Assembly: GCA_029204225.1 (NCBI GenBank)
Contig: CM055101.1
Coordinates: 46,301,906-46,365,905, forward strand
DNA length: 64,000 bases
Reading direction: 5' to 3'
Source: Diphasiastrum complanatum
Taxonomy: Eukaryota > Streptophyta > Lycopodiopsida > Lycopodiales > Lycopodiaceae
The stretch's first letter is position 1; each line of letters starts with the position of its first letter. A program made the translations under genes and the position numbers. This document shows, one piece after another, positions 1 through 64,000 of the stretch. The notes below the pieces were generated by a model that was not told the origin of the DNA, searched no databases, and worked only from the letters and a program-made list of their open reading frames with translations.

Positions 1-528
1 GTAATTGAGGTTTGCTAGATTTTTTTACGCTCAGTGACTCCATCTTTGAAGATTCTTACTTAACGTGGTTACTCTTTCACAACAATAGCAGAGCGTGAGA
101 TTGTTAGAGACAAGAAGGAAAAGTTGGCTTATGTTGTTCTTGATTTTGAGCAGGAACTAGAGAAATCAAAGAACGGCTCCTCAATTGAGAAAAGTTGTGA
201 GCAGATGGACAGGTTATTACGATCGGTGCAGAACGGTTCAGGTGTGCTGAAGTACTCTTCCAGCCATCTCTAATTCGTATGGAAGCTACAGGGATCCACG
301 AGACCACCTACAATTCCATAATGAAGTGTGATGTTGATATCCGAAAGGATTTGTATGGCAATATTGTTCTTAGTGGAGGGAGCACGTTCCCTGGAATTGC
401 AGATCTGATGAGCAAGGAGATAACTGCGCTAGCTCCAAGCAGCATGAAGATTAATGTCGTTGCACCTCCTCAAAGAAAGTATAGCGTTTGGATTGGAGTT
501 TCCATCCTTGCATCATTGAGTACCTCTC
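1..528 (+). pseudogene. Actin pseudogene, C-terminal part
   Basis: Translation gives typical actin text: [17 protein letters not shown] near 80-140, [14 protein letters not shown] near 203-242, then [17 protein letters not shown]-like sequence, [26 protein letters not shown] and RKYSVWIG up to about 505. This matches roughly actin residues 170-353. The copy is broken: a TAA stands where LTERGY has Glu (near 62), the frame shifts near 205, and the TTMFPG segment is shortened. Plant actin genes have a conserved intron near codon 355, and similarity stops about there, so this looks like a truncated genomic exon rather than a processed copy (inference). Its right end runs into a (CT)n tract and Copia-1; its left end lies outside the window. 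Confidence 0.88.
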
Positions 529-539
529 TCTCTCTCTCT
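525..539. repeat. (TC)n tract, Copia-1 insertion site
   Basis: A short TC run directly follows the actin similarity. Its last five bases, TCTCT (535-539), are matched by TCTCT at 6697-6701 on the far side of Copia-1, so the element inserted into a CT microsatellite. The simple repeat makes the duplication weakly informative. Confidence 0.75.
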
Positions 540-1221
540 TGTAAAAATTACAGCAAATAAGGATCCTAAAACACTTGAAATGATGAGGGAAACAATAGAT
601 TATGATTTCATAAGATTAGCACAAGTTGAACCATCAAAATCCATCAAAAATCTATGCTTGAACCTCACTAAATGGCCCAAATCCTTGAAGAAGGCGTCAC
701 ACGTGTGAAAGTACGGCCTCCCACAGTCTGAGTACTGTACACCAGACCTACATTCAATCCTATAATCATTAGTAATCACAAGTACTCAAACAATTATGAA
801 CATAGAGAGCAATTGCACCATTATGAGAGAAAAAACATGAAATTGCTTGATTGATTTTGGTGAGATATCATCACTTATATATACATGATCCATCACGGTT
901 TTGGGCAGGTATGAGTAGCCCTAAACCTATCCCTAATGCTAATTTTGGTGGATCTTTCATCCCTACTAAGTTAGGGTTGGAATCTTGGAGATCCCTCAAC
1001 AATGCAAAAATTACCAAAAATAGCTCCTATTTTTTCTCCCTTGTATCTAAGCATAATTTGGACTCATTCCAAAGGTTCTAACACTTAGGTCTACTTGAGA
1101 ACATCCTTATGAATGGAATCCTATGCTATTTGGCACGTGTGACAAGCCACATCATGACTATCTAACTATTTACAAGTCATATGACCAAAACTAGTCAAGC
1201 TAGAATTGTGAATTTTTAACA
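540..1221 (-). repeat. Copia-1 3' LTR
   Basis: 682 bp, bounded by TG...CA with inverted ends (TGTAAAAATT / AATTTTTAACA). It contains a palindromic TCACACGTGTGA motif at 697-708 and, read on the minus strand, a TATATATAAG TATA-like box near 872-884. It is nearly identical to 6015-6696. Confidence 0.95.
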
Positions 1222-1233
1222 CTCCTCCTCACT
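1222..1233 (-). other. Copia-1 polypurine tract
   Basis: Read on the minus strand this is a GAGGAGGAG purine run directly before the 3' LTR, the expected plus-strand primer position. Confidence 0.7.
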
Positions 1234-1235
1234 AT

Positions 1236-4200
1236 CTAGCTTGGTTCAATCATTGCTTTACTAATCACTCCAAGTGATGATCTGAACTTCATAAAAGGTG
1301 TCTTTTGAAGTGGTTTAGTAAGTAGATCAGCTACACATTCATTGCTTGGAACATGCTCCAAAGCAATCTCCTTGGCTTGCACCATTTCTCTCACAAAGTG
1401 ATGGCATATCTCAATGTGCTTAGATCTTGCATGGAAGATTGGGTTAGATGCAAGGTGTTGGGCTGATATATTGTCATTGTAGATGATTGGTGCCTCCTCT
1501 GAATCCATGATCTTTAGTTCCACCAATAATCTCTTGATCCAAAGTACCTCCTTTGTAGTAGTTGTCAAAGCTTTGTACTCGACCTCGGTTGAAGATAGAG
1601 ATATAGTTTCTTGCTTTTTTGAAAGCCATGAAACCACACCTTCTCCTATGAAAGTTGAATAGGCACTTGTTGATTTCCTATCCCTCTTGTCCCCTGCAAA
1701 ATCTGAATCACTAAATGCATGAAGGTTAATCACATCTCCTCTATATAGAATCCCAAAATCCAATGTACTTGAGATGTATCTTAGAATCCTCTTAGCCTTT
1801 TTCCAATGGATATTCAATGGCTTTTGCATGGATTGGCTCAACCTACATACACTAAAGCTAAGATCTGGTCTAGTTATAGTGATCCACATTAAGGAACCTA
1901 TAAGTTGCCTAAACAAAGTGATGTCCATGAAGGATCTTTCATCATCTTCATTTGGCACTTTTACATCTTGCTCCACTGGTGTGTCAACACTTTTGCATAC
2001 TTCCATCTTAAACTTCTTCAAAAGACTTTGAGCATAGTTTACTTGACTTATAAAGATAAAATCAGACCCTCTAAGTACTTCTATGCCTAAATGAAGTGAA
2101 GACACCCTAGATCTACCATCTTGAACTCTAAGGATAGATCTATCTTGATTTTTTCAATACCATCAACACTATTTCCACTAATGATGATGTCATCTACATA
2201 AATGAGTAAAAGTACAATACCAACATCATCAAACTTAATGTAAAGAGTGGGATCATATTCACTTTGAACAAAAGAAAGTGAAATAAGATAGCAATGTAGT
2301 CTTGAATTCCAAGATCTCGAGGCTTGCTTCAAGCCATAGATGCTTCTTTGGAGATGGCATACTTTGTTCTCCATTCCATGCTTGATGAACCCTTGTGGCT
2401 GCTCCATATAGATATACTCTTCCAAAACACCATTCAAGAAAGCATTAGAGACATCCATTTGACATAGAAACCATCCAAAATGTGATGCAAGTGCAATGAT
2501 TAGTCTTATTGTGACCATCTTGGCCACGGGTGCAAAAGTTTCCTCATAGTCTATCCCTCTCTCTTGAGCATAACCTTTTGCAACTAATCTTGCTTTATGT
2601 TTGTTAACACTCCCATTTGCATTCAACTTAAGCTTGAAGACCCACTTGCATCCTATTACATTCCTTTGAGGTCTCTCAACAAGCAACCAAGTTTCATTCT
2701 CAATCAAGGCATCATACTCATCCAACATAGCTTTATACCATTCTTTGGAGTTCAATGCATCTTCAACATTAGACGGTTCTTCAAAACTAGATAAAGCATA
2801 AGAAGTGGATGAGATACCCTCAACTTGCTGTCCTTTGCCTTGATATGTGAGCCTTGATGGCTCCACTTTTGCCCTTGAAGATCTCCTTGGTGTGATAGGT
2901 GGGTTTGGTGCTTGCTCCTCCATGAGCTCCTCCTCAAAACCAAGATCTTGCTCCTCGGCCATCTTCTTCTTGATTGTTGGAGCACTTGAGCCTTCTTCAA
3001 GCATATGCATATGTTGTTCATCAAAGATGACATCCCTTGAAACAACAAATTTGTTCAAGGATGGGAGATAGACTTTGTAGCCCTTGCTTGAGCTTGCATA
3101 TCCAAGCATGATCCCTCTTGTGGAAGATGGATCCTCCTTGGTTCTTGTTTCCAATGGCACATGCACATAACATATACACCCAAAAACTTTCAAGTGATTA
3201 AGATTGGGTTTCTTTCCATACAACATCTCATAAGGAGTTTTGCCTTCAATTGCTTTGCAAGACACCCTATTCATCAAGTAGTTTGCACATACAAGAGACT
3301 CACCCCAAAAGGATTTGGGCAAACAAGCATCTAATCTTAAAGCCTTAGAACATTCACATAATGTTCTATTCCTTCTTTCAGCAACTCCATTTTGTTGAGG
3401 AGTGTAAGGACAAGAAGTCTCTTTCTTGATCCCTTCCTCCTCACAAAAGGCCTTGAACTCATTGGAGATGAATTCTCCACCATTGTCACTTCTAAGAATC
3501 TTGATGCTATGATTATGATGCTTTTCCACAAACAACTTGAACTTTACAAAAGTATCAAATACTTGAGACTTGAGGGAAAGTAAGAACACCCAACAATATC
3601 TTGAGTAGTCATCAATGAAGGTTAAAAACATGGATGAACCTCCATTAGATTTGGTGCTAGCAATGTGCACATCTGAGTGTATGAGTTCAAGAGGATGAGA
3701 TGACTTTGTGATGGAGTTAGGAAACACCTTCTTATGTGCCTTGGATAAGGCACAAGCTTCACAAACCTTGTCTTCCTTCCCAATAGACCTTGGTAGGCCT
3801 AAATCATACTCCTCCTTGATCATAGCCTCCATGGAACCCGAGTTGACATGTCCAAGTCTTTTGTGCCATAAAGTAAAGGTAGATATCTTGATCTTCTCGG
3901 CCAACATGACAACATTAGTATCCACAAATGCATCCAACTTATAAAGTTTGCCAAGTCTAGTGCCCTTAGCCACTATCTTACCCTTCTTCTTGATGAAACA
4001 TTCATTTGAAGCAAAGTCAACATTGAAACCATTGTCTACCATTTGGCCAACACTTAGTAGATTCTTTGTTATTGTAGGAATGTACAAAACACCTTCTATG
4101 TTGATCTTTTTGGAAGATCCTAAGCAAAGGGGAATGCTACCAACTCCTTCAATTTTACAAGCTTCATCATTTGCTGTATAGATAGACTTTATAGGTCCAT

Positions 4201-5203
4201 CATAAGATAAGAGAGAAGAGAAAAACTCCCTTTTACTAGTCATGTGTGAACTAGCACCCGAGTCAATCCACCAAGGATCTTCTCCTTTGAAGCTTGTTGA
4301 AGAAAATATGGACATCATGAGAGAGTCCTCATGTGAACTCTCCTCCTCCTCCTCTTTGCTCATGTTGGCTTGGCTTTGATCTTGCTTCCTCTTGAAGCAT
4401 TCCGAGGCGTAATGCCCCATCTTTCTACAATAGTAGCACTTCACCTTTGATTTGTCCTTCTTGACTTTGGTGGTTGATGGAGATGCCTTTGAGGGTCCTT
4501 CTTGATCCTCAAGCTTTGTAGACTTCTTGAATGTTGATCCTTTGCCTTTGGACTTGCCTTTGCCTTTGGTGAAGAGAGCTTGGTCATCTCCACCTTGGAT
4601 GGAAAGCCTATCCATCCTCTCTTGCATTTGGCTCCTTCTTGATTCCTCGGCCATGAGTGTGCCTTGAAGTTCTTCAAGTATGGGTAGCTTACCCATAATT
4701 GCATATCCCTGAACCAAATTGTCAAATTCAAAGCTTAGTCCATTCAATATGAGTTGAACAAGCTCTTCATCCTTGATAGGGTCACCTATAAAGGCTAGCT
4801 CTTTGTTCAATTCCTTTACTCTTAGGACAAAAGTATGTGCACTCTCTCCTTTCTTTTGATAGCTTCTATAGATTTGATTCTTCAAAGCTAACATTCTAGT
4901 TTGGTTCTTGGATTCATAGACCTTTTGCAAAGTCTCCCAAGCATCTTGAGCTGAAGTGCAATCTCCTACCTCTCTTAAGAGTTCATTTGCAACATTCATT
5001 TTTATGCAATGTAGTGCAACATTGCACCTCTTGATGTATTTGGATTTTTCTTGAGGATGAATAGGTTCACCCTCCTTACCATTTACAATTTCCATCAGAT
5101 CTTGCATGATCATGATAGATTCCATTCTAACTTTCCATATGGAATAGTTAGTTTGGTTGAGCCTTTCATTAGTATCCAAAAGATATGCATTTATAGATGC
5201 CAT
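1236..5203 (-). pseudogene. Copia-1 gag-pol region
   Basis: The start near 5203 opens a Copia gag (N-terminal ERLNQTNYSIWKVRMESI). Then come a lysine-rich linker, a CCHC knuckle (CYYCRKMGHYASEC), a protease with DSGASSHMT, an integrase zinc-binding and DDE core (IHSDVH, SDNGGEF, PQQNGVAERRNR), a Copia reverse transcriptase (DVSNAFLNG, YVDDIIISG) and RNase H ending in the ADLLTKPL region. This is the usual single-polyprotein Copia order. About one break; treated as a fossil. Confidence 0.93.
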
Positions 5204-6001
5204 CTAGTCTCCTAATCAAGGACTTGACACAAATGAAGGTTACTTCTATTGATTTGATTGAAGGTCTACCTTATCCCACTTCTTAGGGACCTGAAAAGAT
5301 CAGTAATAGACTTCCTATAAATATCTAAGAATGATCTCTAACAAAATCAAATCATAGAATACTAGAAACAATGCACTTGCTTGATTGAAGTAGACAATAC
5401 TAGTAGAATTGCCCCTCTTTCTATAAAGAACATTAAAGCTTCCAAATGATCTGATCAAGAGTGAATTTCAGCAACCTAATATACTTCCAAAATCACTTGT
5501 AAAAGATCTAAATGGAACTTAATGAGGATGCAACACAATCTACTATCCAATCACAAGCAAAAAATGATCAAAATTGATGAAAAATTGATCTAATTTGGTG
5601 CATAAGTCAAGCAATGGTTGGACTGAACCTAAATCACTTTAGGAGGTGCCTACTACACCTTAGAACAGCCTTGAAGAGTCCCCAAAACTCTGATCTTCCC
5701 TCTCCTTGAATGCTAGAAAGCCTCCTCTATGAAATCACCTCCAAAACTCGCTTAGAAATCAATGCTTGGAGCAAGCAAAACTTGCTATCTTGGTAATGTG
5801 AATTGAATTCAACTTTGACTCTGGTTTTAGACACCTAAACACCTGCAAATGAAGTCACACAACACCAATCTCCAATGTATTTGACTCACTTTGAGTTCTA
5901 GAATCAATACTAGATGCTAAGATCCAATCTACACAAGATTTAGATCAAAAATTGTGATCAAATTGAATGAAAACCAAGGATTTAGCTCATTTAAACCTTT
6001 A

Positions 6002-6014
6002 GGCTCTGATACCA
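6002..6014 (-). other. Copia-1 primer binding site
   Basis: On the minus strand this reads TGGTATCAGAGCC, complementary to the 3' end of plant initiator-Met tRNA, directly after the 5' LTR. Confidence 0.9.
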
Positions 6015-7689
<1,675 letters not shown>

Positions 7690-8283
7690 AATCAATGCTA
7701 GTTTGATCTTTATGGTATTATTGGGCTTAGGAGATCAAAAGTACATGTGCAATCAGAGCCTACCTAAGATTAACAAGCAAATCTAATAAAAAAGTTTTCA
7801 AATTTGATCAGATTTCAAGCTAGGAATTGTCTAGATTCTACTTTCTAGCTAGTTTGCAGTTTTCTGGTGATTTAGAGCTTCAAACCACTTTGAATGGTCC
7901 AGATCAGGTACTGTACGGAATTTCAGGTGCAGGCACGTGTGAAATCTGCCCATTTTCAATTTGGTGGTTCTCTCTCATCTTAGATCCAAATTGCATGCAA
8001 ATTGGCCCACTAGAAAGCTAGAAATGTGTAAAATCTGATGCAATTTGAAACATATAGCTGGATAAGCCAATCAGAATTTATAAGCTTTTGAATAGTCGTA
8101 GGTAGGGCACCTAGACTTGTGGCAAATCGTGAGTACATGTCATTTATTGCCTGAATGATCAGAATAATTATCCAGAAGTTGACCAATCTCATCTATATGT
8201 GATTTTGGAAAAATTTAGAGGATCTGGGCAAATTGTTTCATACAAATAGATTGTATTTGAGTCAATTTGACATTTTTAGAGTA

Positions 8284-8299
8284 TTTCACACGTGTGAAA
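8284..8299. promoter_or_regulatory. Perfect 16-bp palindrome with G-box core
   Basis: TTTCACACGTGTGAAA in the Copia-2 leader is its own reverse complement and contains CACGTG. Closely related motifs recur in other elements of the window. A binding role is inference. Confidence 0.5.
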
Positions 8300-8502
8300 T
8301 TCAGATAACCATAACTTTTGTCATACTTCATCTTTTTTGATGATTCAAATCTTGTTTTAGAGAGATTGTCAAACTAGTGAGATCTATCTCACAGTTTTTT
8401 GCTTAGTCTTACATAGGATCTGGTTATTTACCCTTGATTGGTTCCTATAGTGAGAAAATAAGCAATTTTTTCATCCATCTTTTTTTATTTCTATCATTCT
8501 TT

Positions 8503-9777
8503 ATGACTTCAATGGGTGTCTTTCTATTAGAAGCAAGTGAAAGATTGTCAACCTCCATTTACTCAATTTGGAAGGTTAGGATGGAATCTGTCTTAATTCT
8601 ACAAAATGTGATGGATATTGTACTTGGTATTGAAGAAGAACCACAAATTCCTCAAGAAATTCCAAAGTACACAAAGAGAGCTAGGATGGCTCTACATTAT
8701 ATTAAAATGAATGTCTCAAATGACATCTTAAGAGAAATTGGTGCTTGTACTAATGCCAAAGATGCTTGGGATACTCTCAAATTCATCTATGAGGCAAAGA
8801 ATACTTCTAGACTTCTAACACTAAGAAACCAAATTTTTCAAAGTGTACAGAGAAGTGATGAATGTGCTTCAGCTTATGTAATGAGAGTTAAAGACCTCCA
8901 TAGAGAATTGTCATGCATAGGAGACTCCATCAACCAAAATGAACTTGTTCAAGTCATACTTAATGGGTTAAAGGAGGATTATGACAACCTTGTTCAGAGT
9001 TATGCCATTAAGGAGGAGCTACCAAGTTTGGAAGCACTCCAAAGTGTGCTCATTTCTGAAGAATCAAGACAAGAGTATAAACTCTTGAAAATGGAAAGAC
9101 TGTCTCTCAACATTGATGGTAAAGCCCTCTTTACCAAAGACAAGCACAAGTCAAGAAGTAAGAATCAACACCAACCCTCTTCAAGCAAGAACAATCTTAT
9201 TTACAAGGATAAAGGAGAAGAGGATGAGTCCTCTCAAGCTTTCACATCCAAGAAGAAGAAGAAAAACATCAAGTGTTTCTTTTGTGGCAAAAAGGGGCAT
9301 TATGCCACCAATTGCTTCAAGAAGAAGAGTCAATTCAAGCAAGCCAACATTTCCAATGAAGAGAAGGAAGATGCTCATGCAAGTGATGGAGAGGGATCTC
9401 TTATGGTCTCGAGTTTTTCATCATCACCTTTCAAGAAGGATGGTTCATGGTACATCGACAGTGGATCTTCCTCACATATGTGTAGCTCCAAGCATTCTTT
9501 TTCATCCATGACACCTTATGAAGGAGCCAAGAAGTCCATCTACACATCAAATGATCATGAGTGTGCTATTGTAGGCATAGGGACCATTCCCTTAAAGCTT
9601 TCATCATCAAAAGTTCTTTCTCTGTCTAAAGTACTTTTTGTTCCTAAGTTAACAGAAAATCTTATTAGTGTTGGGCAATTGTTTGATAGTGGACTAGATG
9701 TGAATTTCAATGTTGATACATGTACAATCAAGAAGCATGATGAGATCCTTGCATTTGGGTCTAGATATGGTGGAATC
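8503..9777 (+). pseudogene. Copia-2 gag and protease part
   Basis: The start at 8503 was chosen because MTSMGVFLLEASERL aligns with the gag start of Copia-4 (MSSMGSSLLEPSERL). Visible parts are the gag domain, a CCHC knuckle (CFFCGKKGHYATNC) and the protease motif DSGSSSHMC. It stops where Copia-3 is inserted. Confidence 0.85.
9773..9777. repeat. Copia-3 target site duplication, left
   Basis: GAATC directly before the Copia-3 LTR, repeated at 15639-15643 directly after it. Confidence 0.93.
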
Positions 9778-10430
9778 TGTGAAAAACTCAGATCCAAAAG
9801 ATGCTAAAGTTTCATAAAGATCTTGGCCATGGAAGTTATGCACATCTAGATTGAAAAAATGATAGAAATTGTGATGTTAAGCATACTAAACATCAACTAA
9901 ACATCAAAATCTGATCATAAGCTTCCACAAACAGAAACTTGCTGTCCCTGTCCGTACTTCAGAGCCTACAACCTGCATTTCACACGTGTGAAGCCATAGC
10001 AACAAAGAAATCACAATTCTAGTGGCTAGAATGCAAGATATGAACAAAAAAGTGAGAGAGAAGAAGATGGATCTTCAAAGAGCATAACATTCATTCAATA
10101 GAATGAAAATGAGATGTGTACATACTCGTGGAGATGGCTATTTATAGCAGCCATAGTGCCTCTTGGCCACTTGTCTTATGATAGGCTAAAATTGGGGTCC
10201 AATAGGATTCACCCATATACCTAGAAATTTGGTCAAATAGGAATGCACCAAATTATGAGCCAATAGAAGAGCTCCACACTCGACCTCCTCTAATTAATGT
10301 GACCTCAAAAGTAGTGTACACATACTTTGGGCCTCTACATACATGTATGAACCTATCTCTAACTTTTATTTGGCCATAGGCCTACAAAATCTCAAGTTAG
10401 GAAAATACTACTAGTTGACAATTTTTCACA
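9778..10430 (-). repeat. Copia-3 3' LTR
   Basis: 653 bp, TG...CA. It contains TTCACACGTGTGAA at 9979-9992. It appears identical to 14986-15638. Confidence 0.96.
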
Positions 10431-13400
10431 CTCCCTCTTCAACTAGTTTTAGCATAGATTTAGAAATTACACCAAGACTTGTTCTATGCTTGAAAAATAA
10501 GTCCTTTCCCAATGCTTTGGTAAAGATATCAGCCACACATTCCTTTGATGGGACATGTTCAAGCTTGATCTCTTTTGCCAACACTTGTTCTCTCACAAAA
10601 TGGTAAGCCACCTCGATATGTTTGCTCCTTGCATGGAAAACCGGATTGCTTGCTAGACTTTGGGCTGAAAGGTTGTCACAAAAGATGATTGGACTCTCTG
10701 AAAAATCCAGCAAATGAAGCTCCATAATCATCCTCTTGATCCACACCATCTCCTTTGTGCATGATGTCAAAGCTTTGTACTCGGCCTCACTAGAAGAAAG
10801 TGATATAGTTGCTTGTTTCTTCGACATCCATGAGATAGCTCCATCACCTATGAAAATAGCATGTGCATTTATGGATTTTCTATCCATAAGGTCTCCTGCA
10901 AAATCTGAATCTGAAAAACCAAATAAGTTAGGTGATGAGCCTCTATAAACAATGCCAAAATCTTTTGTTCCCGAGATGTATCTCAAGATCCTCTTTCCTA
11001 GTTTCCAATGTTCTATGCTAGGATCTTGCATGAATTGGCTTAATCTACCAACACAATAAGATAAATCAGGTCTTGTGATGGTTAGATATATAAGAGAACC
11101 TATTAGCTTCCTATAGAGAGTAATGTCCTCGAAGGATCTTTCATTACCTCTTATAGTTAGCTTTACATGTGATTCCATAGGTGTATCAATAGGATTTGCA
11201 TCTACCATATGAAATCTATTGAGAATAGAAATAGCATACTTCTCTTGTGAAATAAAAGTGATTTGAGAAGTTCTAATTACTTCTATTCCTAAGATATAGC
11301 TCAAAAGACCAAGATCATGCACTTCAAATTCCTTTTTTAGTGCTTTCTTGATATCTTCTATATCTTCCTTGTTCCCTCCACTTAAAATAATGTCATCCAC
11401 ATAAATTAGAAGGATTGTAACATCATTAGCACTAATTCTAAAGTAAAGTGAATGATCATACTCACTCATAGTGAAGTTTTGAGAAAGTAGAAAAGAGTTA
11501 AGCCTAGCATACCAACTCCTTGGTGCTTGCTTAAGACCATACAAACTTTTTTGTAGAAAACACACATGATTAGGCTTGCTATGAGAAACATAGCTCTCGG
11601 GTTGCTCCATGTAGACTTCCTCTTCAAGATCACCATTCAAGAAAGCATTAGAAATGTCTAATTGCCAAAGATCCCATCCATAAAGAGTTGCAAGGGAAAT
11701 GATTACTCTTATGCTCACCATCTTTGCCACGGGTGCAAAGGTTTCCTCATAGTCAATGCCATGCTCTTGAGCATAACCTTTAGCCACCAACCTTGCCTTG
11801 AACTTGTTGATAGATCCATCTTGATTTGTCTTTACCTTGAAGATCCATTTGCATCCAATTGCACTTTTGCCCTTTGGAAGCTCCACCAATCTCCATGTGT
11901 TGTTCTTCATAAGTGCTTCAAACTCAAGATCCATTGCTTGGATCCATTCCTCTTTTTGCCTTGCTTCATCTACACATGAAGGTACATCAAAAGAAGTTAG
12001 GAAAGCATAGTTGGATCCATCCACCACTTGCTTACCTTTGCCATCATAAGTGAGCCTTGAGGGTTTCACTTTATGCCTTGGAGTTCTCCTTGGAATTTGA
12101 CTTGAAGAGGCTTCTTCAACATCCACATCCAATGTGTCATCAACTCCATTGTCATCAAGCACATTAGTTGCAACAACACCATCATCACTTGAAACAACTT
12201 TTGGAATGTTACTTTCATCAAAAATGACATCCCTACTTGTGAACACTTTCTTGATTGAAGGAACATAAATCCTATATGCTTTGCTTACTTCACTATAACC
12301 AACAAAAATGCCCTTTCTTGAAGATGGATCCTCCTTAGTTCTATCATCAAGAGTAATGTTGAAGTAGCAAATGCATCCAAAAGTTCTTAGAAACTTGACA
12401 TTAGGCTTCGTACCAAACAAAGCTTCAAAAGGGGTTTTTCCTTCCAATACAACACTTGGCCATCTATTGCAAAGGAAATTTGCACACAACAAAGCATCAC
12501 TCCAAAAAGGTTTAGGAAGATTAGCATTCAATCTCATTGCCTTTGCACTCTCACACAAGGTTCTATTCTTCCTCTCGGCCACTCCATTTTGTTGTGGTGT
12601 TCTTGGACATGTGTACTCCCTCTTGATCCCATGCTCATCACAAAAGGCTTTGAATTTGTTAGAAATGTATTCACCACCATTGTCGCTCCTCAAGCATTTG
12701 ATTTTGGTTGTAAATTGAGTCTCAATAGCAACTTTGAACTTGACAAACACATCAAACACCTCATCCTTGCTCTTTAGTAGATAAACCCAACAAAATCTAC
12801 TAAAATCATCAATGAAAGTTACATACATCTTAGCACCTCCATTGCTAATTGTAGTAACACCATGAATATCCGAATGCAAGAGAGAAAAAGGCATCTTAGA
12901 TCTAGATATAGATCTAGTATATGGCAATCTATGTGATTTAGACAAAGCACATTCTTCACAAACATGATTCAAGCAAGTAAGAGACTTGGGAAGTCCCCTT
13001 ACTACCTCCTTTTTGGCTATTTCCTCCAAGGCCTTGTAGTTGAGATGTCCCATCCTTTTATGCCATACCTCTTGAATTGACATTTGTTCATTTGCCATGC
13101 ATCCAACTTGGTTAGCAACAACACATGCATCAAGCTTGAACAATTTCCCTTGCCTTTTCCCTTTTGCAATGATACTACACCCCTTTTTGATCAAGCAAGC
13201 ATCACCATCAAACTCAACTTTGAATCCTTTGTCAAGCATTTGGCTTACACTAAGTAAGTTCTTGGTAATGGATGGAATGAGCAAAACATCTTTCAATTCT
13301 ATATTCCTATTTGTAGAAAGTGAAATAGGAATTGTGCCAATCCCCTTGATTGCACACTCACCATCATTTGCGGTATAGATTACCTTCCTATCACCATCAA

Positions 13401-14376
13401 ATGCCATTAAAGATGAAAAATACTCTTTATGATATGTCATATGAGAAGTGGCTCCACTATCAATCCACCAAGGATCAATGTCTCCATGATTAGCCAACAA
13501 GCAAGATGACATAACAAAAGCATCATTTGAAAGAAGCTCATCCCCACCCTCATCAATAGTTAGATTGGTTTGCTTTTCCCCTTGATCCCTCTTTTTCTTA
13601 AAACAATCACTAGCAAAATGCCCTTTGACTCCACAATAGAAACATTTTAGCTTAGATCTATCCTTCTTTTTGCCAAAAGTAGAGTGCTCACCTTGGTCTT
13701 GCCCTTTAGACCAATTGCTTTTACCTTTGCCCTTGAACTTGCCTTTAGAGAACATTGCCTCCTCTTCTCCTCCTTGAGATGTAGAAGATGCTCCCACTCT
13801 TGTTTGCAACCTGAATTCTTCAGCCAACAAGACCTCTTGCAAGTCTCCAACACTTGGTAAACATTTTTGGATAGCATAACTTTGAACAAGATTAGCATGA
13901 TCATCCAACAAGCCATTGAGAATCACTTGAACAAGCTCCTCATTATTTATGCGATCATTAATGCATGCTAACTCATCATTCAATGCTTTAACTCTCAAAA
14001 CAAAAGCATGTCCATTCTCACTCTTCTTTTGCATACAAGAAAAGATTTGCCTTCTTAAAGTCAACACTCTAGAAGTAGACTTGGATTCATAAACCTTCTT
14101 CAAGGCTTCCCAAGCTTCACTAGATGATGTGCACTTACCAACCTCTTTGATAAGCTCATTTGTCACATTCATCTTGATCATGTGAAGGGCTTTCTTTGCC
14201 CTCTTGTCATACCTCAATTGTTCTTGAGGTGCCAAAGGTCTCTCCTCCACACCTACAACAATATCCATCAACTCATTCATCTCAAGCAAAGACTCCATCC
14301 TTACTTTCCAAGTAGAATAGTTGAGGGAGGTAAGCCTATCATTGCTTTCCAACATGTAGCCTCCATTTGTAGCCAT
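10426..14376 (-). CDS. Copia-3 gag-pol polyprotein, 1316 aa
   Basis: One open frame with the complete Copia order. Gag is at residues 1-220 (SLNYSTWKVRMESLL near the start), a CCHC knuckle near 245 (CFYCGVKGHFASDC) and the protease near 305 (DSGATSHMT). The integrase spans about 430-640 (HKRMGHLNY, HSDIHG, SDNGGEYISN, PQQNGVAERKNR). The reverse transcriptase is near 830-1010 (LDISNAFLNGDLEEEVYMEQP, YVDDIILSG) and RNase H covers 1140-1310 (SDSDFAGD, SSSEAEYKAL, KHIEVAYHFVRE). The length is normal for plant Copia. The stop codon lies at the very edge of the 3' LTR. Confidence 0.95.
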   Translation of the reverse strand: MATNGGYMLESNDRLTSLNYSTWKVRMESLLEMNELMDIVVGVEERPLAPQEQLRYDKRAKKALHMIKMNVTNELIKEVGKCTSSSEAWEALKKVYESKSTSRVLTLRRQIFSCMQKKSENGHAFVLRVKALNDELACINDRINNEELVQVILNGLLDDHANLVQSYAIQKCLPSVGDLQEVLLAEEFRLQTRVGASSTSQGGEEEAMFSKGKFKGKGKSNWSKGQDQGEHSTFGKKKDRSKLKCFYCGVKGHFASDCFKKKRDQGEKQTNLTIDEGGDELLSNDAFVMSSCLLANHGDIDPWWIDSGATSHMTYHKEYFSSLMAFDGDRKVIYTANDGECAIKGIGTIPISLSTNRNIELKDVLLIPSITKNLLSVSQMLDKGFKVEFDGDACLIKKGCSIIAKGKRQGKLFKLDACVVANQVGCMANEQMSIQEVWHKRMGHLNYKALEEIAKKEVVRGLPKSLTCLNHVCEECALSKSHRLPYTRSISRSKMPFSLLHSDIHGVTTISNGGAKMYVTFIDDFSRFCWVYLLKSKDEVFDVFVKFKVAIETQFTTKIKCLRSDNGGEYISNKFKAFCDEHGIKREYTCPRTPQQNGVAERKNRTLCESAKAMRLNANLPKPFWSDALLCANFLCNRWPSVVLEGKTPFEALFGTKPNVKFLRTFGCICYFNITLDDRTKEDPSSRKGIFVGYSEVSKAYRIYVPSIKKVFTSRDVIFDESNIPKVVSSDDGVVATNVLDDNGVDDTLDVDVEEASSSQIPRRTPRHKVKPSRLTYDGKGKQVVDGSNYAFLTSFDVPSCVDEARQKEEWIQAMDLEFEALMKNNTWRLVELPKGKSAIGCKWIFKVKTNQDGSINKFKARLVAKGYAQEHGIDYEETFAPVAKMVSIRVIISLATLYGWDLWQLDISNAFLNGDLEEEVYMEQPESYVSHSKPNHVCFLQKSLYGLKQAPRSWYARLNSFLLSQNFTMSEYDHSLYFRISANDVTILLIYVDDIILSGGNKEDIEDIKKALKKEFEVHDLGLLSYILGIEVIRTSQITFISQEKYAISILNRFHMVDANPIDTPMESHVKLTIRGNERSFEDITLYRKLIGSLIYLTITRPDLSYCVGRLSQFMQDPSIEHWKLGKRILRYISGTKDFGIVYRGSSPNLFGFSDSDFAGDLMDRKSINAHAIFIGDGAISWMSKKQATISLSSSEAEYKALTSCTKEMVWIKRMIMELHLLDFSESPIIFCDNLSAQSLASNPVFHARSKHIEVAYHFVREQVLAKEIKLEHVPSKECVADIFTKALGKDLFFKHRTSLGVISKSMLKLVEEGV
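10431..10441 (-). other. Copia-3 polypurine tract
   Basis: Reads GAAGAGGGAG on the minus strand, abutting the 3' LTR and overlapping the last codons of pol. Confidence 0.75.
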
Positions 14377-14973
14377 GTTGCAATGATTGATCTCTGATCT
14401 TTGACCTGTTCCAATGCACTAAGCACTCTCTTGAATCAACAAATGAACCACAAGAAGAAATCACAAAGATTTGGAACCTAAAACCTTACTTTTTCTCTCT
14501 TTTCCTCACTTTTTTCTCAATTTTAGCCACTAGTTTTATGATTTCTTGATCAAACCAAGACCAAACCTCAATATACTTGCTTTTCCCTCACTCCTAAGAT
14601 TGAAATACACTCTTGAATCATTCAGCAAACTGAAAATCAGAGGGTTACATCAATTTTGAAGTTTTTGACATGAAGAAGCAAGAAATTGAATCAAAAAACT
14701 ATATGCTAGAATGGAAAACTAATAGGATCTTGTTGGATCTTGCATCTCCCTCTTTCCAAAACAATTTTTGTCTCCTTATTCTGATAAGTATAGAGGGAAT
14801 TCGCCCTACTTCAATTGAAATGCATACAAATGATGTTTTGATCACAAAGATCCAATTTCTACACATAAATCAACAAGATTTTTAGCTAGAAACTTGATTG
14901 GAATGCTACAAAAGCAAACTCGCCCACAAATCTCTTCTAAATCTGGCAAAACCTGCACATTTGGCCGCCTAAT
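14377..14973 (-). other. Copia-3 leader, no gene
   Basis: Untranslated leader between primer site and gag start. No further feature seen. Confidence 0.7.
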
Positions 14974-14985
14974 GCTCTGATACCA
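14974..14985 (-). other. Copia-3 primer binding site
   Basis: Minus strand reads TGGTATCAGAGC directly after the 5' LTR, matching the 3' end of initiator-Met tRNA. Confidence 0.9.
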
Positions 14986-15638
14986 TGTGAAAAACTCAGA
15001 TCCAAAAGATGCTAAAGTTTCATAAAGATCTTGGCCATGGAAGTTATGCACATCTAGATTGAAAAAATGATAGAAATTGTGATGTTAAGCATACTAAACA
15101 TCAACTAAACATCAAAATCTGATCATAAGCTTCCACAAACAGAAACTTGCTGTCCCTGTCCGTACTTCAGAGCCTACAACCTGCATTTCACACGTGTGAA
15201 GCCATAGCAACAAAGAAATCACAATTCTAGTGGCTAGAATGCAAGATATGAACAAAAAAGTGAGAGAGAAGAAGATGGATCTTCAAAGAGCATAACATTC
15301 ATTCAATAGAATGAAAATGAGATGTGTACATACTCGTGGAGATGGCTATTTATAGCAGCCATAGTGCCTCTTGGCCACTTGTCTTATGATAGGCTAAAAT
15401 TGGGGTCCAATAGGATTCACCCATATACCTAGAAATTTGGTCAAATAGGAATGCACCAAATTATGAGCCAATAGAAGAGCTCCACACTCGACCTCCTCTA
15501 ATTAATGTGACCTCAAAAGTAGTGTACACATACTTTGGGCCTCTACATACATGTATGAACCTATCTCTAACTTTTATTTGGCCATAGGCCTACAAAATCT
15601 CAAGTTAGGAAAATACTACTAGTTGACAATTTTTCACA
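14986..15638 (-). repeat. Copia-3 5' LTR
   Basis: 653 bp, apparently identical to 9778-10430, followed by GAATC (15639-15643). It contains TTCACACGTGTGAA at 15187-15200. Confidence 0.96.
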
Positions 15639-17350
15639 GAATCTACAAGCTTGATCCCAAAGAGTATGCTAACTCTTGTGATGGTGCTTTTGCTTCTCAT
15701 ATTTCTTGGGAGGAACTATGGCATAGAAGGTTGGGGCATCCTAACTATAGTTCTATGGTGTCCATGGTCAAGAAAGCCAAAGCTATTGGCTTGCCTAATC
15801 TTATCTCCAAAAATTTCAAGCCATGTGAGGCTTGTGCCATATCTAAATCTCATAAGAAGCCTTTTTCAAAGTCATCTATTAAGACTACACATCCATTGGA
15901 GCTCATACACTCAGATGTGCACTTCTCATCTTCAAAGAGCAAGGTTGGTGCTACTCGCTTTGTAACTTTCATTGATGATTTCACAAGATTTACTTGGTTA
16001 TATCTTCTAGCTTCAAAGTCTATGGTGTTTGACTATTTCCTAAAGTTCAAAGCTCTAGTTGAAAAGCATTTTTCATACAAAATTAAGATTCTTAGAAGTG
16101 ATGGAGGTGGTGAGTACGCTTCCAATAAATTTCATGATTATTGTGAGCTTGAAGGCATTAAAAGGGAGTTTTCTTGTGCATATACACCATCTCAAAATGG
16201 GGTGGCTGAAAGAAAGAATAGAACCTTGTGTGAATGTGCCAAAACCATTAGAATTGAGGCATCCTTGCCAAAAGCCTTTTGGGGTGAGGCCATCAATTGT
16301 TCAAACTATCTTTGCAATCGACTCCCTCATGTTGCACTTGGAGGAAAGTCACCATATGAAGCACTTTATTTGAAGAAACCTAAGGCTGATCATCTTAGAG
16401 TATTTGGATGCATATGCTTTGTCCATATTCCCTTGGAAACAAGAAAGAAGGATGATCCTTGTGCAAGCAAAGGAGTACTGGTTGGATATTCATCCAACAA
16501 GAAAGCCTATCGAATCTACATGCTCTCTACTTCTAAAGTAGTTGAAAGTAGAGATGTAGTTTTTCATGAAGAAGAAAAGTACAATCTTGGAGGGGCCGAG
16601 ATCAAGCAACCTCAAAATCTATCACCTTTTGTTATTGAAGGCCATCAACATATGGAGGGGTCAAGATTTGAAGATGGAAGTCCTCGGATTTTCACTCCTA
16701 TAAGATCCATGAGGGAGAGATCCGAGCCTAAGAGGCTCACTTATGATGAAAAAGGAAAACAAGTGGATCTTGATTCCACTTATGCTTATTTTGTTTCTCA
16801 TGAGGAGCCCAAAGATGTCCAAGAAGACCTCAATACCAAGGAGTGGTATGAGGCCATGAAGATTGAATATGATGCCTTGATCACCAACCACACATGGGAG
16901 CTAGTGGATCCACCACCTAACATGCATATTATTGGATGCAAGTGGGTGTTCAAGATCAAGTACAATCATGATGGCTCCATCAACAAGTACAAGGCAAGAT
17001 TATGTGCTAAAGACTTTGCACAAATATATGGCCATGACTATGAAGAAACCTTTGCTCCTGTAGCAAAGATGGTGACAATAAGAATCATAATCTCTCTTAC
17101 CCTATTTGTTAAGTGGAAATTGTATCAACTTGATGTCTCCAACGCTTTTTTGAATGGCTATCTTGAGGAGGAGATATACATGGAACAACCTCAAGGATTC
17201 ATCAAGGATAAATCTAAGGTGTGTTTGCTATTTAGAAGTCTTTATGGCTTGAAGCAAGCACCTAGATCATGGTATTCAAGACTCAACAACTTTCTACTTT
17301 CATTAGGATTTGTGCTTAGTGACTATGATCCTTCTATGTACTTCACACTT
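15639..17350 (+). pseudogene. Copia-2 integrase and reverse transcriptase part
   Basis: Resumes Copia-2 after the inserted Copia-3. It shows an integrase zinc-binding HxxxH/CxxC region (HRRLGHPNY, CEACAISKSHKK), the core (HSDVHFSS, SDGGGEYASN, QNGVAERKNR) and the first half of a Copia reverse transcriptase (QLDVSNAFLNGYLEEEIYMEQP, YGLKQAPRSWYSRL). It ends within that domain near 17350; everything downstream of it in a normal Copia is absent. Confidence 0.88.
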
Positions 17351-17880
17351 ACATATCTCTATCGCATTACAATGTTTTGATGCACTTTCAATTCTTTGAA
17401 GGGCTCAAGTTATAGGAATGGTTGCTTCACAGCTTTACGCATTACCGATCATGGACAATATTATAGCTAGTGACTTACATAAGACAATAGGTGTTGAGTA
17501 ATTTTTTTTGGTGTCTCATTTTTCATTAAACATATTAGACAAACTACTTTTTGCATGGCATCTCATTCCATGTACTCTCATCGATTTGTACACCAATGTA
17601 CTCTCATCCTTATTTAAATATAGAAAGGGTTCTCTCATAGAATATTTTTGTCTTGATTTGTCATGGTAATATTACATCAAACTATTGTTCTTTATTGTTG
17701 GTCCTTGTTCCTTGCTTGCCATGATTCAACAAAAAGATAGATATGCTACCTTTTTTATGTCACTAGTTGAATGTTTATCATTAAGAAGTTGTGGTTTGGT
17801 ACATAGTAAGAAATCTCACTATAGAACACCAAAGTAAGAAATTTTTTTAATTAGAATTATTTTTTAGCTTTCAAACATAC
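17351..17880. other. No gene recognised
   Basis: AT-rich DNA with no similarity I can name and no plausible coding frame. Confidence 0.5.
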
Positions 17881-18130
17881 CATGCCGGCGTGCCAAGGGA
17901 TTCAGCTAGAAATTATTTTTTTTTGGTGAGATCCCTTGGCACGCCGTCATGCTATCTTTGAAGGTTGCAAAATAATTATAAAAAAAATTCTGGCGGAATC
18001 CCTTGGCACACTGGCATGCTATTCTACAAAATAATTTTTCCTATTTCAAGTAGCATACCAGTGTACTATCTTTGAAGGTTACAATTTTTTTTTTCTACCC
18101 GATTTACTTAGCACATTGACCTACTATGTT
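17881..18130. repeat. Palindromic tandem repeat cluster
   Basis: CATGCCGGCGTGCCAAGGGA (17881) and TCCCTTGGCACGCCGTCATG (17932) are inverted copies with one mismatch and can form a hairpin of about 20 bp. Decayed versions of the second arm follow near 17996 (TCCCTTGGCACACTGGCATG) and 18050-18070, each followed by a CTATCTTTGAAGG- or CTATTCT-like stretch. It looks like a degenerate tandem repeat whose unit contains an inverted repeat. Confidence 0.6.
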
Positions 18131-18884
18131 TGGAGGCTACAAAAAATATTCTGAAATAATGTTTTCACTCAAAATTTGGTTGTCAAATGTGTCAAAATAC
18201 CTTTTCTATTTTATATTTGGAAATTTTCAACCTATCAAACCTATAATGTATCCACAAAAATACGATGTAATACCTTAAAATTAAATATTGTTAATAACAG
18301 TGATGGCTTGATACATGAGTTGGCACATAGATTACACAATTTGGTACTCCCATTATCACATAAACTATATAATTTGTTTTACATGAGAAAGTTAGGAAAG
18401 TGGACACAAAACCATAGAAGGAATATGTGTTAGAATTTTCATGACACATATCAAGAGACATTGAGAGAATTATTAGTATTACAGAGTGGAGACAAACAAT
18501 GTCACTTCCAAAATTGTCTCACATTGAAATCCATGGAAATTTTTGCATCTAGTCACCCTTGCATGGTGGATGAACAATGAAGAAGGTATTGTTGAGAGGG
18601 ATCAACAAAAACAACATCTCTAAGAGTGTGAATCCCCTCACATAAAAGAACTAGGTTTACACGCCTTGAGACGACAATGAGAATGGCCTTGGCAAAATGT
18701 GTGCTTGCTCTCGAACAACATGAAAACCATTATCATGAGCAATAGTAGCAAGCACATCACAAACGGCATCATGTATTACTTTATGAAGTGCTCGTGATCA
18801 AGGGTACTACATAGGATGAGTACCCAAAGAATCCAGCCCATGACCACATGCGCTAGCTATGGCCACTCATGCTCTAGTGCCCTA
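18131..18884. other. No gene recognised
   Basis: No coding, RNA or repeat assignment could be supported here. Confidence 0.45.
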
Positions 18885-19170
18885 CCCATTAAGGCACAAG
18901 GAAACTAACAAGTTGGATCTCTCTTCATGGGGGTGTACCATCGAGCAACTCCGATCTTCTATGAAAGGTTCGAGTGGTGAGCATACCTGTTGGGATTCGA
19001 AAGATGGTAAACTATGCTTGAGCAGGGTAAAGCCAAAGGAAACTCTACTGGAGGCTTGAAGTGATACTGATGTGCAAATCGTTCGTCAAACTAGGATATG
19101 AGAGCAAAAGACTAATCCAACCATCTAGTAGTTGGTTCCCCTTGAAGTTTCTCTTGAAATAGCCAGAGTC
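18885..19170 (+). pseudogene. 25S rRNA fragment, decayed
   Basis: The sequence follows the conserved plant 25S rRNA segment around CCCGTAAGGCGCAAGGAAGC, GGGTTCGAGTGAGAGCATGC, CCCGAAAGATGGTGAACTAT and CGTGCAAATCGTTCGTCTGA, ending in the ATCTAGTAGCTGGTTCCC region. It is about 285 nt out of about 3.4 kb and not part of an rDNA unit: no 18S, ITS or 5.8S adjoins. Most differences from rRNA are C-to-T or G-to-A, as expected for a methylated silent copy. The comparison was made from memory of the rice gene, not by alignment. Confidence 0.85.
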
Positions 19171-19381
19171 GTTACATGTCTTCACTCAATGGCTAGCGCC
19201 CGCATTGCTTGCGTGCTCATTGTTATGTCCATGTCCTGTCTAAGGGAATCGAAATAATTTCTGACGTGGATAGCCAGTCACTCCAATTGTATGTGGTTAT
19301 TAGTTATGCTACGTCATTCCGGACGTGGCGTGGTCATCACAAGTAATTAATAATCATATGAGGGCCCAAACTTATAATTGG

Positions 19382-19716
19382 ACATAGGAGCACTTGCATG
19401 GTGTTTGACTGCTATAATGCAAGAATAGGGGGTCAATAGCTTAATATAGGCTACATGGGAATTCTAAGGGGAATATTTTCTCCTCTTGCAAAGAATACAT
19501 ACCATGGAAACTCGCCCATATTCTCCCTATTGGAATTTCAGGTTCTTGAGCCAGGTTTCCTCTCCTCTCTTGTATTCATTCACTGTGGCTTGGGGGTGAA
19601 GGGTTAACGTATTGACTAGCTTCTTCATGTTGGTTGGGTGGTTTATGCTCCACTGGTGTCCTTTTGGTTTGCATGTGACAGGATTCTTGAAGATCTTCAC
19701 TTGGCGATCGTTATAG
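19382..19716 (+). repeat. LTR-like direct repeat, copy 1
   Basis: About 335 bp from ACATAGGAGCACTTGCA to CTTGGCGATCGTTATAG, closely matched by 22577-22911. Copy 1 is followed at once by TGGTATCAGAGC (19717-19728), an initiator-Met primer site, so it is probably the end of a 5' LTR. The outer LTR end could not be fixed. Confidence 0.65.
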
Positions 19717-19728
19717 TGGTATCAGAGC
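19717..19728 (+). other. Primer binding site of a decayed LTR element
   Basis: TGGTATCAGAGC, matching the initiator-Met tRNA 3' end, directly after direct repeat copy 1. Confidence 0.75.
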
Positions 19729-20089
19729 TTGGATCACATCAATCAGGAGGTGGGGCTTGAGGATCTTGGTTTTTTGCAGCTTTTTGGGTGTACCTCTTTG
19801 CTTTTTCTTTCAGGTGATGAAATTCACATCCAAGTAGGTGGCTTCTCAGATCCTTGGTGTACTTTCAGCCTAATGATCATAATTGTAGATTTGCTCCATG
19901 AATCTTGAAGGAAATTATAGGATTTTTGATGATTTTAGTGAAAATTTTCACCTAGAATTCATGTTTTTTGCTTGGAATTGATCATAGGTACTGATGTAGT
20001 ACATTTTTCAGATTGTACTATAGGTTATAGTTCATTTTTGATGTGGAGACTAAATCTATTAAGATCTAGATAATCGTTGACTTCCTACA

Positions 20090-20345
20090 TGACATGTAAG
20101 ATATGTTGCAATTAACACGTGATACTTTCTGTAGTGCTCAAGACAGAGCTAAGCACTATGCTGATCTTAAGAGATCTCCTAGAGATTTGAAAGTTGATGA
20201 TTGGGTATATCTTAGAATCTCAAAAAAGCATTATAAGTTGTCTACCAGATGTTGTCGACTGTTTAGGATCATAAAGAAAATTGGATCTTTAGCTTACAAA
20301 CTTATAGTCATTAATGATAGGATTTATTGATTGCATGTTGGTTAA
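20090..20345 (+). pseudogene. Gypsy integrase C-terminal scrap
   Basis: Translation shows SAQDRAKHYADLKRSPRDLKV, DDWVYLRISKKHYKLS, RIIKKIGSLAYKL. This is the region after the integrase core of Ty3/Gypsy chromovirus-like polyproteins (RAKHYAD..R...F..GDWVYL.L). It is only about 80 residues with no other pol domain nearby; a broken fragment. Confidence 0.8.
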
Positions 20346-20399
20346 ATAGTCAATATGATAGTTAAATAGTGATTTTTGGACCAAAAATTGGGGTCATGG

Positions 20400-21550
20400 G
20401 CTATAGAATCCATATTTTAGTGCTTGCATGTAATGGATTTACATGGTTTAGGATCAGATTGCACTTATTTGTGGATCCACAAATTTCGGTCAAAAAACAT
20501 GGTTTTTTGATGATTTTTGGACTAATTTTGTGGTAGATCTCAAAATTCATAGCCAATATTTTGCATGAATGTTTTTCAAGGTGTAATAAAGTTTTTCTAA
20601 GGCTTTCATGAATTTTGCTTAGGATTGGACACCATTAGGGAGCTTAAAACATGAAAGAATAGTGTTTTTTTGGGGATTTTTGGGCATGAATACCTATCTA
20701 ATGGGGGTCTGAACCTATTGGTTCTCATTACAAGCTTAAAGATATAATGGATTTCCTCTGTTTTCAGCCATCATGTATTCAATTTGGATAGGTGAGCGTT
20801 AGACACCATCAGGTTGAAGTTTTGCTTGTTGAAGGAGGCCAAAAATCCATTTTTTGCTTGATCTAAGCTTATGACTGCTTGTTGGACCAGTTAGAAGCTT
20901 CCATGCCTCTCTAATAAACCTTAATAGAGTGCTTGTAACCTCTGATTGGATGCTTATTGGGTTAGAGATGAAGTTTTGATAATACTACTTTGGAAAAGTG
21001 CGCCCTCCTACCTGATTTTCTGTCATTTACTGCTCGCACGTGTGAAGCCTAGGTGGTAGGGTGATGTGGCAAGTGCCTTGTAGACCCACTCTCCCTCCAT
21101 ATTGTGCTTTACAACGATCAGTTGGTGTCCTGAAGTTTGGCAATTTTTGAACTAAAATTTGCAAAATTTTGGAGATGTTCTAATGCATGCATGCTTGTAA
21201 CTCAGTGTAGTGCTTCTCTGTTGATGGAAATGTATGGATTGACCTGTATGCATGCTTGGATGCATGTTGCATGTGTAATCAGTAGGTTGATCAGTAGATT
21301 TCTTGCAAAAAGCTATTTTTGAAAATTTTAGGTCAAAAAGCAGATTTCCTAGTGGCTAGGCTATATGAAAAAAATTTCATTTTTTTGAATAAGTCAGTGC
21401 ATGTCAAGTTTGATGCATGCAAGATGTTTTGAAATAATTTCGATATGTGACAGTGCCTGTGAAATTGATAAATCGATCTTCTTAATTGATTTTCACAGTT
21501 GGTCCATTTTGAACAGATTTTCAAAAATCTCAGTTTTTCGTAGATTTATA
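20400..21550 (+). repeat. Old dispersed repeat, plus copy
   Basis: Parts of this stretch (for example 20600-20800 and 21000-21180) match 35280-36300 in inverted orientation, including the GTGTCCAATCCTA-type and CCTAGGTGGTAGGGTGATGTGGCAAGTG-type blocks. It is non-coding. It may be LTR sequence of an old Gypsy family, since it follows the integrase scrap. Confidence 0.6.
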
Positions 21551-22576
21551 TTAACGAAATTTACTTAAATAAGTGAAAGACCTTGCTAAGTAATATCAGC
21601 CAGTTATGAAAGTCCTGAATATTTCACTTATTGGTTGATGACGATATCAACTAATTAAGCTAATTTTGCATTTCAAGAAATAAATGTAGCAGATAATAAT
21701 GCAACTATTGCTCTTGATGGTCAGGTGCCCATGCCTACTTATCTACAAATTTGCCACTCGTTAAGCCAAGCGCTTAATAAAATAAACAACATGAACACTG
21801 TTAGAAATCAACAGATGAAAGTACTATTAAATCAAGTGATAACTTTATCCGTACCTGATCAAGACGTCCATGTCATCTATTTGGCGGCTCACCAGTACAT
21901 TTGTCACAAGCCGGACAGATTCTCCAACTAAATTAGATGTTGTCCAAGTGTGACTGCCAACAGCACGTAGTGTCTTAATTATGTCTGTAAATCACATATT
22001 AATCATTCTTTTAATCGGTTAGCCATGTGCATATATACAGACACTTATCAGTTGTTGTGGTTAAGCTCCATGAACACTGAATCAAAGCTCAATAGTTTTG
22101 ATCTTCTTCTCTATCACTATAGAGTATTGTTTTAGGAAGATCGCGACTCTATTCAGCATTCAGACTGTATTCTCTTCACGATTGAATGATTTCTATTCCA
22201 ACAATCTGAGTTGTGAATGTCGTTTTGAATGCTTGTTTTCATTCATTTTCAGAGTGCTTCATACTAGCAGATTAATTGTTTTGTAGATTAAATCATTTTA
22301 TATGAGTATAGCATTGTTCGTTTCTTACTCTCATAACTGCATTTGATACAACGCTTCTGTAAAGCTAAACTCTATAATCAAGGTAATTTGTGCATGGCTA
22401 GGAAAGCGACTTAGTCAATCCAGCAACTTAGAAGTTGTGATCAATCAAGTAGGACAGACTTCGAAGTCGATCTGATTACTAAATCGACAAACTTAGTTTC
22501 ATGCACCGAGGATTCCCTGTTGCTGCATTTTTGTTGCAACAAACATTGAAGGTTGATCCACCTGTCAAATCCCAAC
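21551..22576. other. No gene recognised
   Basis: AT-rich DNA. The right end (CAAATCCCAACA at 22565-22576) could be an LTR terminus that truncates direct repeat copy 2, but no partner was found. Confidence 0.4.
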
Positions 22577-22911
22577 ACATAGGAGCACTTGCAGGGTGTT
22601 TGACTGCTATAATGCAAGAATAGGAGGTCAATAGCTTAATATAGACTACATGGGGATCCTAAGGAGAGTATTCTCTCCTCTTGGAGAGAATACATACCAT
22701 GGAAACTCATCCATCTTCCTATTGGAATTTCAGATTCTTGAGCTAGGTTTTCTCTCCTCTCTTGTATTCATTCATTGTGGCTTGGGGGTGGGTGAAGGGT
22801 TAGGGTATTGACTAGCCTCTTCATATTGGTTTGGTGGTTTATGCTCCACAAGTGTCCTTTTGGTTTGCATGTGCCAAGATTCTTGAAGATCTTCACTTGG
22901 CAATCGTTATA
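22577..22911 (+). repeat. LTR-like direct repeat, copy 2
   Basis: Direct copy of 19382-19716 with scattered substitutions (roughly 85-90% alike by eye). It is not followed by a primer site, as expected for a 3' copy. Confidence 0.65.
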
Positions 22912-23165
22912 TACTCGTGCTTTGTAGTTTTGGCAGGGCGTGTTGGCTATTGGATCCAAACATCATGGGAAAAGCTTCAACCCACCTCGCCGTGTCAAAA
23001 TGTCCATGGATGAACTCATCGGGTTGGTTGTTGGATCAGCGTCCCAAGATAGGCTTCGACCCACCTCACCCTCGTCTTCTATCGCATGTTTGAGCACATT
23101 GTGTAGCTTGTTGGTTCGCACTCCAAAGGAGGAGCCCTTTGACCCACCCTGCATATGTTGTGATA

Positions 23166-24563
23166 TCATTTTGGCACTTTAGATAAATATAAACTCTTGT
23201 CCCATATTGTGGCATCGAACTTTTTTGGTGATTTGACAGCTTTGTCGACCCGAAGTGCGGCTAGGCTATTTTTCGTGTGAGGTTGCTGGCTGACATCTTC
23301 AACACTGACAGTAGATTCATGGATATGTCCGAATCCTCTTCCAGGGGATTGGAGTTCAAAGGGCGTAGGGCTCTGGGGCATTTCAAAAATTTCAGTGGCC
23401 CCAAGGGGGTCGGAATCATCGAACATATCCATGAAGAACTGTGTGTTTAGTGAGGTGGCCTCGGTGTGCGGGGGTGAGGCGGCCTGAGCAGTTGTGATGA
23501 GAATGGTAGGCCCAATGGTCCCAGACTATCCTTGTATGGGAGCAGAGGCGAGGCATCAGAGGCTAGGGGGATGGGAAGTTCAGTGCGAACAGCAGCAGGG
23601 GGCGGAAGCGCAGTTGACGAGGTATGCCTAGTGCAACGTTGTGACGCGAAAGGTGAGTCAAAACTGACGATCTCGCTGCGTGGACGACGACGACTATGAG
23701 AACTTGAGGCCTGATGAGACGACTCGGCCGGTGCTTCTTCGTAGATCGAAAGCACAGAATCCAGGTGAAAGCCATGGATTTTATTTTCTAAGTGAGAAGC
23801 GGCTAAAAGGGACAATAAAGAGCCGACAACGAACTGTTGTTTAGTATTGGCCTTAATAGCTCATTTGAGCTCACCAGAAATAGTCTTGAACCAATTATAT
23901 GGTCCAAGAGGGGCTTTGGCCAACTTGGTGTGGGACTCCACTATCCTGTGAAGGATTTGTGATGTGATGCGGTCTTTCCTAAGGTTGCCAACCATCAGGA
24001 AATTGTTTAGTAGCTGGGCAGCTGCATGGATTGAGGGCTCAATGATGGCTTCCAAAGCCATCATTGGACTAGTGCAGATTGTTTGTGATGTCAATGTATG
24101 GCTTGATGGCCTGTTTGGTGTGCTTGTGATTGGGTGAGGCCTGCGTACCATATAATATACCTATGGTTGCAAGGGTGGCCTCAGTGACATGCACCTTGTG
24201 TGTGGCTCCTTGGAAAGTGATGTAAAATTTGGATTTCTCTTCCTTCCACGTACTGAAAGCAAGAGTGATGAAATCCATATTGATGCGACCCGAAAAGGCT
24301 CTCTCATGAATACCCATTACAGTGAGCAGAGGCTCCGCAAGGGTCATCCACTGAGTGACCATGCTTGTGCTAGGAAGAATCATGATGTCCGTTGCAGATG
24401 GGACATCACGATGGATAGTATAGCACGGAGACTGGGAAGTATCGGTAGAAGACATGATGATCAGAAAGGAAATATAAATGCGGAAAAGTGTCTCAGAAAG
24501 CAAATCAGAAATTTTGGAAGGCTTTGGTTGCAAGAAAAATTTGCAAGAGCTTCGCCAACACAA
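23166..24563 (-). other. Unidentified open-frame region, likely element-borne
   Basis: Several minus-strand frames carry protein-like, non-repetitive text. The best (24069-24563, 164 aa; inner Met of MSSTDTSQSPCYTIHRDVPS) contains TQWMTLAEPLLTVMGIHERAF and NMDFITLAFSTWKEEKSKFY. Another (23861-24151) has AIIEPSIHAAAQLLNNFLMV and RIVESHTKLAKAPLGPYNW. A Ser/Pro-rich stretch lies at 23447-23815. I recognise no family. It lies downstream of, and on the same strand as, the Gypsy pol fragment at 25225-26866, where some plant Gypsy lineages carry an extra ORF; that link is inference. Broken. Confidence 0.4.
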
Positions 24564-24599
24564 GTGAGGAATGAATCGAATTCAGCCAACTTATCTGAA

Positions 24600-25020
24600 C
24601 AATTCTGAACAAAAATTTGCAGGCATGTACAGTACTGTAAAAATAGGCTATAAAAATCTCGACAAAGGTTTCTGGGGATCTGAACCTATCAAGCGAATGT
24701 TTTCCAGGTCTGGCGAAGGATGAACCTTCGCCCAGGAGGGTCCTTCGCCTAGGTACTGTCATAAATGTATTTTTTCCAAATCTTAACCTATGGACAGCCT
24801 AACTTTAGCATTTTAAGATCATCTAGCAGGTCGGCAAAGGTTCATAAGGCGGTTAAGATGCACAGCAAAGGTTCCCAAAATAGCATATCTGTGATACTTC
24901 GCCTAACTCAGAAACTGGATTTTCTCTTGACAAGAACCTTCGCCCACCTCAAATTAGATAAATCTAGAGTGGATGTACAGTTTGAGAGTTCGGCAAAGGT
25001 TTCTGGTGTGGAATAGGCCA
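24600..25020. repeat. Cluster of CCTTCGCC / GGCGAAGG motifs
   Basis: GGCGAAGG (24712-24719) and CCTTCGCC (24725-24732) form an 8-bp inverted repeat with a 5-nt loop. Another CCTTCGCC is at 24742, and variants (GGCAAAGG, CCTTCGCCCA) recur up to about 25000. Function unknown. Confidence 0.45.
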
Positions 25021-25224
25021 AATATGACCAAAACAGTGGTTTTTTAAGACATTTTCCATCAAAAATTACTGTGCTTCCTTTTTCCTATGCTGATGACTTT
25101 CTGACTTTTGCTCATCAATCTTTTCTCATTTTTTTTTTTAACTATCTTTTCAAAAAAACTCAGCAAATTAAGTACTGAAAAAAAAAATTTAAAAACAATA
25201 AAAACTTTTAAAAAAATATTGAGA

Positions 25225-26866
25225 TCACACTTGCTGAACTGGCAGAGCAGGCTGCCAAAACTTGCATAATCGGCTGCCATTCACCGAAATATCAAATCGT
25301 TTTCCATCCAAGTGCTCAAGAATTACTGCGCCATAGTTCAAGATTTCTTTCACTTTATACGGGCCATCACCGGTAAACTTCAACTTGCCCTTGATCAGCT
25401 TGGTTTTGTACATTAATTCCAGATCTCCTGCTTTCAGATCTTTTTTGTGCAAGCGACGATCGTTCTATGCCTTGAGGCAGGCTTTCTCTGCTGCTAAGGC
25501 ATGAACTACGATCAATCGGGTTTCACGTAATTTGTGCAACGCTTCATGACGAAGTTGTAAAGACTTATCATCATTTAATCGTTCCATTGCTGCTATTCAT
25601 AAGGATGGGATCAAAAATTCAATCAGCATGACCGCATCTTGACCATAAACTAGTTGAAAAGGTGTTTAATTCGTACTATTCTTGTAAGCAGTTCTGAATG
25701 CCCATAATGCTGCATACAGTTTATGTTCCCAATCGGACCGACTTGGTTCAACTGTCTTTGTCATAATGGTGCAGAAAATCTTATTGGAAAATTTAACTTC
25801 GCCATTCCCTCTGGGATAGTAGGGAGTACTAAATCTGTGTATAATGAAAAAATCTTCCAGTAAACACTTTATTGTTTGATTAACAAAGTGTGTACCCCGA
25901 TCACTGACAATCTCAATCGGACATCCAAATCTGATTATAATATTTTCATATAGAAACTTGGTCGTAGATTTCGCATCAGCAACTTTGACAGCTTTGGCTT
26001 CAACCCACTTGGTCATATAATCGGCTGCTACGATAATGTATCGGGCCTGAGATCCTTGCACGGTAGGATGAATAGGACCAACATAATCCAGTCCCCAGTT
26101 TTCAAACAGTGCTTGCGATAAAATCGGATGCAAGGGTTCATAGTTCTGTCGAGTAGGTCGTCGTGTCCACTGGCAAACATCACATGTCTGAATAAAATTT
26201 TCTGTGTCCTTGTGAAGCGTAGGCCACCAACAACCTGATTGTAAAAGTTTGCGAACATTAATATCTGTAGAGAAGTGTCCTCCACCCATGCCATCATGTG
26301 AAAACATGATTAAATCTTGTACTTCATGCGGTAAAACACACCTTTGTAAAATATTATCTGATCCACGACGATACAATTGTCCTGCAATTAATTGATAAGG
26401 TTGAGCCATATGAATCAATTGTCTCTTCTGTACTTTTGTCAAGGAGTCATTTGGTTGTCCTAGCATCAGGTACTCAACAAAATATGTTGCCCACTCAGGT
26501 ATTGCTTCAACATAGAACAACGCAACATCTGGCAGTTCATCATCCACTTTAGTATTAACTGGTGCAAATTCAATTCGTGAAACATGATCGGCTAGATAAT
26601 GTTGCTTTCCCTTTCGAACCACAATCCGAAAGTCAAATTCAATCAATAATAATAGCTATCTTGCAATACATCTAGTATTACACGTCTTGTTTACCAAGTA
26701 AAGTAACGGTTGATGATCCATATAAAATGCAAAGTGCGTTTCCATGAGGTAGTGACGAAATTTTCGAACAGAAATTTTTTTTGGCTAATGCCTCACGTTC
26801 TTGTTATTGAATAATTCTTTTCTGGATCTGTAAGCTATCTGCTTGCTAATTGTATAAGGTAATCTT
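25225..26866 (-). pseudogene. Gypsy pol fragment (RNase H and integrase)
   Basis: Ty3/Gypsy pol on the minus strand. The RNase H end (KFRHYLMETHFAFYMDHQPL, HYLADHVSRIE) is followed by the integrase zinc-binding domain (HDGMGGGHFSTD, CDVCQ) and core (NWGLDYVGPIHP, SDRGTHFVNQ, FSTPYYPRGNGE), then a C-terminal KDLKAGDLELMYK / KLKFTGDGPYKVKEIL region. Gag, protease and most of the reverse transcriptase are missing and no LTR was found. A broken old copy with several breaks. Copia-4 abuts it at about 26870. Confidence 0.88.
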
Positions 26867-26874
26867 TCTTATAG

Positions 26875-29740
26875 TCTGCACACTTTGGACTCATCCTTGA
26901 TGAATCCTTGAGGTTGTTCCATATAGATCTCCTCCTCAAGATAACCATTTAGAAAAGCATTGGATACATCTAATTGGAACACCTTCCACTTGAAAAAATA
27001 AGCAAGAGAAATAAGAATTCTTATTGTCACCATCTTTGCAACGGGTGCAAAGGTCTCCTCATAATCAAGATCATGGATTTGAGCAAATCCTTTGGCACAT
27101 AATCTTGCTTTATGCTTGTTGATGGTGCCATCATGATTGAACTTGATCCGAAATACCCACTTGCAACCAATCACATGCTTGTTGGAAGGAGTATCCACAA
27201 GCTCCCAAGTATTGTTGGTGACCAATGCATCATACTCTTGCTTCATGGCATCATACCACTCCTTGGTATTGAGTGCCTCTTGTACATTCTTTGGCTCTTC
27301 ATGAGAGACATAAAAAACATAATTAGTGGAATCAAGATCCACTTGTTTGCCTTTGTCAACATATGAGAGCCTCTTAGGCTCGGATCTATCTCTCATGGAT
27401 CTTCTTGGTGAAAAAATCCGAGGAGAGTCTTCTTCAAATCTCGACCCCATCACATCATGATTGTCTTCAAAACCAATAATTGATGATGTATCCATAGATT
27501 TCTTGATCTCGGCCTCTTCAAATGATGAGTGTTGATCTTCATGAAAGACAACATCTCTACTTTCAATAACTTGAGAAGTAGAGAGTATAAAGACTCTATA
27601 GGCCTTCTTGGTGGATGAGTATCCAACCATGATCCCTTTGCATGCACTAGGATCTTCCTTCTTCCTTGTTTCCAAGGGAATATGGACAAAGCATAAGCAT
27701 CCAAAAACTCTAAGGTGATCAACCTTAGGCTTCTTCAAAAATAAGATTTCATATGGTGACTTTCCTCCAAGAGCTATATGTGGGAGCCTATTGCAAAGAT
27801 AATTTGCACAATTAATGGCTTCTCCCCAAAAATCTTTGGGCAAAGATGCCTCAATTCTCATAGATTTTGCACATTCACATATAGATCTATTCTTTCTCTT
27901 GGCCACTCCATTTTGAGATGGAGATTAGGCACAAGAAAACTCTCTTTTAATGCCTTCAAGCTCACAAAAATCTTGAAATTTATTGGAGATATATTCACCA
28001 CCTCCATCACTTCTAAGAGCTTTAATCTTGAATGAGAATTGCTTCTCTACATAAGCTTTGAAAATAAGGAAATGATCAAACACCATAGATTTTGAAGCAA
28101 GAAGATATATCCAAGTGAATCTTGTGTAATCATCAATGAAAGTAACAAAACAAGTGGCTCCTCCCTTGCTTGTAGTTGATGAGAAATGCACATCCAAGTG
28201 GATTAACTCCAAAGGATGCTTGCTTTTGATAGAAGATCTTGTAAATGGCTTTTTGTGAGATTTAGCAATAGCACAAGCCTCACAAGGCTTGATCTTCTTG
28301 GAGAATGACTTTGGCAAGCCAATAGCTTTGGACTCTTTGATCATAGAGAGCATGGATTTGTAGTTGGGATGTCCCAACCTCCTATGCCATAATTCTTCCA
28401 TAGAGAGCTTGTTCACAAGCGCAACATTACAAGCATTCACATACTCATTTGGATCTAGTTTATAGATGCCACCAAATCTAGATCCTAATGCAAGTATCTC
28501 ATCATTCTTCTTGATAGTGCAAGTATCAACATTGAATTTTACATCAAGGCCATTATCAAGCAATTGGCCAACACTAATAAGATTCTTGGTAAGCTTAGGT
28601 ACATAAAGAACTCTAGAGAGAGAAAGAACTTTAGAGGATGCAAGCTTCAAGAAAATGTTCCCTATGCCTTCAATAGGACATTTAAAATTATTTGCAGTGT
28701 ATATTGATTTCTTCACTCCATCATAAGGTGCAATAGAAGAGAAAGAGTCCTTGGAGCTACACATATGTGAAGAGGCTCCACTATCAATATACCATAGGCC
28801 GTCCTTCTTGAAAGGAGTAGATGAGAAACTAGAGACCATAAGAGATCCCTCTCCATCACTTGCAATAGTGTCTTCCTTCTCATTGGTAATATTGGCTTGC
28901 TTGAGTTGATTCTTCTTTTTGAAGCAATTGGTGGCATAATGACCTTTCTTGCCACAATAAAAGCACTTGATCTTCTTCTTCTTCTTGAGCTTGGATGATG
29001 AAGCATTAGAGGAATCATCTTCCTCCTCATCTTTGTCTTTGGATTTGACTTTGTCTTTGCTTGAGGATTGTTGATGTTAGTTCTTGCTCCTCTCTTTGTG
29101 CTTATCCTTGGCAAAGAGAGCTTTGCCATCATTATGAGTGAGAGAAAACTTGTCCATCCTCAAGAGCTTGTACTCTTGTCTTGATTCTTCTAAAATTAGC
29201 ACACTTTGGAGAGCCTCCAAACTTGGTAGCTCCTCCTTAATGGCATAGGATTGGACAAGGTTATCAAATTCACTTCTCAAGCCATTGAGAATGACTTGAA
29301 CTAGCTCATTTTGACTTGAACTCTCTCTATGAATATCTTTTACTCTCAAAACATAACTAGATGCACTCTCATCACTCTTTTGGCTACTTTGAAAGATTTG
29401 GTTCCTAACAGTGAGAAGCCTAGAGGTATTCTTACCTCATAGATAGTCTTGAGACAATCCCAAGCTTCTTTGGCTATTGTACAAGTACCTATCTCCCTCA
29501 ATATCTCATTAGAGACATTCATCTTAATGTAGTGGAGAGCCATCCTAGCTCTCTTTTTGTATTTTTGAACCTCTTGAAGAACTTGTGGTTCTTCTTCAAG
29601 GCCAAGGACTATGTCCATCATGTCTTGAAGGATCAAGATGGACTCCATCCTCATTTTCCAAATTGAATAATTTGAAGTGGTCAATCTTTCACTTGGTTCC
29701 AACAAGGATGAACCCATTGAAGACATTTGAAGTGAAGAAA
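26875..29740 (-). pseudogene. Copia-4 gag-pol remnant
   Basis: Gag starts with SSMGSSLLEPSERLTTSNYS. It is followed by a CCHC knuckle region, a protease with DSGASSHMC, the integrase (HRRLGHPNYKS, CEACAIAKSHKK, SDGGGEYISN) and a reverse transcriptase beginning with NTWELVDTPSNKHVIGCKWV and FQLDVSNAFLNG. A fossil with multiple breaks. Confidence 0.88.
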
Positions 29741-30469
29741 ACTCAAATGATGAACAATAAATGTTGTTACACACTTTCAATAGGATCCAATAATTGAGTA
29801 CTATCTCCTCCTATAAAAGATCTTACAACAATTTGTGAATTGATTCTCACTAGCTACTTAAATCTCTCTAAAACAAGATCTATTTCACATCAAATGATGG
29901 AGTATAGGCAAAGTTAGGATCTAACACTCTTAGCACGTGTGAAATACACTAAGAAACCAAATTTGACTCAAATACAATGATATTGCATGAAACAAAACGG
30001 CTAAGATCTCAAAACAGTGCCTAGATCACATATAGATGAGATTGGCAAGCATACAACTGTGATTTTGGATCAACCAAGAAATCTCTTGACCAAACCAAAT
30101 GTGTCCACCCAGGTCTAGGTGCCCTACCTAACCCTCTTCAAAAGCTTATAACTTTTGATTGGCTCAACCAAATGGAATGAAACTGATTGCAACAGAAACT
30201 AGACAAAAATAGCTTCAAAACAAGCTATCAAGCAAGATAAATGGATCAAACATGAGAGAGAACTTCCAAAATGAAATTGGATGTTCCTCACACGTGTCTG
30301 AGCACCTGATTCCATATAGTACCAGGTCAGACCCAATCAATGTTCTTTTGATCTCTTTTGATCCAAGATTGAACAAGATAGCTAGGAAAATGGGCCTTGA
30401 CAACTTCTAGCTCAAGGTTGATGAAAATTTTTCACTTAGATGGATCAAAATGCATGGTAACCTTAGGTA

Positions 30470-30482
30470 GGCTCTGATACCA
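30470..30482 (-). other. Copia-4 primer binding site
   Basis: Minus strand reads TGGTATCAGAGCC directly after the 5' LTR. Confidence 0.9.
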
Positions 30483-31142
30483 TGTTGAATTTCACATGTG
30501 TGGACTGTCCACTACATGTACTTGTGATCTCCTAAGGTGTGTAGATGCACCAAGATCAAGACTAGATTGAGATTCAAGATCAATCTTGAATCCTATGGCA
30601 AAAACACACTACTACATGCATTCAATCACTTCCAACTCTCACTCACACATGTGGGAAGTATTCAAAAAATAATCTAAGTAAAAACAAGCTGCTCTCCTCG
30701 GGTAGAGAGAGAAAATGCATCAAGAGCTCTCGGGTAGAGAGAGAAAGCTAGAAATCCAATAACTCACAAAATCCATGAAATCACCAAATCAATTGACTTC
30801 AAAATGAGGAGTACAATGATACTAGTAGGTCCACGAGCTACCACTATGCTTAACTATGATTGGACCATATTTTGTCACCTCTTGATCCTATTGGATCATT
30901 GATCTATGCACCTCTTAATTCTATTGGACTATATTCAAGCACACCTCAATTTCCTATTGGACCTCACAAGGTTCCACCTCTAAATCCTATTGGACCTCTT
31001 GGAATTCATCAAACAAAAACTTTACACTTGTCTACACTCTAATTAGCAAGTGTTTAGCCTCTTACTCTATTTTGGCTCAATAGTGGCATTACAAGTGGAA
31101 ATGCATAATTTGCCATCTATGCCAAATTTATTCCTATCAACA
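30483..31142 (-). repeat. Copia-4 5' LTR
   Basis: About 660 bp bounded by TG...CA (minus strand starts TGTTGATAGGAATAAA and ends AAATTCAACA). The inner edge is fixed by the primer site; the outer edge is inferred from the TG...CA ends only. Confidence 0.8.
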
Positions 31143-32139
31143 TCCTACACCTAGATGCTTGATGTAAAAAACATAAGACCCCTACATCTAACATAGATAA
31201 TCTTTTTCAATTCTTCACACATAATCTCAAATATACATTGGAGTAAAAAAATTTAGAGTTCAAATAACAAATCTAAATCCTTGACTCTCCCAATTGATCA
31301 GGAATTACTCATTATCTTAAGAATCCTCACATTTTCTTATATTTTTTTAATAACCTTTAAGTATCAATCTATGATCTGTCAATCATAAATATTTACAATC
31401 TTATGATTCATCAATCATAATTTATAGGATTCCAAAACTATACTTACTCATAAAAAAAAACTAGAGTATATGCACAACATACCACTCATGAAATGTAAGA
31501 AACATTCTGAAATCTTTTTCACAAGGAAAATTACTGGATTCTAAAAATATTCTTCTAACCCGATTCTTAACCAGATTATGAGTTTCAAATTCTACAATCA
31601 ACCGTGTAATCAAAGACCATTATAAAATCCGTCTTTGAAAATATAAACTTTATACAATCACCTAGAACAACATCTAGATATTACAAAGTTTTGCTGAATT
31701 CCACCTGAATTCAATGGTTATCCTTAATTTTAGTTAGACTCTATCATCCAATATGAGCTCACTAGGATTCAGTCAATAACTTAGGATATATTTCTCATTC
31801 AAGAAATATTCAATATCAAGAATATTCTATATTCTATGTACACAACTTCTATAGATGAATCATGATGACTCACAATTCATGTGTCTTATAAGCAATATAG
31901 ATCAAAATAAACAGTTCTTGGTGAATTCTCTTCACACTGCTTATTTATTTAAATAACTTCTAAACAGGAGTAATCCAATTGCTCAAGTCAATTGTAAATG
32001 ACTTAGAAATATTAAATGTCTAGGTGCAGATCTCAATTATACTAGTATAACACCACATTTAGATCCTTTTCTAAACCATAACTAAGTTAATGAGTTATCC
32101 TTTCTACAAAAAAAACAAAGTTGTTTTCATCACATTTTT
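31143..32139. other. No gene recognised
   Basis: AT-rich non-coding DNA with short frames only. Confidence 0.5.
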
Positions 32140-33087
32140 GTGCGCGTGCGCACAAAAGTGTGCATAAAACCCTTGGTCACTTGACAAGACATAACATGCC
32201 ATCAAATGATTGAAATTTTAATATTTCAATTGTATCTGGAACTAGACTTGAATCTTCACTGTGTTGTTGAAAGACTTAATTTTTTTCTCTCAATTGATGG
32301 CAATTTGCCCCCAAAAAACTTCAATTTTCAGCACTTTTCAGCACTTCACATGGGTAACTTTAGGTGCATGTATATATCTCTACAGGACTCCAAATTAATT
32401 TTTTTTTATAGACATGTTTCTATGCTCATAAAGGATTTTTTAAAGTAGTCATCCAAAGAAAGAGTTGTAAAGAAACACCTCTAAAAGAGCTGAAACTGTC
32501 TAACACCTTTTAATAATTTTCAATACTTTTAGCACTTGACATGGATAACTTTAGATACACATATCTATCTCTACATCACTCCAAATTGGAAAAAAAATTG
32601 AGAGACGTGTTTCTATGGTCATATAATACTTTTTAAAGTAGACAAACCAAAAAAATATTGTCAAAATCATGGTATTATACACTCATATATGATAACTCCA
32701 ATTGTGTGATTTTTATCAACACTTAAAAGGATAACTTTGAATGCACATATCTATCTCTATAGATTTCCAAATTCAAACTTTTTTAAATAGGCATGTTTCT
32801 ATAATCATACATGATTTTTAAGGGTAGACAGGCTAAAAATTGAATGTAAAATTCACAACAATGTAGTCCCATATATGAAAATATCGAAGTTTCATCAGTA
32901 CCCCCACATTTTTGACACATCATATCTTACAAATAAGTTTCTCAAGAAGAAGGTTTCAAAATTTTCAATCGGTAAATGTATATTATGAAGAACACACATG
33001 TGAAAGGATTTTATGTGCTTCATCATAGTTTATGAGATATGATTTTTTGAATAAGTGCTTGAAATGCACACTTTTGTGTGCATTTTG
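32140..33087. mobile_element. Foldback block, possible MITE
   Basis: The ends are inverted copies: TGCGCACAAAAGTGTGCAT near 32147-32165 and ATGCACACTTTTGTGTGCA near 33068-33086, 18 of 19 matching. Each end is also a small palindrome (TTTTGTGCGC/GCGCACAAAA on the left). Inside lie three diverged direct repeats of about 190 bp. No transposase and no clear target duplication were seen, so calling it a non-autonomous DNA element is tentative. Confidence 0.45.
32342..32900 (+). repeat. Three ~190-bp tandem repeats
   Basis: Units start at about 32342, 32533 and 32720 with CACTT..ATGG.TAACTTT. They continue with CATATATCTATCTCTA, CCAAATT, GTTTCTAT..TCATA and TTTTTAA.GTAGAC at matching offsets. Similarity is moderate, so the duplication is old. 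Confidence 0.65.
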
Positions 33088-35279
33088 TGACGACTCTAGT
33101 GTTCCCTACAAATAATTGTTCGGCACATTACTTGTTCATATGTCTATGCACTCTGACTAAATTAAGTATACGATATAAACTCAGTACATAGGAAACACAT
33201 AGCAGATCCACAAGATTAAGATGTACATAAGCAACATATCCAACTATGTTCCTATACATATAGGCTATAAATTGGCAGATATCCATAATCTGCATATGTT
33301 ACTCACATAAACTCATCGAGAATCTTGCAACTCAGCTACAAACAAACTCTATTTCTCATGAGTAGATAACATATCTGGGAAGTCTCTGAAGTGAATAATT
33401 TCACATCACAAGTTCTCCAACCATCTAACTCTTATTAACAAAATTTCTTCAACCAATCAGCCTACTTCAGATCTTAGTGTACAAACCAAGATTAGGCTGA
33501 CTTATACAGATATCTTTGAATACAAGGTCAAGATTAAAGCTTTATTTCTCTGATCCAATCCATAACAACATGGTACTTGGCAACATATAAGATATCAAAG
33601 ATTTGAAAAAGTCAGTAATTAGTATCCAATACTATTACACACCGGACTTGTTTTTCTAAATCATAGAATATCTTATCTCGAGTGATAAAAATATTACATC
33701 TCAATAAGCAACTATCTAATAGAGATTAACATTTGGGTCTAGGAAGTCTAAACTCCACTGAATCAATTGAAAACATCAATAGATTCTGAGCCATATTCGC
33801 AAATCATATATGGAAGTATAATTTTATATAACTTTTCGGTCCTTCAGAATCAAGTTCTACACTGGAAGGAATTACATGAATCTCAATCCAATTGTCTCGT
33901 ATTTAAGAAATTTCTAAAAAGTAGAGGTTTAACATAATAGAGAAATAGATTTCAGGGCTTTCAGATTTTGTAAATAATGAAATACCATTTGGGATCTATC
34001 TATATCTCATAATTTTCCAAAATACCCAAACAAAAAACCAATTGATCTCACTGTTAGTATGGCCATTACAATAATTACTAACCATCAGTCTACAGATCAT
34101 TCTCGCCCAAGAAATCTCCTTTGGAATCACTGATGTCCCATACCACCAACTTTTCCTCCAAGAATCCTCTACATCTAGATCTGTTTTTGCCCAAAAAGTC
34201 AAAAAGACTATTTGGCTATCCTATATCCAACTATAGGATCAGAATCACAACCAATTCCAGGAGATACATCTAACCATTGAAATCCCTCATGATGCTCCTT
34301 AAGTGTTACCCAATGAATACCACTCCACATTGTACCCCAGCATGGACGAGACGAAAATGTATCGTTCAAGTACAGATGAAATGCCTCAAGTGTATTCACT
34401 AACCCAATAGGAACATGGATCTCAATAAAACCGAATACCAGATTGTCCTACATATCCAATATCTATTTCAGAATCGGTAAAAAAGAACTTAATTCTTTTA
34501 CAGGTTAGAATTTCTCTTAGTTGTCACAGTCATTATAATGTAACACTCTATAATGCCACAAATAGAATCCAAATTACTATATTCGGGGGAACAGCTTTCA
34601 TTTGTCATCACTTGCAAGATCCAAATCTAATTGCAAAACAGAGATGGTTCCATAAATGGATTATCTGACTTGCCACTCCCTTTTCCCTTAGAATCTTCGA
34701 TTTCTCGAAATTGTAATTAACACTGGGGAAAAGGAATCCAAATTCCCAGAGGCAGTCTTCTTGATTAATTCTCGATTGTTATTCTCATTTGCTATCAGTT
34801 ATACTTCAGGAATTAAAAGTAGATTGACAAAACCGATCGACTGGGTCAACCAATCAACTACCCCTCAAGCTTCATCTCTTTCTTCCCTTCCAAATATGGT
34901 TTAGGCTAAAAGCCCCAAATTTGTACTAGGAAAAAGATCAATTTGTTATCAATAGTACTTTAACTACTAATGAACCAGATTGTTTTGATTGTTCAACTAA
35001 TTAAGTGTCGCACTCAATTACTGGAAAATTTCCATATGGATCAACATAAAAATTGTTCCAATAAGATTTGCACTATACTTGGTCTTTACTGATCCCAAAA
35101 CACAAGAAATGCTCCAAGTAGTTGACAGATTTCAAAATCTACAACTAAAAGTGAAAGGAACTGTGACCTTAAAAACTGACTAATTTCAACTCAGTAAGAT
35201 CGTTCACTTTACAAGTGATTTTTGTTTGATCAATAACGAATTTAAACAAATCCAAAACATCCATGGTTACTTCAAATTT
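33088..35279. other. No gene recognised
   Basis: AT-rich, non-coding; frames are short and lack protein-like composition. Possibly decayed LTR sequence next to the dispersed repeat at 35280-36300. Confidence 0.45.
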
Positions 35280-36300
35280 TACATAAACTGGGATTTTTCA
35301 ATTCTGTTTGATATGGACCTAAACTGTGAAAATCGATCTAAAGCATCGACTTAGCAGTTTCACAGTTACCATCACATTTCGAAAGGATTCCAAAACATCC
35401 GGCATGCATCAGATATGACATGTAGTGATTTCTAAAAATATCAAATTTTTTACGTAAATTGCCTAGAAACTGAGAAATCAGTTTTTTGAACTAGAATTGC
35501 TAGTAATAGCTTCCTGCATGAAATTTTCTCTGATCAATCTATTGAATACCCATGTACCATGCATCCAAGCATGCATACAAGTCTATCCATATATTTTCAT
35601 CAATAGAAGAACATACACTAAGTTGCATGCATGCATGCATCAGAACATTACAGAAAATTTGCAAATTTTAGTTCAAAAATTGCCAAACATTCAATAGCCA
35701 TAACTTTCTCTACATGACACCAAATTGGTCGATGTAAAGCACAGTACGGAGGGAGAGTAGGTCTACAAGACACTTGCCACATCACCCTGCCACCTAGGCT
35801 TCACATGTGCGAGCTATAACTGACCCAAAAAATAGGTAGGAGGACGCACTTTTTCAAGGTTGATTCATCAAAAATCTACAACACAATAAGCATCCAATCA
35901 AAGGTTACAAGCACTCTTCTAAGGTTCATTAGAGAGTCATAGAGTCTTTTATCAGGTCCAGAAAGCAATCATAGGCTCAGATCATGCAAAAAATGCATTT
36001 TTGAACTCCTTGAACAAGCAAAACTTCAACATAATGGTGCCTAAGACTCACACAACCAAATTGGATGCATGATGGCTCAAATAAGAGGAAATACATCATA
36101 TATTTAAGCTTGTAATGAGATTCAACATATTCAGAGCACCATTTGATAGGTATTCATGCTCAAAAGTCCGCAAAAATACACTATTTATTGACATTTTGAG
36201 ACCTTTAATGGTGTCCAATCCTAACCAAACTTAATGAAAGCTTTAGGACAGCTTTATTACACCTCTGAAAGCAAGAGATAAAATCTGAAAAGATTTGTTT
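35280..36300 (-). repeat. Old dispersed repeat, minus copy
   Basis: Inverted relative of 20400-21550. Shared blocks include CTAGGCTTCACATGTGCGAG, TACAAGACACTTGCCACATC and ATGGTGTCCAATCCTAACC. Diverged and non-coding. Confidence 0.6.
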
Positions 36301-38712
36301 GAAAAATGTATAGGAAACCAACTTTTGCTGGTGGACAATTCACATTTCTTAATTTCAAATCTCTCCCAATTGTCAAATATTTTATCAACAAGGGACCAAA
36401 CCTAAAAAATCAAACAAATTAAACTAACTAACTACGCTAAGGATGGAAAAAGATTATAAATATCAAACTAAAAAATCTTGATAAGCTAAATATCCAACAA
36501 TTTAAAGATTAAAGAACCATGCTAAACATAGAAAGAGTTTCTTTCCTACCCACTTCGAAAAGCTAATTAAAAATAATTTTCATCTTTTGTTAGGTTTTAC
36601 TTAGGATTTTTAGAATCAAAGAGTAGGCGTGTCTCTTGAGCACAAAGAACGTTAGGCTCTAGTTGCTTTAATTCTCTAGCTTTAGAGCATCTCATGTATT
36701 ACTGTGAAAAAATCAGATTTTTTGAATAATTCTCACTTTCATCTTGAAATTCTGATTAATGTTATTGTCTCAGGTAAGAAGTTTGGCGCTCCGACCCAAA
36801 CCAAACCAAAAGCAATTCTTTCTCACTTCTACCACTCTTTTTCTTTTTCACAAACACTTTTAAGGACTCTCCTTGTTATTCTTCACCATTTCCATCATTC
36901 TGAACTATCAAAACAACTAAAAATAGCAAAAACAAGAGGAACCATGTAGTCAAACTTCAAAAAACCCTAATGGAGCTCAATACAACCAGTCTAGCACTAA
37001 CCAAAGCGTCCTACATTAATATTTTAACACCAATCATGCATTAACACTACTCTTTAGCACTACTTCATTGACTGCACTTAACACAAAGTATGAAAATGGA
37101 ACTGGAAATGAAAACCCAGAAGCTTGGCAGAGCAAGCTTGAAGCTCTCCTTGTTCCCTTCAAATGCCATCACAAGCCATTTTCAAAAAAAAATTACAAGA
37201 AAAGAGCTCTATTCTACCATGCAAATACAAACAATCATTCCAAAAGAAAAGATACAAGCAAAGATGCAAAAGATGACCCTCTTCTCAAATTTTGCATTAG
37301 CATAATGAGGATGGATTTTACTACAATGGCTCCTTGGGATTGGCCCAAGCCAAAGTCAACTCTTTGAAAGAATTAACCTCTTTCTGCTTGGATTGACAAT
37401 TTTGATTTAACTTTCAGTACTTGACTACTACTTACAATAGGGCCACTTAAATTGTGTGTGACTCATGCTCCCATTTGCAAACTAATGTTTATGAGCTGGG
37501 CTTACATTTACAAAGGACTGGGCTCATACATATATCCTACCAGCTGACAGTTTCGTACTTTTATGAGCAAACGTTGCCTTGGAACCAACTTCATGGCTCA
37601 TGAATCTCTTTCGAAAATCTATTAAGATAATGTGAGTTGCTAAAAATTTTCAGCATCCAGCTACGAGCTTTTCTATGTGGGGTGAAAAGTTGGTCCAACG
37701 TTGCTGACATTTTAGTGCCATGTATCAGCAGTCAGCACCTCAAACTACCTAATGTTACCGATATAAGCATGGACCGCTGAGGTGGGACTACCTGAACTAC
37801 GTATATAGAGATGGGAGAGCCCTTTTTATCATTCACAATCCACCTGGGAGTTGGGGGATGGTATGAGCTTGTGCATAGCCAGCCAAGAGCGATGGCTAGT
37901 GGTATTAGACGTCAATTATCATTTTGAGGCTTGATCAAGCCGGTTGGTGTTGATAGCTCTAGTGCACGAGGGGAGTCAGTGGCAACTCTATGGATAGGCA
38001 ATCACAAAGTGTTCGTCACTTGATTTGTCTAATCACCTTAGGGAGATCAGTAAGTTAGTTTTGTAATAGTTAGTGTCAAAGCCACCAGTATGAGCTTCAA
38101 TTTCATGGCTTAAACAACCTTCATGAAAATTTTAATTCTGGCCAGATTATAGAATGTTTAAATCTTTTAAGTAGATGTATTGAGCAGTCATTTTGTGGTG
38201 ATTACATACATGTTTTTTTCTGGTTTCCGATTTTGTATTGGTTTTGACCTGTTTTTATAGCTCTGATAGTCTGGCAGAGGAATTTTACAACACATAAGAC
38301 AAAAGCAAGCCAAATGGATCAAAGGCTATTTCTCCTACATTGACAGTTAAAGCATAATAAAGAACATCGCATTGGTGATGCTATGCCAAAAGTAAACAAG
38401 ACTAGAACCTAAAAGACAGCATAAATGGAACCTTTCAAAACAGGGAAGAATATTGTATACTTGATTCACTTTTCCAGAAATTTCAGCCAGTGCATGAATA
38501 TGCTGCCATGATTTCATCGAGTCTATCTTCAATCCAGGCTAAGAACTTTCTGGACAAAGGGACCATTGGTGCACCGGAAATTAAATATTTCAGAATGCCT
38601 CTGGGAAATAATTAAATGACCCTTTCAACATGAATTTCGCAGGTCACTAGCAGCTGACCATCAAACCTTTGGTCAAGAAGGAAACATAGAACAACCATTT
38701 ATGGCTAAATGG
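36301..38712. other. No gene recognised; right end is WDR4-like 3' flank
   Basis: No protein or RNA gene could be supported. Frames at 36704-37367 have low-complexity, intron-like composition. The last few hundred bases should contain the 3' UTR of the gene ending at 38713, but no clear poly(A) signal was identified. Confidence 0.5.
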
Positions 38713-39204
38713 TTATAAGGTTTCAGGCTGTAGAGAATTATGTTTGCTGCCTTTCAATATCCTGTCGCTGCGCTTGCATTTTCGCAATTCTCGTTGTTCG
38801 AATGAAAACTGCCTTTTAGACAATAAATTCTTCATGGAAAGCTTTGCAGCCTCTGCTGCACACATGGCTATGGTTAGATCTGCCTGGCTCCCTTGCAATG
38901 TTGAAAGCAGCCGTTCACCACCAGGAACATCTTTGTCTTGAATAGAAGCATAATGTGACCCGTCTACTCTTGCATGGAGATGGTCTGTCGGAGAAATTGC
39001 AACAGTACTTCTGACTATAATTACACGTGCAAAGGCTGCTAAAGAAAAAGCTTGTGCCTTGGTCTCTGCCATCGTTATCTCCTCTGGGGTCAGCACATGG
39101 TCACCTAGGTCAATTGTTGCTGCTGCTCCAGCAACTACCCATATGTTGCCAGCCTGGTCGAACTGCAAACTAGTTGGGCAAGTATGCTCTTCAAACAAAA
39201 GTTT
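38713..39204 (-). CDS. TRM82-like last exon
   Basis: 492 nt. The acceptor is CTTCTGCAG and the exon starts in phase 0 with [15 protein letters not shown]. It carries [15 protein letters not shown], then the family's [14 protein letters not shown] stretch and a basic C-terminus, and ends in TAA at 38713-38715. Confidence 0.92.
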   Translation of the reverse strand, partial: KLLFEEHTCPTSLQFDQAGNIWVVAGAAATIDLGDHVLTPEEITMAETKAQAFSLAAFARVIIVRSTVAISPTDHLHARVDGSHYASIQDKDVPGGERLLSTLQGSQADLTIAMCAAEAAKLSMKNLLSKRQFSFEQRELRKCKRSDRILKGSKHNSLQPETL

Positions 39205-42200
39205 CTGCAGAAGTCCTCAGGTTCAGCGCTTGCTAAAAGAAACGTGCTAATAAAGGACCACACAGCTACAATTAACAATAGCTTCTACTACTAATCTCCT
39301 TTCTAAACAGAGCCTGACCTCAAGGCTCAATTTGATTAGGGATAAATACAGACTATTCAAATTCAGTCCGGTACAAATATGTTTCACCGTCTTCTTTGCT
39401 ATAACTAAAAAATTAACATAAATAAATTGCAAGAATTCCAACCTGCATAAATATCAGCTTCTTCGCCAGGAAGTCACACCTTAATAAAAGAACACCCTCT
39501 AACCTGCATTGAGATATGAACCATGAATGATGGTGTGCATGCCAGTAAGGACCTATTATATAATTACCTAATGAAATCAAATAATAAAGAAAGTCAATAT
39601 CATTGAATCGTGTGATCTACTGTGAAAAAGGAATCTGTAAGCCCCCTGCAGTAACACAGTTGGGAGTGAATCAATTAACAAGTATCGTAGACTCTGTTGC
39701 AAGGAAAAGTAATAGTCTAGCTCATATGATAAAACAAAGTAACAAGCACTTACTAACAAAGCTTCTTATATGAAAAACTTGTTGTAAGCTTTCCAAATTT
39801 CTTCACATCACAAGAAAACCTCACAGCAAGCAGACAACATAGTACCAAGTGATGTTATGTGCATGAATACAATTTTTATGGATGATAACGAGAGTATTCC
39901 TAATCTGTAGTATGTGAAATTGCCCCATAATAGTAGAGAGAGGTTCTGACTGAAAACTACATCTTCCTGAATGAGGAGAATCTTTTTGAGCATCCACATA
40001 AACCAAGCTCCAAGACTTTCAACTTTCCGAGATAATATCTTAAGTAATTACACTTGCCTTTCACTAAGTGCAGCCAATACTGAACCACTTGGAGCCACCG
40101 CCATGCCGACCACAGAGGCAGTTGATTTTGTACCATTGCTTTCTTCGCAACTGCCACTCTGTTCTGTCTGTTGAGAGGAACTAAGAATCAGTAGGCTGCA
40201 CTCTAGTGTGCTCAAGCAACCATGTCATTGCGTCAAATTGCCATTTGAGAGAGCGTGTTTTTGCAAAAGGGAAATAAAACTGATAAGATTCATAAAAACA
40301 AAAGATCCCGAAGTGATGAGATCTATAAAAGATAAATCCTCGAGTTCTAAAAGTCAAAGCAAAAAATAAAGCAAAGAGCAATAAGTACAGTCCGTAACTC
40401 CATAAGAATCTGAATGATTAAATGGATAAATAACGTTGCAGGCCACTTATTGTCAAACACAAGTATCTGATGACAAGGGCAACAGCATCTCTACATCCGA
40501 CCTTGGAATGTTAGATACCACAAAAAAGATTACAGCAACTCTCAACAAGTGACAAAAGTGGTGGCCAGTTTCATTTCAAGTGACAAGGTACTTGTTGGCA
40601 TATTGTCAACTAGAATTAAATCTAATGAACTAGTGATATGGACTTTGACTCTGGTACACGTGCCTTTACAAGGAGAATGAGGGCACCATAACATCAACAA
40701 GGCCTCCGTGTATTCTTTCTGTATTCACTTGGAGTGTGTGGCACGTGATAGGAATTGAAAAGAATGTTCAAGTGATATATGAACGAGACATGCATAGAAA
40801 AAAAAACAAACATGTCAGCATTACAAAACTTTATGACGACACCAGCCTTGAATAAATGTGAAACGGCACTTCTGGTTACTCTTAACTATACAACGATCCA
40901 AAGGAAAAATGACAACACTGATTCCATTCGTGGGAACTTAAACGTTCCTTTTACAATGAAACGAACTAAACCATATGATTAATCAGCTTCTAAAACCAGT
41001 GAATTCAGCAAATGGAGAAAGAAAATTGAGCGTAAATTTTCATAGAAAGTTCTCAAGGACAAATCTTTTTTCATTGAACTTCATCAAAAGGAAATATGTG
41101 AGGCTTATACTCTCAATGATGTAACGAATTTCAAAAGCTCTTCAACAAAATGATGATCCAGTAAGTTCTAAATGCAATAAGAATGAAGTGGACTGCATAT
41201 TTACTCCAACCCCCATTAAAAGTGATCTTCTACACATCTGTACGATTGTGATTGCCGAGGCTGTAGATAGTAGTGCTGGCAACCGCAATATCCATTGGTA
41301 GAGAAAAACTCACGTATAATGCAAGGACAAGATGGGTGACTACCACCTGATCTTGTAGAATTGCTAGTGGCATACTTAGAAACAATCAAATGAGCACACT
41401 GTGGAACTCTTCTAGCAAAGAAGATGTAGGCTGGAATATCGAAGACATCACAAGGGAACAAAGCAATGTGGGGATTGGTCCACCGATGTCAAAGCTCAAT
41501 ATTACTAGAGCATGTCCGCAAAAGTGCCCCATCCTGACCCTGTGCCTGACAACTATCAGAGTTATGGACATAGAATTAGGGCACTTATTGATAACTAGCA
41601 TGCTTGGTGCCTTACAAATTTCTGGACAGACAAAAGTGCTAGTTCACGACTTTGGGCTCGTTCATGGTGATTGATGATTAGTTACGTAGCTTGTAGGCAT
41701 TTGGTCACTATTTGAGGTCATGCACCATCTCATGGGGCGGCCCCAAACCTAAGTGGACCACAAATATCAGTGATATGTAATATATGAAATTGATAGTAAT
41801 AAAACCTGAGCAAGAGCTCATACATGAAAAATCCACCCTATGTACACTACTTATTCCTACCACAAATGACATTCATTACCTCCTTATACTATAACAGGGC
41901 CTCCTAACAGGAGGACCTCATACCTCAGAATAGTATCAATATCCTATTAAGAGCTCTATTGATACTCATGGCCTTAAGTCGACCCTACATACCATGCAAC
42001 TGATGAGAACTAAGATAGGATAGTAGCCTATCTACCTGATATCAATGACTTTAACTTGACTTGTCTGAACTTGCTTAACCTAGGCTATAATTAGCCTTAC
42101 TAAAGATCATTCCATGATGTCTAAATCACAACCATAATGATGCCAAACATCATAAGCTGTGAAACGCATTTTCGCTTGATATTCCAACAAAAGTCTATAA

Positions 42201-44629
42201 GTAAGCGTTTCTCCTCTCGTTCCCCTAGTTGATGTTCGTAACTCTTAAAAGCTTTGCAGGAGAACTCTACTGCAATGCTTCTTTGTCAAAAGTGATATCT
42301 TAGTTGGAGATTGCTACAAGATTGACATTCTACTCTTCCATTTTTGCTATTTATTGCATGATTTTGTGTGTGTTATGTTCTTAATGTAATACCAAAGCGC
42401 ACTCCAAGAAGGAAGGTGGGATTTAATACTTGAAAAGATCACATATTAGGTGCCATACCTGATTAAATCCAAATTGCTTCTTTTTGGAAGAATCCTAATT
42501 TCCAATGGCTCCAGATTGCAGTGGAGGTTTTAATTTTATATTCTCACAACAGCATATTCAAAATCCAAAGCCAACTTGATGAAGGATATGTTTTTATGTT
42601 CCTATTTTCACATACCAGAAGCTAACACACTTGTAATTCCAGAATTTCCACATTTTCGCATTTCACCTTTTTCAACTTTCAGCCACTAAAGGATACATTT
42701 ACGAATTTCAAATTGCATCACTAGAAGTCACAAATACCCAAATTCAACTTTTATTAGAGAATACTTTCAAGCATTTGACTACATATTCAGACTTCATAAA
42801 GTAAGTCGATGAAGCATCTTCATTGAGAATTGTAACAAGGATACCCAAAAATGAGAGAGGTACAAATTCAGAATTTAGGGCTTGCTGGCACTTCGTCTCT
42901 TGCTATTGCAAAATTTGACTAATTTTTCAAGTCTATTACTTATCACAAGGCTTTTGCTATATTTTTAAGAATAAATTTGAATGATTTCAAGCTTAGTTGT
43001 TGGCCTTCCACAATCTTCATCATATACATCATTTTGGGACAGGGTCAAGTACCATGCCTCACGAACTTCATCAATTATTATTTTCAATAGACCATGTGAT
43101 TAGGCCTCTTGGGCCTTGTTAGCAACAAGATGAGGTCAGTCAGTCTTAATAGCAATGACTTGGATAAGCTTGCTCGCTTTTATCCACTTCCTACTAAGCA
43201 CTCTAACTCATCCAACCTGCTGGTCAGCTATAACTAGGCATGATGCCTCCTCAGTTGGTAGATTGATTGTTGCTTACCTGCATTTTGAAGTCTTGAATGG
43301 CTTTACTACTTGTCATCCCTGTTAGCAACCAGTGAACTTCCTACTAGTGAATTGAAGACGGATCCACATGAGATTAAGCACGAAGACTAATAGATCCTTA
43401 GGGGTCCACTCAAGTACAGCTTTGTCTACTCATCACATGCCTCAGCTGCTGCCAATACATGACATCAATAATATTACTCCACTTCATCTGATCATCAAAG
43501 AAAAGATATGAATAGAATTTATGCACACGAAATAGTCACAGGTCAATCAATGATAATAAGCATATAGTTAGCCTAAGACACAACTTTATCAATAGTAAAC
43601 TAATATACAAAGGTTAGTTTAGATCTTCTCTGAATCAAATAGCCAATATTATGGGGACAAAAACACCTTGAAGTAAGTTTTAACCCTTGCTAACTTATCA
43701 CACAACTCACCATTTGGACCCTAAGGCTGTCAAATCTCAATAGCTAAATGTTTCTTGGAACAGTACTTTGTGAAAAGATCCTAAAATGACAATAACAAGA
43801 ACATCACCATCTTAAAAAGAGATAGAAACACCTTACTAACACTTTACCTACAATATACTTCAAGTTTCAACAGTAAAAGGTTTAAACACAAACCAGCACA
43901 ACATTCTACTAGACATTGAGCCGTATTGTACTTGGGATTCAATCTCTTGCTCCTAGCAAATGAACAAATGCAGCTGTAGAATTTGAGGCTATTGACATTT
44001 TAATGCTTTCGCTAATCATTTCATGAAGAATGATAGCTTTCTGATGTAGTACTTATGAGGGGAACGGCAAGGAGAGTTTAGAATCGCGAGATATAGGGAA
44101 ACACCAGGTGTAATGGATGGTCATAGCAAGCAAATAAAAAAGCTATAAGCTGAGCCAACACTATCGATTATGATTAGGTGTTCCAATAACACGGACAAAA
44201 ATAACATCTACTAGATGTGACTTTGATATGAAGAAACCATACAATACCCATAGTTGAGAATATTTCTCTGACATAATTTCATTTGAAGAAAAGCTGTAGA
44301 ATTCAGAGACTAACCAACATTGTGATAACGAATGTATCATGCAAATTCCCAGTTTGATAATCCCACAAGCGAATCTGGAGAAATCAGAAAGGTATACAAA
44401 CTTAAACAAGGAATAACAAACAGAAAAATTTATTAAAAGAAATGTACATTCTTCCTAACTAATTTGTTCTTACCGTAGAATCACCACCGCCAGAGACCAA
44501 TAGAGCTTTGCCTTCGTCTTTACCTAGAAATGCAACACATGACACAAAACTGTACCTACAGCTAAGTACTTCAAAAGAATGACAAGATAGAAATTCTTCG
44601 GAAACCTACAAAGACACTGCTCAAGGATG

Positions 44630-44663
<34 letters not shown>

Positions 44664-47600
44664 AGCTATAAGGGAGAGTGCAAGGCTGCTGATAAATAGA
44701 AGTATCAAGAAAATTCGAAGCCCGAAGATCTGCAAGAGTGACAGACATAGAGCAATTCTGGGGAGAACTGACTGGTTCCAGGCAGTATTGAGGGCCGCGC
44801 TACTGGTGCTGGCTCTTTGTTGCAACTTGCTAGCATGCTTCCTACCGCATGGCTCCACGTAACAAACGGGGGGGAGGTAACTCCCCCCACTCTCCACCAC
44901 GCCGTGCTGTCCCGGGAGCTGAACAGAGCCCTACCGGCCCGGAAACCACCTCCCTGTCCATCAAATCTGAGTTTGTGGTACCTGCTGCCATCGTACCTAC
45001 TTCAAGTCTGTCCATTGCATCTGCATCTGATTTGTCCATCGCATCTGCATCTTCCAAGACAGATGCCCACCCTGCTGCTGAAACATTTGCGGTTAATCAA
45101 CTGCCCACAGTTGATTATACCCCTTCCAAACCTACTGAAGGCCTCTTTGCCTATGACATCAGCTTTATTCGGCAAGAAATCCTCGGACTCAAAAGACAAT
45201 TACACTTCCTTGAAATTGAGTGGCAAGCTGGTTTTGGATCTCTGTGGGGCTAAAGAGCGAATGGAGCAACTTGAAAAAGAAAATGTGCATCTTAAGCAAC
45301 AGATTGCAGAACATACCCCGCAAAAGAATGTTTTGGAGGAGACTTCGAACAAAATATCCAGTCTTGAAAAACAAGTAGAAGAAACGAAGACATGGGCAGC
45401 GCATCTCAAAAACAATGGTAAGGCTCAATCTTCAAGCTCGGTTCATGCATTTGTGAATTCTACACTAGAAAATGCCTTTTCTGAGCAAGAAAGAAGGGCT
45501 AAACAAGCCCTTAATATTCGAGTTAGAGGGATTCCCGACGGGGATAAGCCCATTGAGGAGGCAAAAGAGCTGCTTTTAACTAAGCTCACACAAACACGGA
45601 TGGATTTGATACAGCTTGTATCAAGTTTCGCTCAAAACGCCATTGAAAATGGTCAAACCCATAAAGCCACTGATGTCGACCTCCTAAGCATGGACTTCCT
45701 AAAACCAGTTGCTCACATTATTGCCCCGTACATTTCCCAAATCTTTAACCAATCTGTCATCTTCGGTCTCCTCACATCTTGGTGCACCAACCTTTTACAC
45801 CCTATCCTCAAAGTCGGGGATCCTTTGAAAGTAGACAACTACCACACTATTATGATTAGTCATATTATGGCCAAGCTATATGGATCCGTTTTGCAGTCTA
45901 TTATCAACTCACAGGTAGAGACAGAGGAGTTACATGCTTTGGGATAGGCAGGTTTTCGCGTTGGCTTCTCCACGGCTGACCAGATATTCATCCTGAGATG
46001 TATTATTGAGGAGGCTAAGTTCAGGAAGCAAAGGGTTTATTGTTGCTTTGTGGACTTCCGCAAAGACTTTGATTCTGTTCCGAGACACCTTTTACTTCGG
46101 CGCCTAGCATCGCTTGGCCTTTCTCAAGATATCATTGATGTTGTCATCACATTGTATGAGAGTGTGTTGGCTTGCTTTCGAGATGGTGATGGATGGTCCT
46201 CTTATATGCATAGTACAGTGGGAGTTAAGCAAGGATGTCCTTTGCCCGCTACCCTCGTTGCTCTATACATTGATGATCTTGAGCGGATTATTAGGGAAGA
46301 GCGTGGAGATGGCTGTTCGTTAGCAGATATGATTATCCCTATTTTACTATATGCGGATGGCGTGATACTACTATCGAGATCAGCATCTAGGCTTCAGCAG
46401 CACCTTGACGCTTTATATACTTTCTGCCAGACATGGGGTTTGATGGTGAACATTGGTAAGACTAAGGTCATGGTGTTTAACACCAATCGACAGCATATGC
46501 GAGACTACTATGATGGGCAGCCACTGGAGATAGTAGCCTCTTATACATACTTGAGTGTCCTTTTTACTGGTCTATTGCTCACTTTTAGACCAGCTGCACT
46601 ATCTAGGCTCCGCAAAGGGCACTCTGCTCTTGTCCAGATAGAGAGGTTTTCCTCTATTTACTATGTACATGATCCTGATACGCGCTGTCGCCTTTTTTCT
46701 GCCACTGTCTCTCCGGTTGCTCTATATTCAGCAGAGACATGGTGTCCTGGCCTGTCTAGAGATACTTGGAGTGATATTTCAAATCTGCAGATCCTTATGC
46801 TTAGCCGGATGATCCGTGCAAAGCAATCAGTCCCCCATGATATCATATTGGCGGAGTTTGCCTCACCACCATTGATTGTTGAGGCTATATTTCGGATTAT
46901 CACATTCATTCAAAGAGTCACCGAGCTTGATTCATCCAGATACGTAGTTGCAGCTTTCACATCCTCCTCTGGCTAGTCAGCAAGCTAAGTCCTCATGGTT
47001 TTAGTGTGTTTCTGACCTTTTAAGTATGTGGAGTTTATGTATATCTGATCTCCCGAATGGGACTCATGCATATATCCGCCAACAGATTTACAGAGCTTAC
47101 ATTAGCACAGTGTGGTCTCACCCAGATCCATCACGGGTCAAGCTTCATTTTCATAAACTCACCTTCTTCAGCTTGATGTTTCCGGGCTTCCCATTCGGCC
47201 GTGTTATTTGTCTCAAACGTTATCTTTTGGCTTGCGTTATCGTCTCGGTCAGCTTAGGGTCTCTTCTCACCAGCTTGCTATTGAGACAGGCAGATACACA
47301 GACACACCTCGACCACTACGGATTTGTCAGTGCTGCTCTTTACAGGAGATTGAGGATGAGTTCCACTTCATTTTCCGATGTCCGGCCTACTATGAGATCA
47401 GAGGCAGAGACCATTGCTTATACAGAGATACTCCACTTACACTTGGTTCTTTCCTTGACTTCTCAGATGCAAGATGTGTTGGTTTGTTATTACGAGAGAT
47501 GTTTACTTTGAGATCTTCTCTTTTATTGGATGCTTCTGATGTGGATCATAGTCAGTCCCACATTACACACTTTTTCCAAAAGCGGGATAGAGATGAGACT

Positions 47601-50600
47601 TTTGACAGTGAGATAGACATTCCAGTACGACGACCGAAGCTCCAGCATCCTCTTCGCTCCTCCAGGTCCAAGGCTTTTCACCGGAGGCCAATGTCTGCTT
47701 CCCACCATATCACGCAGTTTTTTATATCCACTTAGTCAGTTAGTTAACTTATATCAGTTTTCTCTTTCCCTCTGTGTAGTGGTTAAGCTACTAATATTGT
47801 ACCCTCAACAGAGCTAGAGGTTAAGCTTTGTTTTTCTCTATGTTTTCTTGTGTTGGTTTAGCTTTTAGGAATAAGTCCTACGTGGACAATGCTCCTTTCT
47901 TTTTTGATGTACTTTTTACTTGTCTTATGTGCCCTTGGTGTAATAGATCCCAACACCACAGTAGGGCAAACACTAACTGATCCACCCAACCTTGCCTACT
48001 CCCTGATATAGAGTAAGCCCCTCCTAGCCCAGTGTGAGGACTGGTAGCATGCTACTGCCAAGTGTCGGCCACGTGTCACTGACGTGGCCGACTGCACGTC
48101 GGGACCCAACTGGGGGCCCTATCCTGCTGACAGGGTCCCTAGACTGTGTTAGGCCCGCCATGGCTATGGACCGTGCTGGGGCACACTACTCACACTGTCT
48201 TGCCCTGTTGGTCATGTACACTGGACACGACCCTGACTGTGGTATCTGACCTATCTGTGTTCTCTAGGGTTCGGCACTGGTTACGAGCTCGTAACACTCC
48301 CTCCCCCTTAAGAACCGTCTTGGTCCTCTAAGACAAAGTCTGGAAAAATCTTGCGAAGGACGCTGCCTCTTTCCCAAGTGGCATTCTCAACAGGCTGATC
48401 ATTCCACTTAACCAGATATTCTCGGTATAGAGTATGACGAGTCTGCGTCTCTCTACTATCAAGAATCTCCTCTGGTTCATGTGGAGGTTGTTGAGGATCC
48501 AATGGGAGAACTAGAACACTGTCCCCTACCAGATTATCTGATCTGGTTAAGGCTTTTCGTAACTGACTTACATGAAAGACTGGAAAAACCTTACTGCTGT
48601 GTGGGAGTTCTGGTTCATAGGTGACCTCGCCTAGTCTCCTACTGATGGTAAAGGGACCACAATACCTTGGAGACAACTTAGCACACACTCCTGATTTGAG
48701 GGTTTTAGAGTCAACTGGGACTCTCAAGTAGACTTTCTCACCAGTGGAGAACTGCACATCCCGTCTGTGTGGATCTGCATAATGCCTGGCTCGATCCTGG
48801 GATTGTCTAATGCTACGCTTAGCATGTTCTATCATCTGGTTTAGGTCTTCTAAAAAGTTTCTGGCTGCTTCAACTTTTTCTTGTTTAAACCCTACAGCTG
48901 TGGGTGAGCGTGGCTGAAAACCGTACATCAGCATAAATGGGCTGTATCCCGTAGCTGAATGTTTGGTACTGTTGTAAGCAAACTCTAATATCGAGAGATA
49001 CTCCTCCCAATTAGTCTGCTTCTTGCTGACGTATGCACGAAGCATATCCTCCAGCACTTGATTTACCCTTTCTGTTTGACCGTCCGTCTGTGGATGGTCG
49101 GTGGTACTCATATTAAGTTTAGTATGGAGATGATGGAATACTGCCTTCCAAAAATTTCCAGTAAACTTACTGTCCCGGTCGCTGACTATGCCGGAAGGTA
49201 GACCGTACAATTTAAATAGCCCGTCTACAAACAACCTCGCTAACTCTGGAGCTCTAACGGTTGTTTTGGTCGGAATAAAATGAGCCATTTTGGTCAGACG
49301 GTCAACTGTGACCCATATAGCGTCATTACCCTTTTGGGTTTTAGACAGGCCTACTATAAAATCCATGGAGACACTCTCCCATTTACCAGCTGGTATTTCT
49401 AAGGGATGCAACAACCCTCCTGCCTTTAAACGCTCTGCTTTATTTACTTGACATTTCTGGCAACTGGTTACATACTGGTGGACGTCCTTTTTCATACTGG
49501 GCCAGAAAAATTGCCTACGAAGAAGCTCATAGGTCTTCTGTATGCCTGGGTGTCCCGCGCTAGGATTGTCATGACATTCATATAGGACCTGCTGCCTATA
49601 ATCCTCTGAATTGGGGACACATACTCTATCTCTATAGAGCAAGTACTCATCCTGAATGGAATACTGTTTCCATTTGAATCCTTGAGTCAACTGACCCTCA
49701 ACCCCTGGGGTTTGCTTGGGTAATACAGGCTCAGAATCCTCAACGTCATCTGATGACGTATACTCGGACTCATCATCATCCTCAACGGAAGCTGCCGTAT
49801 TCTTGGATGAACTGGCACCAGCCCCGGGAACTGGTTCTGGAGTCTGTAACTGTCTGTTCTGGACTGAGTTCCAGATAATAGAGAAGAATGCATCATGCTG
49901 GCATTTCCCTCTCAAGGACTCGAGTAACTCATTACGAATCTGAGTAAAACTCAACTCGTTTATCATAGGCATTCTGCTAAGGGCATCTGCTACTGTATTG
50001 AATTTTCCACGCCTATATCTGATAGACATGTCAAACTCTTGCATCAACTCTGCCCAACGAGCTTTCCGACCTCTAAGCTCAGGTTGATTGCAAAGGTATC
50101 TGAGACTCTCATGGTCTGTCAGGACCTCAAAGTTGGCACCATACAAATAATGCCTCCAAGTCTTAAGGGCATGGACTATAGAAAAGAGTTCCTTTTCATA
50201 GGCACTATACCTAGTCTGTGCTGGCTCGAGTTTTTTACTCTCGAACGCAACTGGTCGTCCACCCTAAGTTAGCACAGCACCTACTGCAAAGTCGCTAGCA
50301 TCTGTTTCGACCACAAATGGCTGATTGGGGTCGACGACCTTTAAAACTGGTGCTGTAGCTAAGGCTGTTTTGAGAGCATCAAAGCTCTCCTGTTGTGCGG
50401 ACTCCCAAATGAACTCCTTTCCCTTCCCCTTAAGGAGATTTGTCATAGGGACTGCTATCTGAGCATATTCCTTGACAAATCGTCTGTAATATCCCGCCAG
50501 ACCAAGAAAGATTTGAAGTTCCAAAATATTTTGAGGTCTCAGCCAACTGAGTATGGCTTTAACCTTATTTGGGTCCATCTTAATCCCATCTGAAGAGATA

Positions 50601-53600
50601 ATGTGACCCAAATATGCTATTTCTTCAACGAAGAATTCACACTTGGATTGTTTAGCATAAAGCTTATGCTTTCTGAGCAGTCGAAACACCTTTCTGAGGT
50701 GTTTTAGATGCTCCTTCCTGGTTTTGCTGTAAACGAGGATGTCATCTAAAAATACGACTACAAATTTACCCAAGTATGGTCTGAGGACACTGTTCATCAA
50801 GGTCATAAAGGTAGCTGGAGCATTTGTGAGCCCAAATGGCATCACCTTAAACTCATAATGACCGTGACGAGTCCTAAAAGCTGTTTTCGAGACATCTTCC
50901 AATTTTATACGGACTTGATGATATCCCGATCTGAGGTCTATTTTGCTGAAAAACTTAGCCCCGTCGAGTTGATCAAACAACTCGTCTGCCCGAGGCATAG
51001 GGTATTTATTCTTAATTGTGACTTTATTGAGGGCTCTGTAATCTACGCAAAGACGCATAGACCCCTCCTTCTTTTTCACCAATAGGACTGGTGAGGCCCA
51101 TGGTGAACTACTGGTCTGAATTTGGCCTTTCCCAAGATAGTCTGTTAACTGCCTAGTTATTTCTTCATCCTCTGTTCGGCTGACCCGATACGGAGGTTTA
51201 GAAACAGGTGCTGTACCTGGTACTAGGTTTATTACATGATCTACCTCTCTGCTAGGTGGTAAACCATGTGGCAAATCTTCAGGAAAAACATCTTTAAATT
51301 TAGACAATAAAGTTTCTAATTTACTGATTTTCTGCTGAATAGAACTGGAAATAGAAACTTCAGGAATAAACTGAAAGTCACATAAGAATACCTGATGGTC
51401 TTCGTCTCCGATTAGCTGACAGAGCTCTGAACTGCAGACCATAGGGCTGTTGGGAACATCATGCTCCCCATGCAACTGGATCTCTCGGCCTTTATACTGA
51501 AAGCTGAGGGTGTTCTCCTGATAGTTTCTGTGGAGGGAAGGTCCTAAACTGTAGAGCCAATCTCTCCCGAGAACAATGTCTGTTCGATCCAGGTGCATTA
51601 TCTGAAAGTTTATTTGATCTTGGTACCCCTGAATACCAAGATTTAACTTACTTACCATAGTTTCCCATATTTTTTTATCTTCACCCTTAGCTAATGAAAC
51701 TATGTACCTATGTTGACTAGGTACTTCTGGTAGTTTAAGCTTTTTAACCAGGGTGTGGTTGATGAAATTATGGGTTGCCCCATCATCAACCATGACTCTT
51801 ACTGACTGGTTACCAACTTTCCCATGCATACGTACTAGGTCATGCGGCCCAAAGCTGAAGGGTCTCGCTAGCATTGCAGAGGTCAGCTGGCAACAGTGTT
51901 CATGATCTTCATGATACACTTTGATCTCGGAAGCTGCCGAGTCACTGGGGAAACATACAGTCTGAACAAGATGAACTTGTTTTTTATCTTTTTTAGTGAA
52001 AGGCCCCTTGGGACACTGTCTGACTGTGTGTCCCTTGCCCATACACACAAAGCACAAACGTTCTTGTTTGGCTTTCTCAAAATCATCTGGTTTTAAGGGC
52101 TGTATGAGTGAAGGGCGTTTCTGAGGAGCTTCACCTTTAAATTTATCTTCTTTCTTTCTTTTTAAAAATTTCTTTTTAAATTGAAAGTCTTTCTGAGGAA
52201 GCTGCTCAGAAAGTGGTTGTTGTCTCGCTCTCTTCCTACCCACTGAATCATCATAGATTTGAGCATATCTGAGAGCTTGCTCAAGGGTAGTAGGCGAGTT
52301 TCTCTGGACCTCTACTTTATATTCATCTTTGAGGCCACGGACAAATCCCCTGATTTTTTGATAGTCATCCATATTTTTAATCTTTAAAATTGCCTCTCGA
52401 TACTGCGAGATATATTGGATGAGGGACTTATCCATTACTGTTCTTTCCCAGGCTTCCCAGGCTCTATCAAGTTCATTCTCTGGTAGAAATTCTCTTAGGA
52501 AAGCTTCTTCAAAAGCTTTCCATGACCGGGGAGTCTGCCCAGTCTCCTGGAGATTTAACCACCACTTATAGGCCATAGGCCCTAAAGAAAGACTGGCCTC
52601 AATTGCTTGCAAATGGTCAGGGGTCTGTTTAAGAGCATGAATGTTCTTCCATTTGCTGAGGAAGGTTTGTAGAATATCTGCATTTCTATCCTTCTCTTCC
52701 CCATTAAAAGTAGGAGGCTTTAAATCTTTAAAAACACTGGGGTGAGACCGTAAAGTCTCACCCGAAACTGATGGAAGTGGAGAAGGGGATAACTGAGAAG
52801 TGGAGGGAAGGCTTCCTTTCGCAGAGCTCAAAATCAAGTTTTTGAGTTCAGCGAACGAGTCGTCCACACTGGACTTGAAATTGGCTAATGCCAGCTTCAG
52901 TTCATCCACCTCTGTTACCAATTGGAGGAACTGCTCCTTGGTAACCAGTTCGTCGAGTTCTTCGGCGAACTGTTCCTGTTCTTCTACTTCCATGGGTTCC
53001 TTCCCTTTTCTGTAAGCCAAGGCTTCTGTTTCAAGTTCGTCGAAGCCTCTCTCCTGGGGTTGATCAGGTCCCTGAGGAGTGGTCATCTTCGAAACTGAAA
53101 GAGAGCTACCTTAACTTCTGAAGGAAAAAAGTCTAAAAGACTAATTTACAACTGTACAAGGGAAAGGAAAGATGACTTAGCTGTTTCTGAAGACTGTACT
53201 TCCAAAGAAAGAATGAAGAGGAACCCTTTCAGCTCTTTTCCCCAAGATTTCAGACCTGCTGTTCGGAAAAATCAGAGATCAAGGTACCAAGAAAAAGAAA
53301 CAAACTTCTGATCGTCTTGGCCCCTTCCCTCGCTGTCTGAGGTGTATACTTTTTGCTCCAAAATTCCCGTTTTAGGACCCAAAACAGTTACAAACTTGTG
53401 GTTCCTGCCAAAGACCTTCAGCGTTGGACCTGCACCACGTTTTCTATTTAAAATGTGCTAAAAAATCCACAACTGATACATAAAAATCAAGGGTAAATCC
53501 CTGATTTTTCAGCGCTGAGCTTCTACAAGGGATTGTGCCTCAAACAACTGTAAATTCCCAGCAAATTTCAAGGATTTGAAAGCTGTTCCTACAGCGATTT

Positions 53601-54098
53601 TCCTCCTCAATTCTTTTCTGAGAATCTGAGAAATCTTTCCTATCTTCTGATAGCTTTCTCTACTACTGTCCTGAACTCCCTAGGATGGAGATGGCTCTGA
53701 TACCAGTGTAATAGATCCTAACACCACAGTAGGGCAAACACTAACTGATCCACCCAACCTTGCCTACTCCCTGATATAGAGTAAGCCCCTCCTAGCCCAG
53801 TGTGAGGACTGGTAGCATGCTACTGCCAAGTGTCGGCCACGTGTCACTGACATGGCCGACTGCACGTCGGGACCCAACTGGGGGCCCTATCCTGCTGACA
53901 GGGTCCCTAGACTGTGTTAGGCCCGCCATGGCTATGGACCGTGCTGGGGCACACTACTCACACTGTCTTGCCCTGTTGGTCATGTACACTGGACACGACC
54001 CTGACTGTGGTATCTGACCTATCTGTGTTCTCTAGGGTTCGGCACTGGTTACGAGCTCGTAACACTTGGGCACTTGATAGACATTAATATATAATTCT

Positions 54099-54171
<73 letters not shown>

Positions 54172-54934
54172 GCATGGTCTATTGATCTTTCATCACCCGA
54201 TTGGGCTAGTATCTCGAGATTACAGAGTACCTTCTAGGTTCATATTGGGCCAACTCCGCATTTGATCGCATCAGTTGGTGATTTAGTCTGGACGGTTTTA
54301 AGGTACTTCGAGGGGGGAGAGGATTTGTCGACTATGCTATTTGAGTGAGGTGGAGTTTGAGGAGCATTCTATCTTCAATGCCCTATTTACTACAAGATTA
54401 GAGGGAGATACTGCTACTTGCTTTATGACGTGCCCACTACCCTAGGATCACTCATAGCATATGAGGATCCCCGATGTGTTGCACCTATAGTACGGGAAAT
54501 GCTTTCACTATGACGAGATATGTGTCAGACAACTAAGTACAGTCATTCTAGTTCTTAGCTCCAGATCGTCTCTTTCTTCTCTAGGAGAAGACCGCGACAT
54601 GTTCTAGAGTCTAACAATGATGATGACGACGACGATGCGCGCCTATTCATCGAGATCAGAGATAGCACATCAGTCAAGGTCATGCGGCAATCAGAGATTT
54701 CCATCCTATCTTGAGGAGACATTTTTCGTCCTCCTAGACGACGTCACTGATACCAAATCTACCTCATATTGTGGTTCCCATCACGTCCTTTTATAGCATC
54801 ATCAAGATAGGATGATGGTGCTATGTCTTATTGACATTTAGTAGCAATCCTTTCATATGCTCCCACTAATACCACATACTTCACATGTACTTTTTTCTTG
54901 TCTTATATGCCTTTTGGCATGGCAAAGACATTAA

Positions 54935-55025
<91 letters not shown>

Positions 55026-57220
55026 GATGGTGATGGCTCTGTTGGTGATCGCTGTTGTAGTGGATCATGCCTGCTCCAGAGAAGTCCAGCGGACTACCTC
55101 CCAGCCCCAACGGCCCTGGCCTGAAAAAGGATAGAACCAAAATATTGAGACTCAAACCTAAGCTGAACGGTACACAAATTTCCTTGGACGAGGATCTTAC
55201 CTATATCCAAGTTCAAGAACGCAAAAAAAAATTCCAGGAGGCTAAAGCATCAGGATGTTTTGCAGTTTGTCGAGACAGTGGTGTTAGACCGAGGTCCATC
55301 TTCCTTCAGCGCCTAGGAAGTTGGGGCTCTCAGGCGTAGGAGCAGTCCATCCACACCCACATCACCTACATACATCCCATCTACGTATCAGGTAATGGAA
55401 CTGTAATGGTATTCATTCTTCATCAACAATAGGTGATTTAGCAGTTCATCGCACAAGGCGATATCCTTCTTTTCACAGAGACTCGTGAGAGTCAGTTTAG
55501 GAGACTACCGGAGTTTCAGGGCTTTAGATAGGTTTCTATTTTTCGTTCAGAGACTAGATCTGCTGGATGCAGAGGTTCTGGTGGTGTAGCATGCTTATAC
55601 AGGGATTCATTACAGTTTATCATTGATCTAGTTCGACAGGATGAACATGCATGTTACATATGGCTTCATTCTCTCATTCGGCACCAGAATCGGAAGCTCT
55701 TTAAAAGAAATTCAATAAAAAATAAAAATCGAAGAAGTCACGAAATTCGAATAATAATTCGAATTTAGAACAAGGCACAAATTTGAATTCAGCTTCATCG
55801 AAATCAAAACTATTTTGCAAATATTGCAAACAAACGAGGTTTACCGTTCTCCGAGCCAAAATGTCCGAGCGGCGAGCTGTTTTCCGAGAAGTGGTCGTTG
55901 CATGCCCCCATTTTCTATCGAGGACCGTCTCTTAGAGGCAACTCCAAACTCGCAACAATTGGTAATTGACACACTTAGATGATTGGCGACTTAATGAGAC
56001 ATTGTGATACATCACACAATGCACATGCACAACATAAGTCTACTATTTCCTACTGAGTTCCAGCTAAAGTTTTATATGCCAAACTTTCACACGCACACAT
56101 TTCTAATTTTAAAAGCCGTTTCAAACAGCCCATTTGAAACGAACTTTTCATAATGGAGCTTCATTGAATGAAATGCGTTTCGGTGAAACATTGGCTTTAA
56201 GAAATTTTCATTTTAAGACCTTGCGAAAAATAGAAGGCTCATGAATTCCCTTTTCAACTAATCCTCAAGTTTCTTTTGGCATGAATTTCTTCCATGTTCC
56301 CCAATTCCTCCTCTCATAGACCTATTCAATTTCTCCTTCGCTACCATTTGCAATCCCCATCTCTCCGTCAAATCCTATTGGTAATAGTGAATCCACTATA
56401 GCCCATCCTTTGACCCCGAATACCCCAGAAGAGGAATCACTTTTGCCTCCAACCTTTATGATCTTCGTCGTTCGCGCAGATCAGTTACATTCTTATGAAT
56501 ATCTCAACAACCATCATGAAAAACTTTCCTCTCTTGAAGCTATGATCTATGTTGTGCAATCGCATCTTCAAAAACTTGATTCGTCTATCGATGATCTCAA
56601 GCAAGAAGTTGCAGCTATCAAAATCGAAGCTTCTTCTCATTCGACTACTTCAACTAAGATCCAACAACTTGAAAGTCAAGTGGAACAGCATCATACTGCT
56701 GTCCAATCTTGGGCAGATGTGCTTAAAGGTCCTAATACTGTTGTTCTACGACCTCCATCTTCATTTATCTCAGCTACGTTCACCGAGAGCCGTTTGCAAG
56801 AGCAGAAGGCTCTTAATGTCCGGGTTAGAGGTATTACTAACTCCCATGATGTTGTTGGTGAAGCAAAGGCAAAACAGGAGGCTCTAACAAATGGAAAGCA
56901 GATGATCTATAGGGATGGTATCATTCGATTTGTAGATATTAAATCTGTTGCTATTAGTGAGATATCTGAGATTGTTCAGAGTTAGGTTGAGAGTTAGAGC
57001 ACTGAAGAGATGCCCAATTGAACTTGTAAATGGTCTTCGTACCATATAATCCTGGACATTGTTCTCTTCTTAGTTAGTTTGGTTTTAGTTATGTTGTCTT
57101 GACGGCATTGCTCCATCTTGGTGTCATCTTATCTGATGTAATTGTTCGTTTTATACGCCTTTTGGCATGGAAAAGACGTTAATGAAGCTTTCTTCTTCTT
57201 CTTTTTCTTCTTCTTCTTCT

Positions 57221-57309
<89 letters not shown>

Positions 57310-60077
57310 GGCCCGCGATGGCCTAGCTCCATCGTTCCAATGTGGCGCTAACCTACGGATCTGTTCTCCATCGTTGCCCATCACTAGTGCCCTGCCGCTG
57401 CAGGTGTGCCCTCGCTATTGATCCGTGAATAGCTTATCTGTACCTGAATGTACCTCTGCAGGTTTGAGCACCCTCCTCCATTGCAATAAGATCCCTCATA
57501 ATGCCACGTCGCAAAGGAGCCGTTGCCTCTACTCCTAAGCCATCCTTTGTTTCCAACATTGCTTCTGTTGGAATATCAATCCACACTCTAGAGAGAACTA
57601 TCAAACAGGGCAGATAGCTCAGTGGTAGAGCATCCCATCCGGTATGAGGGAGGTCCTGGGTTCGAATCCTAGTCTGTCCATCCATATTATGATTTATGGA
57701 TTTCTAACATGGTATCAAAGCCAAGTCAAAGCCATGGTTAGGTGGCCCAAGTTGTGGGGCAGGTGACAGCTAGGACCCCAACCAAGTGTGGCTTGAGGGG
57801 GGGGGTGTTGGAATATCAATCCACACTCTAGAGAGAACTATCAAACAGGGTGGATAGCTCAGTGGTAGAGCATCCCATCCGGTATGAGGGAGGTCTTGGG
57901 TTCGAATCCTAGTCTGTCCATCCATATTATGATTTATGGATTTCTAACAGCTTCAGCATCTTCCTTACAGCCAGATCCACTTACCCCTTCTCCTTCTATG
58001 CCTGTTGCGGTTCCTATCTCCCCATCAAACCCTATTCTTGACAATAGTGAAACTACTGTAGCTATTCCCTTGACTCCAAACACTCCAGAAGCACCTGTTT
58101 CTTTCCCCCCATATGCCTTGGTCAAACTTCTTCGGGATGATCAACTCCGTCTATTTGAATACCTTAACAATCACAGAGAGCAACTGGCTTCTCATGATTC
58201 TCTGCTTTTAGTGGTGCAGAAGTTGGATACTTCCATTCAAGAACTCAAGAACGAAGTTGCAATTATAAAAAGTGAAGCTTCTTCCCAAATCGTTACTTCA
58301 GCTAAAATCCAGCAGCTCCAAAATCAGGTGGAACAGCACCATACGACTGTCCAGTCAGATGTGCTTAAAGGTTTGTCTACAGTTATCTCTCCACCTTCGC
58401 CTTCGCCTTCGTTTATCTCAGCCACGTTCACTAAGAGCCGTCTGCGAGAGCATAAAGCTCTCAATGTTCGTGTTAGAGGTATTCCAAACTCTCAAAATAT
58501 TGTTGAAGAAGCTGAGAAATTTTTGGAAGGAAATCTTCAACACCATAAAAAAGGTATGGAAACTGCCTGGCGACCTAAGAAGGACCTGGATACTCTTGTC
58601 ATCCGCTTCACATCAGTGTCTCACGTGAAGTTCTAGGGAAGAGATTTAAATTGCGGGATACCAAAATCTACTTGGACGAAGATCTTACCTTCATCCAAGT
58701 TCAAGAACGTAAGAAGGCAAGACAAGAAGCTCTATCAGCTGGCAAACGGCTTATCTAGCGTGATGGTATTATCAGATTGGTAGATCGAAAGCCTATAGTT
58801 AATGAGAAAAATTCTGAGATAGAGTCTGAGATAGAGAAATGAAGAGATGTCCAGTTGAACATGTAAATGGTCTACACACCATATTATCCTGGCTATATGA
58901 CTCTTCTTATTGCTTTGACGGCACTGATCCGTCTTGTGTCCAACTTATCTGATGCACTTGTTCGTCTTATATTCCTTTTGGCATGGAAAAGACACTAATA
59001 AAGCTTTCTTTTTTTCTTTCTCTCTCTGAAAAATATTGGACTACCTTCCCACATAAGACAAATTTCAGCTGCCTAATTGCAGTGCACACTAACAATAAAG
59101 GTAACTTAATGGGTGTTTTCTTCATCCTTAAAATTGTTGTAAAGAAAAACATCATTGTAACCAAAAGACATGCCACAAAAGATCATCCTTAAAACTATAC
59201 ATAAGAACTCGCTTTGGCATACTTTGTGTGTCCAAGACAAAAGGTATGAATCTCATGCGCTCCCAATGTAGGTTCCTTGGGAAAGTCACTAACCTGCAAT
59301 TTGGAATAGAACATAAAAGCTTGAGTTATTTGAAAGTTCACATTCTTCAAACTCTTAAATGAAAAAGTTGAATCGATTCCGTAAAAAAGTTGAATCTGTT
59401 CACATTCTTCGAACTCTTAAGTGAAAACATTCCCAACAACCAAACCTTGCCAAGAATTGGTGATTCTTACACGAATCTTAAAATCCCGGTCGCTGCTAAT
59501 GACAAACTTCATTTCGGGCGAACATTCCTGCAATGCAATTAAACTCTCCATGTGATTTATTTTGTTCCTTTAGGAATAATTTACACTGCATCATGACTGA
59601 AAAACCTCAAAATTAGCATGGCATTGATCTGATGAACAGAGCCTGAAGGCAAGACAATGAACCTATGAATATGCCTGAAATTCTGAATGATCTGTTACCA
59701 TTAATTTAATATTGAGACACATTCAGTTATTTGCAAGCCATGCATACTTCACCTCATTCAGTAAGAACGGGCAGAAAAACTTGAAAGTACTAAGCGACAA
59801 GTGTTCCATCAAATTCTTCATGCACATAACTTACATAAATTATAATTGGAAGCAAGGAAACGCTGACCAGATGGTGCTCATTTAGACAAGACCTACCAAG
59901 CCAGTGATAATGCTGCAACAATGGCCAAAGAGTTGCACAGGTTCTGGATTGATGTTCTCATCACCTTCTTCAGTGATCTTTATTGCGACAACATACACAA
60001 CGCCAAACTTGTCTGCAAACATGAGGTACTGGCTGCAGTGACTGAACGTAATTGCACTCACTTTCTTGCTTGAGTGG
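38713..60077 (-). CDS. tRNA m7G46 methyltransferase WD40 subunit (TRM82/WDR4-like), 5' exons not found
   Basis: Host gene on the minus strand. Its product is the non-catalytic partner of the TRM8/METTL1 methyltransferase, which makes 7-methylguanosine at tRNA position 46. Eight exons can be set at 59897-60077, 59471-59527, 59223-59293, 44474-44549, 44315-44374, 40058-40167, 39443-39503 and 38713-39204. Together they give about 368 residues with matching splice phases throughout. Family landmarks in order are [74 protein letters not shown] and a basic C-terminal tail with [20 protein letters not shown]. These match the Arabidopsis homologue as I recall it. About 80 N-terminal residues are missing; their exons lie upstream unrecognised or beyond 64000. 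No break is seen in the eight exons, so the gene is probably functional. One intron of 14.7 kb is full of mobile elements. Confidence 0.9.
39443..39503 (-). CDS. TRM82-like exon with [11 protein letters not shown]
   Basis: 61 nt between acceptor TCAATGCAG and donor GTTGGA. One base completes the Arg codon begun in the previous exon, then 20 codons. It matches the VALQSLQGIMLL part of plant TRM82. Confidence 0.82.
40058..40167 (-). CDS. TRM82-like exon with [15 protein letters not shown]
   Basis: 110 nt, acceptor CTCTCAACAG, phase 0 start. The donor is GCAAGT (a GC-AG intron): GAAAG|GCAAGTG matches the GC donor consensus, and the phase (2) fits the next exon exactly. Confidence 0.82.
40168..44314 (-). 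other. TRM82-like intron, 4.1 kb
   Basis: No coding sequence, RNA gene or recognisable element seen. Short frames near 41216-41674 have no family resemblance. A small GGGCCTCC/GGAGG hairpin lies near 41897. Confidence 0.6.
44315..44374 (-). CDS. TRM82-like exon with IRLWDYQTG
   Basis: 60 nt, acceptor TTTCTCCAG, donor GTTAGT, phase 0 at both ends. Holds the WD dipeptide of a WD40 blade. Confidence 0.88.
44474..44549 (-). CDS. TRM82-like exon with FVSCVAF..GGGDST
   Basis: 76 nt, acceptor GGTACAG, donor GTAAGA. The first base completes a codon from the upstream exon 14.7 kb away, then 25 codons run into the next exon in phase 0. Confidence 0.88.
44630..44656. repeat. (CT)n tract before LINE-A
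   Basis: Short CT run (CTCTCTCTCTC...) immediately before the LINE-A 5' region. Confidence 0.85.
44849..45610 (+). pseudogene. LINE-A ORF1-like region
   Basis: The start at 44849 ([10 protein letters not shown]) was chosen by analogy with [10 protein letters not shown] in LINE-D and MPAPEKSSG in LINE-C1. A Pro/Ser/Ala-rich N-terminus is followed, after a frameshift near 45235, by a coiled coil ([32 protein letters not shown]) at 45255-45410. Then comes [20 protein letters not shown] near 45505-45565, shared with the other units. Probably an RNA-binding ORF1 protein. Confidence 0.75.
45670..46976 (+). pseudogene. LINE-A reverse transcriptase
   Basis: Non-LTR reverse transcriptase with [20 protein letters not shown] (near 45830), [63 protein letters not shown] and [15 protein letters not shown]. 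The catalytic YADD is YADG (GGC near 46358-46360), removing an essential Asp. A TAG at 45945-45947 interrupts the frame before AGFRVGF. The copy cannot make active enzyme. Confidence 0.9.
47208..47735 (+). pseudogene. LINE-A C-terminal zinc knuckle and tail
   Basis: Downstream of the RT in another frame. It carries [19 protein letters not shown], a C-x2-C-x9-H-x4-C knuckle of the kind found at LINE C-termini. The tail ends with two copies of a PIP-box-like motif, QSHITHFF (47553-47576) and HHITQFF (47703-47723), the second six codons before the TAG stop. The 3' UTR follows. Confidence 0.75.
47934..47938. repeat. Gypsy-1 target site duplication, left
   Basis: CTTGG directly before the LTR, repeated at 54065-54069 after the second LTR. 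Confidence 0.93.
47939..48296 (-). repeat. Gypsy-1 3' LTR
   Basis: 358 bp, TG...CA. Contains an inverted pair GGCCACGT (48067-48074) and ACGTGGCC (48082-48089) with a 7-bp spacer. Open frames inside it are LTR sequence, not genes. Confidence 0.95.
48067..48089. promoter_or_regulatory. Inverted ACGT-core motif in LTR
   Basis: GGCCACGT and ACGTGGCC arms separated by 7 bp include a CACGTG G-box and a TGACGTGG motif, typical bZIP/bHLH targets in plants. A role in driving the LTR is inference. Confidence 0.45.
48297..48310 (-). other. Gypsy-1 polypurine tract
   Basis: Minus strand reads AAGGGGGAGGGAG directly before the 3' LTR. Confidence 0.85.
48308..53086 (-). pseudogene. Gypsy-1 gag-pol region with chromodomain
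   Basis: In order from 53086: gag with an RxxPxxL-type core and a CCHC knuckle ([14 protein letters not shown]), and a protease ([12 protein letters not shown]). The reverse transcriptase follows ([37 protein letters not shown]), then RNase H ([12 protein letters not shown]). The integrase has [34 protein letters not shown] and [12 protein letters not shown]. It ends in a chromodomain ([16 protein letters not shown]). Complete domain set, about one break. Confidence 0.95.
53087..53692 (-). other. Gypsy-1 leader, no gene
   Basis: Untranslated leader between the primer site and gag. Confidence 0.7.
53693..53705 (-). other. Gypsy-1 primer binding site
   Basis: Minus strand reads TGGTATCAGAGCC, one base from the 5' LTR; initiator-Met type. 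Confidence 0.9.
53707..54064 (-). repeat. Gypsy-1 5' LTR
   Basis: 358-bp partner of 47939-48296 with about two differences; followed by CTTGG. Confidence 0.95.
54106..54168. repeat. (CT)n tract between LINE-A and LINE-B
   Basis: About 63 bp of CT following the LINE-A terminal motif GACATTAATAT. Confidence 0.92.
54169..54938 (+). mobile_element. LINE-B, 5'-truncated 3' fragment
   Basis: Begins right after a (CT)n tract and resembles the C-terminal knuckle and tail region of LINE-A (GCCCTATTTACTACAAGATT is the counterpart of its CPAYYEIR segment). It continues through a decayed 3' UTR and ends with CTTTTGGCATGGCAAAGACA TTAATAT (54911-54937) before the next CT tract. No intact frame. Confidence 0.7.
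54939..55022. repeat. (CT)n tract between LINE-B and LINE-C1
   Basis: About 84 bp of pure CT. Confidence 0.95.
55023..55690 (+). mobile_element. LINE-C1, 5' fragment with endonuclease start
   Basis: A 5' region then [16 protein letters not shown] (start 55067), equivalent to the ORF1 N-terminus. A deletion then joins it to the ORF1 end ([17 protein letters not shown] near 55170-55215, shared with LINE-D). From about 55440 in another frame come [16 protein letters not shown] and [18 protein letters not shown], the N-terminal part of an apurinic-type LINE endonuclease with its TE motif. It stops near 55690. Broken. Confidence 0.72.
55691..56230. other. No gene recognised
   Basis: AT-rich DNA of unknown origin inside the intron. 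It includes two ATTCGAAT palindromes close together near 55747-55766. Confidence 0.4.
56231..57186 (+). mobile_element. LINE-C2, ORF1-only unit
   Basis: ORF1-like frame 56410-56985 (191 aa). It has a Pro-rich start (TPNTPEEE), a coiled coil ([31 protein letters not shown]), [14 protein letters not shown] and a C-terminus [14 protein letters not shown]. Compared with LINE-D a middle segment is deleted. The 3' UTR aligns with that of LINE-D and ends in TTTTGGCATGGAAAAGACG at about 57160-57178. No endonuclease or reverse transcriptase. The left boundary is approximate. Confidence 0.72.
57187..57306. repeat. (TTC)n then (CT)n tract
   Basis: A TTC-rich run (57187-57225) passes into about 80 bp of CT. 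Directly follows the LINE-C2 terminal motif. Confidence 0.93.
57561..57565. repeat. TRIM target site duplication, left
   Basis: GCTTC before the element, repeated at 57950-57954 after it. Confidence 0.95.
57566..57709 (+). repeat. TRIM 5' LTR
   Basis: 144 bp, TG...CA, holding the tRNA-like sequence at 57608-57680. The part after it contains a small CCATA/TATGG hairpin. Confidence 0.94.
57608..57680 (+). tRNA. tRNA-like sequence in TRIM 5' LTR
   Basis: Folds as a tRNA. The acceptor GGGCAGA/TCTGTCC forms seven pairs with one G-U, the D arm is GCTC/GAGC and the T arm is CTGGG-TTCGAAT-CCTAG. The A box TAGCTCAGTGG (57615-57625) and B box GGTTCGAATCC (57659-57669) are intact. The anticodon arm is irregular: the canonical pairing has a C-A mismatch and no U at position 33, so identity is not assignable. 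There is no T-run right after it, so any Pol III transcript would read on into the element. Not an ordinary tRNA gene. Confidence 0.8.
57710..57722 (+). other. TRIM primer binding site
   Basis: TGGTATCAAAGCC, one mismatch from the initiator-Met type TGGTATCAGAGCC, directly after the 5' LTR. Confidence 0.9.
57792..57805 (+). other. TRIM polypurine tract
   Basis: A GAGGGGGGGGG run directly before the 3' LTR. Confidence 0.9.
57806..57949 (+). repeat. TRIM 3' LTR
   Basis: 144 bp with three differences from the 5' LTR; holds the second tRNA-like sequence and is followed by GCTTC. Confidence 0.94.
57848..57920 (+). tRNA. tRNA-like sequence in TRIM 3' LTR
   Basis: Same fold and the same intact A and B boxes as the 5' copy. 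The three differences between the copies all fall in stems (two in the acceptor, one in the T stem) and all still pair, through G-U wobbles. Confidence 0.78.
59011..59040. repeat. Pyrimidine tail after LINE-D
   Basis: CTTTCTTTTTTTCTTTCTCTCTCTG, the 3' end of the LINE stack; intron sequence of the host gene resumes after it. Confidence 0.7.
59223..59293 (-). CDS. TRM82-like exon with [13 protein letters not shown]
   Basis: 71 nt, acceptor AAATTGCAG, donor GTATGC, ending in phase 2. The text [19 protein letters not shown] is diagnostic of the family. It lies just upstream of the element-filled intron. Confidence 0.9.
59471..59527 (-). CDS. TRM82-like exon with SSDRDFKIR
   Basis: 57 nt (19 codons), acceptor GCATTGCAG, donor GTAAGA, phase 0 at both ends. 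[19 protein letters not shown] matches the conserved [10 protein letters not shown] blade. Confidence 0.92.
59897..60077 (-). CDS. TRM82-like exon with DKFGVVYV and GHCCSIIT
   Basis: 181 nt, acceptor TGTGTGGTAG, donor GTAGGT. One base belongs to a codon started in an unseen upstream exon, then 60 codons from [11 protein letters not shown] to SIITGL. Confidence 0.9.
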
Positions 60078-61499
60078 CTACCACACACAAATGAACATAT
60101 CAAGAGTATCACTATGAAGAACAAATTAGTCCTTTTTCCAAGTTCTAGAACATATACACATGTGAAAATTGTTTTGTGTATACATGCACACACATGCAAA
60201 AAGATGATATGTTGCAAGTTGTGTATATTGAGAATGCAAACATAACAGATAATTTGGACATGTCCCATAACATGAAAGAATCTAATATCCTACAGCAACA
60301 GAATTCTGGAGCCAAAAAGACCCATAAAATAGAGACTAGTAATGTAAAACACCTGGTCCCAATCCCTTCTGAAGCCCCCAAATGAACCATTGGGAGTCAC
60401 TCAAGAGGAAAACATGTCAAATTTCACACAAGAATCATGAGTAAAGCAGATGTCTTAAACAAGGAGAATGATTCACTTGAAAGTTGGTTCCTTGTCTATC
60501 AAATAAGTGAATCGCCCCCTTTGAAGGGCATGGTAGGTGAGTCACGCCACCAATACTTATGATGGAGAGTCCTATTCTAAAAAATTGTTTCACTTATTTC
60601 TTACCACCGATTGATTTATCAGTACTTTGGGCCCTCACATTGAAATATCTTACCCGGCATTCAGGAGCCTTTTTGACATCTTCCCAAAACATGGGGTCAT
60701 CTGGTCTAAAGCAAAATCTTAACCCAAAATGAAGAAGAAAGCATCTTCCCAAAAGTTTATAGCCCATGGAAGAAAGAAGGCATGCAGTAAAAACAAAACG
60801 AGAACTTCTAGCAACTTTGCATGATAGAACACATTGGTGAAAGACATCATGGATGCAATTTGAGCTATGCAAATTCAAATGTCCTAATCAAAAAGCCTCT
60901 CTACATCTACAATAACTTCGAGAATTTCTTAACAAGGCTTTGGCTACATGGCATCACTGACTAAACCACATACTTCTAGCATCCAATCTCACACACAAGA
61001 AAATGCATCACATTCACACACCAAGGTAGCAAAATCATATACTACAGAAGATGCATAGTGTTAAACCACAGCCAGTAAGAAAATCAAAGAGAGAAATAAA
61101 TAGAAGAGAGAGAGAGAGAGAGAGAGATGCACATGAAAGCCCAAATTTTGCTGGAAAAAAAGTAGCAAACTTTAATCGTTCTTGAAATTAGCAGCACCTA
61201 CATAGATGTTTTCCAGGCATGAAATAGTTCCATACAGGACCTGGATGGCTGCCTACACAAAAGACCAGTTAAGTGAATATTTTCTCTCTCCAAAAGTAAT
61301 GATGACCTGGCTGTTGACTCTAATGCTGATTCAGCTGCTTACTGATGGCGCAGCATATTGACATGGCACTACACAACATAGAGTATCAAATAAAGCATAA
61401 AAAGTAATCATTTCCTAATACTCTCCACTTCATGATTATCTTGTTCCCCTTTATCCTACTGGCTCTCGGTGCTTTCTAAATTCTTCTTCAAATAAACTT
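60078..61499. other. No gene recognised; (AG)n at 61103-61128
   Basis: Upstream of the first recognised TRM82-like exon. Missing 5' exons should lie here or beyond the window, but none could be supported. A short (AG)n run is at 61103-61128. The frame at 60594-60878 has no WD40 resemblance. Confidence 0.5.
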
Positions 61500-61559
61500 G
61501 CAAGTATTTTTGGACATGTCGCAAGATAATCTCAAGTACGACATTATTTGATTTCAGCT

Positions 61560-61910
61560 TCTTTTCTTGTAACCACTCTCTAATGTGCTGCCTCATCAAA
61601 CCTAAACCACTTGACTTGGGTTAAGTCTTGCATCTTTGCATTTAAGTCCTCTAAAGTGTAGTAATACCAGCTCAACAACTTCTTGATCTTTAAAGTTGGT
61701 GTTGTGGAACCTCCTTTTGCAGCTTTTTTCCTATATCTTTTCATTCTTCTTTTTTGGAAGACCAAAATATCGCAAGTTCAGTTGGTTGGGGTTTTCCACC
61801 ATTATCGTGATAGAAGACTACATCCCTACTCACAAGGATTTGACATGTCTCAAGGTCAAAAATTTTAAAAACAATAAGCAAAAGACAATTCAATAAACAT
61901 ATCATATTCC
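61560..61910 (-). pseudogene. Copia integrase C-terminal scrap
   Basis: Minus-strand translation shows FKIFDLETCQILVSRDVVFYHDN near 61800-61870. This matches the Copia segment between integrase and reverse transcriptase (YRLYDL.T..I..SRDVVF.E). A small, broken fossil. Confidence 0.65.
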
Positions 61911-64000
61911 TTGATAATTGCAAACTCTGATTGTTCATGTGCTTGTACTCTCAACCATACCCCCATACTCCACTAACAATAGCCAATGATCAATATTTGA
62001 AACATTCAAACTGCATCAAAAACCTCTTTCTTCTTGCCTTGATCAACAAAGGCACTCACATAACGTGCATTCTATGTCAACCCTGGATCATAGAGGACAT
62101 TGTGGATAGATCCCTTATCCTCTCAATATATGTAGCATGTCATCACCCTAAGACTCTTTGACAATCCTCTATGTGTTTATACAAGTCCCTTTTTACGTGT
62201 CATGTGCTAAGACATACGCCCCCATGTATCAAGCATCATTCATGGAATCACAAAGAAGTAGGGCCACAACAAATACATCAATCAAGTGAAGAAGTGTATT
62301 ATGATTGTGTTGTTGTCCTGGGATCCACCATTCACGGGTCTAACGAATTTATGACAATATGACATTATCTCCAGCTAATTTGGCCACATTCCAATCTAGG
62401 TTTTATTCCCCCGTTCATCGACCCTTCATCATATTCTATTTCTTGCTAACTCTCACAACTATATACCGCAAGCATAACATCATTTGGCATGTCTATCATT
62501 AGTACAGGTCTTTGGTTGATTACCATGGATCGTTTCTAGAATCTGCTAAAGGTCAATATGATTACCTCCGTAACTTTTGAACACCATAAGTTTGCCTAGT
62601 GCCAATTCCTTACGAAATACTTGTCTACCCATTAATATGGTGCAAGATTTTAGAAACGCTTAGACCTTATGATCTTGCTTTTTCCTTTTTTGCCTGGTGC
62701 CATTCTGAAAGTTGGGGACTTAATCCATCGTCGTCGCAAACTTGTTCAGTTCCTTGTCCAATAGGATGGTCGCCCTATTGATGCATGGAAAACTTTTGAT
62801 GTCTTTGCACACACTCCATTGTTACAGGATCAAGCTTGCACTCTTCAAGCTATTGTCCAAGATCATTTGGTTGTTAATGTGCTTGCTAATCTTCTTCGTG
62901 AATCATGATCCAGATCACATTGTTGCTAATGTTGCTACTAATGCTCCTATTATTTCTAATCTCCATGGTGTCGATATACATGATGCTCTACCTACTATAC
63001 TTATTACTAAACCAAAAAAAAAAAAATCCTTCTTCCTACTACAAAAGACATAAAATTCTCTATGCCGACATATTCAACACAAGCTTCATGGCACTAAAAG
63101 CGAGTTTCCATGACTATAGGAGATTTAGCTTTTGGACTAACACAATTTGCACAAAATTATAACTCAAGAAAGAAAACAAGAAACAATGGTACAAAAGTAG
63201 CTTTAGTAGTCAAAAAGTTAAGACCAAATTGAGGGCAATGCTTTAATAGGGGTGTGTTCACATATTCCATACTTCTCTATTTTTGGCCACATGAGTACCT
63301 ACAATCTCATAGTTTTTTTACAGACCTATTCATTGTTTTTAGCTACTTCAATTAGATACGACTATTTTCAATAGATAAGGCTAAAAAAGGTAATTTAGGA
63401 ACCCCACAAGGGTGCATTCGGAACCTTCTAGGCATTTGCCATATCAATATGAATAGGGGCCAGGGATTAGTATAAATGCAGTCTGGAGTTTCTTGTAGGG
63501 AAGTTCTATACTTTTGGAGATCTTAATTGAAGATGTGCCTGAGCTATCGGCAGCCATTGTTGATCAACAAGTTTTTTTAGTTGAAGATTGCTTGTGTGAA
63601 TGATTCTTCTTGTCTTATGCTACATATGAAACAATATCTATGATTGAGTTCATAACAGTAAGGCTCAAAGGACAATGAAAACAGGTATTGATCCAAAGTG
63701 CATCTTTTCCCAAGAGTTTTACCCCAACACATTTTGTTTCACACTATATTTTTACTCGTATTTGGAATTTGGCAAGACCCATGCCTACAAACATACATGT
63801 GAGACTTTAGGCAAATGTGTTTGTTGCCAACCATGCATAGATCACGCATGGCTATGCTTGCATCAAGAGATGAAGGTGAAGACGTCAATTGTCATAAGGA
63901 GCCTCCAAAGACAACCATTCATAAATCACCACTTAAAAGATCTAAACCTTGACGGTCCCACGGGGGGTATGTTCTTGGTGTAGTTCCACAAGCATGGTAG
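61911..64000. other. No gene recognised
   Basis: Short frames only. 62740-63000 is Leu-rich by T-richness, not by protein signature. No RNA gene or clear repeat was seen up to the window end. Confidence 0.5.

Follow-up and report, generated by a model that had tools for sequence, protein, structure and literature searches.

A probable Helenus-type miniature LTR retrotransposon with a tRNA-like block in both LTRs in a land plant

A 384-bp insertion at positions 57566–57949 of the window (the whole 64-kb stretch of DNA analysed here) very probably belongs to the Helenus kind of non-autonomous miniature LTR retrotransposons (TRIMs); we put the probability of this reading at about 0.88. Helenus, named by Kojima in 2024, comprises TRIMs with tRNA-derived sequence in both LTRs and has been described from fungi, animals and one plant species, Selaginella moellendorffii (PMC10886601). 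The present element is most likely a new Helenus member in a land plant, conceivably though on weak grounds a fern, and would extend by one well-preserved example the plant record of the class, which in PMC10886601 is limited to that single species. We found no report of Helenus in ferns among the papers listed from the open-licence literature searched. If the family is multi-copy, tRNA gene counts of the host genome would be inflated, as they are by Helenus in rust fungi (PMC10886601, Table 2). The initial annotation had described a TRIM that captured a Pol III promoter of the tRNA type, an analogue of Cassandra, and the anatomy fits that description. It knew of no described family with a tRNA in the LTRs, but its claim of novelty does not hold: Helenus (PMC10886601, 2024) is exactly that, one plant family included.

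The TRIM hallmarks named in the initial annotation are all present: 144-bp LTRs with TG...CA ends in both copies, a GCTTC target site duplication, a primer binding site, a G-rich polypurine tract and no ORF (Table 1). The LTRs are identical at 141 of 144 sites, and the three mismatches (57611 C/T, 57612 A/G and 57656 C/T) are all transitions; this level of divergence suggests that the element moved fairly recently. The internal part between the LTRs is only 96 bp long. Its primer binding site is presumably of the initiator-Met type. Coding capacity is nil: across all six reading frames, no stretch free of stop codons is longer than 57 codons. When the flanks are joined with one copy of the target site duplication removed, the reconstructed empty site restores an unbroken frame of a LINE-like repeat, and the element is therefore a real insertion. 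No second copy of the element occurs within the 64-kb window.

Table 1. Features of the element and its flanks, in window coordinates
Feature	Positions	Strand	Details
Target site duplication, left	57561..57565		GCTTC, 5 bp
5′ LTR	57566..57709	+	144 bp, TGTTGG...CTAACA
CAA motif	57602..57604	+	4–6 bases upstream of the 5′ tRNA-like block
tRNA-like sequence, 5′ LTR	57608..57680	+	73 nt; ARAGORN and Rfam RF00005
Box A, 5′ LTR	57615..57625	+	TAGCTCAGTGG
Box B, 5′ LTR	57659..57669	+	GGTTCGAATCC
Primer binding site	57710..57722	+	TGGTATCAAAGCC; directly at the 5′ LTR end
Non-coding internal spacer	57723..57794	+	
Polypurine tract	57795..57805	+	GAGGGGGGGGG, 9-G; immediately before the 3′ LTR
3′ LTR	57806..57949	+	144 bp
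tRNA-like sequence, 3′ LTR	57848..57920	+	73 nt; ARAGORN and Rfam RF00005
Box A, 3′ LTR	57855..57865	+	TAGCTCAGTGG
Box B, 3′ LTR	57899..57909	+	GGTTCGAATCC
Target site duplication, right	57950..57954		GCTTC, 5 bp

A tRNA-like fold with intact A and B boxes had been claimed for each LTR, and a tRNA covariance check on both had been proposed. ARAGORN (whole window, bacterial settings) and Rfam RF00005 (positions 56500–59000, E up to 10) detect a tRNA-like sequence in two of two LTRs, with RF00005 matches of 52.4 bits (E 8.5e-10) in the 5′ LTR and 44.4 bits (E 1.4e-7) in the 3′ LTR. ARAGORN assigns the 5′ block to tRNA-Thr GGT. Boxes A and B are complete in both LTRs, and an A–B box pattern written for this analysis matches the whole window, both strands, at these two blocks only (2 matches); 100 mononucleotide-shuffled windows gave 1 match in total. 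The anticodon arm is malformed: there is one base too many between the D and T stems, and U33 is missing in the ARAGORN reading. The block for this reason has the look of a promoter more than of a tRNA. As a single strand the tRNA-like fold shows no extra stability over dinucleotide-shuffled sequences (z −1.08 and −0.68), and the structure of lowest energy for the 3′ copy is something other than a cloverleaf. All three LTR differences preserve stem pairs, via G-U, a weak observation on two sequences only that we do not claim as selection on the fold. The CAA motif upstream of the 5′ block may mark a Pol III start of the sort found in plant tRNA genes.

Placement with Helenus rests on the five features examined, all of which are present (5/5): a tRNA block in both LTRs, a TRIM of less than 1000 bp without proteins, a primer binding site with a polypurine tract, a 5-bp target site duplication, and the boxes. 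The Helenus box consensus (A, TRGCY...YGG; B, GGTTC) is matched in both LTRs by TAGCTCAGTGG and GGTTCGAATCC. Fungal and plant Helenus likewise have 5-bp duplications (PMC10886601), and the present element further resembles Helenus in that its tRNA is unlikely to be functional.

We propose the following life cycle. RNA polymerase III, acting via TFIIIC at boxes A and B, would start just upstream of the tRNA-like block, whose role would be that of a promoter and not of a functional tRNA. With the start placed there, U3 would be only the first 36–42 bp of the LTR. The transcript would run across the internal part and on into the 3′ LTR. An autonomous element, perhaps a Copia, could supply in trans the reverse transcriptase and integrase for copying it, with initiator-Met tRNA as the primer. 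The block itself would most likely have begun as a tRNA-headed SINE, or as a tRNA gene, inserted in one LTR, and reverse transcription would then have carried it into the other.

How such an RNA would end is less straightforward. Runs of at least four T residues do not occur in the 384-bp element, the first lying downstream at 58206, which leaves the element without a canonical Pol III stop; no Pol III terminator was found inside the 3′ LTR. Such runs are also missing in 1217 of 2000 dinucleotide-shuffled versions of the element and in 333 of 2546 window tiles, and for that reason we reject their absence as a sign of selection. (A bacterial promoter/terminator pattern scan is uninformative for a plant.) Cassandra, in contrast, is said to carry a terminator in its 5S block, so that its RNA ends in the 3′ LTR (PMC10886601). 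It is possible, if rather doubtful, that we are dealing with a plant Helenus-type TRIM outside Selaginella, perhaps in a fern, that made its own tRNA-promoter capture and has a Pol III promoter with no terminator in the LTR. If so, its RNA would end by another route, for example by read-through to the T-run at 58206 or by Pol II-type processing, and that route would depart from the Cassandra cycle. With the terminator missing, the way in which TRIMs of the Pol III type form their RNA 3′ ends becomes accessible to testing.

The lack of a T4 terminator would equally suit Pol II 3′-end formation, and the element might be an ordinary Pol II TRIM that carries a SINE or tRNA as a passenger in its LTR, its RNA being made by Pol II and polyadenylated. 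The degenerate tRNA fold agrees with this, and there is a precedent in the Cassandra-like TRIMs that PMC10853983 reports to have TATA boxes in place of the 5S promoter. However, the part of the LTR ahead of the tRNA block is just 42 bp long and shows no clear TATA box by eye. The two boxes are intact despite the malformed anticodon arm, as one would expect were promoter function important. The block moreover occurs in both LTRs and must therefore have been in place already when this copy was made. We regard a Pol II passenger TRIM as unlikely. Far more improbable still is a genuine tRNA gene in a local tandem duplication of a 144-bp unit that mimics a TRIM. Two close direct copies with none other in the window are what such a duplication would leave, but we reject it on the 5-bp duplication, the exactly placed primer binding site and polypurine tract, and the LINE-like frame unbroken at the empty site; the TG...CA ends, the extra base between the D and T stems and the missing U33 (ARAGORN reading) also speak against it.

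A different kind of alternative concerns origin and is compatible with a Helenus-kind TRIM: the tRNA promoter may have been captured independently of the Selaginella Helenus, in which case plant 'Helenus' would be a product of convergence and not a single family. Multiple origins of Helenus have been argued, and the LTR and internal lengths (144/96 bp here versus 120/85 bp as published for Helenus-1_SMo of S. moellendorffii) differ (PMC10886601). We consider the chances of independent capture to be even.

Among other known systems, Cassandra is likewise a miniature, non-coding element of plant hosts with a Pol III-type internal promoter in both LTRs and a methionine primer binding site. Its promoter block is 5S rRNA, whereas the block here is tRNA-like; none of the 6 Rfam matches (56500–59000, E up to 10) is a 5S family, and we reject membership in Cassandra. 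The word 'tRNA' occurs 0 times in the main text of PMC4717578. Ajax is also a TRIM with a small-RNA promoter in its LTRs, but it is 5S-derived and comes from two nemerteans (PMC10886601). The present element shares tRNA-derived A and B boxes with tRNA-headed SINEs (SINE2). Unlike it, SINEs have no LTRs, primer binding site or polypurine tract.

Candidate partners are present in the same window. A regex search places the primer-site-type motif at five other positions, three directly abutting mapped LTRs, one sitting 1 base off and the fifth at 30482 on the minus strand. Two Copia elements have a TGGTATCAGAGC primer site (domains were examined for one), and the window's Gypsy element shares its type of primer binding site with the present element. 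Four LTR elements from the window were compared with the internal 96 bp, and none shows clear similarity. The sole comparison above all 30 shuffles, with CopiaB (score 26 versus 24), is a weak gapped match inside the element, and derivation of the internal part from one of these four is not supported. When 40 bases from the tRNA-like block were used as a pattern against IMG/VR there were 0 matches, which is uninformative for a plant element; a regex for additional minus-strand WDR4 exons hit 3 sites, none convincing.

The best 8 of the 120 listed matches of the window Copia protein (374 in all) have 36–38% identity at 89–99% query cover, with shorter matches reaching 47%, and no fern is among the organism names in those 120 of 374. 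For the window Gypsy protein, the best 4 of 26 matches are from Cucumis melo (35–43% identity) and one match is from a fern. Neither the Copia nor the Gypsy matches speak for a fern host. Ferns account for 9 of the 33 matches of the LINE-like reverse transcriptase (7 Adiantum and 2 Ceratopteris, 41–50% identity); the others comprise 2 from Enterobacter, 1 from Volvox and 21 without an organism name.

A complete two-LTR element of 384 bp carries a tRNA-like block in each of its LTRs. The LTRs, of 144 bp each, end in TG...CA and are identical at 141 of 144 sites, and a GCTTC duplication borders the element outside both. The internal part of 96 bp starts with TGGTATCAAAGCC and ends with GAGGGGGGGGG; the longest open stretch in any frame of the element is 57 codons. 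By its sequence TGGTATCAAAGCC is a putative primer site of the initiator-Met type. Five further sites in the window carry the closely similar TGGTATCAGAGC; three of them abut mapped LTR ends directly, and one stands a single base from such an end.

Positions of the element and other features in the window
Feature	Position	Remarks
Two-LTR TRIM	57566–57949	
LTRs of the TRIM	57566–57709; 57806–57949	
tRNA-like blocks	57608–57680; 57848–57920	
CAA motif	57602–57604	
Nearest T4 run downstream of the TRIM	58206	
Second copy of interrupted frame	56332–56883	
Related frame ahead of RVT_1 frame	45261–45575	
CT microsatellite	57224–57307	
Similar segments (94 bp)	54937–55030; 57228–57321	
Copia region	8434–17380	
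Copia with 653-bp LTRs (LTRs)	9778–10430; 14986–15638	GATTC duplication
Flanking Copia-like frames	8434–9807; 15623–17380	
Two-LTR element	19382–22911	
Gypsy	47938–54066	minus strand
WDR4/Trm82 homologue	59216–60087	minus strand; ends set by eye

The element is an insertion, because joining its flanks with a single GCTTC restores an uninterrupted frame (frame 0) that crosses the junction stop-free. The downstream part of the joined frame shares 61% identity over 188 residues with a second copy, and 31% over 108 residues with a frame that sits ahead of one with a reverse transcriptase domain (RVT_1); the interrupted repeat is therefore probably LINE-like. Some 190 bp before the LINE-like ORF1 begins lies a long CT microsatellite, and two 94-bp segments, one of them overlapping it, are 95% identical.

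ARAGORN predicts tRNA-Thr(GGT) in both LTRs, and Rfam RF00005 scores 52.4 and 44.4 bits (gathering score, 29). Together with the LTRs, GCTTC and the primer site, these matches confirm the initial annotation of a TRIM with tRNA-like sequence in both LTRs. Both LTRs retain an intact box A (TAGCTCAGTGG) and box B (GGTTCGAATCC), and pairing is complete in the acceptor, D and T stems of either copy: 44 of 44 cells are paired in a 22-pair structure derived from the 5′ copy's own fold. The three sites at which the LTRs differ all form Watson-Crick pairs in the 5′ copy but G-U pairs in its 3′ counterpart. Neither copy has a folding energy that sets it apart from shuffled sequences, and the minimum-energy fold of the 3′ copy is no cloverleaf. 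The anticodon arm is malformed: 24 bases separate the D and T stems (usually 23 in tRNA), and by inspection the anticodon as placed by ARAGORN comes with an A-A mismatch and lacks U33. The block is thus sensibly read as a putative Pol III promoter rather than a tRNA gene, and its tRNA looks non-functional. The captured tRNA-type promoter proposed initially is reasonable as a mechanism.

The accompanying claim of an undescribed kind does not hold, as TRIMs with tRNA-derived LTR sequence were named Helenus by Kojima 2024 and grouped with Cassandra and Ajax as TRIMp3 (PMC10886601). Helenus is recorded from fungi, six animal phyla and a single plant, Selaginella moellendorffii, where the LTR is 120 bp, the internal part 85 bp and the duplications 5 bp (PMC10886601). 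A working tRNA is predicted for few Helenus families only (PMC10886601), and the present element likewise looks non-functional as a tRNA. All five Helenus features that we tested are present, and the element most likely belongs to this known kind. Among the matches listed from open-licence literature, we saw none that describes a Helenus from any plant other than Selaginella.

Transcription by Pol III would begin slightly upstream of the 5′ tRNA-like block, within a few bases of it and near a CAA that may correspond to the start motif known from plant tRNA genes, and run on through the internal part. Initiator-Met tRNA would prime the RNA, and another element's proteins would copy it. The 5-bp duplication is compatible with a Copia partner, without proving one, and Copia elements are present in the window. 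The internal 96 bp show no convincing kinship to any of four window LTR elements compared. In Cassandra, a terminator within the 5S block of the 3′ LTR is said to stop the RNA (PMC10886601). Our element, by contrast, contains no T4 run in its 384 bp, but the same holds for 1217 of 2000 shuffles, and the absence is statistically unremarkable.

Judged by long open frames, retrotransposons (Copia, Gypsy and LINE-like) make up most of the window, which spans 64 kb, is 39% GC and is free of N. Their frames and relatives indicate a land plant. The LINE-like reverse transcriptase has 33 relatives, with ferns accounting for nine of the 12 that carry an organism name (41–50% identity). The Copia and Gypsy proteins give a different signal or none: one fern appears among 26 Gypsy rows and none among the names shown for the 120 Copia matches listed. 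A fern affinity is thus no more than a lead. One Copia, with a single long open frame and 100% identical LTRs, is flanked by Copia-like frames and is probably nested in an older Copia. The Gypsy has a chromodomain and a pol split over two frames; its 361-bp LTRs share 99.4% identity, and its primer site is TGGTATCAGAGCC. A further two-LTR element has ∼338-bp LTRs (90% identical), a TGGTATCAGAGC primer site one base past the LTR, and no listed frame of at least 120 aa inside. WDR4 is the partner subunit of the tRNA m7G methyltransferase. The sole host gene recognised in the window is a WDR4/Trm82 homologue, whose three exon-like pieces match WDR4 (PDB 8h0n) with an E-value of 2.4e-6.
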